40,082 nt of DNA from positions 1-40,082 of the forward strand of contig CALFRK010000159.1 in assembly GCA_937919625.1 (NCBI GenBank), in the 5' to 3' direction. The first letter of the stretch is position 1, and every line of letters begins with the position of its first letter. Origin of the DNA: an uncultured Ilumatobacter sp. (GTDB lineage Bacteria > Actinomycetota > Acidimicrobiia > Acidimicrobiales > Ilumatobacteraceae). The notes beneath the pieces were generated by a model. The model ran no database searches. It was not told the DNA's origin and saw nothing but the letters and a program-made list of their open reading frames with translations. Positions 1-40,082 of the stretch are shown in pieces. A program made the position numbers and the translations under genes.

Positions 1-40
1 ATATGTAGGTGATCGTTGTCAAGGAAGAGTTTGTGGTCAT
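1..40 (-). CDS. 5' end of a third gene of the recombinase operon (runs off the window)
   Basis: On the minus strand an ATG at 40-38 overlaps the TGA stop of the recombinase at 37-1308 as ATGA, and the frame stays open to the window edge (about 13 codons, beginning MTTNSSLTTITYI). The same 4-base overlap style joins the two upstream recombinases, so translation is probably coupled. If this is a recombinase-in-trio (RIT) element, this would be the third tyrosine recombinase, but too little sequence is present to show any domain. The identity is inference from position only. Confidence 0.45.
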   Translation of the reverse strand, partial: MTTNSSLTTITYI

Positions 41-1308
41 GGCGTTTGTCCGATCTGGTCGAGGAGGTTGGTGAAGAGTTCAGTCCGGCTGGTCTGGTTG
101 TTGGCGGCGGCGTGGTCGCGTTGGCGGAGCACGACGGGCTGGAACGACAGGTCGGTGGTGAAGTGGACGCAGGACTCGCAGATCGACTCGAAACTGCAGT
201 CGAGTTGGGCAGGTCGTTGACACCAGCCGTTGCCCAAGAGTCGGTGGTGGACCTCGTTTCGCATGCGGCGCATGTTGGGTCCAATCGCGTCTGCAGGCAG
301 TGGCGCGTCGGTGGTGTAGAGCGCTTCGATCTTGGCGGCAACGGCGGCGTATTCGTTGGCGACGACGCGGTTGGAGATCTGGGCGTAGCGGCGGGTCATG
401 TCCAAGGAGCGGTGCCCGAGGAGGGCGGCGATGACGTCGATGGTCATGCCGCGGTTGATGGCTTGGGTCGCGAACGTGTGCCTCAAACGGTGCGGGTGGA
501 CGTGACCGATCCCGGCCCGCATGCCGATGCGATGCACCCACCTTTCGACGGCGTAGCGGTTCAATGGTCCCTCGGCGCCCGACAGCAACCGGCGGGGTGT
601 GAAGGGTCCGTCACTGGCCTGATACTCGGCGATCAGTTCGACGAGGTGCGGGTCGAGCGGCACGTAGCGGTCGTTGTGGAGTTTGCCGATTGGGATTCGC
701 AACCAGGCTTCGTTGTGCATGATCGTGACCGCGTCAGACTCGAGGTCGCAGAGTTCACCGACGCGCATGCCGGTTCGGGCGAGCATCTCGACGGCGAGTC
801 GGCGAAACAGGGCGGGCTCATCAGCGAGGACGCGCATGAACTTGGCGAAGTCGCCGTCGTCGAGGAACTTGGGGAGGCTCTCGTCGCGTTTGGGGACGTC
901 ACCGAAGAAGATCGGCACCCTCGCTGGAGCGTCATCCCAGTCCCACTCGACGATGCGAATGAAGAACATCCGCAGGCTCCCGATCCGACGCCGGAACGAG
1001 GTCGCTTTGAACGGTTTGCCCTTGATGCCGGGCTGGGCGTGTTGCCAGATCTTGAACGCCTCGATGTGGGACCGGTCGATGTCAGCAACACAGCTCAATG
1101 CCGGGTCGTGATCGATCAAGAACCCGGCGAAGATCCGCAGATCGGTGTCGGTCGCGGTCACCGTGGCCGGCCGGAAAGACACCGTGACCTGGGCCAGATA
1201 GGCGAGCATCGTGACCGCCAGCTGCGGAACGGCTGCGTCGATCTGATCCCAACTCGACGGCACCTTCGGTCGCTCAATGGTCTCGTCAATGACAGCCAGG
1301 GCCCTCAC
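37..1308 (-). CDS. tyrosine recombinase/integrase, second gene of a RIT-like operon
   Basis: This is a site-specific recombinase of the phage-integrase (tyrosine recombinase) family, about 423 aa, which cuts and rejoins DNA through a covalent phosphotyrosine. The C-terminal catalytic half shows the first Arg in ARTGMRVGELCDL, a lysine-bearing beta hairpin (IGKLHNDRYVPLD), the HRLRHTF box, and LLGHRS followed by RRYAQI with the nucleophilic Tyr. The N-terminal part fits a SAM-like core-binding domain. After the catalytic domain lies a cysteine cluster (CQRPAQLDC and ICESCVHF), a probable zinc-binding tail seen in this class of transposon-borne recombinases. I chose the GTG at 1308-1306 because it overlaps the upstream stop as GTGA. 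A longer reading from 1374 would overlap the previous gene by 70 bases and is less likely. Confidence 0.9.
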   Translation of the reverse strand: MRALAVIDETIERPKVPSSWDQIDAAVPQLAVTMLAYLAQVTVSFRPATVTATDTDLRIFAGFLIDHDPALSCVADIDRSHIEAFKIWQHAQPGIKGKPFKATSFRRRIGSLRMFFIRIVEWDWDDAPARVPIFFGDVPKRDESLPKFLDDGDFAKFMRVLADEPALFRRLAVEMLARTGMRVGELCDLESDAVTIMHNEAWLRIPIGKLHNDRYVPLDPHLVELIAEYQASDGPFTPRRLLSGAEGPLNRYAVERWVHRIGMRAGIGHVHPHRLRHTFATQAINRGMTIDVIAALLGHRSLDMTRRYAQISNRVVANEYAAVAAKIEALYTTDAPLPADAIGPNMRRMRNEVHHRLLGNGWCQRPAQLDCSFESICESCVHFTTDLSFQPVVLRQRDHAAANNQTSRTELFTNLLDQIGQTP

Positions 1309-2339
1309 TTGATCACCGCCAGCCGGTCGGCATCGATGCGTTTGCGGGCCTTGAGATACTCGCCCGCCAACCACTCGTTCGTCAGGTGCAGATACACCCG
1401 GGTGGTCTCGATCGAGGCGTGACCGGCCTGAGCTTGCAGCGCCTCGATCGACATCCCGGCCTCACGCAACCGGGTGAAACACGTGTGCCGCAACTGATGA
1501 CACGACGCCTGTGAGAGACCGGCCCGGCGGCGCGCACCGCGCATGATCTCATCGAGCCCGAACGCCGACAACGGTGCTCCACGTGTCGGGCCTTTCAACA
1601 CCACGAACACCGCATCAGTCGACACATCGTTCGGGCGTTCGTGATCGAGATAGCGGGCCAGCGTCGTGAAGAACCTCGCCGACATCGGGATCAGCCGTTG
1701 CCGCCCGCCCTTGCCATCCGCGACGAACACCTTGCGCTCCCCGGAACGGATGTCCTCGAGTCGCAACCCGAGCACTTCGCAACGGCGTAGACCGCCGAGC
1801 AGCATCGCGTCGACCATCGCCCGATCACGCTCCGTTCGCAGCGCCACGACGAGTCGGTCGATGTCGGCCGGCGACAACACTTTCGGCAACGTCACCGGGG
1901 TGCGCACCAACGGCACCCGGCGGCGCGGGCCCGAACGCTGGTGACGAGTCACCAGACCGCGCGGCACCGGGTTACGTGTCACCGACGTGTCGTCGCGGAC
2001 CATCAGATACGCGTAGAACCCCGACACCGACGACAACCGCCGCCGGATCGTTCTCGGCGACAACCCATCGGACCGGTCGATCTTCACCACCTTCGAATCC
2101 GCGCCGCCGGAGCGCTGGACCGTGATGAACGACATCACATCCGCCGACGTCACCCGGACCGGTGTCTTGTCAACGAACGAGAAGAACACCTTCAAATCGA
2201 ACGCCACCGCCCGGATCGTGTTCGGCCTCGCCCGAGCATTCAGAAACTCGAGATACGCATCCGCCAGCGGATGACCGACCGTCACCACCAGCGACCCGTC
2301 AGACCTCTTGGACTGCACCACAACCGGCTTCCAACGCAT
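1305..2339 (-). CDS. tyrosine recombinase/integrase, first gene of a RIT-like operon
   Basis: This is a tyrosine recombinase of about 344 aa. Catalytic landmarks run in order: Arg in GGLRRCEVLGLRLEDI, Lys in DGKGGRQRLIPM, the HQLRHTCFTRL box, then AGHASIETTRVYLHL with the nucleophilic Tyr. The N-terminal 120 residues (beginning near PLADAYLEFLNARARPNTI) match an integrase SAM-like DNA-binding domain. The ATG at 2339 is preferred over the adjacent GTG at 2342 because a GAGGAG ribosome-binding site lies about six bases upstream. Its TGA stop overlaps the GTG of the next recombinase. It is the promoter-proximal gene of the operon, so any control region lies in 2340-2600. Confidence 0.9.
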   Translation of the reverse strand: MRWKPVVVQSKRSDGSLVVTVGHPLADAYLEFLNARARPNTIRAVAFDLKVFFSFVDKTPVRVTSADVMSFITVQRSGGADSKVVKIDRSDGLSPRTIRRRLSSVSGFYAYLMVRDDTSVTRNPVPRGLVTRHQRSGPRRRVPLVRTPVTLPKVLSPADIDRLVVALRTERDRAMVDAMLLGGLRRCEVLGLRLEDIRSGERKVFVADGKGGRQRLIPMSARFFTTLARYLDHERPNDVSTDAVFVVLKGPTRGAPLSAFGLDEIMRGARRRAGLSQASCHQLRHTCFTRLREAGMSIEALQAQAGHASIETTRVYLHLTNEWLAGEYLKARKRIDADRLAVIK

Positions 2340-2963
2340 CACAGACTCCTCATCATCGAGCCCGCCACAGCGACACTACAAGCCCAACGGATCACCCACA
2401 TATCATGCGAACTCGGTCATGCCAACCGGGCAATTGCGTAGCTCGTAATCACGCCAGTAGACCGCATTCGGTTCGCACCAGATCGGCACATGAGCGGAGT
2501 GCTACGCGAGCTTGCGCCCCTCAGTAACGCGGGGATCGTCGACGGCGTCCTCGCGAGAGTGTCCGGATGACGACCGCATGAATCCACCATCGTCAACCGG
2601 ACATCGCCCGCGACCGAGACGGCAACAGTCGAGCTCGACCGCGGCCGTGGACAGGCCCTCGCCTACCAGCGCATAACACTCAGCTGATTGCCAGCAGAAC
2701 GTTCCCGATCACCCGGACAACGGCGCACCGATCCGGCGATCTGTGCGCATCGGGCATCGCGCGCCGAGTGTGTTGTTTCAGGACCCTCGATAACGACGAG
2801 CGGTGACCCGCTCTTCTTGCAGCGTCGACCCGCACAGATCGGCCCAAGCGTGACGTCACACTTTCACCGAAATCGCCACCCGAATGCGGTGCCGCAGAAT
2901 CACGGGCTCCGGCGAGCTGGACACTCGCGGGTTTGGACAGTACGAGCAGCGAGTCTGGACCGA
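2340..2963. other. 624-base stretch without a convincing gene
   Basis: It lies between the divergent end of the recombinase operon and the convergent end of the ERCC4-Lsr2 gene. The open frames here have no recognisable domain and look like chance frames of GC-rich DNA. The only structure I see is an inverted repeat at 2560-2603. Position and content fit the flank or non-coding end of the mobile element. Confidence 0.6.
2560..2603. repeat. imperfect inverted repeat, 13-base arms
   Basis: The arms are TGTCCGGATGACG at 2560-2572 and CGTCAACCGGACA at 2591-2603. They match at 12 of 13 positions with an 18-base spacer. It lies about 220 bases upstream of the recombinase operon, so it could be a recombinase or regulator binding site, or an element end. 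No T-run follows it, so a terminator is less likely. Confidence 0.5.
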
Positions 2964-3965
2964 TCAATCGGTGCCTGCTGCGCGGTATGCATCCCAGATC
3001 TCCGGGCGCAGACGTCCCCGATCGGACACATCGAGGTGGTTCACGAATGCCCAGCGCCGCACCTCCGCTGTTTTCGGCTCGGCTGCTGGGACTGCGCCGG
3101 CGGAGGGGAGGTCGGCGGCTCGTTCTTCGCCGTGTTCGTCGTCGTGGTGATGGGCGGCGGCTGCACCGAGGAACCGGTAGGTCCATTCCTGGGCGAGCTT
3201 GCGGGTTTCGCAGAACACGATGGGCACGGTCGGGAACCGAACCTGTGCCTCGGCGAGTCCGTCGGCGATGACAGCGGGTCGCACCCGGTCGAGCTTGAAC
3301 ACCGACGACCAGCGGTCTTCCACCACGAGCGCTGCCCGCGGGAGCGTGGCGAGATCAGCGAGGAGGTAGCGGAGCTTGCCGGTCGTGAGCGTCGACACGA
3401 GGTCGGCGAGGCTCTTGCGTTCCACTGAGGCGACGATCTCGCCGTTGAGAGTGATCGCGTAGTCGCCGGCCGGGAGCGCTCGTCGGACTGTGGTTGCCTG
3501 CTGGTGATCGAATTTCCAGGCGTAGCGCTCGTGGGAATCGACGAGGATCTCGAGCACTCGACCAGCTGCGCGAGCGGTCGGCACTGACACCGCTGGTCGT
3601 GCCTGCTTCGTGGTGCGGGCGCTCTGCCAGAAGATCACCTCGCGGCCGCGGGCGCGCGTGGATACGAACTGGGATCGGTGTTCTCGCGACCGGTCGAGCA
3701 CGAGATCGATCGCGGCGCCGCGGCGCACGCACGACCGGACGGGGACCCGTTCGATCACTTCCAAGTCATCGGGCCAGTCGTCGGCGCGATGGCAGTACAC
3801 CTTGCTCGTGCGGGGCCACGTCTCGCGCACTTTGAGCGCGATACCGTCCGCGCCGAGCGGCACCCTCACGAGAAAGGGGAGCGAGGACGCCTCGTCGGGG
3901 TTGCGAGCGATCACGAACTCCATTCCGTCACCGCCCGGTCCACGAACGGTGACATGCCCCGCCAT
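2964..3965 (-). CDS. ERCC4-type nuclease fused to an Lsr2-like DNA-binding domain
   Basis: The protein is about 333 aa. Its middle (roughly residues 140-270) is an ERCC4/XPF-type nuclease domain: it opens ILVDSHER, continues with LPAGDYAI and carries the catalytic VERKSLADLVSTL motif. The last 30 residues (AEVRRWAFVNHLDVSDRGRL onward, ending EIWDAYRAAG) match the C-terminal DNA-binding domain of the actinobacterial nucleoid protein Lsr2, including the RGR minor-groove hook. The N-terminal 100 residues (FVIARNPDEAS, FLVRVPLG, TWPRTSKVYCH) are typical of the actinobacterial ERCC4 proteins I recall. The start is uncertain: ATG at 3965 or 3923; a TTG at 3986 is less likely. It would be a structure-specific endonuclease directed to AT-rich, Lsr2-type sites. 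It is isolated between mobile-element remnants, so it may have arrived with one. Confidence 0.8.
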   Translation of the reverse strand: MAGHVTVRGPGGDGMEFVIARNPDEASSLPFLVRVPLGADGIALKVRETWPRTSKVYCHRADDWPDDLEVIERVPVRSCVRRGAAIDLVLDRSREHRSQFVSTRARGREVIFWQSARTTKQARPAVSVPTARAAGRVLEILVDSHERYAWKFDHQQATTVRRALPAGDYAITLNGEIVASVERKSLADLVSTLTTGKLRYLLADLATLPRAALVVEDRWSSVFKLDRVRPAVIADGLAEAQVRFPTVPIVFCETRKLAQEWTYRFLGAAAAHHHDDEHGEERAADLPSAGAVPAAEPKTAEVRRWAFVNHLDVSDRGRLRPEIWDAYRAAGTD

Positions 3966-4172
3966 GACGGCCGCCGTGATCGGCAACTCGGACGCGGGTC
4001 ACGCGTTGCTGCCGGGTGCTGACCGGCAGTACGGCGCGCGGACTCGGGACCATGTCCTGAGTCTGGTCTGCGAGCGCCGATGGGATCCACATTCATGCGA
4101 GATGAGAGGGCTCAGGTGCCCGTCAGAAAACCGGTTCGTGGTAACGCCGTGGTAACGGACTGCGCAGAATTG

Positions 4173-4245
4173 GCCAACACGAGCCAACACGAGCCGGACG
4201 CCGAAATCGCGATGTCCCTGCTAGAGCGGTACGAGCCAACACGAG
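4173..4245 (+). repeat. three copies of an 11-base repeat (GCCAACACGAG)
   Basis: Exact copies lie at 4173-4183, 4183-4193 and 4235-4245, in the same orientation, 30 to 100 bases from the tRNA-derived attachment-like site. Short direct repeats next to an att core are typical of the arm-type binding sites of tyrosine integrases. That role is inference. Confidence 0.5.
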
Positions 4246-4272
4246 ACAACCTCAGCTGGACGTTCTCCGAGC

Positions 4273-4316
4273 GTTTCCTAAACCGTGTGTCGTAGGTTCG
4301 ATTCCTACCTGGGGCG
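4273..4316 (+). other. 3' half of a tRNA-Arg(CCU) gene, probable attachment-site remnant
   Basis: The geometry is that of a tRNA 3' half: anticodon loop TTCCTAA (4275-4281, anticodon CCT at 4277-4279), 3' anticodon stem ACCGT, 5-base variable region, T-arm GTAGG-TTCGATT-CCTAC (4292-4308), acceptor strand CTGGGGC and discriminator G. The 5' side of the anticodon stem pairs for only two bases, and no D-arm or 5' acceptor strand is present, so this is not a complete tRNA. Truncation at the anticodon loop is what integration by a tRNA-targeting tyrosine integrase leaves behind. The intact tRNA should lie elsewhere in the genome. Confidence 0.75.
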
Positions 4317-4387
4317 CTATAAAACACCTGGTAGATGATCTGCTCGTCTCGGTCAAATGTGACGCTTCCCTTCGTGGTAACGCCGCG

Positions 4388-4495
4388 CTGAGTTTCACCC
4401 TCGATACCTACGCCCACGTGATGCCCGGCCAACACGCCGAAGCCGCAGCGGCCGCCGCTGCACTTGTCGCTCCTCGATCGACGGCGTCGTCCTGA
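4388..4495 (+). pseudogene. C-terminal remnant of a tyrosine integrase
   Basis: The frame from 4388 reads LSFTLDTYAHVMPGQHAEAA and ends SRSTASS-like at a TGA (4493-4495). This is the classic C-terminus of actinobacterial phage/ICE integrases, including the nucleophilic Tyr of TYAHV. Everything upstream, including the catalytic Arg and HxxR boxes, is gone; the upstream bases are the direct repeat at 4371-4385. It sits about 70 bases from the tRNA 3' fragment, as expected for an int-att pair. Confidence 0.75.
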
Positions 4496-4519
4496 GTTGC
4501 CGTCGATTCGCGTCCGATG

Positions 4520-4840
4520 TCAGGTGACCTGGACAGCCTCCTTGAGTCGCTTCGGCACGTGCTCGGGGAACGACACGACGAGGTGTCGGTCGCGCGCGGT
4601 CGCGACCCGGGCGAGCGTGTCGAGCCGGTCTCGGGCGCCGCCGCCTTCTTCGAGCCGTGAGATGACTGATTGGGTCGTGCCCATGCGTTCGGCGAGTTCG
4701 CGCTGACTGAGCTCCGCCTGGGTACGCAGCTCGTAGATCAGCTTGCCGAGGGCGAAGTCCTGCTCGATGCCGGCGCGTGTTTCGTTGCCCGGGGCTGGGC
4801 GTTGCTTCTTGATGTCATCCCAGCGCGAGTAGTTGGCCAT
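4520..4840 (-). CDS. XRE-family helix-turn-helix antitoxin (HigA-like)
   Basis: This is a 106-aa DNA-binding protein. It opens MANYSRWDDIKKQR, a start typical of antitoxins paired with HigB/RelE-type toxins. A Cro/C1 helix-turn-helix lies at about residues 38-75 (ELRTQAELSQRELAERMGT then TQSVISRLEEG), followed by a short C-terminal region. The ATG at 4840 is set by the AGAGGA ribosome-binding site just upstream. An open frame extends much further upstream in the same phase but runs across the toxin relic and is not meaningful. The cognate toxin gene upstream (4852-4989) is broken, so this antitoxin is probably an orphan and may now act only as an autoregulator or as a guard against related toxins. 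Confidence 0.8.
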   Translation of the reverse strand: MANYSRWDDIKKQRPAPGNETRAGIEQDFALGKLIYELRTQAELSQRELAERMGTTQSVISRLEEGGGARDRLDTLARVATARDRHLVVSFPEHVPKRLKEAVQVT

Positions 4841-4851
4841 GGTGGTGTCCT

Positions 4852-4989
4852 CTACCGGTTGAGCCGAGCACATTCGTCGGCGATTCGGCGAGTGCGAGCG
4901 ATCTAGGCGCGTTCGTTGTTGCGCTGCTTGCGGACGGTGGTGAGCAGGATGATCCGGGAGGAATGATGACCCGAGTCGATATTGCTGCG
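4852..4989 (-). pseudogene. 3' remnant of a HigB/RelE-type toxin with an internal stop
   Basis: Just upstream of the antitoxin, one frame reads RIILLTTVRKQRNNERA, then TAG (4905-4903), then IARTRRIADECARLNR and a second TAG (4854-4852). The first segment matches the last strand of Gp49/HigB-like toxins, and the second looks like their C-terminal helix, so a single nonsense codon appears to split the gene. Upstream the similarity fades near 4990, suggesting a 5' truncation as well. The 11-base gap to the antitoxin ATG is the usual operon spacing. Family assignment is from memory of the motif. Confidence 0.55.
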
Positions 4990-5063
4990 GACTTCCAGCG
5001 CGCTTCGGCTTCTGGCCCATCGTCGTATTCAGAATCACGGCACTGAACGCCGCGTCTTCGTCG

Positions 5064-6251
5064 TCAGATCCGCCGCGGGAGGTACGAGGTGGCGGCCGCC
5101 GCACCGGCCAGCAGCCCCGCCAGCACGACATAGAGGATCCGGAACGAGCCGGCCGCCAGCGCAACCGCAGCGATCAGCGGTGCGACCAGAAAGGAAGCCT
5201 CGCGCCAGGTCGAAAAGACGGTTGTCATGGCGGTTCGTTCGCGTGGCTTGACCATGCGCATGAACGGGATGTTGCCCAATACGTCGAGCGCAGCACCGCC
5301 AACCGCCCCGGATAGCCAGAAGGCGACCCCGAGCGGCTGCGGAGTGGGCAACAATGCGAGTGCCACCATGCTGGCGCTCATCAACAGAAACGCCGAGATG
5401 ATCACGGTTCGCGAGCCGAGCCGGTCGGCGGCGCGGCGGACCAGGGGGCTGACGAACAACATCGCGCTCGCCGATGACAAGAACACCCCGGCTGTCCAGA
5501 CCGGCAGCCCCGCTTCGACGATGTAGATCGGGCCATAGACGAACAACGCTGCCCAGAAGACCGCTCGACTCAACGTGATCGCGTAGGCGATCCGGAGATG
5601 TCGTTGACGGAAGTACCGGATCACGTTGGCGAACGGATTGGGAATCACTGAGTTGGGGGTCATCAAGACGGCGTTGTGGTGGAACCGCAGCCGCCAGAAG
5701 TAGCCGATCATCAAGAGTGTGGCGACTGCCGACACGGCGAACGGCGCAACGGTCGAACCGCGACTCCACAACCACACACCGAGCGTCGGGCCAATCAACC
5801 AAGCGACACCGGTGTAGACGATTCGCCGCGACTCGGTAACGGTGAGATCGCGTTTGCCGATGAAATCCATGATGTACAGCGACAGACAGACGGAGAAGAT
5901 CGAGGCTTCCGCCGACCTGAGTCCGATCGCGACGACGAACAACGGCCCGTCGGCGAAGGCCAAAAGTACGGCGGCAATGAACAAGAAGGCGGCGGCAAGT
6001 GTGACGACCCACCTGCGCTGCAGCCGCCTTTCGAGGCCTCCGACGTTGAGCGTGAACAACACAGTGATCACCGCCCCACCGATGAACACATACGACACGG
6101 CCTCCTTCGAGCCCAATGCTTCGAAGGCTGCGAGCGGCACCACGCCGGTCATGACCGCCCGCGCGAATCCCTCGAGAAAGTTCAGCCTGGCCAGTTCGGT
6201 GCCGACCGATGCGTCGAGTACCAAGAGGCCTTCCGGCCGGCGCCAACGCAT
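5064..6251 (-). CDS. MFS transporter
   Basis: This is a 395-aa integral membrane protein of the major facilitator superfamily with about twelve hydrophobic segments. It has a basic loop after the second or third helix (GGLERRLQRRW), a central linker (HHNAVLMTPNSVIPNPF) and a second half that repeats the pattern (SPLVRRAADRLGSRTV, a motif-A-like loop). The substrate cannot be read from sequence; multidrug or metabolite efflux is the usual role. The ATG at 6251 gives a normal family length. It is divergent from the thioesterase at 6338, with 86 bases between that must hold both promoters. The 3' end is close to the toxin relic. Confidence 0.85.
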   Translation of the reverse strand: MRWRRPEGLLVLDASVGTELARLNFLEGFARAVMTGVVPLAAFEALGSKEAVSYVFIGGAVITVLFTLNVGGLERRLQRRWVVTLAAAFLFIAAVLLAFADGPLFVVAIGLRSAEASIFSVCLSLYIMDFIGKRDLTVTESRRIVYTGVAWLIGPTLGVWLWSRGSTVAPFAVSAVATLLMIGYFWRLRFHHNAVLMTPNSVIPNPFANVIRYFRQRHLRIAYAITLSRAVFWAALFVYGPIYIVEAGLPVWTAGVFLSSASAMLFVSPLVRRAADRLGSRTVIISAFLLMSASMVALALLPTPQPLGVAFWLSGAVGGAALDVLGNIPFMRMVKPRERTAMTTVFSTWREASFLVAPLIAAVALAAGSFRILYVVLAGLLAGAAAATSYLPRRI

Positions 6252-6337
6252 CGGGCGGCAACGCTACGTCACGGCTGCTGCTCATGCGGGTATCCCGAGG
6301 CGGGTGTGCGGCGCTCCTCGCCGCTACCGTCGTCGTT

Positions 6338-6736
6338 GTGAGCGATGAGACGATCGACGGGCCCAGATTTCCCCTGCGCGAGATGCTGGGATTCACGATC
6401 GACTCGGGCCAGGGCGAGTCGACGGCGACGCTGGTGGTGGACGACCGCCACATAAACCCGCACGGATCGGTGCACGGAGCTGTCATGTTCGCGATGGTTG
6501 ACACGGCGATGGGGGGCGCCACGATGAGTGTGCTCGACGAGGGCAACTGGTGCGCCACGGTCGATATCCACACGCGATTCCTCGCACCGTGTTTCTCTGG
6601 CACGCTGACCGCCACGGCGACCGTGAGGCGCGCCGGCCGTCGGGTTATCCACCTCGATGGGATCGTCACCGACCAGACCGGCAAGGAGTGCATGGCAGCG
6701 TCGGGCGTGTTTGCCGTGATCCCGGCTGCCAGCTGA
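6338..6736 (+). CDS. hotdog-fold acyl-CoA thioesterase (PaaI-like)
   Basis: This is a 132-aa protein of the 4HBT/PaaI thioesterase family, which hydrolyses acyl-CoA or aryl-CoA thioesters. The signature is HGSVHGAVMFAMVDTAMGG (about residues 42-60), with the HG start and an acidic residue on the central helix. VDIHTRFLAP and GRRVIHLDGIVTD are the expected later strands. The GTG at 6338 (VSDETIDGPRFPL) fits the family length; a longer frame from 6209 would overlap the divergent transporter gene. The preferred substrate is unknown. Confidence 0.85.
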   Translation: MSDETIDGPRFPLREMLGFTIDSGQGESTATLVVDDRHINPHGSVHGAVMFAMVDTAMGGATMSVLDEGNWCATVDIHTRFLAPCFSGTLTATATVRRAGRRVIHLDGIVTDQTGKECMAASGVFAVIPAAS

Positions 6737-6774
6737 CGGTTTCGGGCTGGTCGTAATCGACCTACGGTTGCGAC

Positions 6775-7035
6775 ATGTGCCGAAATATCACCACCCTGCG
6801 CGGGCTCGAGCCGTGCGCCACACCCGATGAGATCGAAGCGGCGGCACGTCAATACGTCCGCAAGGTCAGCGGTGTGCAAAAGACCTCCGAGGCGACCGCT
6901 GAGGTGTTCGAGCGGGCAGTGCGGTTGGTGACGGCGGCGACCATCGAGTTGCTGGGTGAGCTGCCTCCTCGCAAGGTGGCTCCGAAGAGTGATCCGCCGC
7001 TGCGTCGGATCGCACGCGCCAACGCCAACCGTTGA
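6775..7035 (+). CDS. DUF2277 family protein
   Basis: This is an 86-aa protein that begins MCRNITTLRGLEPCATPDEI and continues AARQYVRKVSG, the conserved face of the DUF2277 family found in actinobacteria and proteobacteria. No catalytic role is established to my knowledge. The start Met is part of the conserved motif, so the start is secure. It follows the thioesterase by 38 bases in the same direction and may share its transcript. Confidence 0.9.
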   Translation: MCRNITTLRGLEPCATPDEIEAAARQYVRKVSGVQKTSEATAEVFERAVRLVTAATIELLGELPPRKVAPKSDPPLRRIARANANR

Positions 7036-7135
7036 CCGGTCAATTGCCCGGGCCTACGGGGTCGAAAGCCTCTGTCCCCTCATGGGCGACAACGCGACGA
7101 TCGAATTGGTACATGGTCGGTCGAAGGAGGTTGCC

Positions 7136-7945
7136 ATGTTTCAGCATCTCGTTGTGCCAGTCGACGGCTCGGCAGCGTCCTGGGCTTCGGTCCCGATCGC
7201 GGCGCGGATGGCGTCTGTCGTCGACGGAAAGCTCGACGTTGTCACTGTCGTCGATCGGCTTGCCGATGTCGGCCCAGCCCAAGTGGATCTGAGCGACGGC
7301 CTAAACCGTCTCGGACAACTGGCCGTCGATCCAACCGCGCAGGTACTCGCCAGCGACTCCGTGGCGCGGGCAATCGCCAACCATGTCGAGTCGGTGTCCG
7401 GCGCCACGGTGGTTTTGAGCTCGCACGGCCACGGCCGCTCGGCGGCCGTGCTGGGCAGCACGGCCGCCGAGTTGTTGCGGCTCGTCTTCGGGCCACTAGT
7501 CGTGATCGGGCCGCATGTGGCGGCCGACGCAGGCTGGCTCGACGGTGCCTATGTCGTGCCGATCGACGGATCCGAGTCGGGCGAGAAGATCGTGCCGATC
7601 GCCGCCGCCTGGGCGATCGAGTTCGGCGCCGTGCCTTGGCTGGTGGAGGTAATCGATCCCGACCTGCGTCTGACTGGCGACATCTCCGAGTCGGCGTATC
7701 CAGCCCGCATTGCGCACCGGATCCAGGCCCAAACTGGTCACGAAGTCGAGTACGACGTGCTCCACGGCGATCGCCCCTCGCGTGCGATCGTCGACTTTGC
7801 CGAGCGCATGAAGGCGTCGTTGATCTTCTCCTGCACCCACGGCCGCACCGGTCTGGAGCGGTTGCGTCTCGGCAGTGTGGCCGCCGAGATCGTGCGCCAC
7901 TCCCAATGCCCTGTCGTGCTGCACCGCCCACCCGCCCTCCAGTGA
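7136..7945 (+). CDS. tandem universal stress protein (two USP domains)
   Basis: The protein is 269 aa with two UspA-type domains. The first (about residues 1-130) opens FQHLVVPVDGS and has HGHGRSAAVLGSTAAELL. The second (about 140-269) opens AYVVPIDGSESG and has CTHGRTGLERLRLGS followed by CPVVL. The glycine-rich loops correspond to the ATP-binding signature of the family. Such tandem proteins are common in actinobacteria and are usually induced under hypoxia or stress. The ATG at 7136 is set by a strong GAAGGAGG site five bases upstream; in-frame codons further upstream lack one. A large palindrome begins at its stop codon. Confidence 0.9.
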   Translation: MFQHLVVPVDGSAASWASVPIAARMASVVDGKLDVVTVVDRLADVGPAQVDLSDGLNRLGQLAVDPTAQVLASDSVARAIANHVESVSGATVVLSSHGHGRSAAVLGSTAAELLRLVFGPLVVIGPHVAADAGWLDGAYVVPIDGSESGEKIVPIAAAWAIEFGAVPWLVEVIDPDLRLTGDISESAYPARIAHRIQAQTGHEVEYDVLHGDRPSRAIVDFAERMKASLIFSCTHGRTGLERLRLGSVAAEIVRHSQCPVVLHRPPALQ

Positions 7946-7978
7946 GTTGGTAGTTGTGCCAGGCACAACTACCAACTC
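7944..7978. repeat. perfect 17-base inverted repeat with 1-base centre
   Basis: Arms 7944-7960 and 7962-7978 are exact reverse complements around A7961, beginning GAGTTGGTAGTTGTGCC. It fills most of the 52 bases between the universal stress gene and the MFS gene downstream in the same direction. In RNA it would form a 16-bp stem with a tiny loop, but no T-run follows, so it may act as a weak or Rho-assisted terminator, an RNA-stability hairpin, or a dimeric protein operator in front of the MFS gene. Confidence 0.8.
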
Positions 7979-7997
7979 CAGTCCCTAGCCTGACGCA

Positions 7998-9242
7998 GTG
8001 ACCGAGGTCATTGTTCGCCCAAACCGTTCGCCCGCCACACCTCTGGTGCCGGGTTCGCGCGGTTTCATCATCGTTTTGTCGATGTGTATGGCGGTCACGG
8101 CGCTCGGCATCGACTCCATCTTGCCGGCGTTTCCCGAGATTCGATCCGCGCTCGACCTCGAGCGCGGCGCCACATCGATCACGGGGCTGATCACGTTCTT
8201 CTTCATAGGTTCCTCGCTCGGGCTCCTGCCGGCCGGTCTTTTGGCTGATCGCTTTGGGCGGCGTCCGGTGATGTGGGGTGGTTTGGCGCTGTACGTCTTG
8301 GGTGCGGTCGGTTCACTTATGGCGCCGACGTTGGGCACTATGTTCGCGGCCCGCTTCATCTGGGGCCTTGGCTCGGCGGGTCCTCGTGTCGCCGCCACGG
8401 CCATGGTCCGCGACGCGTACGAGGGTGCTCAAATGGCTCGCCAGATGTCACTGATCATGGCGGTCTTCATTCTGGTTCCGACCTTCGCTCCGGCGCTGTC
8501 GGTCGGCATCCTGGCGATCGGCCCGTGGCAGGCGATCTTCTGGGCGTGCGCCGTCGGAGCCGCACTGGTCGCCGCTTCGGTGACCCGCCTGCCAGAGACG
8601 CTGCCGATCGTCAGCCATCGATCGCTCTCCGTTGGCGGCGCCTGGAAGAGTTGCCGGACGGTCGTCGCCACGCCCGGCACCCCCGGGTACTTGCTGTCTT
8701 TGACGGCCCTGTTCGGCGTGTTCATGTCGTACCTGGCGAGTTCGGAGATCGTGCTCGATCAGGTTTTTGGACTTGGCGAATGGTTCCCCGTGTTTTTTGG
8801 TGGTTTGGCCGCGGCAATGGGCTTTGCGATGTACCTCAACGGCCGATTCGTCGAACGTGTCGGTCTCCGCCGCATCGTTGTGCTGGGCTTCTGGGCGAAC
8901 ACGACGGCCGTCACGTCGCTACTGATCCTGGCGCTCGCCACGTCCGGAAAACCGGGCTTCGTTCCGTACTTCGTGCTGCTCACGGCGGTGTTGTTCACGC
9001 AGCAGATGCTGATCCCCAACCTGAACGCGATGGCAATGCGTCCGCTGGCGCGCGTCGCCGGTACAGGTGCGGCGATCCTCGGCATGGTGTCTGGCGTGGT
9101 CGGTGCCCTGATCGGCGGGTTCATCGACCGTCAGTTCGACGGCACGGTGACGCCGCTGGCGATCGGCTTCGTAGTGTCGTCGTTGGTGGCCTCCAACGCG
9201 TGGCGTTGGGCGGCATCCCACGAGCTGGCTACCAACTGTTAG
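7998..9242 (+). CDS. MFS drug-resistance transporter (Bcr/CflA-like)
   Basis: This is a 414-aa, twelve-helix MFS antiporter. Helix 1 carries ALGIDSILPAFPEI, typical of the Bcr/CflA and DHA1 drug exporters. The helix 2-3 loop is motif A (GLLADRFGRRPVMWGG), and RFIWGLGSAGPRVAATAMVRD resembles motif B and its follow-on. Substrate is unknown; drug or small-metabolite efflux is the family norm. It starts at GTG 7998, directly downstream of the large palindrome, which could be its operator. Its stop overlaps the stop of the convergent VOC gene by four bases. Confidence 0.85.
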   Translation: MTEVIVRPNRSPATPLVPGSRGFIIVLSMCMAVTALGIDSILPAFPEIRSALDLERGATSITGLITFFFIGSSLGLLPAGLLADRFGRRPVMWGGLALYVLGAVGSLMAPTLGTMFAARFIWGLGSAGPRVAATAMVRDAYEGAQMARQMSLIMAVFILVPTFAPALSVGILAIGPWQAIFWACAVGAALVAASVTRLPETLPIVSHRSLSVGGAWKSCRTVVATPGTPGYLLSLTALFGVFMSYLASSEIVLDQVFGLGEWFPVFFGGLAAAMGFAMYLNGRFVERVGLRRIVVLGFWANTTAVTSLLILALATSGKPGFVPYFVLLTAVLFTQQMLIPNLNAMAMRPLARVAGTGAAILGMVSGVVGALIGGFIDRQFDGTVTPLAIGFVVSSLVASNAWRWAASHELATNC

Positions 9243-9763
9243 AGCACTTGCTTGCCGTACATCTGGCCGAGCGGTTCGCCGATCAGCTCGAGCCGCTCGC
9301 CGTCCGGGCCGGTGAAGTACACCGACGTCTGGTGCACCCATGTCGAAATGCCGGCATCGTCGAGCTTCTGCTTGATCCGCTCCCAGTTGTCGTGAGGCAT
9401 CGAGATCGCCAGATGGTGGTGGCCGCCGAGCACCTCGATGTGGTCGGCTAGGCCCAGTCCAGGGAAATCGAAAAAGGCCAGGGCATTGCCGTTGCCGATG
9501 TCGAAGAAGAAATGGGTCGAGCCCTCGTAGTCACGGTTTTCGAACAACTCGGTCAGCGGGAACTCGAGCAACCCTTGATAAAAGTCGATCGTGCGCTCGA
9601 CGTTTGAACAAATCAATGCTTGGTGATGCACGCCGGTCGCCGATGATGTCGGGCGCTCCCGGGCTGCCAGCAGGTGCTTCTCGCGCAGCCGTACCCACTC
9701 GGCTTCGCGGTCAGGGTGATCGCCGTCGTGCGTCGAACCGAAGTGTGGTGCGTTCACTGCCAT
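9239..9763 (-). CDS. VOC superfamily (glyoxalase/dioxygenase-fold) protein
   Basis: The protein is about 174 aa. After a 45-residue leader, a vicinal-oxygen-chelate domain begins GVHHQALICSNVERTIDFYQ, followed by FFFDIGNGNALAFFDFPG, GHHHLAISMP and FTGPDGERLELIGEPLG. Candidate metal ligands are the His of GVHH, the His of GHHHLA and the final Glu of ERLELI. Members include glyoxalases, extradiol dioxygenases and resistance proteins; this one cannot be placed more closely. The ATG at 9763 is chosen over 9784, though neither has a clear ribosome-binding site. Confidence 0.75.
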   Translation of the reverse strand: MAVNAPHFGSTHDGDHPDREAEWVRLREKHLLAARERPTSSATGVHHQALICSNVERTIDFYQGLLEFPLTELFENRDYEGSTHFFFDIGNGNALAFFDFPGLGLADHIEVLGGHHHLAISMPHDNWERIKQKLDDAGISTWVHQTSVYFTGPDGERLELIGEPLGQMYGKQVL

Positions 9764-9844
9764 CACAACATTCTGCCAGCCCACAGCCGACTGTCGGCAA
9801 GAGAGGGTGTTTCCGCTCGCGACCGCGGCGCTGTTGGACCCGGT

Positions 9845-10120
9845 CTACTTCCAGACCGGGTCGGGAACTCCGTACGTGACACACAGCCCCATCACATCGA
9901 TGATCAGCAACGAGAACACGATGCCGGCGAACACGATCGTGCGTTTGCGCGACCGCCGCAGGCTGGGGGCGGGCATGTACCAGCTTGGCAACAGGTCGAC
10001 GGCCAGCCCAACGGTCGAGCTGAACGGCACGGCGTCGGCGGGAATCGGCGCGTCGGGGTCGGCAGCTAGAGCGAGCGCGGCGAGTTCGTCGTCGGTGATG
10101 TGGTCGAGATCGTCGGGCAC
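9845..10120 (-). CDS. small single-pass membrane protein, unknown function
   Basis: This is a 91-aa reading frame starting at GTG 10120. The N-terminal half is acidic and alanine-rich (DDLDHITDDELAALALAADP), then comes a short region with a basic stop-transfer-like patch (RRSRKR), then one hydrophobic helix (IVFAGIVFSLLIIDVMGL) near the C-terminus. The layout predicts an inner-membrane protein with the acidic head in the cytoplasm. I do not recognise a family. Codon use is compatible with a real gene. Confidence 0.5.
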   Translation of the reverse strand: MPDDLDHITDDELAALALAADPDAPIPADAVPFSSTVGLAVDLLPSWYMPAPSLRRSRKRTIVFAGIVFSLLIIDVMGLCVTYGVPDPVWK

Positions 10121-10133
10121 ATCGACAACCTAG

Positions 10134-10334
10134 GTCGCGCCGCACGGTCTCGTCGATGGAACACCGGCCGCGACGTTGGCGTGCGAGATCTCCGGGCAGT
10201 TCGGCGTGAGGTCGCTCGACGCCGTCTACTCGGCGAGCGAGAAACGGCTGATGATCGACGGCTTGGCGTTTATCACGTTCGATCATCGCCAAGCCGAGGC
10301 CGCCAGACGCCGGGACCTACGAGTGCTGGGGTGA
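10134..10334 (+). pseudogene. C-terminal remnant of a PIN-domain (VapC-like) toxin
   Basis: After an in-frame TAG at 10131-10133 the frame runs open to a TGA at 10332-10334. It ends VRSLDAVYSASEKRL, then LAFITFDHRQAEAARRRDL, which is the last third of a PIN domain, including the Asp of SLDA and the FITFD strand that supply acidic active-site residues in VapC RNases. The N-terminal catalytic Asp and the antitoxin gene are missing and no start codon precedes the similarity, so it is a dead fragment. Confidence 0.6.
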
Positions 10335-10344
10335 GCTGGGTACC

Positions 10345-11217
10345 TCAGCCGAGGGCTGCGATCGCGTCGGCGACGGCCAGCACACGGCGGGCGTTGTCGA
10401 CGTGGAGGTTTTCGATCATCTTGCCATCGACCGTGATCACGCCGCGCCCGGTGGCCTCGGCCGCTTCGAATGCCTCGATCACGCGGCGCGAAAAGTCGAC
10501 CTCGTCGAGATTGGGTGCCCAGACGGTGTTGGTCGGCTCGACCTGGCTGGGATGTACGAGTGTCTTGCCGTCGAACCCGAGCGCCTTGCCCTGTATGGCT
10601 TCGACCAGGAAGCCGTCGGGGTCGCGGACGTCGTTGTAGACACCATCGAGGATGATCCTGCCTGCCTCGCGGGCGCCCAGCAGGGCGGTGGCGAGATGTG
10701 GCACCAACGGCGAGCGGTCGGGCAGCATTGCCGTGCGCAGCTCTTTGGCGAGGTCGTTGGTGCCCATAACGAGCACATTGACACGTTCGTGGTGGGCGAT
10801 CGAGCGGATGTCGAGGATCGCCGTCGGCGTTTCGATCATCGCCCAGATCATCATGTCGACTGGCGCCCCTGCGGCATCGAGTTGGCGCCCGACCTCTTCG
10901 AGATAGGCATGTGAGCTGACCTTTGGGATCACCACCGCGGACGCGCCAGACGTCGCCGCGGCGACGATGTCATCGGCACCCCAAGGGGTGTCGAGCCCGT
11001 TGCAACGGATGGTGATCTCTCGGTGGCCGTAATCACCCGAACGGGCAGCGGCCACGGCGTTGGCGCGGGCGGCCTGTTTGGCGTCGGGCGCCACAGCATC
11101 CTCGAGGTCGAGGATCAGGGCGTCGGTAGCGATCGTCTTCGCCTTCTCGAGCGCCCGCTCGTTGGCCGCCGGCATGTACAACACAGAGCGGCGTGGCCGC
11201 AAGGACGAATCAACCAT
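10345..11217 (-). CDS. HpcH/HpaI (CitE-like) aldolase/CoA-ester lyase
   Basis: This is a 290-aa TIM-barrel protein of the CitE/HpcH family. It opens RRSVLYMPAANERALEKA and shows ALILDLEDAV (metal-binding acid), VVIPKVSS, MIWAMIETP (conserved Glu) and GKTLVHPSQV near the C-terminus. These enzymes cleave or hydrolyse acyl-CoA esters such as citramalyl-, malyl- or methylmalyl-CoA. The ATG lies two bases after the stop of the Mcl1-like gene upstream, so the two are an operon. By analogy with malyl-CoA lyase and malyl-CoA thioesterase pairs it may process the product of its neighbour. Exact substrate is inference. Confidence 0.85.
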   Translation of the reverse strand: MVDSSLRPRRSVLYMPAANERALEKAKTIATDALILDLEDAVAPDAKQAARANAVAAARSGDYGHREITIRCNGLDTPWGADDIVAAATSGASAVVIPKVSSHAYLEEVGRQLDAAGAPVDMMIWAMIETPTAILDIRSIAHHERVNVLVMGTNDLAKELRTAMLPDRSPLVPHLATALLGAREAGRIILDGVYNDVRDPDGFLVEAIQGKALGFDGKTLVHPSQVEPTNTVWAPNLDEVDFSRRVIEAFEAAEATGRGVITVDGKMIENLHVDNARRVLAVADAIAALG

Positions 11218-11218
11218 G

Positions 11219-12268
11219 TCAGAAACCGTACGCGGCGGCGAGTTCAGGGTCGCGGGCCGAGAGGTCGCGGGCCAGTTGCACGACCACTTGGCACTGCTTG
11301 CACGAGGCGTCGTCTTCCATCTTGCCGTCGAGCATGATCGCCCCCGTGCCGTCGCCCATCGCCTCGATCACGCGCAGGGCGTGGGCCACGTCATGTGGAC
11401 GTGGCGAGAAGACGCGCTTGGCGATCTCGATCTGGCTGGGGTGCAGCGACCAGGCGCCGACACAGCCGAGCAGGTAGGCGTTGCGGAACTGGTCTTCGCA
11501 TGCGACGCCGTCGGCAATATCGCCGAATGGCCCGTAGAACGGCAGGATCCCGGCAGTGCCGCAGGCATCGACCATGCGGGCGATCGTGTAGTGCCATAGG
11601 TCCTGTTGGTGGGTGCCGCGCGGGGCATCAGGGTGATCTGGATTGGGATCATTGCGGACCAGATAATCGGGGTGGCCTCCGCCGACCCGCGTGGTCTTCA
11701 TGCGGCGGTTGGCGGCCAGGTCGGCGGGACCGAGCGAGAGACCCTGCATACGCGGCGATGCGAGGCAGATCTGCTCGACGTTGGCGACGCCTCGGGCCGT
11801 CTCGAGGATGGCGTGCACCATCAGCGGCTTATGGAGACCGGCTTTGGCCTCGAGCTGCGCCAGCAAGCGATCGACATAGTGGATGTCTTCGGGCCCCTCG
11901 ACCTTCGGGATCATGATCACGTCGAGCGCCTGACCGGCCTGCAGCACGGCGGCCGTGAGGTCGTCGAGACCCCACGGTGAGTCGAGACTGTTGACGCGGG
12001 TCCAGAACTGGGTCCCACCGAAATCGACGGCACGGGCGACCTCGATCAGCCCGGCCCGGGCGGCCTGCTTGTCGGTGGCGGGCACGCCATCTTCGAGGTT
12101 GGCGAGCAGTACATCAACCTTGCCGACCATGTCGGGTACCTTGCCGCGCATCTTCTCGTTCGACGACGGGAAAAAGTGAATCATCCGGCTAGGGCGGAAC
12201 GGGATCTCACGCAACGGCTCGGGAGCTCCGACGGCGAGCGGCTTGAAGAAGTCCTTGGGGGAACGCAC
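11219..12268 (-). CDS. mcl1: L-malyl-CoA/beta-methylmalyl-CoA lyase-like protein
   Basis: The protein is about 349 aa and closely resembles actinobacterial Mcl1-type lyases that interconvert malyl-CoA with glyoxylate plus acetyl-CoA (or the methylmalyl analogue). Visible landmarks are [97 protein letters not shown] and [19 protein letters not shown], with Glu and Asp metal ligands in place. The GTG at 12268 ([16 protein letters not shown]) matches the family N-terminus; a GTG at 12286 would add six residues. First gene of an operon with the CitE-like gene. Confidence 0.85.
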
Positions 12269-12330
12269 GTACGCGACCCTATCCACAGCGGTGACTCCAG
12301 ATCAGTGTGCTAGCGGCCGATACAGGACTC

Positions 12331-13626
12331 ATGGAGGAATCGCGCCGCCACGGCGATCTCACGGCAGAAGAAGCGCGGGTGCTCGGTTGTTTGATCGAGA
12401 AGGAGGCGACGACGCCCGATAACTACCCGCTCACGCTGAATTCCTTGCGCAATGCCTGCAGCCAGTCGACCAGCCGCGATCCCGTGGTTTCCTTCGCCGA
12501 CCACGATGTCGAGCGGGCGTTGGCGTCGTTGCGCGAACGAGGGCTGACCCGAACGGTGCACAGCACATCGAATCGTGCCGCCAAGTATCGGCACATTGTG
12601 CCGGAGGCGCTGAACCTCGATCCGGGCGAGACGGCTTTGATATCGGTCCTGTTGTTGCGGGGGCCACAGACATTGGGCGAGCTCAAGGGCCGCAGCGAAC
12701 GCCAACATCAGTTCGAATCGACCGATGAGGTCGCCGGCGTGCTGGCCCATCTGGCTGCCCGCAGCGACCCCATGGTGCTTCAACTCGAACGTCGCCCAGG
12801 ACAAAAGGACGCCCGGTGGGTCCATCTGCTGTGCGGCGACGACGCTTCGGTCACCACCCCGCCGTCGAACGGCGAGGCATCACCAGCAAACGAAGTGTCG
12901 GCCTCTGATGACCCCTACGGCGAGGCGACGGCCGAGTTTTACGATCTGCTCGCCACGGCCCACTGGGAGACATTTGGGATGCAACTGCTGGTGCTGTTGT
13001 CAGAGGTCGACCCAGCGGATGGCCCAATCCTCGACATCGGGGCTGGAACCGGGGTTGGGTTGCCGTACCTGGAGGTGGCCGTGCCGGAGGCTCGCGTCCA
13101 CGCCGTCGAGCCGTCGAGGGCGATGCGCACCGCCTTGCATACCCGCCTGGCACTCGACGCCAACCTGCGCCATATCACCACGGTCGAACCGCGCACATTC
13201 GCTCGGGCCCAGCTGCCCGAGCGGGCTTGTGCGCTGGTCGCCTCCGCCACACTGGGACATCTCAGCGATGCCGAGCGAGGGCGCCTTTGGCGCTACATCG
13301 CCGAGCAGATGCCAGCTGGCGCGCCGGCCGTGATCGAAGTGCTCCCTCCGGATCGCCCGCTTACGGTGCCACCAACTCGGTACCGCGAGCTCGCCGTCGG
13401 TGAATACACCTACGAGGGCTGGCAGCAAGGCGAACCGGCGGACGAGCACCATATGGCCTGGACCATGACCTATCGGGTGCTCAACGACGAGGAAGAAGTG
13501 GCCAGCTACTCCGTGCGGAGCAGATGGCGGTGTTTCAGCGTCGACGACATCCGGTCAGAGATTGCGCCGTTCGGGCTGACCTTGTGCGAGCACGAGGATT
13601 GTGTGGTCGTCACGCGTCCAGCTTGA
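12331..13626 (+). CDS. fusion of YceH-like (DUF480) domain and SAM-dependent methyltransferase
   Basis: This is a 431-aa two-domain protein. Residues 1-175 are a YceH/DUF480 winged-helix protein: LTAEEARVLGCLIEKEATTP, DNYPLTLNSLRNACSQSTSR, a second winged helix and LLLRGPQTLGELKGR. After a linker (SVTTPPSNGEASPANE), residues about 200-431 form a class I methyltransferase with GPILDIGAGTGVGLPYLEVA as the SAM loop and ARVHAVEPS as the acidic strand. YceH is normally a stand-alone protein of about 200 residues with no firm function. The fusion suggests that it helps choose or regulate the methylation target. ATG 12331 is preferred to GTG 12307. Confidence 0.8.
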   Translation: MEESRRHGDLTAEEARVLGCLIEKEATTPDNYPLTLNSLRNACSQSTSRDPVVSFADHDVERALASLRERGLTRTVHSTSNRAAKYRHIVPEALNLDPGETALISVLLLRGPQTLGELKGRSERQHQFESTDEVAGVLAHLAARSDPMVLQLERRPGQKDARWVHLLCGDDASVTTPPSNGEASPANEVSASDDPYGEATAEFYDLLATAHWETFGMQLLVLLSEVDPADGPILDIGAGTGVGLPYLEVAVPEARVHAVEPSRAMRTALHTRLALDANLRHITTVEPRTFARAQLPERACALVASATLGHLSDAERGRLWRYIAEQMPAGAPAVIEVLPPDRPLTVPPTRYRELAVGEYTYEGWQQGEPADEHHMAWTMTYRVLNDEEEVASYSVRSRWRCFSVDDIRSEIAPFGLTLCEHEDCVVVTRPA

Positions 13627-13667
13627 TCGTCGGAGCGTGTAAGTGGGCGACCGGGATCGCAAATCGG

Positions 13668-14090
13668 TCAGAGAAACTCGCGCAGCCAGGCCGGCAGCCG
13701 GGTTGGACGACCCTCTGGCGTGACGCAGCCGTGGGCGGTGACACCCGTCGCCCGTAGCTCGCCGGCGACCGTGAGCAGATAGGCCATCTGGAACGAGGCG
13801 CGTTCGACCGACGCCATCGTGGTGTGCACATCGACGACGTCGTCGAACAGCAATGGCCGTCGATACTGCAGGAACGCCTCGAGCACGTTCATCTCGACGC
13901 CCTCGGCCCGAATCTCCTGATATGGGTGGCCGACGTGGCGGAGGTAGGCGATCCGGGCCTCCTCGAGCATCGGGAGATATCGGCTGTGGTGCACGATCCC
14001 CATCGCGTCGGTCTCGGCGAAGCGAACACGAAGCTGGTGGGCGAACTCGTAGTCGCCTGAGTCGGTCGAAGGGTCGGTTGAGATTCGCAC
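13668..14090 (-). CDS. acyl-CoA thioesterase, YbgC/4HBT type
   Basis: This hotdog-fold thioesterase has about 140 aa. HQLRVRFAETDAMGIVHHSRYL is the N-terminal signature with the catalytic Asp of the ETDAMG motif. EEARIAYLRHVG is the central helix, and VDVHTTMASVERASFQMAYLL and GCVTPEGRPTRLP complete the fold. GTG at 14090 is chosen because longer readings would run into the divergent YbaK gene (start 14141); only 50 bases then separate the two starts. Substrate unknown. Confidence 0.8.
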   Translation of the reverse strand: MRISTDPSTDSGDYEFAHQLRVRFAETDAMGIVHHSRYLPMLEEARIAYLRHVGHPYQEIRAEGVEMNVLEAFLQYRRPLLFDDVVDVHTTMASVERASFQMAYLLTVAGELRATGVTAHGCVTPEGRPTRLPAWLREFL

Positions 14091-14140
14091 GCTGCGACCA
14101 TAGGTCGTTCGATGCCGGCTTGGCGGTGCATACTCCGAGC

Positions 14141-14605
14141 GTGACACCGGCGATCAACGAGCTGGAACAGGCGGGTGTGCCGTTCAGCCTGCACGAATAC
14201 GAGCGGGGTGAGTCGCTGCACGACTTCGGCGTCGAGGCGGCGGACAAGCTGGGATTCGCCCCCGATCAGGTGTTCAAGACACTGATCGTCACCGCCGATG
14301 GCCGCCACGCGGTGGCGATCGTGCCGGTCAGCGGCAAGCTGGCATTGAAGGCGGTCGGCAAGGCACTCGGCGCGAAGCGGGTCGACATGTGTGACCCGGT
14401 CGAGGCTGAGCGGATCACCGGCTATGTACGCGGCGGCATCAGCCCGTTCGGCCAGAAGAAGCGACTGTCAACGGTCCTCGACGAGATGGCGACCCTGTTC
14501 GAAACGATCTATGTCAGCGGCGGCAAACGTGGCCTCGACATCGGCGTGGCGACCAGCGACCTGGTGCATGTGCTCAACGCCACGGTTGCCGACATCGCCG
14601 CCTGA
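14141..14605 (+). CDS. ybaK: Cys-tRNA(Pro)/Cys-tRNA(Cys) deacylase YbaK
   Basis: This is a 154-aa editing protein of the YbaK/EbsC family that hydrolyses cysteine mischarged on tRNA-Pro. Landmarks include FSLHEYERG, ADKLGFAPDQVFKTLIV, VAIVPVSGKLALKAVGKALG (the catalytic and substrate-binding Lys region), VTGYVRGGISPFGQKKRLST-type loop at about residues 85-105, and the terminal GGKRGLDIGVATSDLVHVLN. Length is normal. Start GTG at 14141 is the only one that gives the family N-terminus (TPAINELEQAGVPFSLHEY). Confidence 0.9.
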   Translation: MTPAINELEQAGVPFSLHEYERGESLHDFGVEAADKLGFAPDQVFKTLIVTADGRHAVAIVPVSGKLALKAVGKALGAKRVDMCDPVEAERITGYVRGGISPFGQKKRLSTVLDEMATLFETIYVSGGKRGLDIGVATSDLVHVLNATVADIAA

Positions 14606-14622
14606 ATCCTCGCCGCTCGCTG

Positions 14623-15540
14623 TCAGCGGCTGGGGTGGCGCATCATCGCTTCGATCCGTGCCACTCGGGTGCGGGCCGGTGGGTGAGTTGCCGACAGACG
14701 TGCCCTCCAACCGATCGCTCGTTCGCCACCGCCGAGTCGGATCACGGCTCGCAGCGCGTCGACCAGGGCGCGTCCGTAGCCCATCCGGACTGCACGCCGA
14801 TCAGCCTCGAACTCAGAGCCTTGTCCGACGATGTTGGCTAGCGCGTCCGAGGCGTATAGCGCCGCCAGAAAGACCCACGAGATGGCGGTCAGAAGCCCGG
14901 CTGCGGTGCGCCCCAACGCAGTCAGCGCAGCCGAGTGCGAAACGAACGAATCCGTAGCGGCCCGAGCCACATTCTGTAGGTAGAAGCCGACCCGCGACAG
15001 GATCAATACTGGCAACGAAAGCCAATGGCCCAGCGTCAGCGCGGCCGTGTGTAGTCCGAGATGATGGCTGAGTTCATGGGCGAACACACCTGACAGCTCG
15101 TGTGGCGACAATTCCTCGATCGCAAACGATGTGACGATCAGAAGATTCCCTCCGCATGCGTAGGCGTTCAGCTCGTCGGAGTCGATCACACGAATCACAT
15201 AGCGGTACTGAGGCTGGTTGGCCTTCGCCGCCAGATCGCGCCAGATCGGCGTGATCACCGCCAGCTCATCCACCGACGGCCGCCGCGCCCCGAAGAACGG
15301 ACTGAGCACGGTGACCTGCACCGACGGAACGAACAACAGCAGACCGATCAACAGCCATGCCGTTGGTACCACCCAGTACGGGACCCCGAGTGTGAGACGC
15401 AACGGAATCCAGACGATTCCCATCGCCAGCAGCCAGAACGGCACAAGGGCGGCGACTGGCACCAGGGCGGTGACCGCTGACCGTTCAATCTGGCGGCTCG
15501 TCTGCTCAGCCGGCGTTCCCGTATTGGCCAGCGAACCCAT
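14623..15540 (-). CDS. M48 family membrane metalloprotease (HtpX-like)
   Basis: The protein is about 305 aa. Two N-terminal transmembrane helices (LVPVAALVPFWLLAMGIVW and WLLIGLLLFVPSVQVTVL) are followed by a cytosolic peptidase domain with GVFAHELSHHLGLHTAAL, the HExxH zinc motif, and GSEFEADRRAVRMGYG carrying the third ligand Glu. Another hydrophobic pair lies between them (LGHWLSLPVLILSRVGFYLQ and LLTAISWVFLAALYASDA). This is the HtpX layout for membrane-protein quality control. ATG 15540 is preferred; the frame extends to a TTG at 15627 with no support. Confidence 0.85.
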   Translation of the reverse strand: MGSLANTGTPAEQTSRQIERSAVTALVPVAALVPFWLLAMGIVWIPLRLTLGVPYWVVPTAWLLIGLLLFVPSVQVTVLSPFFGARRPSVDELAVITPIWRDLAAKANQPQYRYVIRVIDSDELNAYACGGNLLIVTSFAIEELSPHELSGVFAHELSHHLGLHTAALTLGHWLSLPVLILSRVGFYLQNVARAATDSFVSHSAALTALGRTAAGLLTAISWVFLAALYASDALANIVGQGSEFEADRRAVRMGYGRALVDALRAVIRLGGGERAIGWRARLSATHPPARTRVARIEAMMRHPSR

Positions 15541-15668
15541 AACGAGAGGATACGGAACGTGTGCCCACAACCCGAGCCGAGTGCCGCTGATGCCGTTGCG
15601 CCGGGCAACGGCCGAACCGGCCGTCAAGAAGCCTTCAAGTTCCGATCGCAGAGTGCCGAAGGAGAGGC

Positions 15669-17423
15669 GTGGAGTCCAATGCCATTACGGCGACAGAACC
15701 GGTCGCGTCACCAGCCGTACAAGACCTGTTGCGGAGAGCGGCCGAGGCTCAAGAACAGAGCCCGGTCGAAGCCCGACAACACGCCCTACAAGCGCGTGTT
15801 GTCGCGCGTGCCGACGGTGACAGGGTCGGTGAAGCAGAATCGTTGTACCGGCTCGCCAGCCTCGCCCACTTCGGTGCCGACCCTGAGGACGCGTTCGGGT
15901 TGGCGATGGAAGCCAGCGAGGTCGCCAGTGCCTGTGGCGCCTCGATGGTCAATGCCTGGGCGGTCCATCTGCTCGGAATTATCCACTACCAGGCCTCGAA
16001 CTTCTCCGAAGCGCTCGAACACTGCCTGCAGGCGCTCGACATCTACCAAGCGACGGTCGATGGGGTCGACGCCGGCAACATCCTCAACACGATCGCCGCC
16101 GTTTACCACTCGATGGGCGACAACGATCGGGCGATCGTCACCTACGAGCAGGCGCTCGCCGCGTCCGAGCCATTTGGGCGCCCGGAGATGGTGGCCCTGA
16201 TCCTCGGTAATATCGCCCGGATCCGATCGTCGCGTTCGGAGTATCTCCCCGCAGTGTCGATGGGTCGCCGTGCGGTCGAGATCGCTCGCGAGCACAGCCC
16301 GTCGATCGTCACCAATCTGCTCGCCGATCTGGCCGAGGCCTATATGGGCCTGGCCGACCATCAAAAGGCAGTCGAGTGCTTCACCGAGGCGAGACGGGTG
16401 CTTGCGCAAATGTCCGAGGAGGGTGCCGAGCCGTCGTACTCGGCGCAACTGGGCGTGATGGTGGCCGAAGGTCGCGTGGCGCTTCGCCGCGGTGCGCTCG
16501 ACGAAGCGATCTCGGTGCTCCAGGCGGCCCTCGACATGTCGGAACGCACCGAATCAAAAGAGTATGAGCTGGAGATCAACGACCTGCTTGCCACCGCGTT
16601 CAAGCGCAGCGGACGGTTCGAGGAGGCGCTCGAACGCCGCGAAACCCACGACGACCAGTATCGGCAAATGTTCACGCACGCTGCCGACCTGCGGTTGCGC
16701 ACCCTGCAGGTTGCTCACGAGACCGCCGCCGCCCGTCATGAAGCCGAGATCTTCCGGCTTCGTGCGCAGGAACTCGAAGTCATTGGAGGCGACGACGGCC
16801 GCCTGTCAACCGAGAACCCCAGTGTGATGGCCACGGCGCATCTCGAGGCGTTCGAGCAATTGGCAATCCTCACCGAGTTTCGTGACGCCGAGACCGGCGA
16901 ACACACCCATCGTGTCGGCGACATGGCAGCTGAGCTCGCTCATGCGCTGGGCAAGTCACCCGAGTGGTGCGAACAGCTCCGCCTGGCGGCTCGCCTGCAC
17001 GACATCGGCCGCGTCGCCGTACCCGACGCGGTGCTTCGCAAGACCGGTCCAATGACGGTCGATGAGTACGAGATTATGAAGTCGCACACCAGCATGGGCC
17101 ACCGAATCCTGGCAGGCAACTCTGCGCCCTTGTTTCAGATGGCCGCCGAGGTCGCCCAATCGCACCACGAGTGGTGGGACGGCAGCGGGTACCCGTTGGG
17201 CATCAGCCACAACTCGATCGCACTCACCGGTCGGATCGTCGCCATCGCCGACGTGTACGACGCCCTTTGCAGCAAGCGCCCGTACAAGCGGGCGTGGCCG
17301 ATGGAGGAGGCAGCTCGGTTCGTCGTTTCGGGCCGCTCGGCCCAGTTCGACCCCGATGTCGTCGATGCGTTCATCGCCGTGCTCACCGCCCGGTACCCAG
17401 AACTCGACGGGCAACTGGGCTGA
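15669..17423 (+). CDS. TPR-repeat protein with C-terminal HD-GYP domain (cyclic-di-GMP phosphodiesterase type)
   Basis: The protein is 584 aa. Residues about 20-350 form repeated helical hairpins of the tetratricopeptide type (for example SLYRLASLAHFGADPEDAF, AIVTYEQALAASEPFG, LADHQKAVECFTEARRVL, ALDEAISVLQAAL). A coiled-coil stretch follows (about 350-385, LRTLQVAHETAAARHEAEI). The last 190 residues are an HD-GYP domain: TGEHTHRVGDMAAELA, LAARLHDIGRVAVPD, the SHHEWWDGSGYPLGI motif and IADVYDALCSKRPYK. HD-GYP enzymes hydrolyse cyclic di-GMP using a di- or tri-metal centre, whose His and Asp ligands appear intact. No membrane segment is visible. The GTG at 15669 has a GGAG site four bases upstream. 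Confidence 0.85.
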   Translation: MESNAITATEPVASPAVQDLLRRAAEAQEQSPVEARQHALQARVVARADGDRVGEAESLYRLASLAHFGADPEDAFGLAMEASEVASACGASMVNAWAVHLLGIIHYQASNFSEALEHCLQALDIYQATVDGVDAGNILNTIAAVYHSMGDNDRAIVTYEQALAASEPFGRPEMVALILGNIARIRSSRSEYLPAVSMGRRAVEIAREHSPSIVTNLLADLAEAYMGLADHQKAVECFTEARRVLAQMSEEGAEPSYSAQLGVMVAEGRVALRRGALDEAISVLQAALDMSERTESKEYELEINDLLATAFKRSGRFEEALERRETHDDQYRQMFTHAADLRLRTLQVAHETAAARHEAEIFRLRAQELEVIGGDDGRLSTENPSVMATAHLEAFEQLAILTEFRDAETGEHTHRVGDMAAELAHALGKSPEWCEQLRLAARLHDIGRVAVPDAVLRKTGPMTVDEYEIMKSHTSMGHRILAGNSAPLFQMAAEVAQSHHEWWDGSGYPLGISHNSIALTGRIVAIADVYDALCSKRPYKRAWPMEEAARFVVSGRSAQFDPDVVDAFIAVLTARYPELDGQLG

Positions 17424-17431
17424 CAACCCGA

Positions 17432-18067
17432 CTAGCCCAGTGCGCGCACGACCCAGTCGGCGACAAACCCGGCAAGTTCATCGGCTGACATTGCAATTTG
17501 GTCGCTGCGCCACGCATTGCTGAATGACGAGACTGCCCCGAGCACGCCAAGCGCCAACAAGCGTGGATCGGCGTCGGGAATCTGGCCAGCTCGTTGTGCG
17601 GCGCTGACGAGTGCTGTTACATCGTCGAGATAGACCTCACTGCCGGTCCGCAGCGCGTCGTCGATCGCAGGGTCGGAGCGTTCGACATCGACCAACGTGA
17701 AATAGGTCGCGTGTTCGGCCATAAACCTCACGCTGGCGGCGGTGCCCTGACGAACGCGTTCGATCGGATCGGCGTCGGCCTCCATAGCGGCGGCCTGCGA
17801 GCGCCTCAGGCGCTGGCGCATCGAGCGCACCAGCTCGCTGAACAGGTCGAGTTTGGTGGGGAAGTACCAATAAAACAAGCCCTTCGCCACACCGGCCCGT
17901 TCGCAGATGTCGCTGATTCGGGTGGCCGCGTAGCCGCCCTCAGCGAACAGCACCATCGCTGCGTCGATGAGCTGCTGTTTGCGCTCGCGACCCTGCTCGG
18001 TGAATTGACGCTCACCGGTTGGGGTGGCCTCGGACGGGTTACTGGAGTTGCTCTTAGCGGGTGCCAC
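17432..18067 (-). CDS. TetR-family transcriptional regulator
   Basis: This 211-aa repressor-type protein has, after a low-complexity leader, the TetR DNA-binding domain: RKQQLIDAAMVLFAEGGYAA, then TRISDICERAGVAKGLFYWY and FPTKLDLFSELV. The C-terminal 130 residues form the ligand-binding core (MAEHATYFTLVDVERSDPA). It is divergent from the alpha/beta hydrolase at 18130, which starts 62 bases away, so that hydrolase is the natural candidate target. GTG at 18067 is chosen because longer starts reach into the hydrolase promoter. Confidence 0.85.
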   Translation of the reverse strand: MAPAKSNSSNPSEATPTGERQFTEQGRERKQQLIDAAMVLFAEGGYAATRISDICERAGVAKGLFYWYFPTKLDLFSELVRSMRQRLRRSQAAAMEADADPIERVRQGTAASVRFMAEHATYFTLVDVERSDPAIDDALRTGSEVYLDDVTALVSAAQRAGQIPDADPRLLALGVLGAVSSFSNAWRSDQIAMSADELAGFVADWVVRALG

Positions 18068-18129
18068 AACGACAGTTGAGTCGCGGCCTGACCCGCGGGT
18101 CAAGCCGATCCGCTGCTAGAACGTGCGAT

Positions 18130-18900
18130 GTGACCGATCAAGCCAGCTTTCCCGTATTGCCAGGATGCGAGGCGAGGTCCCACATCGGGGCCACTTCGGT
18201 GGGCGTGCTGGTGTTGCACGGGTTTACCGGGACTCCGGCGTCGATGGGTGGGGTTAGCGACGTCATGGTCGCCGCCGACTTCCACCTCGAGTTGCCCAGG
18301 CTCCCTGGCCACGGCACCACGATCGACGACATGCTCACGACAGACTGGGCCGATTGGACCGCGGAAGTCGCGCAGGCCTACACATCGCTGGCGCAACGGG
18401 TCGATCGGGTGGTCGTTGTGGGGCAAAGCATGGGCGCCACATTGGCCCTCTGGACGGCACTCGAGAATCCTGACGTTGCCGGGCTGGTGTGCATCAATCC
18501 TTTGACGCGAACGCGTGACGCCGACATGCTGACGATGCTCGACGACTTTATCGAGGACGGGATAGTGGTCGTGCCCGGCGAGGGTTCGGACATCGCCGAT
18601 CCTGACGCGTGCGACGTCTCCTACGACGGAACGCCACTGCAACCGTTGCGGTCGCTAATGCACGATGGAGTTGCCAAGATCACCGACCGCTTTGGAGAAC
18701 TCACGATGCCCTTACGGCTGTTCACCTCGCGCCAGGACCACGTTGTCGAGACCGCCGACAGCGATCACCTGGCGTCGACCTATGGAGGGCTGGTCGAGCA
18801 CTCATGGCTCGAGCGCAGCTTCCATGTCGCGACCCGCGACTATGACCGCGACTTTGTGACCGCCGAGTCGGTCGCCTTCGTCGCCAGGGTGGCCGGCTGA
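18130..18900 (+). CDS. alpha/beta hydrolase (carboxylesterase/monoacylglycerol-lipase type)
   Basis: This is a 256-aa serine hydrolase. It has VLVLHGFTGTPASMG (oxyanion region), the nucleophile elbow VVVGQSMGATLAL, the catalytic Asp near LFTSRQDHVV and the catalytic His in ERSFHVATRDYD. The arrangement resembles thermostable carboxylesterase Est30 and related lipases. It starts at GTG 18130, divergent from the TetR gene. Its TGA overlaps the ATG of lgt as TGATG, so the two are translationally coupled, although no functional link is known. Confidence 0.8.
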   Translation: MTDQASFPVLPGCEARSHIGATSVGVLVLHGFTGTPASMGGVSDVMVAADFHLELPRLPGHGTTIDDMLTTDWADWTAEVAQAYTSLAQRVDRVVVVGQSMGATLALWTALENPDVAGLVCINPLTRTRDADMLTMLDDFIEDGIVVVPGEGSDIADPDACDVSYDGTPLQPLRSLMHDGVAKITDRFGELTMPLRLFTSRQDHVVETADSDHLASTYGGLVEHSWLERSFHVATRDYDRDFVTAESVAFVARVAG

Positions 18901-19907
18901 TGAGCGGTCTAGCCGCCCTTATCGGTTCGATCCCGAGTCCGTCTGGTAACGGATTCAAGATCGGGCCGCTCAATCTTCGTGCCTATGGGCTGATGATCGC
19001 GCTCGGCGTGATCGCTGGTATCTGGCTGCTGGGTCGACAACTAGAACGACGGCGAAGCGGTACCGCCGACGACGCCAGTTCGATCGCTATCTGGGGTGTC
19101 GCGGCTGGCATCGTCGGCGCTCGGCTATATCACGTCGCCACCGACTGGGAGCGCTTCTCCGACAACCTCGCCGCAATCCCAAAGATCTGGGAGGGCGGGC
19201 TGGGCATTCCTGGCGGATTGCTGGCCGGCATCGCGATGGGGGCCTGGCAGGGCAGGAAACGCAACATCTCGCCGGCGATTTTGCTGAGTTGCGCGGCCCC
19301 GGCGATCCCGTTGGCGCAGGCGATCGGGCGGTGGGGCAACTGGTTCAACCAAGAGTTGTTCGGCAAGGCGACCGATCTGCCCTGGGCGCTCGAGATCGAT
19401 GACGAATATCTGCCGACGGGCTACGCCTCGGGCACCACCTTTCATCCCACCTTTCTATACGAATCACTGTGGAACTTCGGTCTCGTCGGCGTGCTGTTGT
19501 GGATCGATCGCAAACTACGGCTTGGCCCGGGGCGCCTGCTGGCGGTGTACGTGATGGGTTATGGCACGGGCCGCTTCTGGGTCGAGGGCCTGCGAATCGA
19601 CCATTCCCGCGAAGTTGGTGGGCTGCGCTGGAATCAATGGGTTGCTCTCGCGGCGATCGTAGGCGGCGCCCTGTATTTGCTCGCCACCTGGGGCAAGAGA
19701 TGGCCCGAGCCGGCCGAGGCCGATCAGTCCGGTGTCGACGAAGCTGTGGTTGCCGAGGCGGAGGCCGATCAGTCCGGTGTCGACCACGGCCCCGAACGCA
19801 CCGCCGAACTCGACGGCATCATCGAACGCACGGCCGAGTCACCTGTGCATCATGGCGGCGACGTCGACGATGTCGCCGTCGATCCCGACCGCCCGTCTGG
19901 CGACTGA
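18900..19907 (+). CDS. lgt: prolipoprotein diacylglyceryl transferase
   Basis: This is a 335-aa inner-membrane enzyme that transfers diacylglycerol from phosphatidylglycerol to the lipobox cysteine of prelipoproteins. The Lgt signature AIGRWGNWFNQELFG is present, with LRAYGLMIALGVIAG, GGLGIPGGLLAG, HPTFLYESLWN and YGTGRFWVEGLRID. Seven hydrophobic segments fit the family. The last 60 residues after ATWGKRWPEP are an acidic, charged tail not needed for catalysis; within it a 15-residue unit containing EADQSGVD occurs twice, encoded by a 24-base exact direct repeat. Confidence 0.95.
   Translation: MSGLAALIGSIPSPSGNGFKIGPLNLRAYGLMIALGVIAGIWLLGRQLERRRSGTADDASSIAIWGVAAGIVGARLYHVATDWERFSDNLAAIPKIWEGGLGIPGGLLAGIAMGAWQGRKRNISPAILLSCAAPAIPLAQAIGRWGNWFNQELFGKATDLPWALEIDDEYLPTGYASGTTFHPTFLYESLWNFGLVGVLLWIDRKLRLGPGRLLAVYVMGYGTGRFWVEGLRIDHSREVGGLRWNQWVALAAIVGGALYLLATWGKRWPEPAEADQSGVDEAVVAEAEADQSGVDHGPERTAELDGIIERTAESPVHHGGDVDDVAVDPDRPSGD
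19716..19784 (+). repeat. 24-base exact direct repeat within lgt tail
   Basis: The unit beginning GAGGCCGATCAGTCCGGTGT lies at 19716-19739 and again at 19761-19784, offset by 45 bases, so the reading frame is kept. It encodes EADQSGVD twice in the cytoplasmic tail of Lgt and looks like a recent in-frame duplication. Confidence 0.85.
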
Positions 19908-19969
19908 CGCCCAGCATTCCGGGCAAGCCATGTGGGCGCGCTGCGCTGGCCCCATTAGCCTCGGCTCTC

Positions 19970-20272
19970 GTGTCCGACCGTCTTACCAACGATGCCGTTG
20001 TCAAGGTTGCTCGCCTGGCCCGACTCGACCTGACCCCCGATGAGATCGAACGCGCCACAGAGAAGCTCGGTGACATGCTCGACCACTTCGCCGACATCGA
20101 CGCTCTCGATCTGTCGGCGATCGAGCCCATGAACCAACCGCTGCCGATCGTGAACGTGATGCGCGACGACGTCGTCGAGCCGTGCCTCGATCGCGACGAA
20201 GTTCTCGCCGCTGCCCCTCAGGCCGAGGATGGGCGATTCCGGGTGCCACCGATCATCGGATTCGCAGGCTGA
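19970..20272 (+). CDS. gatC: Asp-tRNA(Asn)/Glu-tRNA(Gln) amidotransferase subunit C
   Basis: This 100-aa subunit is a small belt protein that holds GatA and GatB together. It begins VSDRLTNDAVVKVARLARLD, continues LTPDEIERATEKLGDMLDHF and contains the EPMNQPLP and MRDDVVEPCL motifs of GatC. GTG at 19970 gives the family N-terminus; a longer upstream frame is a shadow of lgt. It precedes gatA by two bases. Misacylated Glu-tRNA(Gln) or Asp-tRNA(Asn) are its pathway substrates. Confidence 0.92.
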   Translation: MSDRLTNDAVVKVARLARLDLTPDEIERATEKLGDMLDHFADIDALDLSAIEPMNQPLPIVNVMRDDVVEPCLDRDEVLAAAPQAEDGRFRVPPIIGFAG

Positions 20273-20274
20273 CT

Positions 20275-21726
20275 ATGGCGCAGCTCGGCACCGCTTCACA
20301 GATTGCTGCTGGCGTTCGTTCGGGGTCGTTGAAGGCCGCCGACGTGCTCGAGCAGCACCTCGCCGCGATCGGTGCCCGCGAAGCTGAAATCCACGCGTTC
20401 AACCACGTCATGGCCGACAGCGCCCGCCAGCGGGCGGCAGCGATCGACGCCATGGTCGTTGCCGGCCACGACCCTGGTCCGTTGGCCGGCGTGCCCGTTG
20501 CCCTCAAGGACAATATGTGCACCCGTGGTGTGCCGACCACGTGCTCATCGAAGATTCTCGCGGGTTGGAAGCCCCCATATGACGGCACGGTTGTCACGCT
20601 GTTGCAGCAGGCCGGGGCGGTCACCGTCGGTAAGACCAACCTCGATGAGTTCGCGATGGGTTCGTCTACCGAGAACTCAGCATTCGGCCCGACCCGCAAC
20701 CCGCTCGACACCAACCTGGTGCCAGGTGGCTCTTCCGGAGGTTCCGCTGCGGCCGTCGCCGCCGGCTTCGCGGCCCTGTCATTTGGCTCGGACACCGGCG
20801 GCTCGATCCGTCAGCCGGCGGCGTTGTGTGGCGTGGTCGGCGTCAAGCCGACCTACGGCCGAGTCAGCCGGTACGGGCTGGTCGCCTTTGCCAGCAGTCT
20901 CGATCAGATTGGCCCCTTCACCCGCACGGTCGCCGATGCGGCGCTCGCTCTTCAGGTCGTGTGTGGCCACGATCCACACGACTCGACCTCGATCCCTGAT
21001 CCGCTGCCCGACTACTCGGCGTTGCTCGAACGCGGCGTCGAGGGGCTCCGGATCGGACGTATCACCGATCTCCCGGCCGGCGCCGACCCCGATGTTGCCC
21101 AGCGTGTCGAGCAGGCATTCGAGGTGCTGACAGCTGCCGGTGCCACGATTGTCGACGTCGAAGTACCGGCCTTCACCTACGGACTCACGGCGTATTACAT
21201 CATCGCTCCGGCCGAGGCGTCGTCGAACCTGGCCCGTTACGACGGGGTGCGTTACGGGCTGCGGGTCGATGCTTCCGACACGAACGCCATGTATAGCGCT
21301 ACCCGTGCCGCCGGCTTCGGTGACGAAGTCAAGCGCCGAATCCTGCTTGGCACGTATGCCCTGTCGGCCGGTTACTACGACGCCTACTACGGCAAAGCGC
21401 TGCGAATCAGGCGTCTGATGGCCCAGGACTTCGCCAAGGCGTACGAACAGGCCGACGTGTTGTTGACCCCGGCTTCGCCGAGTGTGGCGTTTCCGTTCGG
21501 CTCGAAGACGGCCGACCCGTTCGCGATGTACCTGTGCGATACGTACACGATCCCTTCCAACCTCACGGGCGAACCAGGCATGAGCGTGCCTTTCGGTACA
21601 GGCCGGCAAGGCCTGCCGGTCGGCGTGCAGGTGCTCGCCCCGGCATTGGCCGAGCCCCTGATGCTGCAAGTTGCCGCCGAACTCGAACGAGCTGCCGCCG
21701 GTCTCGATCAGGGAGGCGCGACATGA
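20275..21726 (+). CDS. gatA: Asp-tRNA(Asn)/Glu-tRNA(Gln) amidotransferase subunit A
   Basis: This 483-aa amidase-signature enzyme supplies ammonia from glutamine. The Ser-cisSer-Lys triad is visible: Lys in VALKDNMCTRG, the Ser-rich loop GGSSGGSAAAVAAG, and the nucleophile Ser in FGSDTGGSIRQPAALCG. ENSAFGPTRNP and GVKPTYGRVSRYGL are further family motifs. ATG 20275 is two bases after the gatC stop; the gatB ATG overlaps its TGA as ATGA. The three genes therefore form a tight operon. Confidence 0.95.
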   Translation: MAQLGTASQIAAGVRSGSLKAADVLEQHLAAIGAREAEIHAFNHVMADSARQRAAAIDAMVVAGHDPGPLAGVPVALKDNMCTRGVPTTCSSKILAGWKPPYDGTVVTLLQQAGAVTVGKTNLDEFAMGSSTENSAFGPTRNPLDTNLVPGGSSGGSAAAVAAGFAALSFGSDTGGSIRQPAALCGVVGVKPTYGRVSRYGLVAFASSLDQIGPFTRTVADAALALQVVCGHDPHDSTSIPDPLPDYSALLERGVEGLRIGRITDLPAGADPDVAQRVEQAFEVLTAAGATIVDVEVPAFTYGLTAYYIIAPAEASSNLARYDGVRYGLRVDASDTNAMYSATRAAGFGDEVKRRILLGTYALSAGYYDAYYGKALRIRRLMAQDFAKAYEQADVLLTPASPSVAFPFGSKTADPFAMYLCDTYTIPSNLTGEPGMSVPFGTGRQGLPVGVQVLAPALAEPLMLQVAAELERAAAGLDQGGAT

Positions 21727-23159
21727 GCCAGCCGACGTGGACCCAAGACGGGTACGAGCTGGTCGTCGGGCTTGAGGTGCATGTCGAGTTGGCGACCAAG
21801 ACCAAGCTGTTCTCGGCTTCACCCAACCGATTCGGCGACGAGCCGAACACCAACATCGACCCTGTCACGCTCGGCCTTCCGGGTGCGTTGCCGGTGCTCA
21901 ACAAGTACGCCGTCGAGTTGGGGATGCGGATCGGGCTGGCACTCAACTGCACGGTCCAACCGTGCACGTTTGCCCGCAAGAACTACTTCTACCCCGACAT
22001 GCCGACGTCGTATCAGATCAGTCAGTACGAAGACCCGCTCAACATCGACGGCTGGCTCGACCTACCCGACGGCAGTCGGGTCGGTATCGAGCGCGCCCAT
22101 ATGGAACAGGACGCCGGCAAGTCGACTCACGTCGGTGGCGGCGAGGGTCGCGTGCACGGCGCCGAACACTCGCTGATCGACCTCAACCGGGCCGGTGTGC
22201 CATTGGTCGAGATCGTCAGCCGCCCCGACATCCGTTCGCCCGAGCAGGCTCGCTCTTTCGTCAACGAGCTGCGGGCGATCCTGCTGACGATCGGCGCCTC
22301 CGACGCAAAGATGGAGGAGGGTTCAATGCGGGTCGACGCCAACGTCAGTGTGCGTCGCCCTGGTGCCGAGCTTGGAACTCGCTGTGAGATCAAGAACGTC
22401 AACTCGGTTCGGTCGGTCGGCCGTGCGATCGAATACGAGGCCAGGCGTCAAATCCTGATGCTCGATGCCGGCGAATCGATTCGCCAGCAAACACGCCACT
22501 GGGACGAGGGCGATGGGCGTACCCACACGCTGCGCGACAAGGAAGACGCCGACGACTACCGCTACTTTCTCGAGCCCGACCTGGTGCCGGTCATGCCATC
22601 GGCCGAGTGGATCGACGCAGTTCGTGCCAGCCTGCCGATGTTGCCGGCCGCACGTCGCACCCGGCTCGCTGAGGCGACCGGTCTCGCCGTCGATAGCGAG
22701 GCGATCGGTTCGATCGTCGACCGTGGCCAGGACGACTACGCGTTCGCCGTGCACGATGCCGGCGGTGACATCGGTCGAGCTGTCGTCCACCTCAAAGAAG
22801 CGTTCGCCGAGCTTGGCGCCGAACCGGCTCTTCCGGCCGCTGATCTGGCGGGACTGACGCGGCTCGAGGTCGAGGGCAAACTCACCGCTACACAAGCCAA
22901 GACAGTGGTGGCCGAGCTGATCGAGCAAGGCGGCGGAGACGCAGCCGCGATAGCTGCAGCCAAGGGTTTCGAAGCGATGGACACGTCCGAACTAGAAACG
23001 ATGGTTGACGAAGCGATCGCCGCTCAGCCCGACGCCTGGGAAAAGTTCCGTGCCGGTGAGAACAAGGCGATGGGTGCCCTGGTCGGTCACATTATGAAGG
23101 CCAGCCGCGGCCAAGCCGACGGCAAACTTGTGACCCGAATCCTCAACGCCCGCAAGTAA
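21723..23159 (+). CDS. gatB: Asp-tRNA(Asn)/Glu-tRNA(Gln) amidotransferase subunit B
   Basis: This 478-aa subunit phosphorylates the misacylated tRNA and amidates it. It opens YELVVGLEVHVELATKTKLF, then PVLNKYAVELGMRIGLALNC, ARKNYFYPDMPTSYQISQYE, HMEQDAGKSTH, SLIDLNRAGVPLVEIVS and MRVDANVSVR, all GatB landmarks. The C-terminal YqeY/tail domain ends GALVGHIMKASRGQADGKLV. It shares a 4-base overlap with gatA. A palindromic, terminator-like element follows four bases after the stop. Confidence 0.95.
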   Translation: MSQPTWTQDGYELVVGLEVHVELATKTKLFSASPNRFGDEPNTNIDPVTLGLPGALPVLNKYAVELGMRIGLALNCTVQPCTFARKNYFYPDMPTSYQISQYEDPLNIDGWLDLPDGSRVGIERAHMEQDAGKSTHVGGGEGRVHGAEHSLIDLNRAGVPLVEIVSRPDIRSPEQARSFVNELRAILLTIGASDAKMEEGSMRVDANVSVRRPGAELGTRCEIKNVNSVRSVGRAIEYEARRQILMLDAGESIRQQTRHWDEGDGRTHTLRDKEDADDYRYFLEPDLVPVMPSAEWIDAVRASLPMLPAARRTRLAEATGLAVDSEAIGSIVDRGQDDYAFAVHDAGGDIGRAVVHLKEAFAELGAEPALPAADLAGLTRLEVEGKLTATQAKTVVAELIEQGGGDAAAIAAAKGFEAMDTSELETMVDEAIAAQPDAWEKFRAGENKAMGALVGHIMKASRGQADGKLVTRILNARK

Positions 23160-23162
23160 CTC

Positions 23163-23189
23163 GCCACGTTGTGTCTGACTCGACGTGGC
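23163..23189. terminator. palindromic element between convergent genes (bidirectional terminator-like)
   Basis: The 27 bases starting GCCACGTTGTGTCTGAC form a nearly complete hairpin (outer arms GCCACGT/ACGTGGC), placed between the stops of gatB and of the convergent GHMP kinase. The same element, differing at two positions, recurs at 39985-40011. Terminator function is inferred from position; no T-run is present. Confidence 0.6.
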
Positions 23190-23192
23190 GCG

Positions 23193-24086
23193 CTAGTCGA
23201 GTTCTAAAAACTCGAAGCCGTTCTTGGCGTAGCTTGATCGCAGCGCCCGGATGTCGGTAGGGCGGCGTGCGAGCCCAACGATTGATCCACCCGAGCCGGC
23301 CGAGTTCACTGCAGCCCGCTCGGCTCGTCCGAGGTCGACCAGCAGCCGTTGTGTGGCGTCGATCTCGATGATCGAGGCGCGGATGTCGAACGAACGGTCG
23401 ATTGCCTCGCTGAGCAGTAGATGGTCGCCGACCTCGATCGCCCGCCGGGCGCGAGCAGCTTGTACAGCGAGGTCGACCATCGCCTGCTTGACGGGTGGGT
23501 CGTCGCCATTGAACCGGCGTTGCAGTGAGCGGTGAACCGTGTCGCTCGGCTCGGAACCGTGTGGGTTCCAGGCGACAAACAGGGTCATCCCGTCTGGCAC
23601 CGAAAGCTCGTGGTACCCAACGGGTTCGAACGTCATCGAGATGGGCCTGCCAACGGCTTGGACCAGGCGATCCTGCAACCCGGCAGCAATGTCGAGCCGA
23701 TCGCGCTCGACCGACAGTGCCAACTCGGCGAGATCGATCGGGTCCCAACGGTGATTGGTCCAGGCCGCCAGTGCTCGCAACGTAGCGATCACGAGCGCGC
23801 TCGAACCGGCCAGCCCGACCGAACGAGGAATCGACGTTGACGCCGACAACGTGACCGAAGGTAGTTCGAACTGGGCAGCGAACGCATCGGCGGTCGCTGT
23901 CAAGAGGCGTCGCAGATCGGCATTCGACGTGTGCACGGCGAACCGGTCGGACTCGGTGACCGAGGCCATCGCCGCGAGGTCGTGGACCGGTATCGCGACG
24001 ACGGCTCCGCCGTATCCGTCGGATGGATTGCCGGCCAATGCGACACGCGCGGCACAGGTGCTCACGAGTGATCGTCCGGTCGGCAT
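23193..24086 (-). CDS. GHMP-family sugar/small-molecule kinase
   Basis: This is a 297-aa kinase of the galactokinase-homoserine kinase-mevalonate kinase-phosphomevalonate kinase superfamily. Motif 1 is AARVALAGNPSDGYGG, the ATP-binding glycine loop is SIPRSVGLAGSSALVIATL, and motif 3 is AAVNSAGSGGSIVGLA. The arrangement resembles glucuronokinase-like members, but the substrate cannot be assigned from this. It starts at ATG 24086 and ends convergent to gatB. No sugar-nucleotide gene is beside it. Confidence 0.8.
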   Translation of the reverse strand: MPTGRSLVSTCAARVALAGNPSDGYGGAVVAIPVHDLAAMASVTESDRFAVHTSNADLRRLLTATADAFAAQFELPSVTLSASTSIPRSVGLAGSSALVIATLRALAAWTNHRWDPIDLAELALSVERDRLDIAAGLQDRLVQAVGRPISMTFEPVGYHELSVPDGMTLFVAWNPHGSEPSDTVHRSLQRRFNGDDPPVKQAMVDLAVQAARARRAIEVGDHLLLSEAIDRSFDIRASIIEIDATQRLLVDLGRAERAAVNSAGSGGSIVGLARRPTDIRALRSSYAKNGFEFLELD

Positions 24087-24291
24087 CGGGGCATCTTAAG
24101 CACCTACCGCGCGTTCATGACTTCCCGATTCTCGCCGACATCCAGAATCCGCTCGTCGGGCTGGATGCGATCGTCACCGAGCACCTCGCACACGGGGGCT
24201 CGGGACCCGCAATGACCTTCAGAACGCGTCGTCGTCTTTGGTGTTGCCCAAACCGGGCATCGGGGTCGAGTGATCTGGAAGGATGCCTGCG

Positions 24292-25536
24292 ATGACTTCA
24301 AAACGTCGTACAACGGTCGTGGTGGTAGGCGGCGGGCACAGCGGGCTGGCGATGAGCAAGCGCCTGTCGGATCGGGCCGTCGACCACGTTGTATTGGAAC
24401 GTGGTGAGGTGGCGAACTCGTGGCGGACCCAGCGCTGGGACTCGTTCACGTTGCTGACACCGAACTGGCAGACCCAGTTGCCGAGCCAGGCCTACGACGG
24501 CGACGACCCCGACGGCTTTATGACCCGCGAACAGATCGTCGAGTTCATCGACCGTTATGCGGGTGCGATCGATGCTCCGGTAATGGCCGGGACAACGGTC
24601 ACTGCCGTCCGTGCTGCGCACGACGACTACGAGGTCGTGACCGATCAAGGCACGTGGCGCTGCCGGTGTGTGGTTTTGGCCGGGGGGGCCTGCAATCTTC
24701 CCAGCATCCCGCAGTTCGCGACGTCGGTGCCGCCCGAAATCGAGCAGGTGAACCCGCTCGAATACAGAAATCCGGATCAGCTCCGAGACGGCGGAGTTCT
24801 GGTTGTCGGCGCTGCCGCGACGGGATTGCAGCTGGCGGAGGAGATTCAGGCATCAGGGCGACAGGTCACGCTGTCGGTCGGCGAGCATGTTCGGATGCCT
24901 CGCACCTACCGGCAGCGCGACATCCAGCATTGGATGAAGGCGATCGGACGACTCGACGAGCACTACCAGGATGTCGAGGAGATCCTGAAGGCTCGAAAGG
25001 TGGCCTCGCCCCAATTGATCGGCACACCAGAGCGTCGCACCCTGGACTTGAATCGACTCACCGACGCCGGTGTTCGGCTGCGCGGCCGACTCGGCGCGAT
25101 CCGCGACGGGGTGGCCCTGTTCTCGGGCGGTCTACGCAACCATTGTGCTCTGGCCGATCAAAAGCTGGTCCGCCTGCTCGATGACATCGACACGTGGATC
25201 GCCGAACACGCCATGCACGGCGAGGTCGGCCCTCAAGAGCGGTACGAGGCGACCAGGGTCACGAAAGGCACGCCGCTGACCCTCGACCTCAACGGCGGTG
25301 AGATCGAGACGGTCGTCTGGGCAACCGGATTCCGTCCTGACCTCTCGTGGGTCGACCTGCCGGTGTTCGATCCCGCCGGTGCTCTCCGCCACGACGGTGG
25401 TGTGGTCGATGCACCCGGCGTGTATTTCCTTGGATCCAGCTTTCTCCGGCGCCGCAAATCGAGCTTTGTGCACGGCGCCGCCGATGACACGAGCGAGCTT
25501 GCCGACCATTTGGTCGACTACCTCGCCGGAGTCTGA
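24292..25536 (+). CDS. FAD/NAD(P)-binding flavin monooxygenase-like protein
   Basis: The protein is about 414 aa. The FAD Rossmann motif is TTVVVVGGGHSGLAMSKRL at the N-terminus, followed by RWDSFTLLTPNWQTQLP. A second dinucleotide motif VLVVGAAATGLQLAEEI (about residue 180) has Ala where the usual GxGxSG motif has Gly and Ser. WATGFRPDLSWVDLPV is the C-terminal ATG-type motif. The fold fits FMO/Baeyer-Villiger-like or CzcO-type oxidoreductases. ATG 24292 is chosen because GGAAGG lies nine bases upstream; ATG 24283 is too close to that site. Substrate unknown. Confidence 0.8.
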   Translation: MTSKRRTTVVVVGGGHSGLAMSKRLSDRAVDHVVLERGEVANSWRTQRWDSFTLLTPNWQTQLPSQAYDGDDPDGFMTREQIVEFIDRYAGAIDAPVMAGTTVTAVRAAHDDYEVVTDQGTWRCRCVVLAGGACNLPSIPQFATSVPPEIEQVNPLEYRNPDQLRDGGVLVVGAAATGLQLAEEIQASGRQVTLSVGEHVRMPRTYRQRDIQHWMKAIGRLDEHYQDVEEILKARKVASPQLIGTPERRTLDLNRLTDAGVRLRGRLGAIRDGVALFSGGLRNHCALADQKLVRLLDDIDTWIAEHAMHGEVGPQERYEATRVTKGTPLTLDLNGGEIETVVWATGFRPDLSWVDLPVFDPAGALRHDGGVVDAPGVYFLGSSFLRRRKSSFVHGAADDTSELADHLVDYLAGV

Positions 25537-26313
25537 TCAGCGCTTGGTGCCGATGTACCCGAACAGCTGAATCTGGCCACGGAGCGGGAGGCCATCGCGT
25601 ACACGTGTGGCGGCCAGCTCGGTCGCCCGGTCGATGAACTCTTGTTCGCCGATGCTCTGGATCGCTTCGTAGGCGGGGCCTGTGGCCGCCATGCCGCGGG
25701 CGTACGTCTGCGGGTCGGGATACTCGAACACGGACGAAATCTCGAACCGCTCGGCGACGTCGAAGCCGCGCTCGTCGAGGAACGCCTCGCCTACCCCGGG
25801 AAACCCAAGGCCCACCATGTCGGCCTGATGCTGCACTTTTTCCTCGGTCGCCCAACGAAACGGTGACATCATCCAGGCGCCCGGGGACTTGCCGACGTTG
25901 CCCCACACGGTGATTGCGAGCCGCCCACCCGAAACGAGGACTCGGTGAGCTTCGTCAACGGCCGCCGGTGTCGTGCCCCAGATGCCACGGAAACTGGTGA
26001 CGACGTCGAACGTCTCGCGATCCCACGGCAGGTTCTCCATGTCGCCGACCCGAATGTCGCAGTTCGGGTTGCGATCTTGTGCCACCGCCACCAAGCGTTG
26101 CGAGGCGTCGATGCCGGCGCACGTCGCGCCTCTCGCCCTTGCCAGCTCGAGCGCCAGCCCCGAGCCGCAGGCGACGTCGAGCAGTTGCTCGCCCGTTGTG
26201 ACTCCGACCCGATGGTGCACGGCCACGTATTCGCGGCAGTTTGACGGCTCGCTCAACGTAGCGAACTCGACGGCGCGGCGCCCCCATCCTTCATCGACCA
26301 TCTCCCACGACAT
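25537..26313 (-). CDS. class I SAM-dependent methyltransferase
   Basis: This is a 258-aa methyltransferase. EQLLDVACGSGLALELA is motif I, CAGIDASQRLVAVA the acidic strand, VGDMENLPWDRETFDVVTS motif II-III, and DEAHRVLVSGGRLAITVWG the later strand of the UbiE/Methyltransf_11 type. The ATG at 26313 follows a GAGAGGGGG ribosome-binding site. Its stop abuts the stop of the convergent monooxygenase. The acceptor molecule cannot be read from sequence. Confidence 0.85.
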   Translation of the reverse strand: MSWEMVDEGWGRRAVEFATLSEPSNCREYVAVHHRVGVTTGEQLLDVACGSGLALELARARGATCAGIDASQRLVAVAQDRNPNCDIRVGDMENLPWDRETFDVVTSFRGIWGTTPAAVDEAHRVLVSGGRLAITVWGNVGKSPGAWMMSPFRWATEEKVQHQADMVGLGFPGVGEAFLDERGFDVAERFEISSVFEYPDPQTYARGMAATGPAYEAIQSIGEQEFIDRATELAATRVRDGLPLRGQIQLFGYIGTKR

Positions 26314-26437
26314 GGCGTGCCCCCTCTCGGCTGTGGCGGCCATGATAGGTGGTCAGCACGAAAGAGGGCGCGCCCGCCACGTCGATGCCGTTCACGCAGA
26401 CTTGATACTGTCGGTCGATCATCCAAGGAGGAACCTG

Positions 26438-26983
26438 ATGGCTGAAGAGATCAATGGCGTGCCGTGCGACAAGATGTTCGGGGCGATCGCCAAGATGAAG
26501 GACAATGGCGACCTCGCTCAGTTCCGATTCTCGGCGAAGAACGAATGGGTCGGTGGCACAGCGAGCAGATCGACGATCTACGAGTGGTTCGGCATGGGTG
26601 CCGACCAGACCCACGTGAGCGAGTTCGACTACAAGGCCGACCACCCCACCCTTGGGCACGGTCACGGTCCTACCCCACAGGAGTACGTTCTGCACGCGTT
26701 GGCTGCCTGCATCACCGCCGGCATCGCGACCGGAGCAGCGGCCCGCAACATCCAGCTGAACAAGGTTTCTTCGACGGTGAGTGCCGACATCGATGTGCGC
26801 GGCGTTCTGGGTATCGACCCCGACGTACGCAAGGGTTTCAGCAATGTCGACATCGAGTTCGATATCGACGCCGACTGTGATGACGACCAGAAAGACGCCC
26901 TTATGGCGGCCGGAGCCAAGTACTCGGCAGTGTTCGACATGCTGGCCAATCCGACCGAGGTCAACGTCACACGAAAGGGCTGA
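26438..26983 (+). CDS. OsmC-family protein
   Basis: This 181-aa protein belongs to the OsmC/Ohr fold. Landmarks are DHPTLGHGHGPTPQEYVLHA, LAACITAGIATGAAARNI (first redox Cys position), DIDVRGVLGIDPDVRKGFSN and a C-terminal SAVFDMLANPTEVNV. Ohr and OsmC reduce organic hydroperoxides with two cysteines; here the second Cys of the usual CP motif is absent, so it may not be a classical peroxidase. The start is secure: AAGGAGG lies seven bases before ATG 26438. Divergent from the methyltransferase. Confidence 0.85.
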   Translation: MAEEINGVPCDKMFGAIAKMKDNGDLAQFRFSAKNEWVGGTASRSTIYEWFGMGADQTHVSEFDYKADHPTLGHGHGPTPQEYVLHALAACITAGIATGAAARNIQLNKVSSTVSADIDVRGVLGIDPDVRKGFSNVDIEFDIDADCDDDQKDALMAAGAKYSAVFDMLANPTEVNVTRKG

Positions 26984-27283
26984 TCGCCCGCTCGCCGCTC
27001 GTTGTCGACGTACTGCTTGCCGCCCGGGTAGCGCCTGGCATTTCGCCGTGATCGAGCTCGCTGCCACGTAACCGCGATCCGAAGTAGCCGCGACCTTGCC
27101 GGCATGAAACATGATGGTGGGGCGTGTCGGCATCGATCTCGATCGTGCCCGCCGACACCGTCAAGGTTGCGGGCACGTTTGACATGCCCATCTTTCTGGC
27201 GGTCACCCTGATCGTCGTGTGTGAAGGGTCGATCATTTACCTGCTCGCCGGCAGTGCTCGTGCTCTGGTGGCGGTGTGTGAAC
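26984..27283. other. 300-base stretch without a convincing gene
   Basis: The only candidate is a 60-codon frame from GTG 27124 to 27306 on the plus strand with one hydrophobic segment (FLAVTLIVVCEGSIIYLLAG). It overlaps the 3' end of the FMN reductase by 23 bases and has no clear ribosome-binding site. I consider it possible but unproven. Confidence 0.4.
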
Positions 27284-27847
27284 TTATGCGTTTGCTCGTT
27301 CGCTGAGTGTGGTCAGTGAGGCGAGTGACGACCGGAGTTGGGCGTCGAGGACGGGGTCGGTCAGGGTGCCGGTGGCCGTGTCGAAGTTGTCGTGGAAGCT
27401 CGGGATCGCCAGGCTGCCGCTGAGGTCGTTGCCGAAAAACGGGGCCGAACCGACGGCCGCTCGCAAAGCGTTTGCGCCGCCGCCGGGCCCTGGCGATGTC
27501 GACAGCATTACAGTCGGCTTGTCTTGGTACACCCGCATGTCGATGCGGGAGGCCCAGTCGAAGATGTTCTTGTAGGCAGCGGTATAGAAGCCGTTGTGCT
27601 CAGCGAACGAGATCAGCACCGCGTCGGCCTCCCCGATCGCGCCGAAGAAGTCGTGCGCAGCCTGGGGAATGCCGCTTTCGTTCTGGCGGTCGACGCTGTA
27701 GATCGGCATCTCGTAGTCGTGGAGGTCGATCGTTTCCACTGTCACATCGGGACCGTGGTGGTTTTCGAGGATTCGGGTCGCGTAGCCGACGAGTTGCTTG
27801 TTGATGGAGTGCTTACTGCTGGTCGCAGCAAAGGCGAGGATCTTCAT
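27284..27847 (-). CDS. NAD(P)H-dependent FMN reductase
   Basis: This 187-aa flavodoxin-like protein opens MKILAFAATSSKHSINKQL, with the Ser-rich FMN phosphate loop. It continues with ADAVLISFAEHNGFYTAAYK and NIFDWASRI, the equivalent of the family's P-E-Y-N-G motif region, and STSPGPGGGANAL. Members reduce FMN, quinones, azo dyes or chromate. It is the second gene of an operon with the pirin gene (45-base gap), under the divergent MarR control region, so a quinone or electrophile response is plausible. Confidence 0.85.
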   Translation of the reverse strand: MKILAFAATSSKHSINKQLVGYATRILENHHGPDVTVETIDLHDYEMPIYSVDRQNESGIPQAAHDFFGAIGEADAVLISFAEHNGFYTAAYKNIFDWASRIDMRVYQDKPTVMLSTSPGPGGGANALRAAVGSAPFFGNDLSGSLAIPSFHDNFDTATGTLTDPVLDAQLRSSLASLTTLSERANA

Positions 27848-27892
27848 GGTTTGTTGTTCACTTTCTGGGTGGGGGGTTGGGTAGATGGGGAG

Positions 27893-28843
27893 TCAGACGG
27901 TGCCGGTGGCGGGGATCGAGCCCATCCGCCCGGCGTTGAAATCAGCGATTGCTTGGTTGATCTCGGCCGCCGTGTTCATGACGAACGGGCCGTATCTGGC
28001 GATCGGCTCGTCGATCGGTTCGCCGGTCAGCACCAGACAGTCGAGCGCAATGTGCGAGTCGGCATGTGCGCCGAGCACGATGTCGCCCGCTGTGCGCTCG
28101 AAGATCGCAAGATGATTCGTATCTAGCGTATGGCCCTCGGTGCCGACGGTTCCGACTCCGCCGAAGGCGTAGACAGCGGCGGTATGCCCGTCGATCGTCG
28201 GGATCTGTAGGGTCGTCCCTGGCTGGATCGTGAGGAGCGCGTAGCCGATCGGCGTGTGGGTGTCGGCAGGGCCCTGAACTCCGAACATCGAACCGGCGAC
28301 GACCTCTGCGGTCCAGCCGTCGCCGCTGGCCGAGGCGAGGTGGTCGGAAGGGAGCGCCTGATAGGTAGGTGCCGTTCTACGCAGTGCCGCGGGGAGGTTG
28401 ACCCACAGTTGGAGGCCGTGCAAGACGCCGCCCTCGGTCTGGAGGCGGGCGCTCGGCATCTCCGAGTGAATGATGCCGTCGCCGGCGGTCATCCATTGCA
28501 CGTCGCCAGAACCGACCACGCCGTGGTTGCCTGCCGAATCGCGGTGCTCGACTTCACCTTGGATTACATAGGTCACCGTTTCGAACCCGCGGTGCGGGTG
28601 TGCAGGAGCCCCGACCACTCGGCCGGGCTCGGAATAATTCGGAGCCATCTCGTCGAGCAGCAGGAACGGATCGAGCCAATCGAGGGCCGAGGTGGGAAAC
28701 GGGCGATACACCTCGAAGCCGCCGCCTTCGATCGCGCTCGTCGCCGGAATGATCCGGGACAAAGGTCGAGATCGGCCGGCGGGGGTCGTGGTGGGGGAGG
28801 TTGTCTGGGTGGGGGTGGTTGTCTGGGTGGTGGCGGTGTCCAT
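27893..28843 (-). CDS. pirin-family bicupin
   Basis: This 316-aa protein has the pirin fold. The N-terminal cupin carries the metal ligands in APAHPHRGFETVTYVIQGEV and GDGIIHSEMP (three His and one Glu), preceded by DWLDPFLLLDEM. The C-terminal cupin includes GVLHGLQLWVNLPAALR-type core sequence at about residues 165-180 and GEPIDEPIARYGPFVMNT. Some pirins have quercetinase activity. Residues 2-22 are a Thr/Pro low-complexity stretch from a repetitive DNA run. ATG 28843 follows a GGAGG site; it heads the operon with the FMN reductase. Confidence 0.88.
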   Translation of the reverse strand: MDTATTQTTTPTQTTSPTTTPAGRSRPLSRIIPATSAIEGGGFEVYRPFPTSALDWLDPFLLLDEMAPNYSEPGRVVGAPAHPHRGFETVTYVIQGEVEHRDSAGNHGVVGSGDVQWMTAGDGIIHSEMPSARLQTEGGVLHGLQLWVNLPAALRRTAPTYQALPSDHLASASGDGWTAEVVAGSMFGVQGPADTHTPIGYALLTIQPGTTLQIPTIDGHTAAVYAFGGVGTVGTEGHTLDTNHLAIFERTAGDIVLGAHADSHIALDCLVLTGEPIDEPIARYGPFVMNTAAEINQAIADFNAGRMGSIPATGTV

Positions 28844-28859
28844 GGCGAGTCCTCCAAAG

Positions 28860-28875
28860 AGTTGCGATCGCAACT
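28860..28875. promoter_or_regulatory. perfect 16-base palindrome in pirin leader
   Basis: AGTTGCGATCGCAACT is its own reverse complement. It lies between the predicted pirin -10 element and the pirin ribosome-binding site, so a bound dimer would block transcription. It differs in sequence from the two MarR-type sites beside it and may serve a second regulator. Confidence 0.5.
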
Positions 28876-28881
28876 AACTGA

Positions 28882-28920
28882 TTGAAGCGTCAAGTTATCG
28901 GGGAATGTTTGACGCGTCAA
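28882..28920 (-). promoter_or_regulatory. pirin promoter with two overlapping MarR-type operators
   Basis: On the minus strand TTGACG (28920-28915) and TAACTT (28897-28892) are separated by exactly 17 bases, a good sigma-70-type promoter for the pirin operon. TTGACGCGTCAA (28909-28920) is a perfect palindrome over the -35. TTGAAGCGTCAA (28882-28893), differing at one base, overlaps the -10. The divergent MarR gene next to them is the obvious binder and would also control itself. Binding is inference. Confidence 0.6.
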
Positions 28921-28937
28921 CCAGTAGTGTGGAATTT

Positions 28938-29417
28938 GTGACTAATCCGAGATGGCTCGACGCCGAGCAAAACGTGGCATGGCGTGGGCTGCTGGTGATC
29001 GCCAATCGGGCGCTCCCGCAAATCGAGCGGTCGTTGAGGGCGCACGGCCTGCTCGGTGTCCACTATCACATCTTCGTCCAGCTGTCCGCCGCACCTGGGC
29101 GGACACTGCGACTCAGCGAGCTCGCCGATTCGGCCAACTTGTCACAGAGCCGCCTGACCCACCGCCTGCGGGCGCTGGTGGAAGGTGGCGAGGTCGAGGT
29201 GTCAGATGACCCAGACGATCACCGGGCCAAGAACGCCACGCTCACTGCTGTCGGCTACGCGCGGCTCGCCGCCATCGCCCCACATCATGCCGAAGATGTT
29301 CAGCGACTGATTTTCGACCCACTCGACGAGGCGCAGACGACCGCTCTCTCTGATGCACTGTCGGCGATCGCCGCCTCGCTGTGCGAACACCCGGAGTATC
29401 TGAACCCGCAGACATAA
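28938..29417 (+). CDS. MarR-family transcriptional regulator
   Basis: This is a 159-aa winged-helix regulator. LRLSELADSANLSQSRLTHR is the recognition helix region, LRALVEGGEVEVSDDPDDHR the wing with the DxR motif, and KNATLTAVGYARLAAIAPHH the following helix. GTG 28938 is chosen (VTNPRWLDAEQNVAW); starting at ATG 28905 would put the operator palindrome inside the gene. It is divergent from the pirin-FMN reductase operon and very probably represses both directions until an oxidant or phenolic ligand binds. Confidence 0.85.
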   Translation: MTNPRWLDAEQNVAWRGLLVIANRALPQIERSLRAHGLLGVHYHIFVQLSAAPGRTLRLSELADSANLSQSRLTHRLRALVEGGEVEVSDDPDDHRAKNATLTAVGYARLAAIAPHHAEDVQRLIFDPLDEAQTTALSDALSAIAASLCEHPEYLNPQT

Positions 29418-29699
29418 CGGTGGCTTGCGGGGCGGCCGGCGATGAACGCCTCGTACGACTGGTTAATGAACTGTTCGAATCTGGAGAACTCCGATTCGGC
29501 GAGCGCACCCTGGGCTCGACATTGGCGGCGGGTGCCTACCCCGAGGCTCGGACCCGACTTGCTTCATAACCTCGCTTGTGCCACAGCGGGTCGGGCGGCG
29601 TCGGGTTGGATGCAGAAGCGATCCGTCGGGCGGGTTAGCGGAAATCAGACGCCATATCACCCGTCCGATTTCCGCTCGTTGTTGCGGTCGCAATGCGGC
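29418..29699. other. 282-base gap before the Ada/AlkA gene
   Basis: It holds a short plus-strand frame (from about 29381 to 29569) reading ERLVRLVNELFESGELRFGE, then LGSTLAAGAYPEARTRLAS. Its composition is protein-like, but I recognise no family and no start is convincing. The remainder should contain the promoter of the alkylation-repair operon; I could not identify an Ada box. Confidence 0.4.
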
Positions 29700-31157
29700 A
29701 TGATGGTTTCCGTGACCAACCCGGCGACGATTGCTCTCGACCACGACCGGTGTTACCGGGCGGCGCAAAGTCGCGACGCCCGATTCGACGGTTGGTTCTA
29801 CGTCGCCGTTCGAACTACCGGCATCTACTGTCGCCCCAGCTGCCCGGCCGTCACCCCCAAGCGCGGGAACGTCGAGTTTCACCGTTCGGCGGCGGCCGCC
29901 CAGCAGCTCGGGTTCAGAGCCTGCAAGCGGTGCCGGCCCGACGCCGCCCCTGGATCACCCGAATGGGACGTGCGTGGCGACCTGGTCGGGCGGTCCATGC
30001 GTCTGATCGCCGATGGTGTTGTCGACCGTGAGGGCGTCGCCGGATTGTCCGAACACCTCGGCTACAGCACTCGCCACCTCAACCGGTTGTTGACCAACGA
30101 GCTCGGCGCCGGACCGCTAGCGCTCGCCAGAGCGCAGCGTGCCCAGACGGCGCGGATCCTGATCGAGACGACCGATCTTTCGATGACCGCCATCGCATTC
30201 GCCGCAGGGTTCGGCAGTGTGCGCCAGTTCAATGACACGGTCCGCGGGGTGTTCGCCACGGTGCCGAGCGAACTCCGTCAGCGAACGTTGAACAAGGGCC
30301 GAACGACGACGGATTCTGGTGCGGTCTCCGTTCGGCTGGCAGTTCGTGGTCCATTCGCCGGTCGTCAGCTGTTCGAGCACATCGGCGCTCGGGCAGTCCC
30401 AGGCGTCGAACTGTGGGACGGCGCGGCCTACCACCGTGCACTCGATCTACCGAACGGCCACGCCACCGTGGTCGTCCTCCCGGCCGACGATCATGTCCAA
30501 GCCACATTCCACCTGACCGACTGGCGCGACCTTGCCCCCGCCGTCGGACGAATCCGGCGCCTGCTCGACCTCGACGCCGATCCTGTGGCGATCGACGAAC
30601 AACTCGGTGCCGACCTTCATCTCGGCCCGCTCGTCGCAGCCACACCTGGCATGCGAGCAGCAGGATCCGTCGACCCTTACGAGACACTCGTACGGGCGAT
30701 CATCGGACAGCAGGTCTCGGTCGCCGGCGCCAAGACTGTGACCGGCCGTGTCGTCGAGGCGATCGCTGACCCGCTGACGGTCGCTCACCCGGCGCTCACT
30801 CACGTGTTCCCGTCGATGCGGCGCCTTGCCGCAGCCGACCCGGCCGTGTTCCCGATGCCGACGGCCCGCGCCGCCACCCTGCAACGTGTCGGCGAGGCGG
30901 TCGTTAGTGGGCAACTCGTGCTTGATGCCGGCGTCGATCGCGAAGCGGTGATCGAACAACTCGTCGCGTTGAAGGGGATCGGTCCTTGGACCGCCCAGTA
31001 CGTCGTGATGCGCGGCCTGGGCGATCCTGACGTGTTGCTCGACACCGACCTCGGCATACGCCACGCCCTAAACGCCCTCGACCTCAGCACGGACGCCGCA
31101 GACCGGTGGCGGCCATGGCGCACGTACGCCATGCACCATCTGTGGGCCACACTGTGA
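29700..31157 (+). CDS. alkA: Ada-type methyl-sensor/AraC domain fused to AlkA DNA-3-methyladenine glycosylase
   Basis: The protein is 485 aa (slightly shorter if GTG 29712 is used). Residues about 10-85 form the Ada zinc domain with four Cys ligands (GIYCRPSCPAVTPKRG and GFRACKRCRPDAAPGSPEW), one of which accepts methyl from phosphotriesters. Residues 90-190 are an AraC-type double helix-turn-helix (GLSEHLGYSTRHLNRLL, AIAFAAGFGSVRQFNDTVR). The C-terminal half is an AlkA glycosylase with AIIGQQVSVAGAKTVTGRVV, the helix-hairpin-helix LKGIGPWTAQYVVMRGLG and the catalytic Asp in DTDLGIRHAL. It senses alkylation, activates repair genes and excises alkylated bases. It is followed by ogt with 11 bases between. 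Confidence 0.92.
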   Translation: MMVSVTNPATIALDHDRCYRAAQSRDARFDGWFYVAVRTTGIYCRPSCPAVTPKRGNVEFHRSAAAAQQLGFRACKRCRPDAAPGSPEWDVRGDLVGRSMRLIADGVVDREGVAGLSEHLGYSTRHLNRLLTNELGAGPLALARAQRAQTARILIETTDLSMTAIAFAAGFGSVRQFNDTVRGVFATVPSELRQRTLNKGRTTTDSGAVSVRLAVRGPFAGRQLFEHIGARAVPGVELWDGAAYHRALDLPNGHATVVVLPADDHVQATFHLTDWRDLAPAVGRIRRLLDLDADPVAIDEQLGADLHLGPLVAATPGMRAAGSVDPYETLVRAIIGQQVSVAGAKTVTGRVVEAIADPLTVAHPALTHVFPSMRRLAAADPAVFPMPTARAATLQRVGEAVVSGQLVLDAGVDREAVIEQLVALKGIGPWTAQYVVMRGLGDPDVLLDTDLGIRHALNALDLSTDAADRWRPWRTYAMHHLWATL

Positions 31158-31168
31158 AGGAGACAACA

Positions 31169-31702
31169 ATGGCGACGATTCACCCACCCTTGTTCCGCGC
31201 GACGATGTCATCACCGATCGGACTGTTGACGCTCGTCGCCAACGACGCCGCGATCGTGGCTATCCGCTGGGATGAAGACACCCCCGACTCTCATAACCCG
31301 GTCGATGTCAAGCTCGGCGAGGATTTCGTCGACGTGAGCGCCGGCGAGCACGCCGTGCTCGATCAAGCGGTCGAGCAACTCGCTGAGTACTTCGCGGGGG
31401 AACGTGTCGACTTCGACCTCCCGCTCGACCCCGACGGCACGCCGTTTCAGAAGAAGGCGTGGGACGCGCTCGTGAAGATCCCATTCGGCGAGACGATCAG
31501 CTATGGCGAACAAGCCGTGATGCTCGGCGACAAGAACAAGTCGCGCGCGGTCGGTGCGGCCAACGGCAAGAACCCGATCCCGATCGTCGTGCCATGTCAC
31601 CGGGTGGTCGGCAGCAACGGTCATCTCACCGGCTTCGCCGGTGGCCTGAACATGAAGGCGTGGCTGCTCGACCACGAGTTCAGAGTCCGCGCCGCGCACT
31701 AG
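31169..31702 (+). CDS. ogt: methylated-DNA-[protein]-cysteine S-methyltransferase
   Basis: This 177-aa suicide enzyme removes methyl from O6-methylguanine. The active-site motif IPIVVPCHRVVGSNGHLTGF is intact, preceded by the helix-turn-helix region GTPFQKKAWDALVKIPFGET and SYGEQAVMLGDKNKSRAVG, and followed by GGLNMKAWLLDHE. ATG 31169 has an AAGGAGA site. In the same operon as the Ada/AlkA gene, so likely induced by it on methylation. Confidence 0.95.
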   Translation: MATIHPPLFRATMSSPIGLLTLVANDAAIVAIRWDEDTPDSHNPVDVKLGEDFVDVSAGEHAVLDQAVEQLAEYFAGERVDFDLPLDPDGTPFQKKAWDALVKIPFGETISYGEQAVMLGDKNKSRAVGAANGKNPIPIVVPCHRVVGSNGHLTGFAGGLNMKAWLLDHEFRVRAAH

Positions 31703-31713
31703 TCGCAGAACGG

Positions 31714-32391
31714 TCAGAGGTGTTTGAGGGCTTCTCGCCGGGTCAGGCCGCTCAGTAGCTCGCCGCGATCGAGCACGTACGCCCGCACCGCGTCTGGATC
31801 GTGCCGGGCGTGCTGGCGCAATGCCCACCCGCATGCTTTGCGGATGAAGAACTCTTTGTCGGCACACCTACGGTCGACGTAGCCGAACAGCCGCTCGGCG
31901 TCGGTGTCGGCGCCGTATCTGAGCTGGTGCAGAATCGCCGTGCGGACGATCCAGAAGTCAGGATCGTCGATCCAAGCGTCGATCGTCGCCGTCAAACCCG
32001 GATTGTTGGCAATTAGTGATCCCACCACGTGGGCGGCGAGTACGTCCACCGTGTCCCACCACGACTTCGTACGGGCCAGCCGCTCGACGGTCGGCAACGA
32101 GTTCGGATCGAGTCGGGCCTTCCAACGGCTGAGTAGATCGGCCGCCACGTATTGGAACTCGCGTTCAGGCTGCGCCCAGCAGGCCTCGGCGGCCACCAAC
32201 AGTTGCGCAGACGTTGCGTCACGTCCGCCGGCCACGAACGGCTTGGCCGCCCATTGGCGTTCCGGGGCGGTGACGCCGAGGTACTCGAAGTTATCCTTCA
32301 TGTACGCCTTCATCTGGGGCGCTTTGCCGGGCTGGGCGACCGTTTCCAGTCGGCGACGCAGCTCAGGTATCAGGTCGACGAGGGCGACCAC
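31714..32391 (-). CDS. alkD: AlkD-type DNA alkylation repair protein
   Basis: This 225-aa HEAT-like repeat glycosylase excises 3- and 7-alkylated purines without base flipping. Landmarks are MKAYMKDNFEYLGVTAPER, EREFQYVAADLL, RTKSWWDTVDVLAAHVVG (the Trp/Asp face), DPDFWIVRTAILHQLRYG, DKEFFIRKACGWALRQHARH and a basic C-terminus. Ends 11 bases from the convergent ogt gene, giving three alkylation-repair genes side by side. Confidence 0.9.
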   Translation of the reverse strand: MVALVDLIPELRRRLETVAQPGKAPQMKAYMKDNFEYLGVTAPERQWAAKPFVAGGRDATSAQLLVAAEACWAQPEREFQYVAADLLSRWKARLDPNSLPTVERLARTKSWWDTVDVLAAHVVGSLIANNPGLTATIDAWIDDPDFWIVRTAILHQLRYGADTDAERLFGYVDRRCADKEFFIRKACGWALRQHARHDPDAVRAYVLDRGELLSGLTRREALKHL

Positions 32392-32410
32392 GACAGTTGC
32401 CGAGCCGGAA

Positions 32411-33004
32411 CTAGCGGTGCTTGGCCCGGGCGGCCTGCTGGCGGCTCTTGCGGGCAGCTTCCTGCTTCTTCTGCTTCAGTTGCTGGCGCTTGGCCTTGAT
32501 CGCGGCGCGCTCTTCGTCGCTGACCTTGGTGCCCTGCACGATCGGGCTGATCGGCCGATCCGTGGCGGGTGGCAGCTTGAGCTCGTCGTCGTTTTTGAGA
32601 AGGTCGCGAATGATCGCCGAGGCAGGCGCTTCGCCGGCCACCGTCGACGCCAGCATCAGCTGTGTGATCCCGAGCCCGTGCGCTTTGATCAAGGCCGGTG
32701 TGGCCTCGCGTAGCTGGTCGGTGGTTGGCCGGTCGGCGTCGTCACCGAGCGCCTCGATGCAGTCGGCCAGACAAGCATCGGTCAGCACCAACGCGATGCT
32801 CTCCATCGTGCCGTCGAGGCGCCCTTTGGGAAGCGCCGCCCGAATACCGGAGGCATCGGCTTCGCCACCGACGAGCTCGTCGATTGCCTCTCGGTGATCC
32901 TCACCCAAGGCACCGAGCACCGTGGCGAGATCGTCGTCGGACACATTGGCAAACGCACGATCGAGGAGACCGAGGTTCTGGAGGCGGGACTTCACCTGAT
33001 TCAC
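32411..33004 (-). CDS. conserved-looking protein of unknown function with basic C-terminal tail
   Basis: This is a 197-aa soluble protein if the GTG at 33004 (VNQVKSRLQNLGLLDRAFAN) is the start. It is helical and acidic for 150 residues and ends in a Lys/Arg-rich, Gln/Ala-rich tail (AIKAKRQQLKQKKQEAARKS) that could bind nucleic acid or form a coiled coil. I do not recognise a family. It lies 55 bases downstream of the last microcompartment gene in the same direction, so it could be co-transcribed, but nothing in the sequence ties it to the shell. Confidence 0.65.
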   Translation of the reverse strand: MNQVKSRLQNLGLLDRAFANVSDDDLATVLGALGEDHREAIDELVGGEADASGIRAALPKGRLDGTMESIALVLTDACLADCIEALGDDADRPTTDQLREATPALIKAHGLGITQLMLASTVAGEAPASAIIRDLLKNDDELKLPPATDRPISPIVQGTKVSDEERAAIKAKRQQLKQKKQEAARKSRQQAARAKHR

Positions 33005-33059
33005 GTCGTCCGACGCTACCGCCAGCCCGGCGGGGGTCCTCCGCGGGTGGGTCGGTCGT

Positions 33060-33320
33060 TCAGGAGATCTCGTCGACAATGCCGACGATCACCGAACGAA
33101 CCGGTCCCGTCGAGATTCCGTAGATCTGGCGTGCCGACGTGCCCTCGTCACAGATCAGCACGTGCTCACCGACACCGGCATTTACGACGTCGACGGCGAT
33201 CAGATACCCATTCGGCGTGCCATCGGGATCGATCAGATCGCATAACAAGAGGCGTTGTCCATCGTAGAAGGGGTGGCTGATAGGGGAGACCACTGTGCCG
33301 GCAACACGGGCGAGCTTCAT
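33060..33320 (-). CDS. BMC-P (EutN/CcmL-type) pentameric vertex protein, copy 1
   Basis: This 86-aa protein forms the pentamer that caps microcompartment vertices. It opens KLARVAGTVVSPISHPFYDG, the universal EutN/CcmL first strand and loop, with LLCDLIDP, YLIAVDVVNAGVGEHVLIC and the closing VIVGIVDEI. It is the last recognisable shell gene of the operon. Its ATG overlaps the upstream stop as ATGA. It differs in sequence from the other two copies, so mixed vertices are possible. Confidence 0.92.
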   Translation of the reverse strand: MKLARVAGTVVSPISHPFYDGQRLLLCDLIDPDGTPNGYLIAVDVVNAGVGEHVLICDEGTSARQIYGISTGPVRSVIVGIVDEIS

Positions 33321-33598
33321 GCGCCGTCGTCCGCCAGGGTGATGTGATCCACCAAACCGACGATGGCATGGTCGATCGGCACAAAACGTTCGGGCATCGC
33401 TTCGGCCGCCTCGCGAGACGCAACGAAGTAGACCAGCTCACCCGGGCCTGCCATCGCTACGGCATCGGCGGCGACGACAGCGCTACCACTGTCGTTCTGG
33501 TGCTTGTCGAGTGGTTGCACAATCAGGAACTTGATGCCATCGAGCCCTGGACCGCGCGTCGTGGCGACGACTGTGCCGATCACGCGTCCGAGGTGCAT
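33317..33598 (-). CDS. BMC-P (EutN/CcmL-type) pentameric vertex protein, copy 2
   Basis: This 93-aa vertex protein opens MHLGRVIGTVVATTRGPGLD, then KFLIVQPLDKHQNDSGSAVV, ADAVAMAGPGELVYFVASRE and AIVGLVDHITL. The ATG at 33598 overlaps the BMC-T stop by one base (TGATG), and its own stop overlaps copy 1 by four bases, so the three shell genes are translationally linked. A longer frame upstream is a shadow of BMC-T. Confidence 0.92.
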   Translation of the reverse strand: MHLGRVIGTVVATTRGPGLDGIKFLIVQPLDKHQNDSGSAVVAADAVAMAGPGELVYFVASREAAEAMPERFVPIDHAIVGLVDHITLADDGA

Positions 33599-34236
33599 CA
33601 GGTTGCTCCTGTGCCTCGCCGCAGCTGACGATTGAATCGCAGCTCGGCATCTAGGTTGGCGCGCATATCGTCGTGTAGTTGGGCGATCACGGCGGAGTTC
33701 AAGAGCTGTCCACCGGACTCGATCCGCGAGACTGCACCTTCGACTGCAGCCTCGACATCGGCGACCGTGCCCCCGAACAGGCAATACGCCTTGCCGCCGA
33801 GATCGTCGGCCAGGCGCAACGCCAGCAGCGAAACGGAGGCCGTCTTCACACCCGCATCGGCAGCGACGATCGCCGTGGCGGTTGTCGCTGTTTCGATGAT
33901 GCCGACCGCATCGCCGACCACGGTGCCGGATGGGTCGGTGGTGGTGATGGCGGCGATCACCGAGGGATGCACGTCGGCAAGAAACAAGGAATCGACGACG
34001 GTGTCGTTGCCGCCGTTCTCGAGTGCAATCTCGACGGCGGCCGTGTCGCCACCAACCAGCACCAGATAGCGGCCAGGATGCACGGTTCCGGCGTACAGCG
34101 AGGTGATAGGCGACGACTTGGCCATCGCGTCTCCGGCGACGATGCCGGCAACGATCGACCCGAACTCGAGTAGGCCGATGGCAGGATCGAAGTCGCCCTC
34201 AAACTTACCGGTGAACCGATTGGGCGTGTCAGACAA
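33598..34236 (-). CDS. BMC-T tandem-domain shell protein
   Basis: This 212-aa protein has two fused BMC domains, forming a pseudohexameric trimer tile. Domain 1 (about residues 18-100) has AIGLLEFGSIVAGIVAGDAM, AKSSPITSLYAGTVHPGRYL and VLVGGDTAAVEIALE. Domain 2 (about 108-185) has AVGIIETATTATAIVAADAG, VKTASVSLLALRLADDL and GGTVADVEAAVEGA. The start is a TTG at 34236, supported by a TAGGAG site ten bases upstream inside the aldehyde dehydrogenase gene, which it overlaps by eight bases. It probably provides larger pores for bulky substrate or cofactor. Confidence 0.9.
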   Translation of the reverse strand: MSDTPNRFTGKFEGDFDPAIGLLEFGSIVAGIVAGDAMAKSSPITSLYAGTVHPGRYLVLVGGDTAAVEIALENGGNDTVVDSLFLADVHPSVIAAITTTDPSGTVVGDAVGIIETATTATAIVAADAGVKTASVSLLALRLADDLGGKAYCLFGGTVADVEAAVEGAVSRIESGGQLLNSAVIAQLHDDMRANLDAELRFNRQLRRGTGAT

Positions 34237-35686
34237 TGCGCAGGGCTCCTACGACAGTGACGCGTCGGATACGCGAAAACGTCCGTGGTCGGGTGAGGCC
34301 CTCACCCGTGGGGCTGGCGATCGAGAACGACGTGAAACCTTCGCCACCCTGGCCGAGGCCAGCGAAGTTCGGACCGTTCGCCACCAAGATCGAGCAGTTC
34401 ATCGCCCGCGCCATAGTGGTGATCGTGTCGACATTGGTCGAGTGAATCGATGCCGTGTGCCGAAACCCGTGCTCGGAACGCACGGCCAGGTCGATCGCTG
34501 CTGCCGCGTCTTTGACCCGTACGACCGGCATCACCGGCATCATCTGCTCGGTCCAGACAAGCGAGTGGTCGGATGGCACTTCGGCGACCAGAAGTCGCAC
34601 ACTGTTGTCGACCTCGACCCCGATCTCTTTCAACAGCGCGCCTGCGTTCTTGCCGATCCACGCTGGATTGATGGCACCCGCCTTGTTGGGCGCTCCGATC
34701 TCGTTGAAGATCACCCGCTCGAGGCGTTTCAGCTCGTGATCCTTCAGCCTGTACGCCCCGGCCTTCTGCATCGCTCGCACCAGTGCGTCAGCGACGGTGT
34801 CGACGACGATCGTGGTCTTTTCGTCGACGCACACGATGTTGTTGTCGAACGATGCGCCGCGCACGATGTCGCGGCCGGCCTGCTCGATGTCGGCGGTTTG
34901 GTCTACCACGGCCGGTGGGTTGCCCGGCCCGGCGGTGATCGCCTTTTTGGGGGTTCGTAGCGCCTCGCGCACCACGGCCGGGCCACCGGTGACCAGCAGC
35001 ACACGAATGTCGGGGTGCGCCATCAGTTCGCGAGCGGATTCGAGGGTGGGGTTCGGAACGGCTGTGATCAGATCGGGCGGGCCCCCGGCGGCGACGATCG
35101 CACGGTTGAGGAGCTGGATGTTTTCGACGGACACCAGCCGTGCTCCGGGATGGACGTTGAACGTGACGGCATTGCCGGCGGCGATCATGGCAATGCTGTT
35201 GTTGATGATCGTCGATGTCGGGTTGGTGGTGGGGGAGATCGATCCGATCACGCCGTACGGCGCGTACTCGGTGACCATCATCCCGCCGTCGCCGGTGACC
35301 GCCTGTGGCTCGAGGTCCTCTGGACCCGGTGTTTTGGTGGTGACCATCAGGTTCTTCTGAACCTTGTCTTCGGCGCGGCCGAGCCCGGTCTCAGCGTGCG
35401 CCATGTATGCCAGGCGCTCGCCCTCGCGCAGCATCGCAGCGCGCATCGCCTCGACGATCGTCCGCCGGGACTCGAGCCCCATCAGGCGATAGGCCTCGAA
35501 CGCCCTCGCTGCGGCACCGACTGCGGCATCGATAGTGGGGTAGATCCCGTCACCCATCAACGCCTGGTCGGCCCCGAGATCGTCTGTAGCGCGCAATACT
35601 TTGGCGGCGCTGTTTGCACCCTCGGCGCTGGACACGCGGGTCCGCACGCGGGCGATGATCGCCTGGATCTCCGTGTCGTTCAGCAC
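34229..35686 (-). CDS. CoA-acylating aldehyde dehydrogenase of microcompartment type (PduP/EutE-like)
   Basis: This 485-aa enzyme converts aldehyde plus CoA and NAD+ to acyl-CoA and NADH; acetaldehyde is the expected substrate beside deoC. The catalytic Cys lies in SFDNNIVCVDEK, with APYGVIGSISPTTNPTSTII, GNAVTFNVHPGA, LLVTGGPAVVREAL and GPGNPPAVVD as cofactor and fold motifs. The first 18 residues (LNDTEIQAIIARVRTRV) form an amphipathic helix followed by a Ser/Ala/Gly linker, the form of an encapsulation peptide. Starts at GTG 35686, seven bases after the third EutN gene. Confidence 0.92.
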   Translation of the reverse strand: MLNDTEIQAIIARVRTRVSSAEGANSAAKVLRATDDLGADQALMGDGIYPTIDAAVGAAARAFEAYRLMGLESRRTIVEAMRAAMLREGERLAYMAHAETGLGRAEDKVQKNLMVTTKTPGPEDLEPQAVTGDGGMMVTEYAPYGVIGSISPTTNPTSTIINNSIAMIAAGNAVTFNVHPGARLVSVENIQLLNRAIVAAGGPPDLITAVPNPTLESARELMAHPDIRVLLVTGGPAVVREALRTPKKAITAGPGNPPAVVDQTADIEQAGRDIVRGASFDNNIVCVDEKTTIVVDTVADALVRAMQKAGAYRLKDHELKRLERVIFNEIGAPNKAGAINPAWIGKNAGALLKEIGVEVDNSVRLLVAEVPSDHSLVWTEQMMPVMPVVRVKDAAAAIDLAVRSEHGFRHTASIHSTNVDTITTMARAMNCSILVANGPNFAGLGQGGEGFTSFSIASPTGEGLTRPRTFSRIRRVTVVGALRIV

Positions 35687-35693
35687 GTGCTAC

Positions 35694-35981
35694 TCACTTC
35701 GTGTAGACGGTTTCGCCGTCGATCTCCCAGGTGTCGACAATTGCCATGATGACGGCATCGCACGGTCGATTCTGGGTGACGGCGGTCTGGCGGGCCGAAC
35801 TGCCCGAGGCGTACATGACGACCTCGCCCACCCCGGCGCCGACCGAGTCGACGGCGACGACGTAGCCGCCGCTCTCGGTGTTGTCGACGCCGAGCTGGCG
35901 CACGATGAGCATCGTGAGCCCGTTCATCAGGGGTTCCTTCTGACTGGCTACAACGGTGCCAGTTACGCGACCCAACAGCAT
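35694..35981 (-). CDS. BMC-P (EutN/CcmL-type) pentameric vertex protein, copy 3
   Basis: This 95-aa vertex protein opens [20 protein letters not shown], then [33 protein letters not shown] and [17 protein letters not shown] 35981 follows a GAGG site. Unlike the other two copies it sits upstream of the aldehyde dehydrogenase, 80 bases after BMC-H, and may be expressed at a different level from them. Confidence 0.92.
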
Positions 35982-36061
35982 CGGTGCCTCACCTCCGCGA
36001 GCATTTCGGCTCGGCCATTCCGCTCACGGTCGCGATTAGACCGATCAGGGTTGGCACGGGC

Positions 36062-36364
36062 TCAGCTCGACTCGGCTGCTGCTTCGACCGAACGGCCGAG
36101 CGGAAGCACGATGTCGATATTGGTATGTGGGCGGGCGATGACGTGGCTCGAGATGACCTCGCCGACCTTCTCCGCCCCGCGAACGCCCGAGTCGATTGCC
36201 GCCTTGACAGCCGCGACGTCGCCGCGCACGATAGCGGTCACGTAGCCGCCGCCAGTCGACTGGTACGAAACCAGATCGACCTTGGCCGCCTTGACCATCG
36301 CATCGGCGGCCTCGACCATCGCTGCGAAACTCCTGCATTCGATCATGCCGAGTGCATCAGCCAT
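36062..36364 (-). CDS. BMC-H hexameric shell protein
   Basis: This 100-aa canonical single-domain shell protein builds the facets. It opens ADALGMIECRSFAAMVEAAD, then AMVKAAKVDLVSYQSTGGGY (pore loop STGGG) and VTAIVRGDVAAVKAAIDSG. It ends with a short tail after ARPHTNIDIVLP. ATG 36364 has an AGGGAG site. It is the only BMC-H in the window, so the facets should be built mostly from it. A 62-base AT-richer gap upstream could hold an internal promoter or an RNA-processing site to boost its level. Confidence 0.95.
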   Translation of the reverse strand: MADALGMIECRSFAAMVEAADAMVKAAKVDLVSYQSTGGGYVTAIVRGDVAAVKAAIDSGVRGAEKVGEVISSHVIARPHTNIDIVLPLGRSVEAAAESS

Positions 36365-36426
36365 TTCTGGCTCCCTTCATTGCTGTTGATTGTGTTGATT
36401 GTGATCTCATGCCGCGCAGGTTGGTC

Positions 36427-37050
36427 CTACGAGCGACCGTCGAGTGCTTCGAGTGAGGCGACCGCCGCTTGCCATCCGACATCGATGTCCTTTTCGTCGC
36501 CACCGAGGAACACGCGGCCCATGGCCCCGGCTGCGCGAACTTCGAGGACATTGATGTCGGCCGCCTTTTCTGCCTCGTTGGCAGCGAGAGGGGCGTATCC
36601 CGCCGGCTCACATTCGAGTACGTAAAGGGTTTCGCCGGGGACGATCATCTGGCCATGTCGCATGCGGTTGATCAGCTGAGCGTGGTGGTCGTCGATGCGG
36701 CGGATGATCTGGCTCGACAGAATTTTCGGCTTGATTCGATCTGACTCGTGGAGTCCGAGCGACTGGAGGATCGCCTCACCCGCAGCCCTGATTTCGGACT
36801 GGTCGGGGGAGTGGATTTCGAGCAGACCGAAGTAGCGCTCGATGATCTGCATGCCTGGCTTGACATTGGTTGCCTTCAGGGCGACATCGGTGAGCCGGTT
36901 GATCTCGATGCCAGGGGAAACCTCGATGTACAACGAGGCGTCGCCGGCGAGCGGAAGAAACCCCGCAGCCACGGTGCCGAGGAAGGCCGCGTACTGGGGT
37001 TGCAGGCTGTCGAGGAACGCAAACGTTCGAATTTCAATATTTGTCGCCAC
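36427..37050 (-). CDS. divergent tandem-BMC shell protein, EutL-like arrangement
   Basis: The protein is about 207 aa. Sequence similarity to BMC domains is weak but the pattern appears twice: [23 protein letters not shown] and [20 protein letters not shown], then [32 protein letters not shown] and [20 protein letters not shown]. The leading [19 protein letters not shown] resembles the extra helical start of EutL. A trimer-forming BMC-T tile is inferred. The start is uncertain: GTG 37050 has AAGGAG six bases upstream, whereas ATG 37071 would overlap deoC by 38 bases. It sits between deoC and BMC-H in the operon, which supports a shell role. Confidence 0.65.
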
Positions 37051-37882
37051 CACGGTCTCCTTGATCTCCACTGACGATTTGTACGCCTGCCGACGCTCCG
37101 ATACGTGTTGCCCCGGCAGCGATCATGTCTTCGACATCCGACTTGGTTCGCACGCCGCCCGACGCCTTGACGCCCATCTTGGGGCCAACGGTTTCGCGCA
37201 TCAAGGCGACGTCGTAGACGGTGGCGCCACCGCCGCTGAAGCCGGTCGATGTCTTCACGAAATCGGCCTTGGCCTGCTTGGCCAGCGATGAGGCGATCAC
37301 TTTCTCTTCGTCGGTCAGCAACGAGGTTTCGAGGATCACCTTCACGATCGCCCCGGCCTCGTGCGCCGAGTCGACAACCTTCTCGATATCGATCAACACC
37401 GTGGCGTGATCGCCAGACTTGAGCGCCCCGACGTTGACCACCATGTCGACCTCGCGGGCACCGTCGCGGATCGCCCTGCGGGCCTCGAGTGCCTTGATCT
37501 CGGAAGTGTTGGCGCCGAGCGGGAATCCGATCACCGTGCAGACCCTCACGCCACTACCGCGCAGGTTGGCGGAGCACCGCTTGACCCAAGCGGGGTTCAC
37601 GCACACGGAAGCAAATTTGTACTTGGCGGCCTCGCTGCAGAGCTTGTCGATGTCGTCAGCGGTGGTCTCGGGCTTGAGCGCCGTGTGGTCGATGTACTTC
37701 GCAAGATCGACCGGCACGTGTGAGGCGTCACCGTGGAATGCGACACGATCGGCCCCGTTCGTCACGACGTGGCGAACACCTTCAGCGGTGTCGCAACGGT
37801 CGAGCTGCGCGGCGAGCGTGGCGAGCACCTCCTTCGTGATGAGGTCGATCAGGAGGTCACGGTCGAATTGTTGATCGGTCAT
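37034..37882 (-). CDS. deoC: deoxyribose-phosphate aldolase with N-terminal encapsulation extension
   Basis: This 282-aa class I aldolase cleaves 2-deoxy-D-ribose 5-phosphate to glyceraldehyde 3-phosphate and acetaldehyde. The core begins [19 protein letters not shown]. It includes [30 protein letters not shown], the Asp of [14 protein letters not shown], the Schiff-base Lys in [20 protein letters not shown] and [13 protein letters not shown]. Ahead of it are about 60 extra residues, beginning with a likely amphipathic helix ([20 protein letters not shown]) and a linker, absent from ordinary DeoC and consistent with targeting to the shell lumen. Its ATG overlaps the rpiB stop as ATGA. Confidence 0.93.
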
Positions 37883-38478
37883 GCATCGGTCCTGACGTAC
37901 AATTCTTCGATCTCGCTGATGAGGGCAACCCGCCGCATGTGACGGTCGCCGCCCCACGGGGTGTTCAGGAACTCCTGCACGATCTGCCAGGCCAGATCGG
38001 GACCGGTAAGGCCGGCGCCCAGCGTCAGCACGTTGGCGCGGTTGTGCTCGCGGCTGTTGCGCGCCGTCGAGAGGTCGTAACAGGCCGCTGCGCGCACGTG
38101 CGGAATCTTGTTGGCCACCATCGCCGAACCGATCCCCGCCCCGTCGACCACGACCCCGGCGACACATTTGCCGGTGCCGACACGGCGGGCGACGGCGTGT
38201 GCAAACACCGGATAGTCGCACGCTTCGGTGTTGTCGGTGCCGCAATCGTCGATCGACCATCCGGCTTCGGTCAGCTTGGCCTTGATCGCCTGCTTGAGCC
38301 CGAACCCGCCATGGTCGGAGCCGATCGCGATACACCCGTCACGGTTACCAGCGGCCTGTTGGCGAGTCTGAGCCGGCTGGGCCGTGGTCGCCGACGACGC
38401 GCCGTCGAGCACGCCATTGAGCACCCGCTCCACGAGGTTTCGTACCTCGCTCTCCAAATCAGATCCTTGCGCGGCCAT
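37879..38478 (-). CDS. rpiB: RpiB/LacAB-family sugar-phosphate isomerase with N-terminal encapsulation extension
   Basis: This 199-aa protein is the first gene of the microcompartment operon. Residues 1-22 ([20 protein letters not shown]) form an amphipathic helix, then a Gln/Thr/Ala linker to about 45, then the RpiB fold: [74 protein letters not shown] and a C-terminal [12 protein letters not shown]. RpiB normally interconverts ribose and ribulose 5-phosphates. The catalytic Cys of the E. coli-type C-G-T-G loop is Asp here, and the Glu used by mycobacterial enzymes is Ser, so activity or substrate may differ. ATG 38478 has a TTGGAG site. Confidence 0.88.
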
Positions 38479-38489
38479 AGCTCCAACTC

Positions 38490-38510
38490 ATCGGTTCGAG
38501 ACCGATCATA
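38490..38510 (-). promoter_or_regulatory. candidate promoter and operator of the microcompartment operon
   Basis: On the minus strand a TATGAT hexamer (38510-38505) makes a good -10 element about 27 bases upstream of the rpiB start; I see no convincing -35 at normal spacing. The inverted repeat ATCGGT-5 bases-ACCGAT (38490-38506) overlaps its downstream edge and could bind a repressor of the sugar-phosphate-responsive type. No regulator gene is nearby. Confidence 0.4.
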
Positions 38511-38556
38511 GGGTGGTGCACGAGCCGTCGTCGCAAGCGACATCGCCGTGGCCCTA

Positions 38557-38923
38557 TCAGCCGCCCCCGAGCTCGTAGCTGCCGACCAGTTGGGCGTCGC
38601 CCGAGAACTCGGCGTTGCCGTCGAGCGGCTCGAGCATGACGGACATCCGGTTGAAGCTACGGTCGGCGACACCTGCCCAGAGTTCGATCGGCTTGTCGCT
38701 GCCGCGCAGATGGAATGTGCCTGCGCTGACACCAATGATGCCGTCGCTGATCGATGCCTCGCAAAAGTTGCCATCGGGTGCGGGCGCCAGAGGCCAGGTC
38801 AGGGTCGCGCACGATCGATCGTGCCACCGGGTACACGGCACCGGAATGCTCGCGATAGATCTCGCGGATCGCGTCTGAGTCGCCGGCTTTTATGCGTTCG
38901 ATCAGATCCGACATCGGCGCCAT
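38557..38923 (-). pseudogene. chimeric relic: ECF sigma-factor N-terminus joined to an unrelated C-terminus
   Basis: The minus strand from ATG 38923 reads MAPMSDLIERIKAGDSDAIR then EIYREHSGAVYPVARSIVRD, the start of sigma region 2 of an ECF sigma factor, but the similarity stops after DPDLA near 38800. From there a different frame reads PDGNFCEASISDGIIGVSAG and continues to a stop at 38557 ending LVGSYELGGG, which looks like the C-terminus of an exported or regulatory protein. A deletion fusing two neighbouring genes explains this. The remainder of the sigma factor (regions 2.3-4) is absent. Confidence 0.6.
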
Positions 38924-38976
38924 GTTGGCATGGCTGCCTCGTCGTGCGACATCATGCGTCGGTGGTCGAGCGCAAG

Positions 38977-39759
38977 ATGATCCAGGTGATCGGTGGGCCC
39001 GTCGAGTGCGAGTTAGTCGCCGGCGACCCGACGCTGCCGACGCTCGTGTTCTTGCACGAAGGGTTGGGATCGATCGACCTCTGGCGCGGTGTACCAGACG
39101 AGGTTGCCGCTTCCTCGGGCGGCGCTCCCGTACTGACATACGCCCGACACGGGCACGGTGCCAGCGGCCCGGCGCAGATGCCGCGCCCGGTCACGTACAT
39201 GCATCACGAAGCCGATGTGGTTCTGCCCGCTGTGCTCGCCGCATTTGGGATTGAACGGCCAATCCTCGTCGGTCACAGTGACGGTGCGTCGATTGCGCTG
39301 CTGTATGCCGGGGCCGGACATCAAGTGGAGGGCTTGGTGTGCCTGGCGCCGCACGTGTTTGTCGAGCCCGAGTCGGTCGCCGGTATCGAGCAGGCGCGTG
39401 TCGTGTTCGAGTCGACCGACATCGCCGAACGGATGAGCCGTTATCACCGAGATCCGGTGGCGACGTTCCGAGGCTGGAACGACGTGTGGTTGAGCGACGA
39501 GTTCCGCACGTGGAACATCGAAGACCGCCTCCCGCGGATCACCGCTCCGATACTGGCGATCCAAGGGCTCGACGATCAGTACGGCACGATCGCCCAACTC
39601 GATGCGATCGCGGCGGGAGTGTCCGGCCGGTTCGAGCGGCGGGTGCTGGATGGCGTCGGCCACTCGCCGCATACCGAGGCCCGCACCGAAGTCGTGGCGG
39701 CAATCGCCGAGTTCGTGAGTCAACTGATTCGATCATCTGGTGAGATCTTCCCGGCTTGA
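38977..39759 (+). CDS. alpha/beta hydrolase
   Basis: This is a serine hydrolase of about 260 aa. TLVFLHEGLGSIDLW is the oxyanion strand, YARHGHGASGPA the cap entry, ILVGHSDGASIALLYAG the nucleophile elbow, AIQGLDDQYGTIAQLD carries the acid and LDGVGHSPHTEA the His. The arrangement resembles aromatic meta-cleavage-product hydrolases and related esterases, but no catabolic neighbours support a substrate. ATG 38977 is used; GTG 38962 is also possible. Confidence 0.8.
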   Translation: MIQVIGGPVECELVAGDPTLPTLVFLHEGLGSIDLWRGVPDEVAASSGGAPVLTYARHGHGASGPAQMPRPVTYMHHEADVVLPAVLAAFGIERPILVGHSDGASIALLYAGAGHQVEGLVCLAPHVFVEPESVAGIEQARVVFESTDIAERMSRYHRDPVATFRGWNDVWLSDEFRTWNIEDRLPRITAPILAIQGLDDQYGTIAQLDAIAAGVSGRFERRVLDGVGHSPHTEARTEVVAAIAEFVSQLIRSSGEIFPA

Positions 39760-40060
39760 CGGATCGATCGTTTTGGTCGAGTGATCGATTCGGCTATCCC
39801 AGGTGTTGCGAATGATCTGGTGCCGTGACCGTGAACGTTTGGGGTGTTGGCGCCGAGTCAGGTTGGCCGCGAAGCTGGCCAGCGGGACAGGGCAAACGTT
39901 TACGGTTGCGGAACTAGGACGTTGGTTACGAGGCGAGCACACGGGGTTGATCGGCACCGGGCCTGCTGCTGTTGTGACCCCGGAGCCACGTTGTGTCTGA
40001 CGCAACGTGGCGCCGGCCGGTGTTCCTAACTCTGTTGTACCCCTTGGTCATGATGGGGGT
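39760..40060. other. 301-base intergenic stretch
   Basis: I see no supported gene here. A plus-strand frame from 39803 to 40000 lacks domain character. The stretch contains the palindrome described at 39985-40011 and, near its end, a purine-rich GATGGGGGT just before the ATG at 40061. Confidence 0.5.
39985..40011. repeat. 27-base palindromic element, second copy
   Basis: The sequence beginning GCCACGTTGTGTCTGACG is a hairpin with nine perfect outer base pairs and a stem that can continue to the centre through one G-U pair. It differs at only two positions from the element at 23163-23189. Repeated, structured and intergenic, it looks like a dispersed palindromic repeat; it may terminate transcription from the alpha/beta hydrolase. 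Confidence 0.7.
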
Positions 40061-40082
40061 ATGGAGTTTGGTGGGGTTGTTG
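40061..40082 (+). CDS. possible 5' end of a gene running off the window
   Basis: ATG at 40061 is preceded by GGGGGT and followed by seven open codons (MEFGGVV). Spacing to the hairpin upstream leaves room for a promoter. Too short to identify. Confidence 0.3.

Follow-up and report, generated by a model that had tools for sequence, protein, structure and literature searches.

The stretch of DNA analysed here, which we call the window, comprises 40,082 nucleotides of an uncultured Ilumatobacter sp. and carries a minus-strand operon at positions 33060-38478 in which rpiB, deoC and a gene for an acylating aldehyde dehydrogenase (AldDH) lie together with six shell genes of a bacterial microcompartment (one BMC-H, two BMC-T and three EutN). 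An earlier note made from the sequence alone had described nine minus-strand genes, six of them for shell proteins, in an actinobacterial host; the operon, whose genes overlap or are closely spaced, is confirmed by open reading frames, Pfam and NCBIfam, and the host assignment is supported. The features are as follows.

37879..38478, minus strand: microcompartment 'RpiB', 199 aa (Pfam, NCBIfam, alignment, structure model)
37034..37882, minus strand: DeoC, deoxyribose-phosphate aldolase, 282 aa from the ATG at 37882 (Pfam, NCBIfam)
36427..37071, minus strand: CcmP-like double-layer tandem BMC shell protein with a Glu-Arg gate pair (E78, R79)
36062..36364, minus strand: BMC-H shell protein, hexamer (Pfam, NCBIfam)
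35694..35981, minus strand: EutN/CcmL-type vertex protein 1 (Pfam, NCBIfam)
34229..35686, minus strand: CoA-acylating aldehyde dehydrogenase of EutE/PduP type, catalytic Cys286 (Pfam, NCBIfam)
33598..34236, minus strand: second tandem BMC shell protein with two PF00936 domains (Pfam, NCBIfam)
33317..33598, minus strand: EutN/CcmL-type vertex protein 2, ATG at 33598 (Pfam, NCBIfam)
33060..33320, minus strand: EutN/CcmL-type vertex protein 3 (Pfam, NCBIfam)
38569..38923, minus strand: remnant of an ECF sigma/anti-sigma pair, named by reading sequences

A congener shares the operon: identities are 75-91% for eight of the genes, and the ninth, aldDH, is split by a contig break into two fragments of 85% and 93% identity. 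Among 56 related loci on contigs that cover the whole region, 55 have the identical nine-gene order, in a count that did not tell the EutN paralogues apart, and the one exception is a different microcompartment that was retrieved via a weaker CcmP match. Since the congener and these spanning relatives share the order, the operon is not a chance arrangement, and the same conservation led us to reject a stripped or decaying locus as the cause of its compactness. The minimal make-up to which the earlier note drew attention is therefore real but not exceptional, being the rule in this lineage, and loci of this class with incomplete cores were noted already in 2014 (PMC4207490). The note had also seen no regulator; at 38569-38923, however, residues 1-45 of an ECF sigma factor are fused into the C-terminal part (residues 150-223) of an anti-sigma factor, and the congener carries an intact pair at the place of this collapsed remnant. 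It is possible that the pair, linked to the operon by position alone, formerly regulated it. A promoter scan found no sigma-70-like site. Counting both strands, there are 9 terminator-like sites where 3.7 would be expected.

The two enzymes that would handle the aldehyde appear intact. DeoC scores 283.5 bits against TIGR00126 (cut-off 117.3) and keeps Lys211, Lys240 and Asp147 (numbered in the 283-aa frame from 37885); the Schiff-base lysine, second lysine and aspartate that mark a deoxyribose-phosphate aldolase occur in 74/74 homologues, in a comparison whose external members were three PDB sequences and from which the second DeoC proteins (L201-L205) were left out. The operon gene is the only TIGR00126 match in the genome, and a single DeoC match is likewise found in 20 of 25 carriers. 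AldDH matches PRK15398 at 618 bits (cut-off 403), as expected of the EutE/PduP type, and its catalytic cysteine (the Cys286 column) is present in 88/88 homologues, from a scan in which the best 80 of 229 relatives were kept. These families and conserved residues support the suggestion, made in the earlier note, that acetaldehyde released by DeoC would be passed to AldDH. Helices of the encapsulation type are predicted at the N-termini of RpiB, DeoC and AldDH, those of DeoC and AldDH by sequence, from a comparison of 26 loci per enzyme in which some frames start too far upstream. DeoC and AldDH did not turn out to group with housekeeping enzymes, in that 89 of 90 mapped records show this operon, whole or truncated by a contig end, although this is a weak test, resting on the mapping of records that had been selected for their top scores with AldDH or CcmP.

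Judged by its genes, the operon is a microcompartment locus of the SPU (sugar phosphate utilizing) type, as the earlier note had proposed and as family matches and homologue residues bear out. The SPU class has been in print since 2014 (Axen 2014, PMC4207490) and such compartments have been called among the most prevalent types, with >280 loci in 26 phyla (PMC8217296). They are recognised by the joint presence of a pfam01791 aldolase and a pfam02502 isomerase (PMC8217296), both of which lie in the operon beside its shell genes, together with a CoA-acylating aldehyde dehydrogenase, hexamer, tandem and pentamer shell proteins, and, by sequence and model, encapsulation-type peptides on the core enzymes. 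DeoC, RpiB, AldDH and a BMC-H/T/P shell are thus shared with the loci described by Axen 2014 and Sutter 2021, as are a CcmP-like BMC-T(dp), reported for SPU2 and SPU3 among others, and the lack of an alcohol dehydrogenase. Unlike the SPU loci in those descriptions, this operon has no PduL, PduS or TIM. PduL occurs in most SPU loci of the 2014 set, but because that paper has a group without it (PMC4207490), PduL does not define the class.

The shell proteins point to relatives outside the SPU class as well. The first tandem protein falls just under the Pfam cut-off (24.0 against 24.5 bits) and below that of the CcmP model (321.9 against 340 bits), its best PDB sequence match is the beta-carboxysome CcmP 4ht5 (280.9 bits), and the CcmP Glu-Arg gate pair is kept in it and in 80/80 aligned homologues; the second tandem protein has two PF00936 stretches. 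Unlike in a beta-carboxysome, RuBisCO and carboxysome enzymes were not found in the operon. The microcompartment of Haliangium ochraceum (HO) has a related CcmP-like protein (HO-5816, PDB 5v74, 233.7 bits) and, like the operon, three BMC-P per locus (Sutter 2021). A DeoC and RpiB pair, however, lies inside the operon, whereas the main HO locus, as we read the survey, lacks that pair; no RpiB is named for HO loci in the parts of the survey available to us, which place DeoC elsewhere in some HO genomes and an aldolase in a satellite (type I) or main locus (type II). The kind of compartment is already catalogued, and the unexpected part is a change in the catalytic residues of RpiB.

RpiB enzymes are described as opening the furanose ring of the substrate first and isomerising second, with His102 assigned to ring opening and Cys69 and Thr71 to the proton transfers; the counterparts given for LacAB are His-96 and Cys-65. 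The mycobacterial enzyme uses a carboxylate base, Glu75 (PMC4783025), and Glu149 is also reported to be necessary in the RpiB of Leishmania donovani. The compartment protein consists of an N-terminal encapsulation-type helix (about residues 4-25), a linker and the RpiB fold. The earlier note had taken rpiB at face value. In the alignment, the site of the catalytic cysteine is Asp112, that of the Thr/Ser is Ala114 and that of Arg113 is Gly156, leaving neither the cysteine nor the mycobacterial glutamate as a base. Both Cys to Asp and Thr/Ser to Ala are found in 73/73 compartment copies and glycine at the Arg113 site in 67/73, as against Cys and Ser in 17/17 aligned neighbouring housekeeping copies; for these counts the rows were assigned to the two groups by a threshold of 46% identity with the window protein, ahead of any reading of the motif, the 394-aa housekeeping frame L073 was left out and the organism's own housekeeping copy was read separately. 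The ring-opening and phosphate residues are retained (His145 and Arg179/His180/Arg183 in the window protein), and Asp55, His56, Asp88, Asp112, His145, Arg179, His180 and Arg183 are all kept in 73/73, which led us to reject a degenerate, non-catalytic protein. Compared with RpiB of E. coli, C. thermocellum and T. cruzi, the compartment protein thus shares the fold, the ring-opening histidine and the phosphate residues, and differs in Cys to Asp, Thr/Ser to Ala, mostly Arg113 to Gly, and its N-terminal helix.

Several observations suggest that this is a separate, compartment-linked paralogue that has been repurposed, which is the reading we favour from sequence comparison. Membership in the RpiB family and fold is clear (PF02502 at 164.6 bits; best PDB structure match 3he8; PRK05571 at 155.3 against 135; TIGR00689 at 147.5 against 88.3), while the protein falls under the cut-off of the TIGR01120 equivalog (132.5 against 138.65 bits). 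In a tree that omitted 5 of the 73 compartment, 4 of the 17 housekeeping and 7 of 19 further canonical rows, the compartment copies form one group with support 100/100. A scan of 396 genomes of the phylum returned 11 RpiB matches at 249-281 bits, all with the motif DGAGIGS and with adjoining DeoC and CcmP, whereas the next 19 loci (at most 202 bits) have neither DeoC nor CcmP in short flanks; a canonical motif was read in 14 of these 19, 12 of Cys and 2 of Glu type. The organism's own genome encodes a second, housekeeping RpiB with a Glu-type motif and with Ser and Arg kept, and the stretches fetched from relatives contain 18 mapped frames below 46% identity to the window RpiB, mostly with the Cys motif. 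The structure model shows the N-terminal helix 4-25 and a low-confidence linker; its pLDDT is <50 at residues 135-146, His145 included, and the geometry of the active site cannot be read from it. Conservation nevertheless suggests that the protein is still an enzyme.

With the catalytic residue implied by its name lost, the job of this RpiB needs rethinking. 2-Deoxyribose 5-phosphate (dR5P) has no C2 hydroxyl (O2), and its isomerisation is impossible, for which reason the compartment protein is probably something other than a standard ribose-5-phosphate isomerase. Our leading, still tentative, assignment is to an isomerase of some sugar phosphate (ribose 5-phosphate, triose phosphate or another) with Asp as the base; we place next, as possible, a ring-opening enzyme that supplies open-chain dR5P to DeoC, and rather doubt some other or structural role. 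Were it simply a ribose-5-phosphate isomerase with an Asp base, so that (deoxy)ribose phosphates from RNA and DNA were handled together, it would have a precedent for a carboxylate in mycobacterial Glu75 (PMC4783025) and in the Glu-type motif of the organism's own housekeeping enzyme, many other active-site residues are kept (73/73), and the surveys do assign ribose-5-phosphate isomerisation (PMC4207490, PMC8217296). We nonetheless consider this unlikely: every copy has Ala in place of the Thr/Ser that passes a proton back and forth from O2 to O1, and the substrate-binding Arg113 is mostly replaced, whereas the Glu-type enzyme of the same genome retains Ser and Arg at those sites. A housekeeping RpiB is, moreover, already present besides the shell copy, and with such second copies in this genome and in relatives, an extra RpiB in the shell needs a reason.

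The pattern of a kept His and replaced Cys and Thr/Ser (73/73) is what would be expected of a protein that opens the dR5P furanose ring, turning the hemiacetal into the aldehyde that DeoC uses, and has abandoned the C1-C2 proton transfer, since a Thr that serves O2 is useless on a substrate without it. We hold this to be possible. The ring may open quickly enough unaided, though, the Asp could equally be an isomerase base, and Ala at the Thr site proves nothing by itself, because two Cys-type relatives (L154 and L156) have it with no DeoC or CcmP neighbours. In its strictest form, an RpiB-fold enzyme that carries out no aldose-ketose isomerisation and acts on dR5P only, with Asp112 and His145 opening the ring and the aldehyde going to DeoC, the proposal is more doubtful. 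Isomerisation of the DeoC product glyceraldehyde 3-phosphate, or of another short chain, could pull aldol cleavage forward; a triosephosphate isomerase gene is present in an SPU locus of Atribacteria (PMC4207490) and one divergent RpiB was suspected of taking shorter chains (PMC3212906), but the phosphate site kept in 73/73 copies (Arg179, His180, Arg183) favours a five-carbon phosphate and makes this improbable. Least probable is that DeoC cleaves a 2-hydroxy pentose phosphate to glycolaldehyde, which AldDH would turn into glycolyl-CoA, with RpiB making the aldose from a ketose phosphate. An aldose-ketose isomerase beside DeoC would then make sense, but DeoC matches TIGR00126 at equivalog level with intact catalytic residues and the Chloroflexota context is one of nucleosides and deoxyribose. 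We also rejected the idea that aldehyde-proofing lies behind the change from Cys to Asp. DeoC retains its reactive cysteine, of the Cys47 type of E. coli DERA, in 70 of 74 sequences, with Met in 4, and so reactive cysteines have not been generally removed.

The Chloroflexota context supports nucleoside-derived dR5P as the substrate. In two of seven Chloroflexota records, the other five having been scanned less deeply, genes for nucleoside phosphorylases, a second DeoC, a DeoR-like regulator and an ABC transporter of Bmp/PnrA type are neighbours of the operon; the best score of the transporter ATPase and permease, under the cut-off, is to a putative vitamin B6 transporter. The nucleoside scavenging proposed earlier gains from these two loci and less from the genome itself, where nucleoside genes were not found beside the operon and a PF02885 profile search found no thymidine phosphorylase. 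The sole PF02885 match looks like TrpD, in which case thymidine would not feed the compartment. There are, by contrast, four PF01048 phosphorylase-superfamily matches. Nucleoside genes adjoining the operon were rejected for Acidimicrobiia, none occurring there in a scan of 20 representative neighbour families; the Acidimicrobiia members of this set are hydrolases, regulators, transporters without a known role for nucleosides, unplaced families and housekeeping genes, among them MurJ, MurA, polyphosphate kinase, MeaB and 6-phosphogluconolactonase. Genome G232 has a cluster of thymidine phosphorylase, PNP and deaminase on a separate contig. The earlier observation that no PduL or Pta lies around the operon extends to the whole genome, with 0 matches for each, and PduL is found in 0 of 44 carrier genomes.

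Taken together, we think it probable that the nine genes give rise to a metabolosome, a catabolic microcompartment, of SPU type for dR5P, with a repurposed and still catalytic RpiB. Three kinds of shell protein, intact DeoC and AldDH catalytic residues and N-terminal encapsulation-type stretches directly support this at the level of sequence. In such a compartment dR5P from deoxynucleosides would enter the shell, probably through the gated CcmP-like pore, and AldDH would convert acetaldehyde to acetyl-CoA inside, keeping the volatile aldehyde from escaping; the 'RpiB' would be the compartment-linked paralogue in which a carboxylate replaces the catalytic cysteine. Given that neither PduL or Pta nor an alcohol dehydrogenase in the operon would provide recycling, acetyl-CoA, NADH and cofactors presumably pass between shell and cytosol, perhaps via gated pores, and acetyl-CoA would be used directly. 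That compartments of this lineage occur in genomes lacking PduL, some of which lack Pta as well, is relevant to the route by which acetyl-CoA and NADH get out of a shell.

We recognised no functional study of SPU compartments among the literature matches listed, and the Asp for Cys in RpiB goes unmentioned in the parts of PMC4207490 and PMC8217296 available to us. If the protein were a ring opener for dR5P only, SPU compartments of this lineage would have been wrongly labelled as containing an isomerase, and the compartment would serve deoxyribose exclusively, with no CoA- or NAD-recycling enzyme of its own. In the published SPU assignment a deoxyribose aldolase stands next to an isomerase of ribose phosphate, even though dR5P is not isomerisable, and with the fixed change from Cys to Asp this contradiction can be put to the test on a single small protein.

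We find that the nine-gene operon encodes a genuine microcompartment of a known kind, and the earlier note's claim of a sugar phosphate utilizing (SPU) type is borne out, the kind being already catalogued. ORFs with Pfam and NCBIfam matches give the operon as

38478 to 33060, minus strand: rpiB, deoC, CcmP-like BMC-T, BMC-H, eutN1, aldDH (CoA-acylating aldehyde dehydrogenase, AldDH), BMC-T2, eutN2, eutN3

with neighbouring genes overlapping or closely spaced. The window is one entire contig of a 4.10-Mb genome (completeness 98.7%). The closest carrier is the congener G101, Ilumatobacter sp. MO_167.B34 (contig NZ_JASJCS010000121.1; locus L046, of which L008 is a duplicate), in which eight operon genes are at 75-91% identity and aldDH is split into two pieces across a contig break. 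Its kinship to this carrier makes the host an Ilumatobacter-like organism within Acidimicrobiia. The window's genome and G101 are the only genomes among 200 of the GTDB family with a BMC match above cut-off. Class-wide, a CcmP-family match (E <= 0.001) turned up in 94 of 395 genomes; at least one of the weaker of these matches, L132, belongs to another compartment type. The L132 locus (7501-17265 of G264:C28:800-19800, another Acidimicrobiia genome) encodes glutamine synthetase, glutamate-synthase-like and GXGXG proteins, a lactate/malate dehydrogenase, an aldehyde dehydrogenase domain within an 851-aa frame, and BMC-H, EutN and CcmP-like shell proteins.

An AldDH scan of the species-genome collection returned 229 relatives, the best 80 of which, at 63-87% identity, come from records titled Acidimicrobiia, Thermoleophilia, Nitriliruptoraceae, Chloroflexi and Acidobacteria, among others; these 80 plus loci of other genomes, minus duplicates, make up the 90 records mapped. 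The earlier note had thought the minimal make-up striking. The gene set is confirmed, but the small size is normal: the order RpiB, DeoC, CcmP-like BMC-T, BMC-H, EutN, AldDH, second BMC-T, EutN, EutN recurs in 55 of the 56 records that have the whole region on one contig (EutN paralogues treated alike), and the 34 records cut by a contig end hold all of it (10) or a consecutive part (24). Because loci were retrieved by AldDH or CcmP similarity, they sample one lineage and not all SPU types. Three points are new: a conserved active-site replacement in the isomerase, PduL being generally missing from the lineage, and a nucleoside cluster in Chloroflexota. None of them was found in the literature searched, a set with few of the subscription journals and without bioRxiv preprints.

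2-Deoxyribose 5-phosphate (dR5P) has no C2 hydroxyl; it cannot, therefore, be converted to a 2-ketose, and the pairing of RpiB with DeoC is thus a puzzle. The portions available of two surveys, Axen 2014 (PMC4207490) and Sutter 2021 (PMC8217296), name ribose-5-phosphate isomerisation and DNA catabolism and leave this puzzle open. We sorted the RpiB frames on how closely they match the window protein: 72 reach 46% identity and 18 fall short of it. Together with the window's own copy, the 72 give 73 compartment copies. All 73 have Asp in the catalytic-cysteine column and Ala two positions later; in the housekeeping copies aligned from these loci the two residues are Cys and Ser (17/17), and the housekeeping RpiB of the window's own genome has the mycobacterial Glu-type motif. 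The Arg113 site is Gly in 67 compartment copies and Arg in 6. All 73 retain equivalents of His102, Asp45, Tyr46 and Pro47, and also the Arg/His/Arg of the phosphate site. Residue roles, transferred through our own alignment and numbering, are those in the part of PMC4783025 available: Cys accepts the C2 proton, Thr71 shuttles a proton between O2 and O1, ring opening is assigned to a His of the active site, taken as His102 or, in some studies, His138, and Arg113 of L. donovani RpiB serves substrate recognition; C69S is inactive and T. cruzi C69A is cited as inactive. An excerpt on LacAB (PMC3755991) is consistent for Cys-65 and His-96.

Judged by this alignment, the residues lost are those of C1-C2 proton transfer and those kept serve ring opening and phosphate binding. 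This pattern is what a dR5P ring-opening enzyme would be expected to look like, and such a putative role fits, but a putative isomerase that uses a carboxylate base on a different sugar phosphate is at least as good a fit. The Ala replacement should not be over-read, since it also occurs in L154 (G739) and L156 (G859), non-compartment RpiB-family proteins that are Cys-type but read CGAGIG, with Ala in the Thr/Ser position; of the two, L154 is the top-scoring non-compartment match to the Asp-type RpiB.

Compartment RpiB forms a single group in the RpiB tree (100/100 support, long stem; 68 of the 73 entered), with the window beside Ilumatobacter MO_167.B34. A scan of 396 Actinomycetota genomes found 11 compartment copies at 249-281 bits, all adjoined by DeoC and CcmP; the remaining matches reached at most 202 bits, and the short flanks of the next 19 loci held neither neighbour (0/19). 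Alignment columns show the DeoC Schiff-base Lys, second Lys and Asp kept in 74/74, the AldDH catalytic Cys in 88/88 and the CcmP-like Glu-Arg gate in 80/80. The window RpiB, DeoC and AldDH each have an amphipathic-looking N-terminal stretch ahead of the fold, as do most of the 26 N-termini inspected per enzyme; in RpiB its Arg13 and Val16 are invariant (73/73). In the predicted model of window RpiB, residues 4-25 are helical and a low-confidence linker leads into the RpiB fold (mean pLDDT 76.4; below 50 at residues 135-146, ring-opening His included).

Directly upstream of the operon the congener has an ECF sigma factor and partner, named by reading of the sequences; at the same place the window has

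38569-38923, minus strand: ECF sigma/anti-sigma remnant, the pair fused by internal deletion

Mostly divergent beside rpiB is cluster c7 (36 members among mapped frames), found in many Acidimicrobiia loci (e.g. L066:6459-7160:-, L051, L070). By reading, its protein appears to have a MerR-like N-terminal stretch and, at the C-terminus, a conserved motif resembling a coiled coil; the cluster's representative had no Pfam or NCBIfam match. In relatives a small lipoprotein-like gene (by reading; cluster c11, 17 members, L062:3987 and similar) comes after the eutN genes in the same orientation; none was seen after eutN3 in the window. Downstream of the operon is a run of three adjacent genes for DNA alkylation repair (29442-32391):

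29442-31157, plus strand: Ada/AlkA fusion
31106-31702, plus strand: O6-methylguanine methyltransferase
31714-32391, minus strand: AlkD-type DNA_alkylation protein

PduL was found in none of 44 genomes, all with a mapped operon or a CcmP-like match of at least 317 bits, and Pta was found neither in the window's genome nor in the congener, nor in 8 others of the 25 genomes searched. Acetyl phosphate is therefore not an outlet by either enzyme in this host, and the product is probably acetyl-CoA itself. A candidate route for acetyl-CoA exit and NAD+ return is the gated CcmP-like pore, and large cofactors are discussed in the part of Sutter 2021 (PMC8217296) available.

Ahead of the operon, Chloroflexota loci L111 and L122 (with extensions L216 and L215) encode a Bmp/PnrA-type binding protein, an ABC ATPase, BPD_transp_2 permeases, two PF01048 phosphorylases and a SorC/DeoR-type regulator. 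One L111 phosphorylase is purine-nucleoside (NCBIfam PRK08202, 331 bits, above the cut-off of 218); the other best matches uridine phosphorylase (231 bits, below 280.3), and the L122 regulator best matches Bacillus DeoR (NF053881, 212.9 bits, below 420). L111 has a second DeoC after the operon (188 bits). Counting against a nucleoside reading, however, the transporter ATPase and permease score best, below cut-off, as a putative vitamin B6 transporter. The SorC/DeoR-type family occurs in four Chloroflexota records, and a GntR-UTRA family precedes the operon in five Actinomycetota records (one representative of each scanned).

Of 25 carriers, 20 have only one DeoC match. PF02885 has two matches in 17 of 25 carriers; one of these, from G232, gave thymidine phosphorylase when scanned. 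The window's own genome has one, an ORF we take to be TrpD, and four PF01048 matches (family level); purine deoxynucleosides are therefore the more likely source of substrate in this host.
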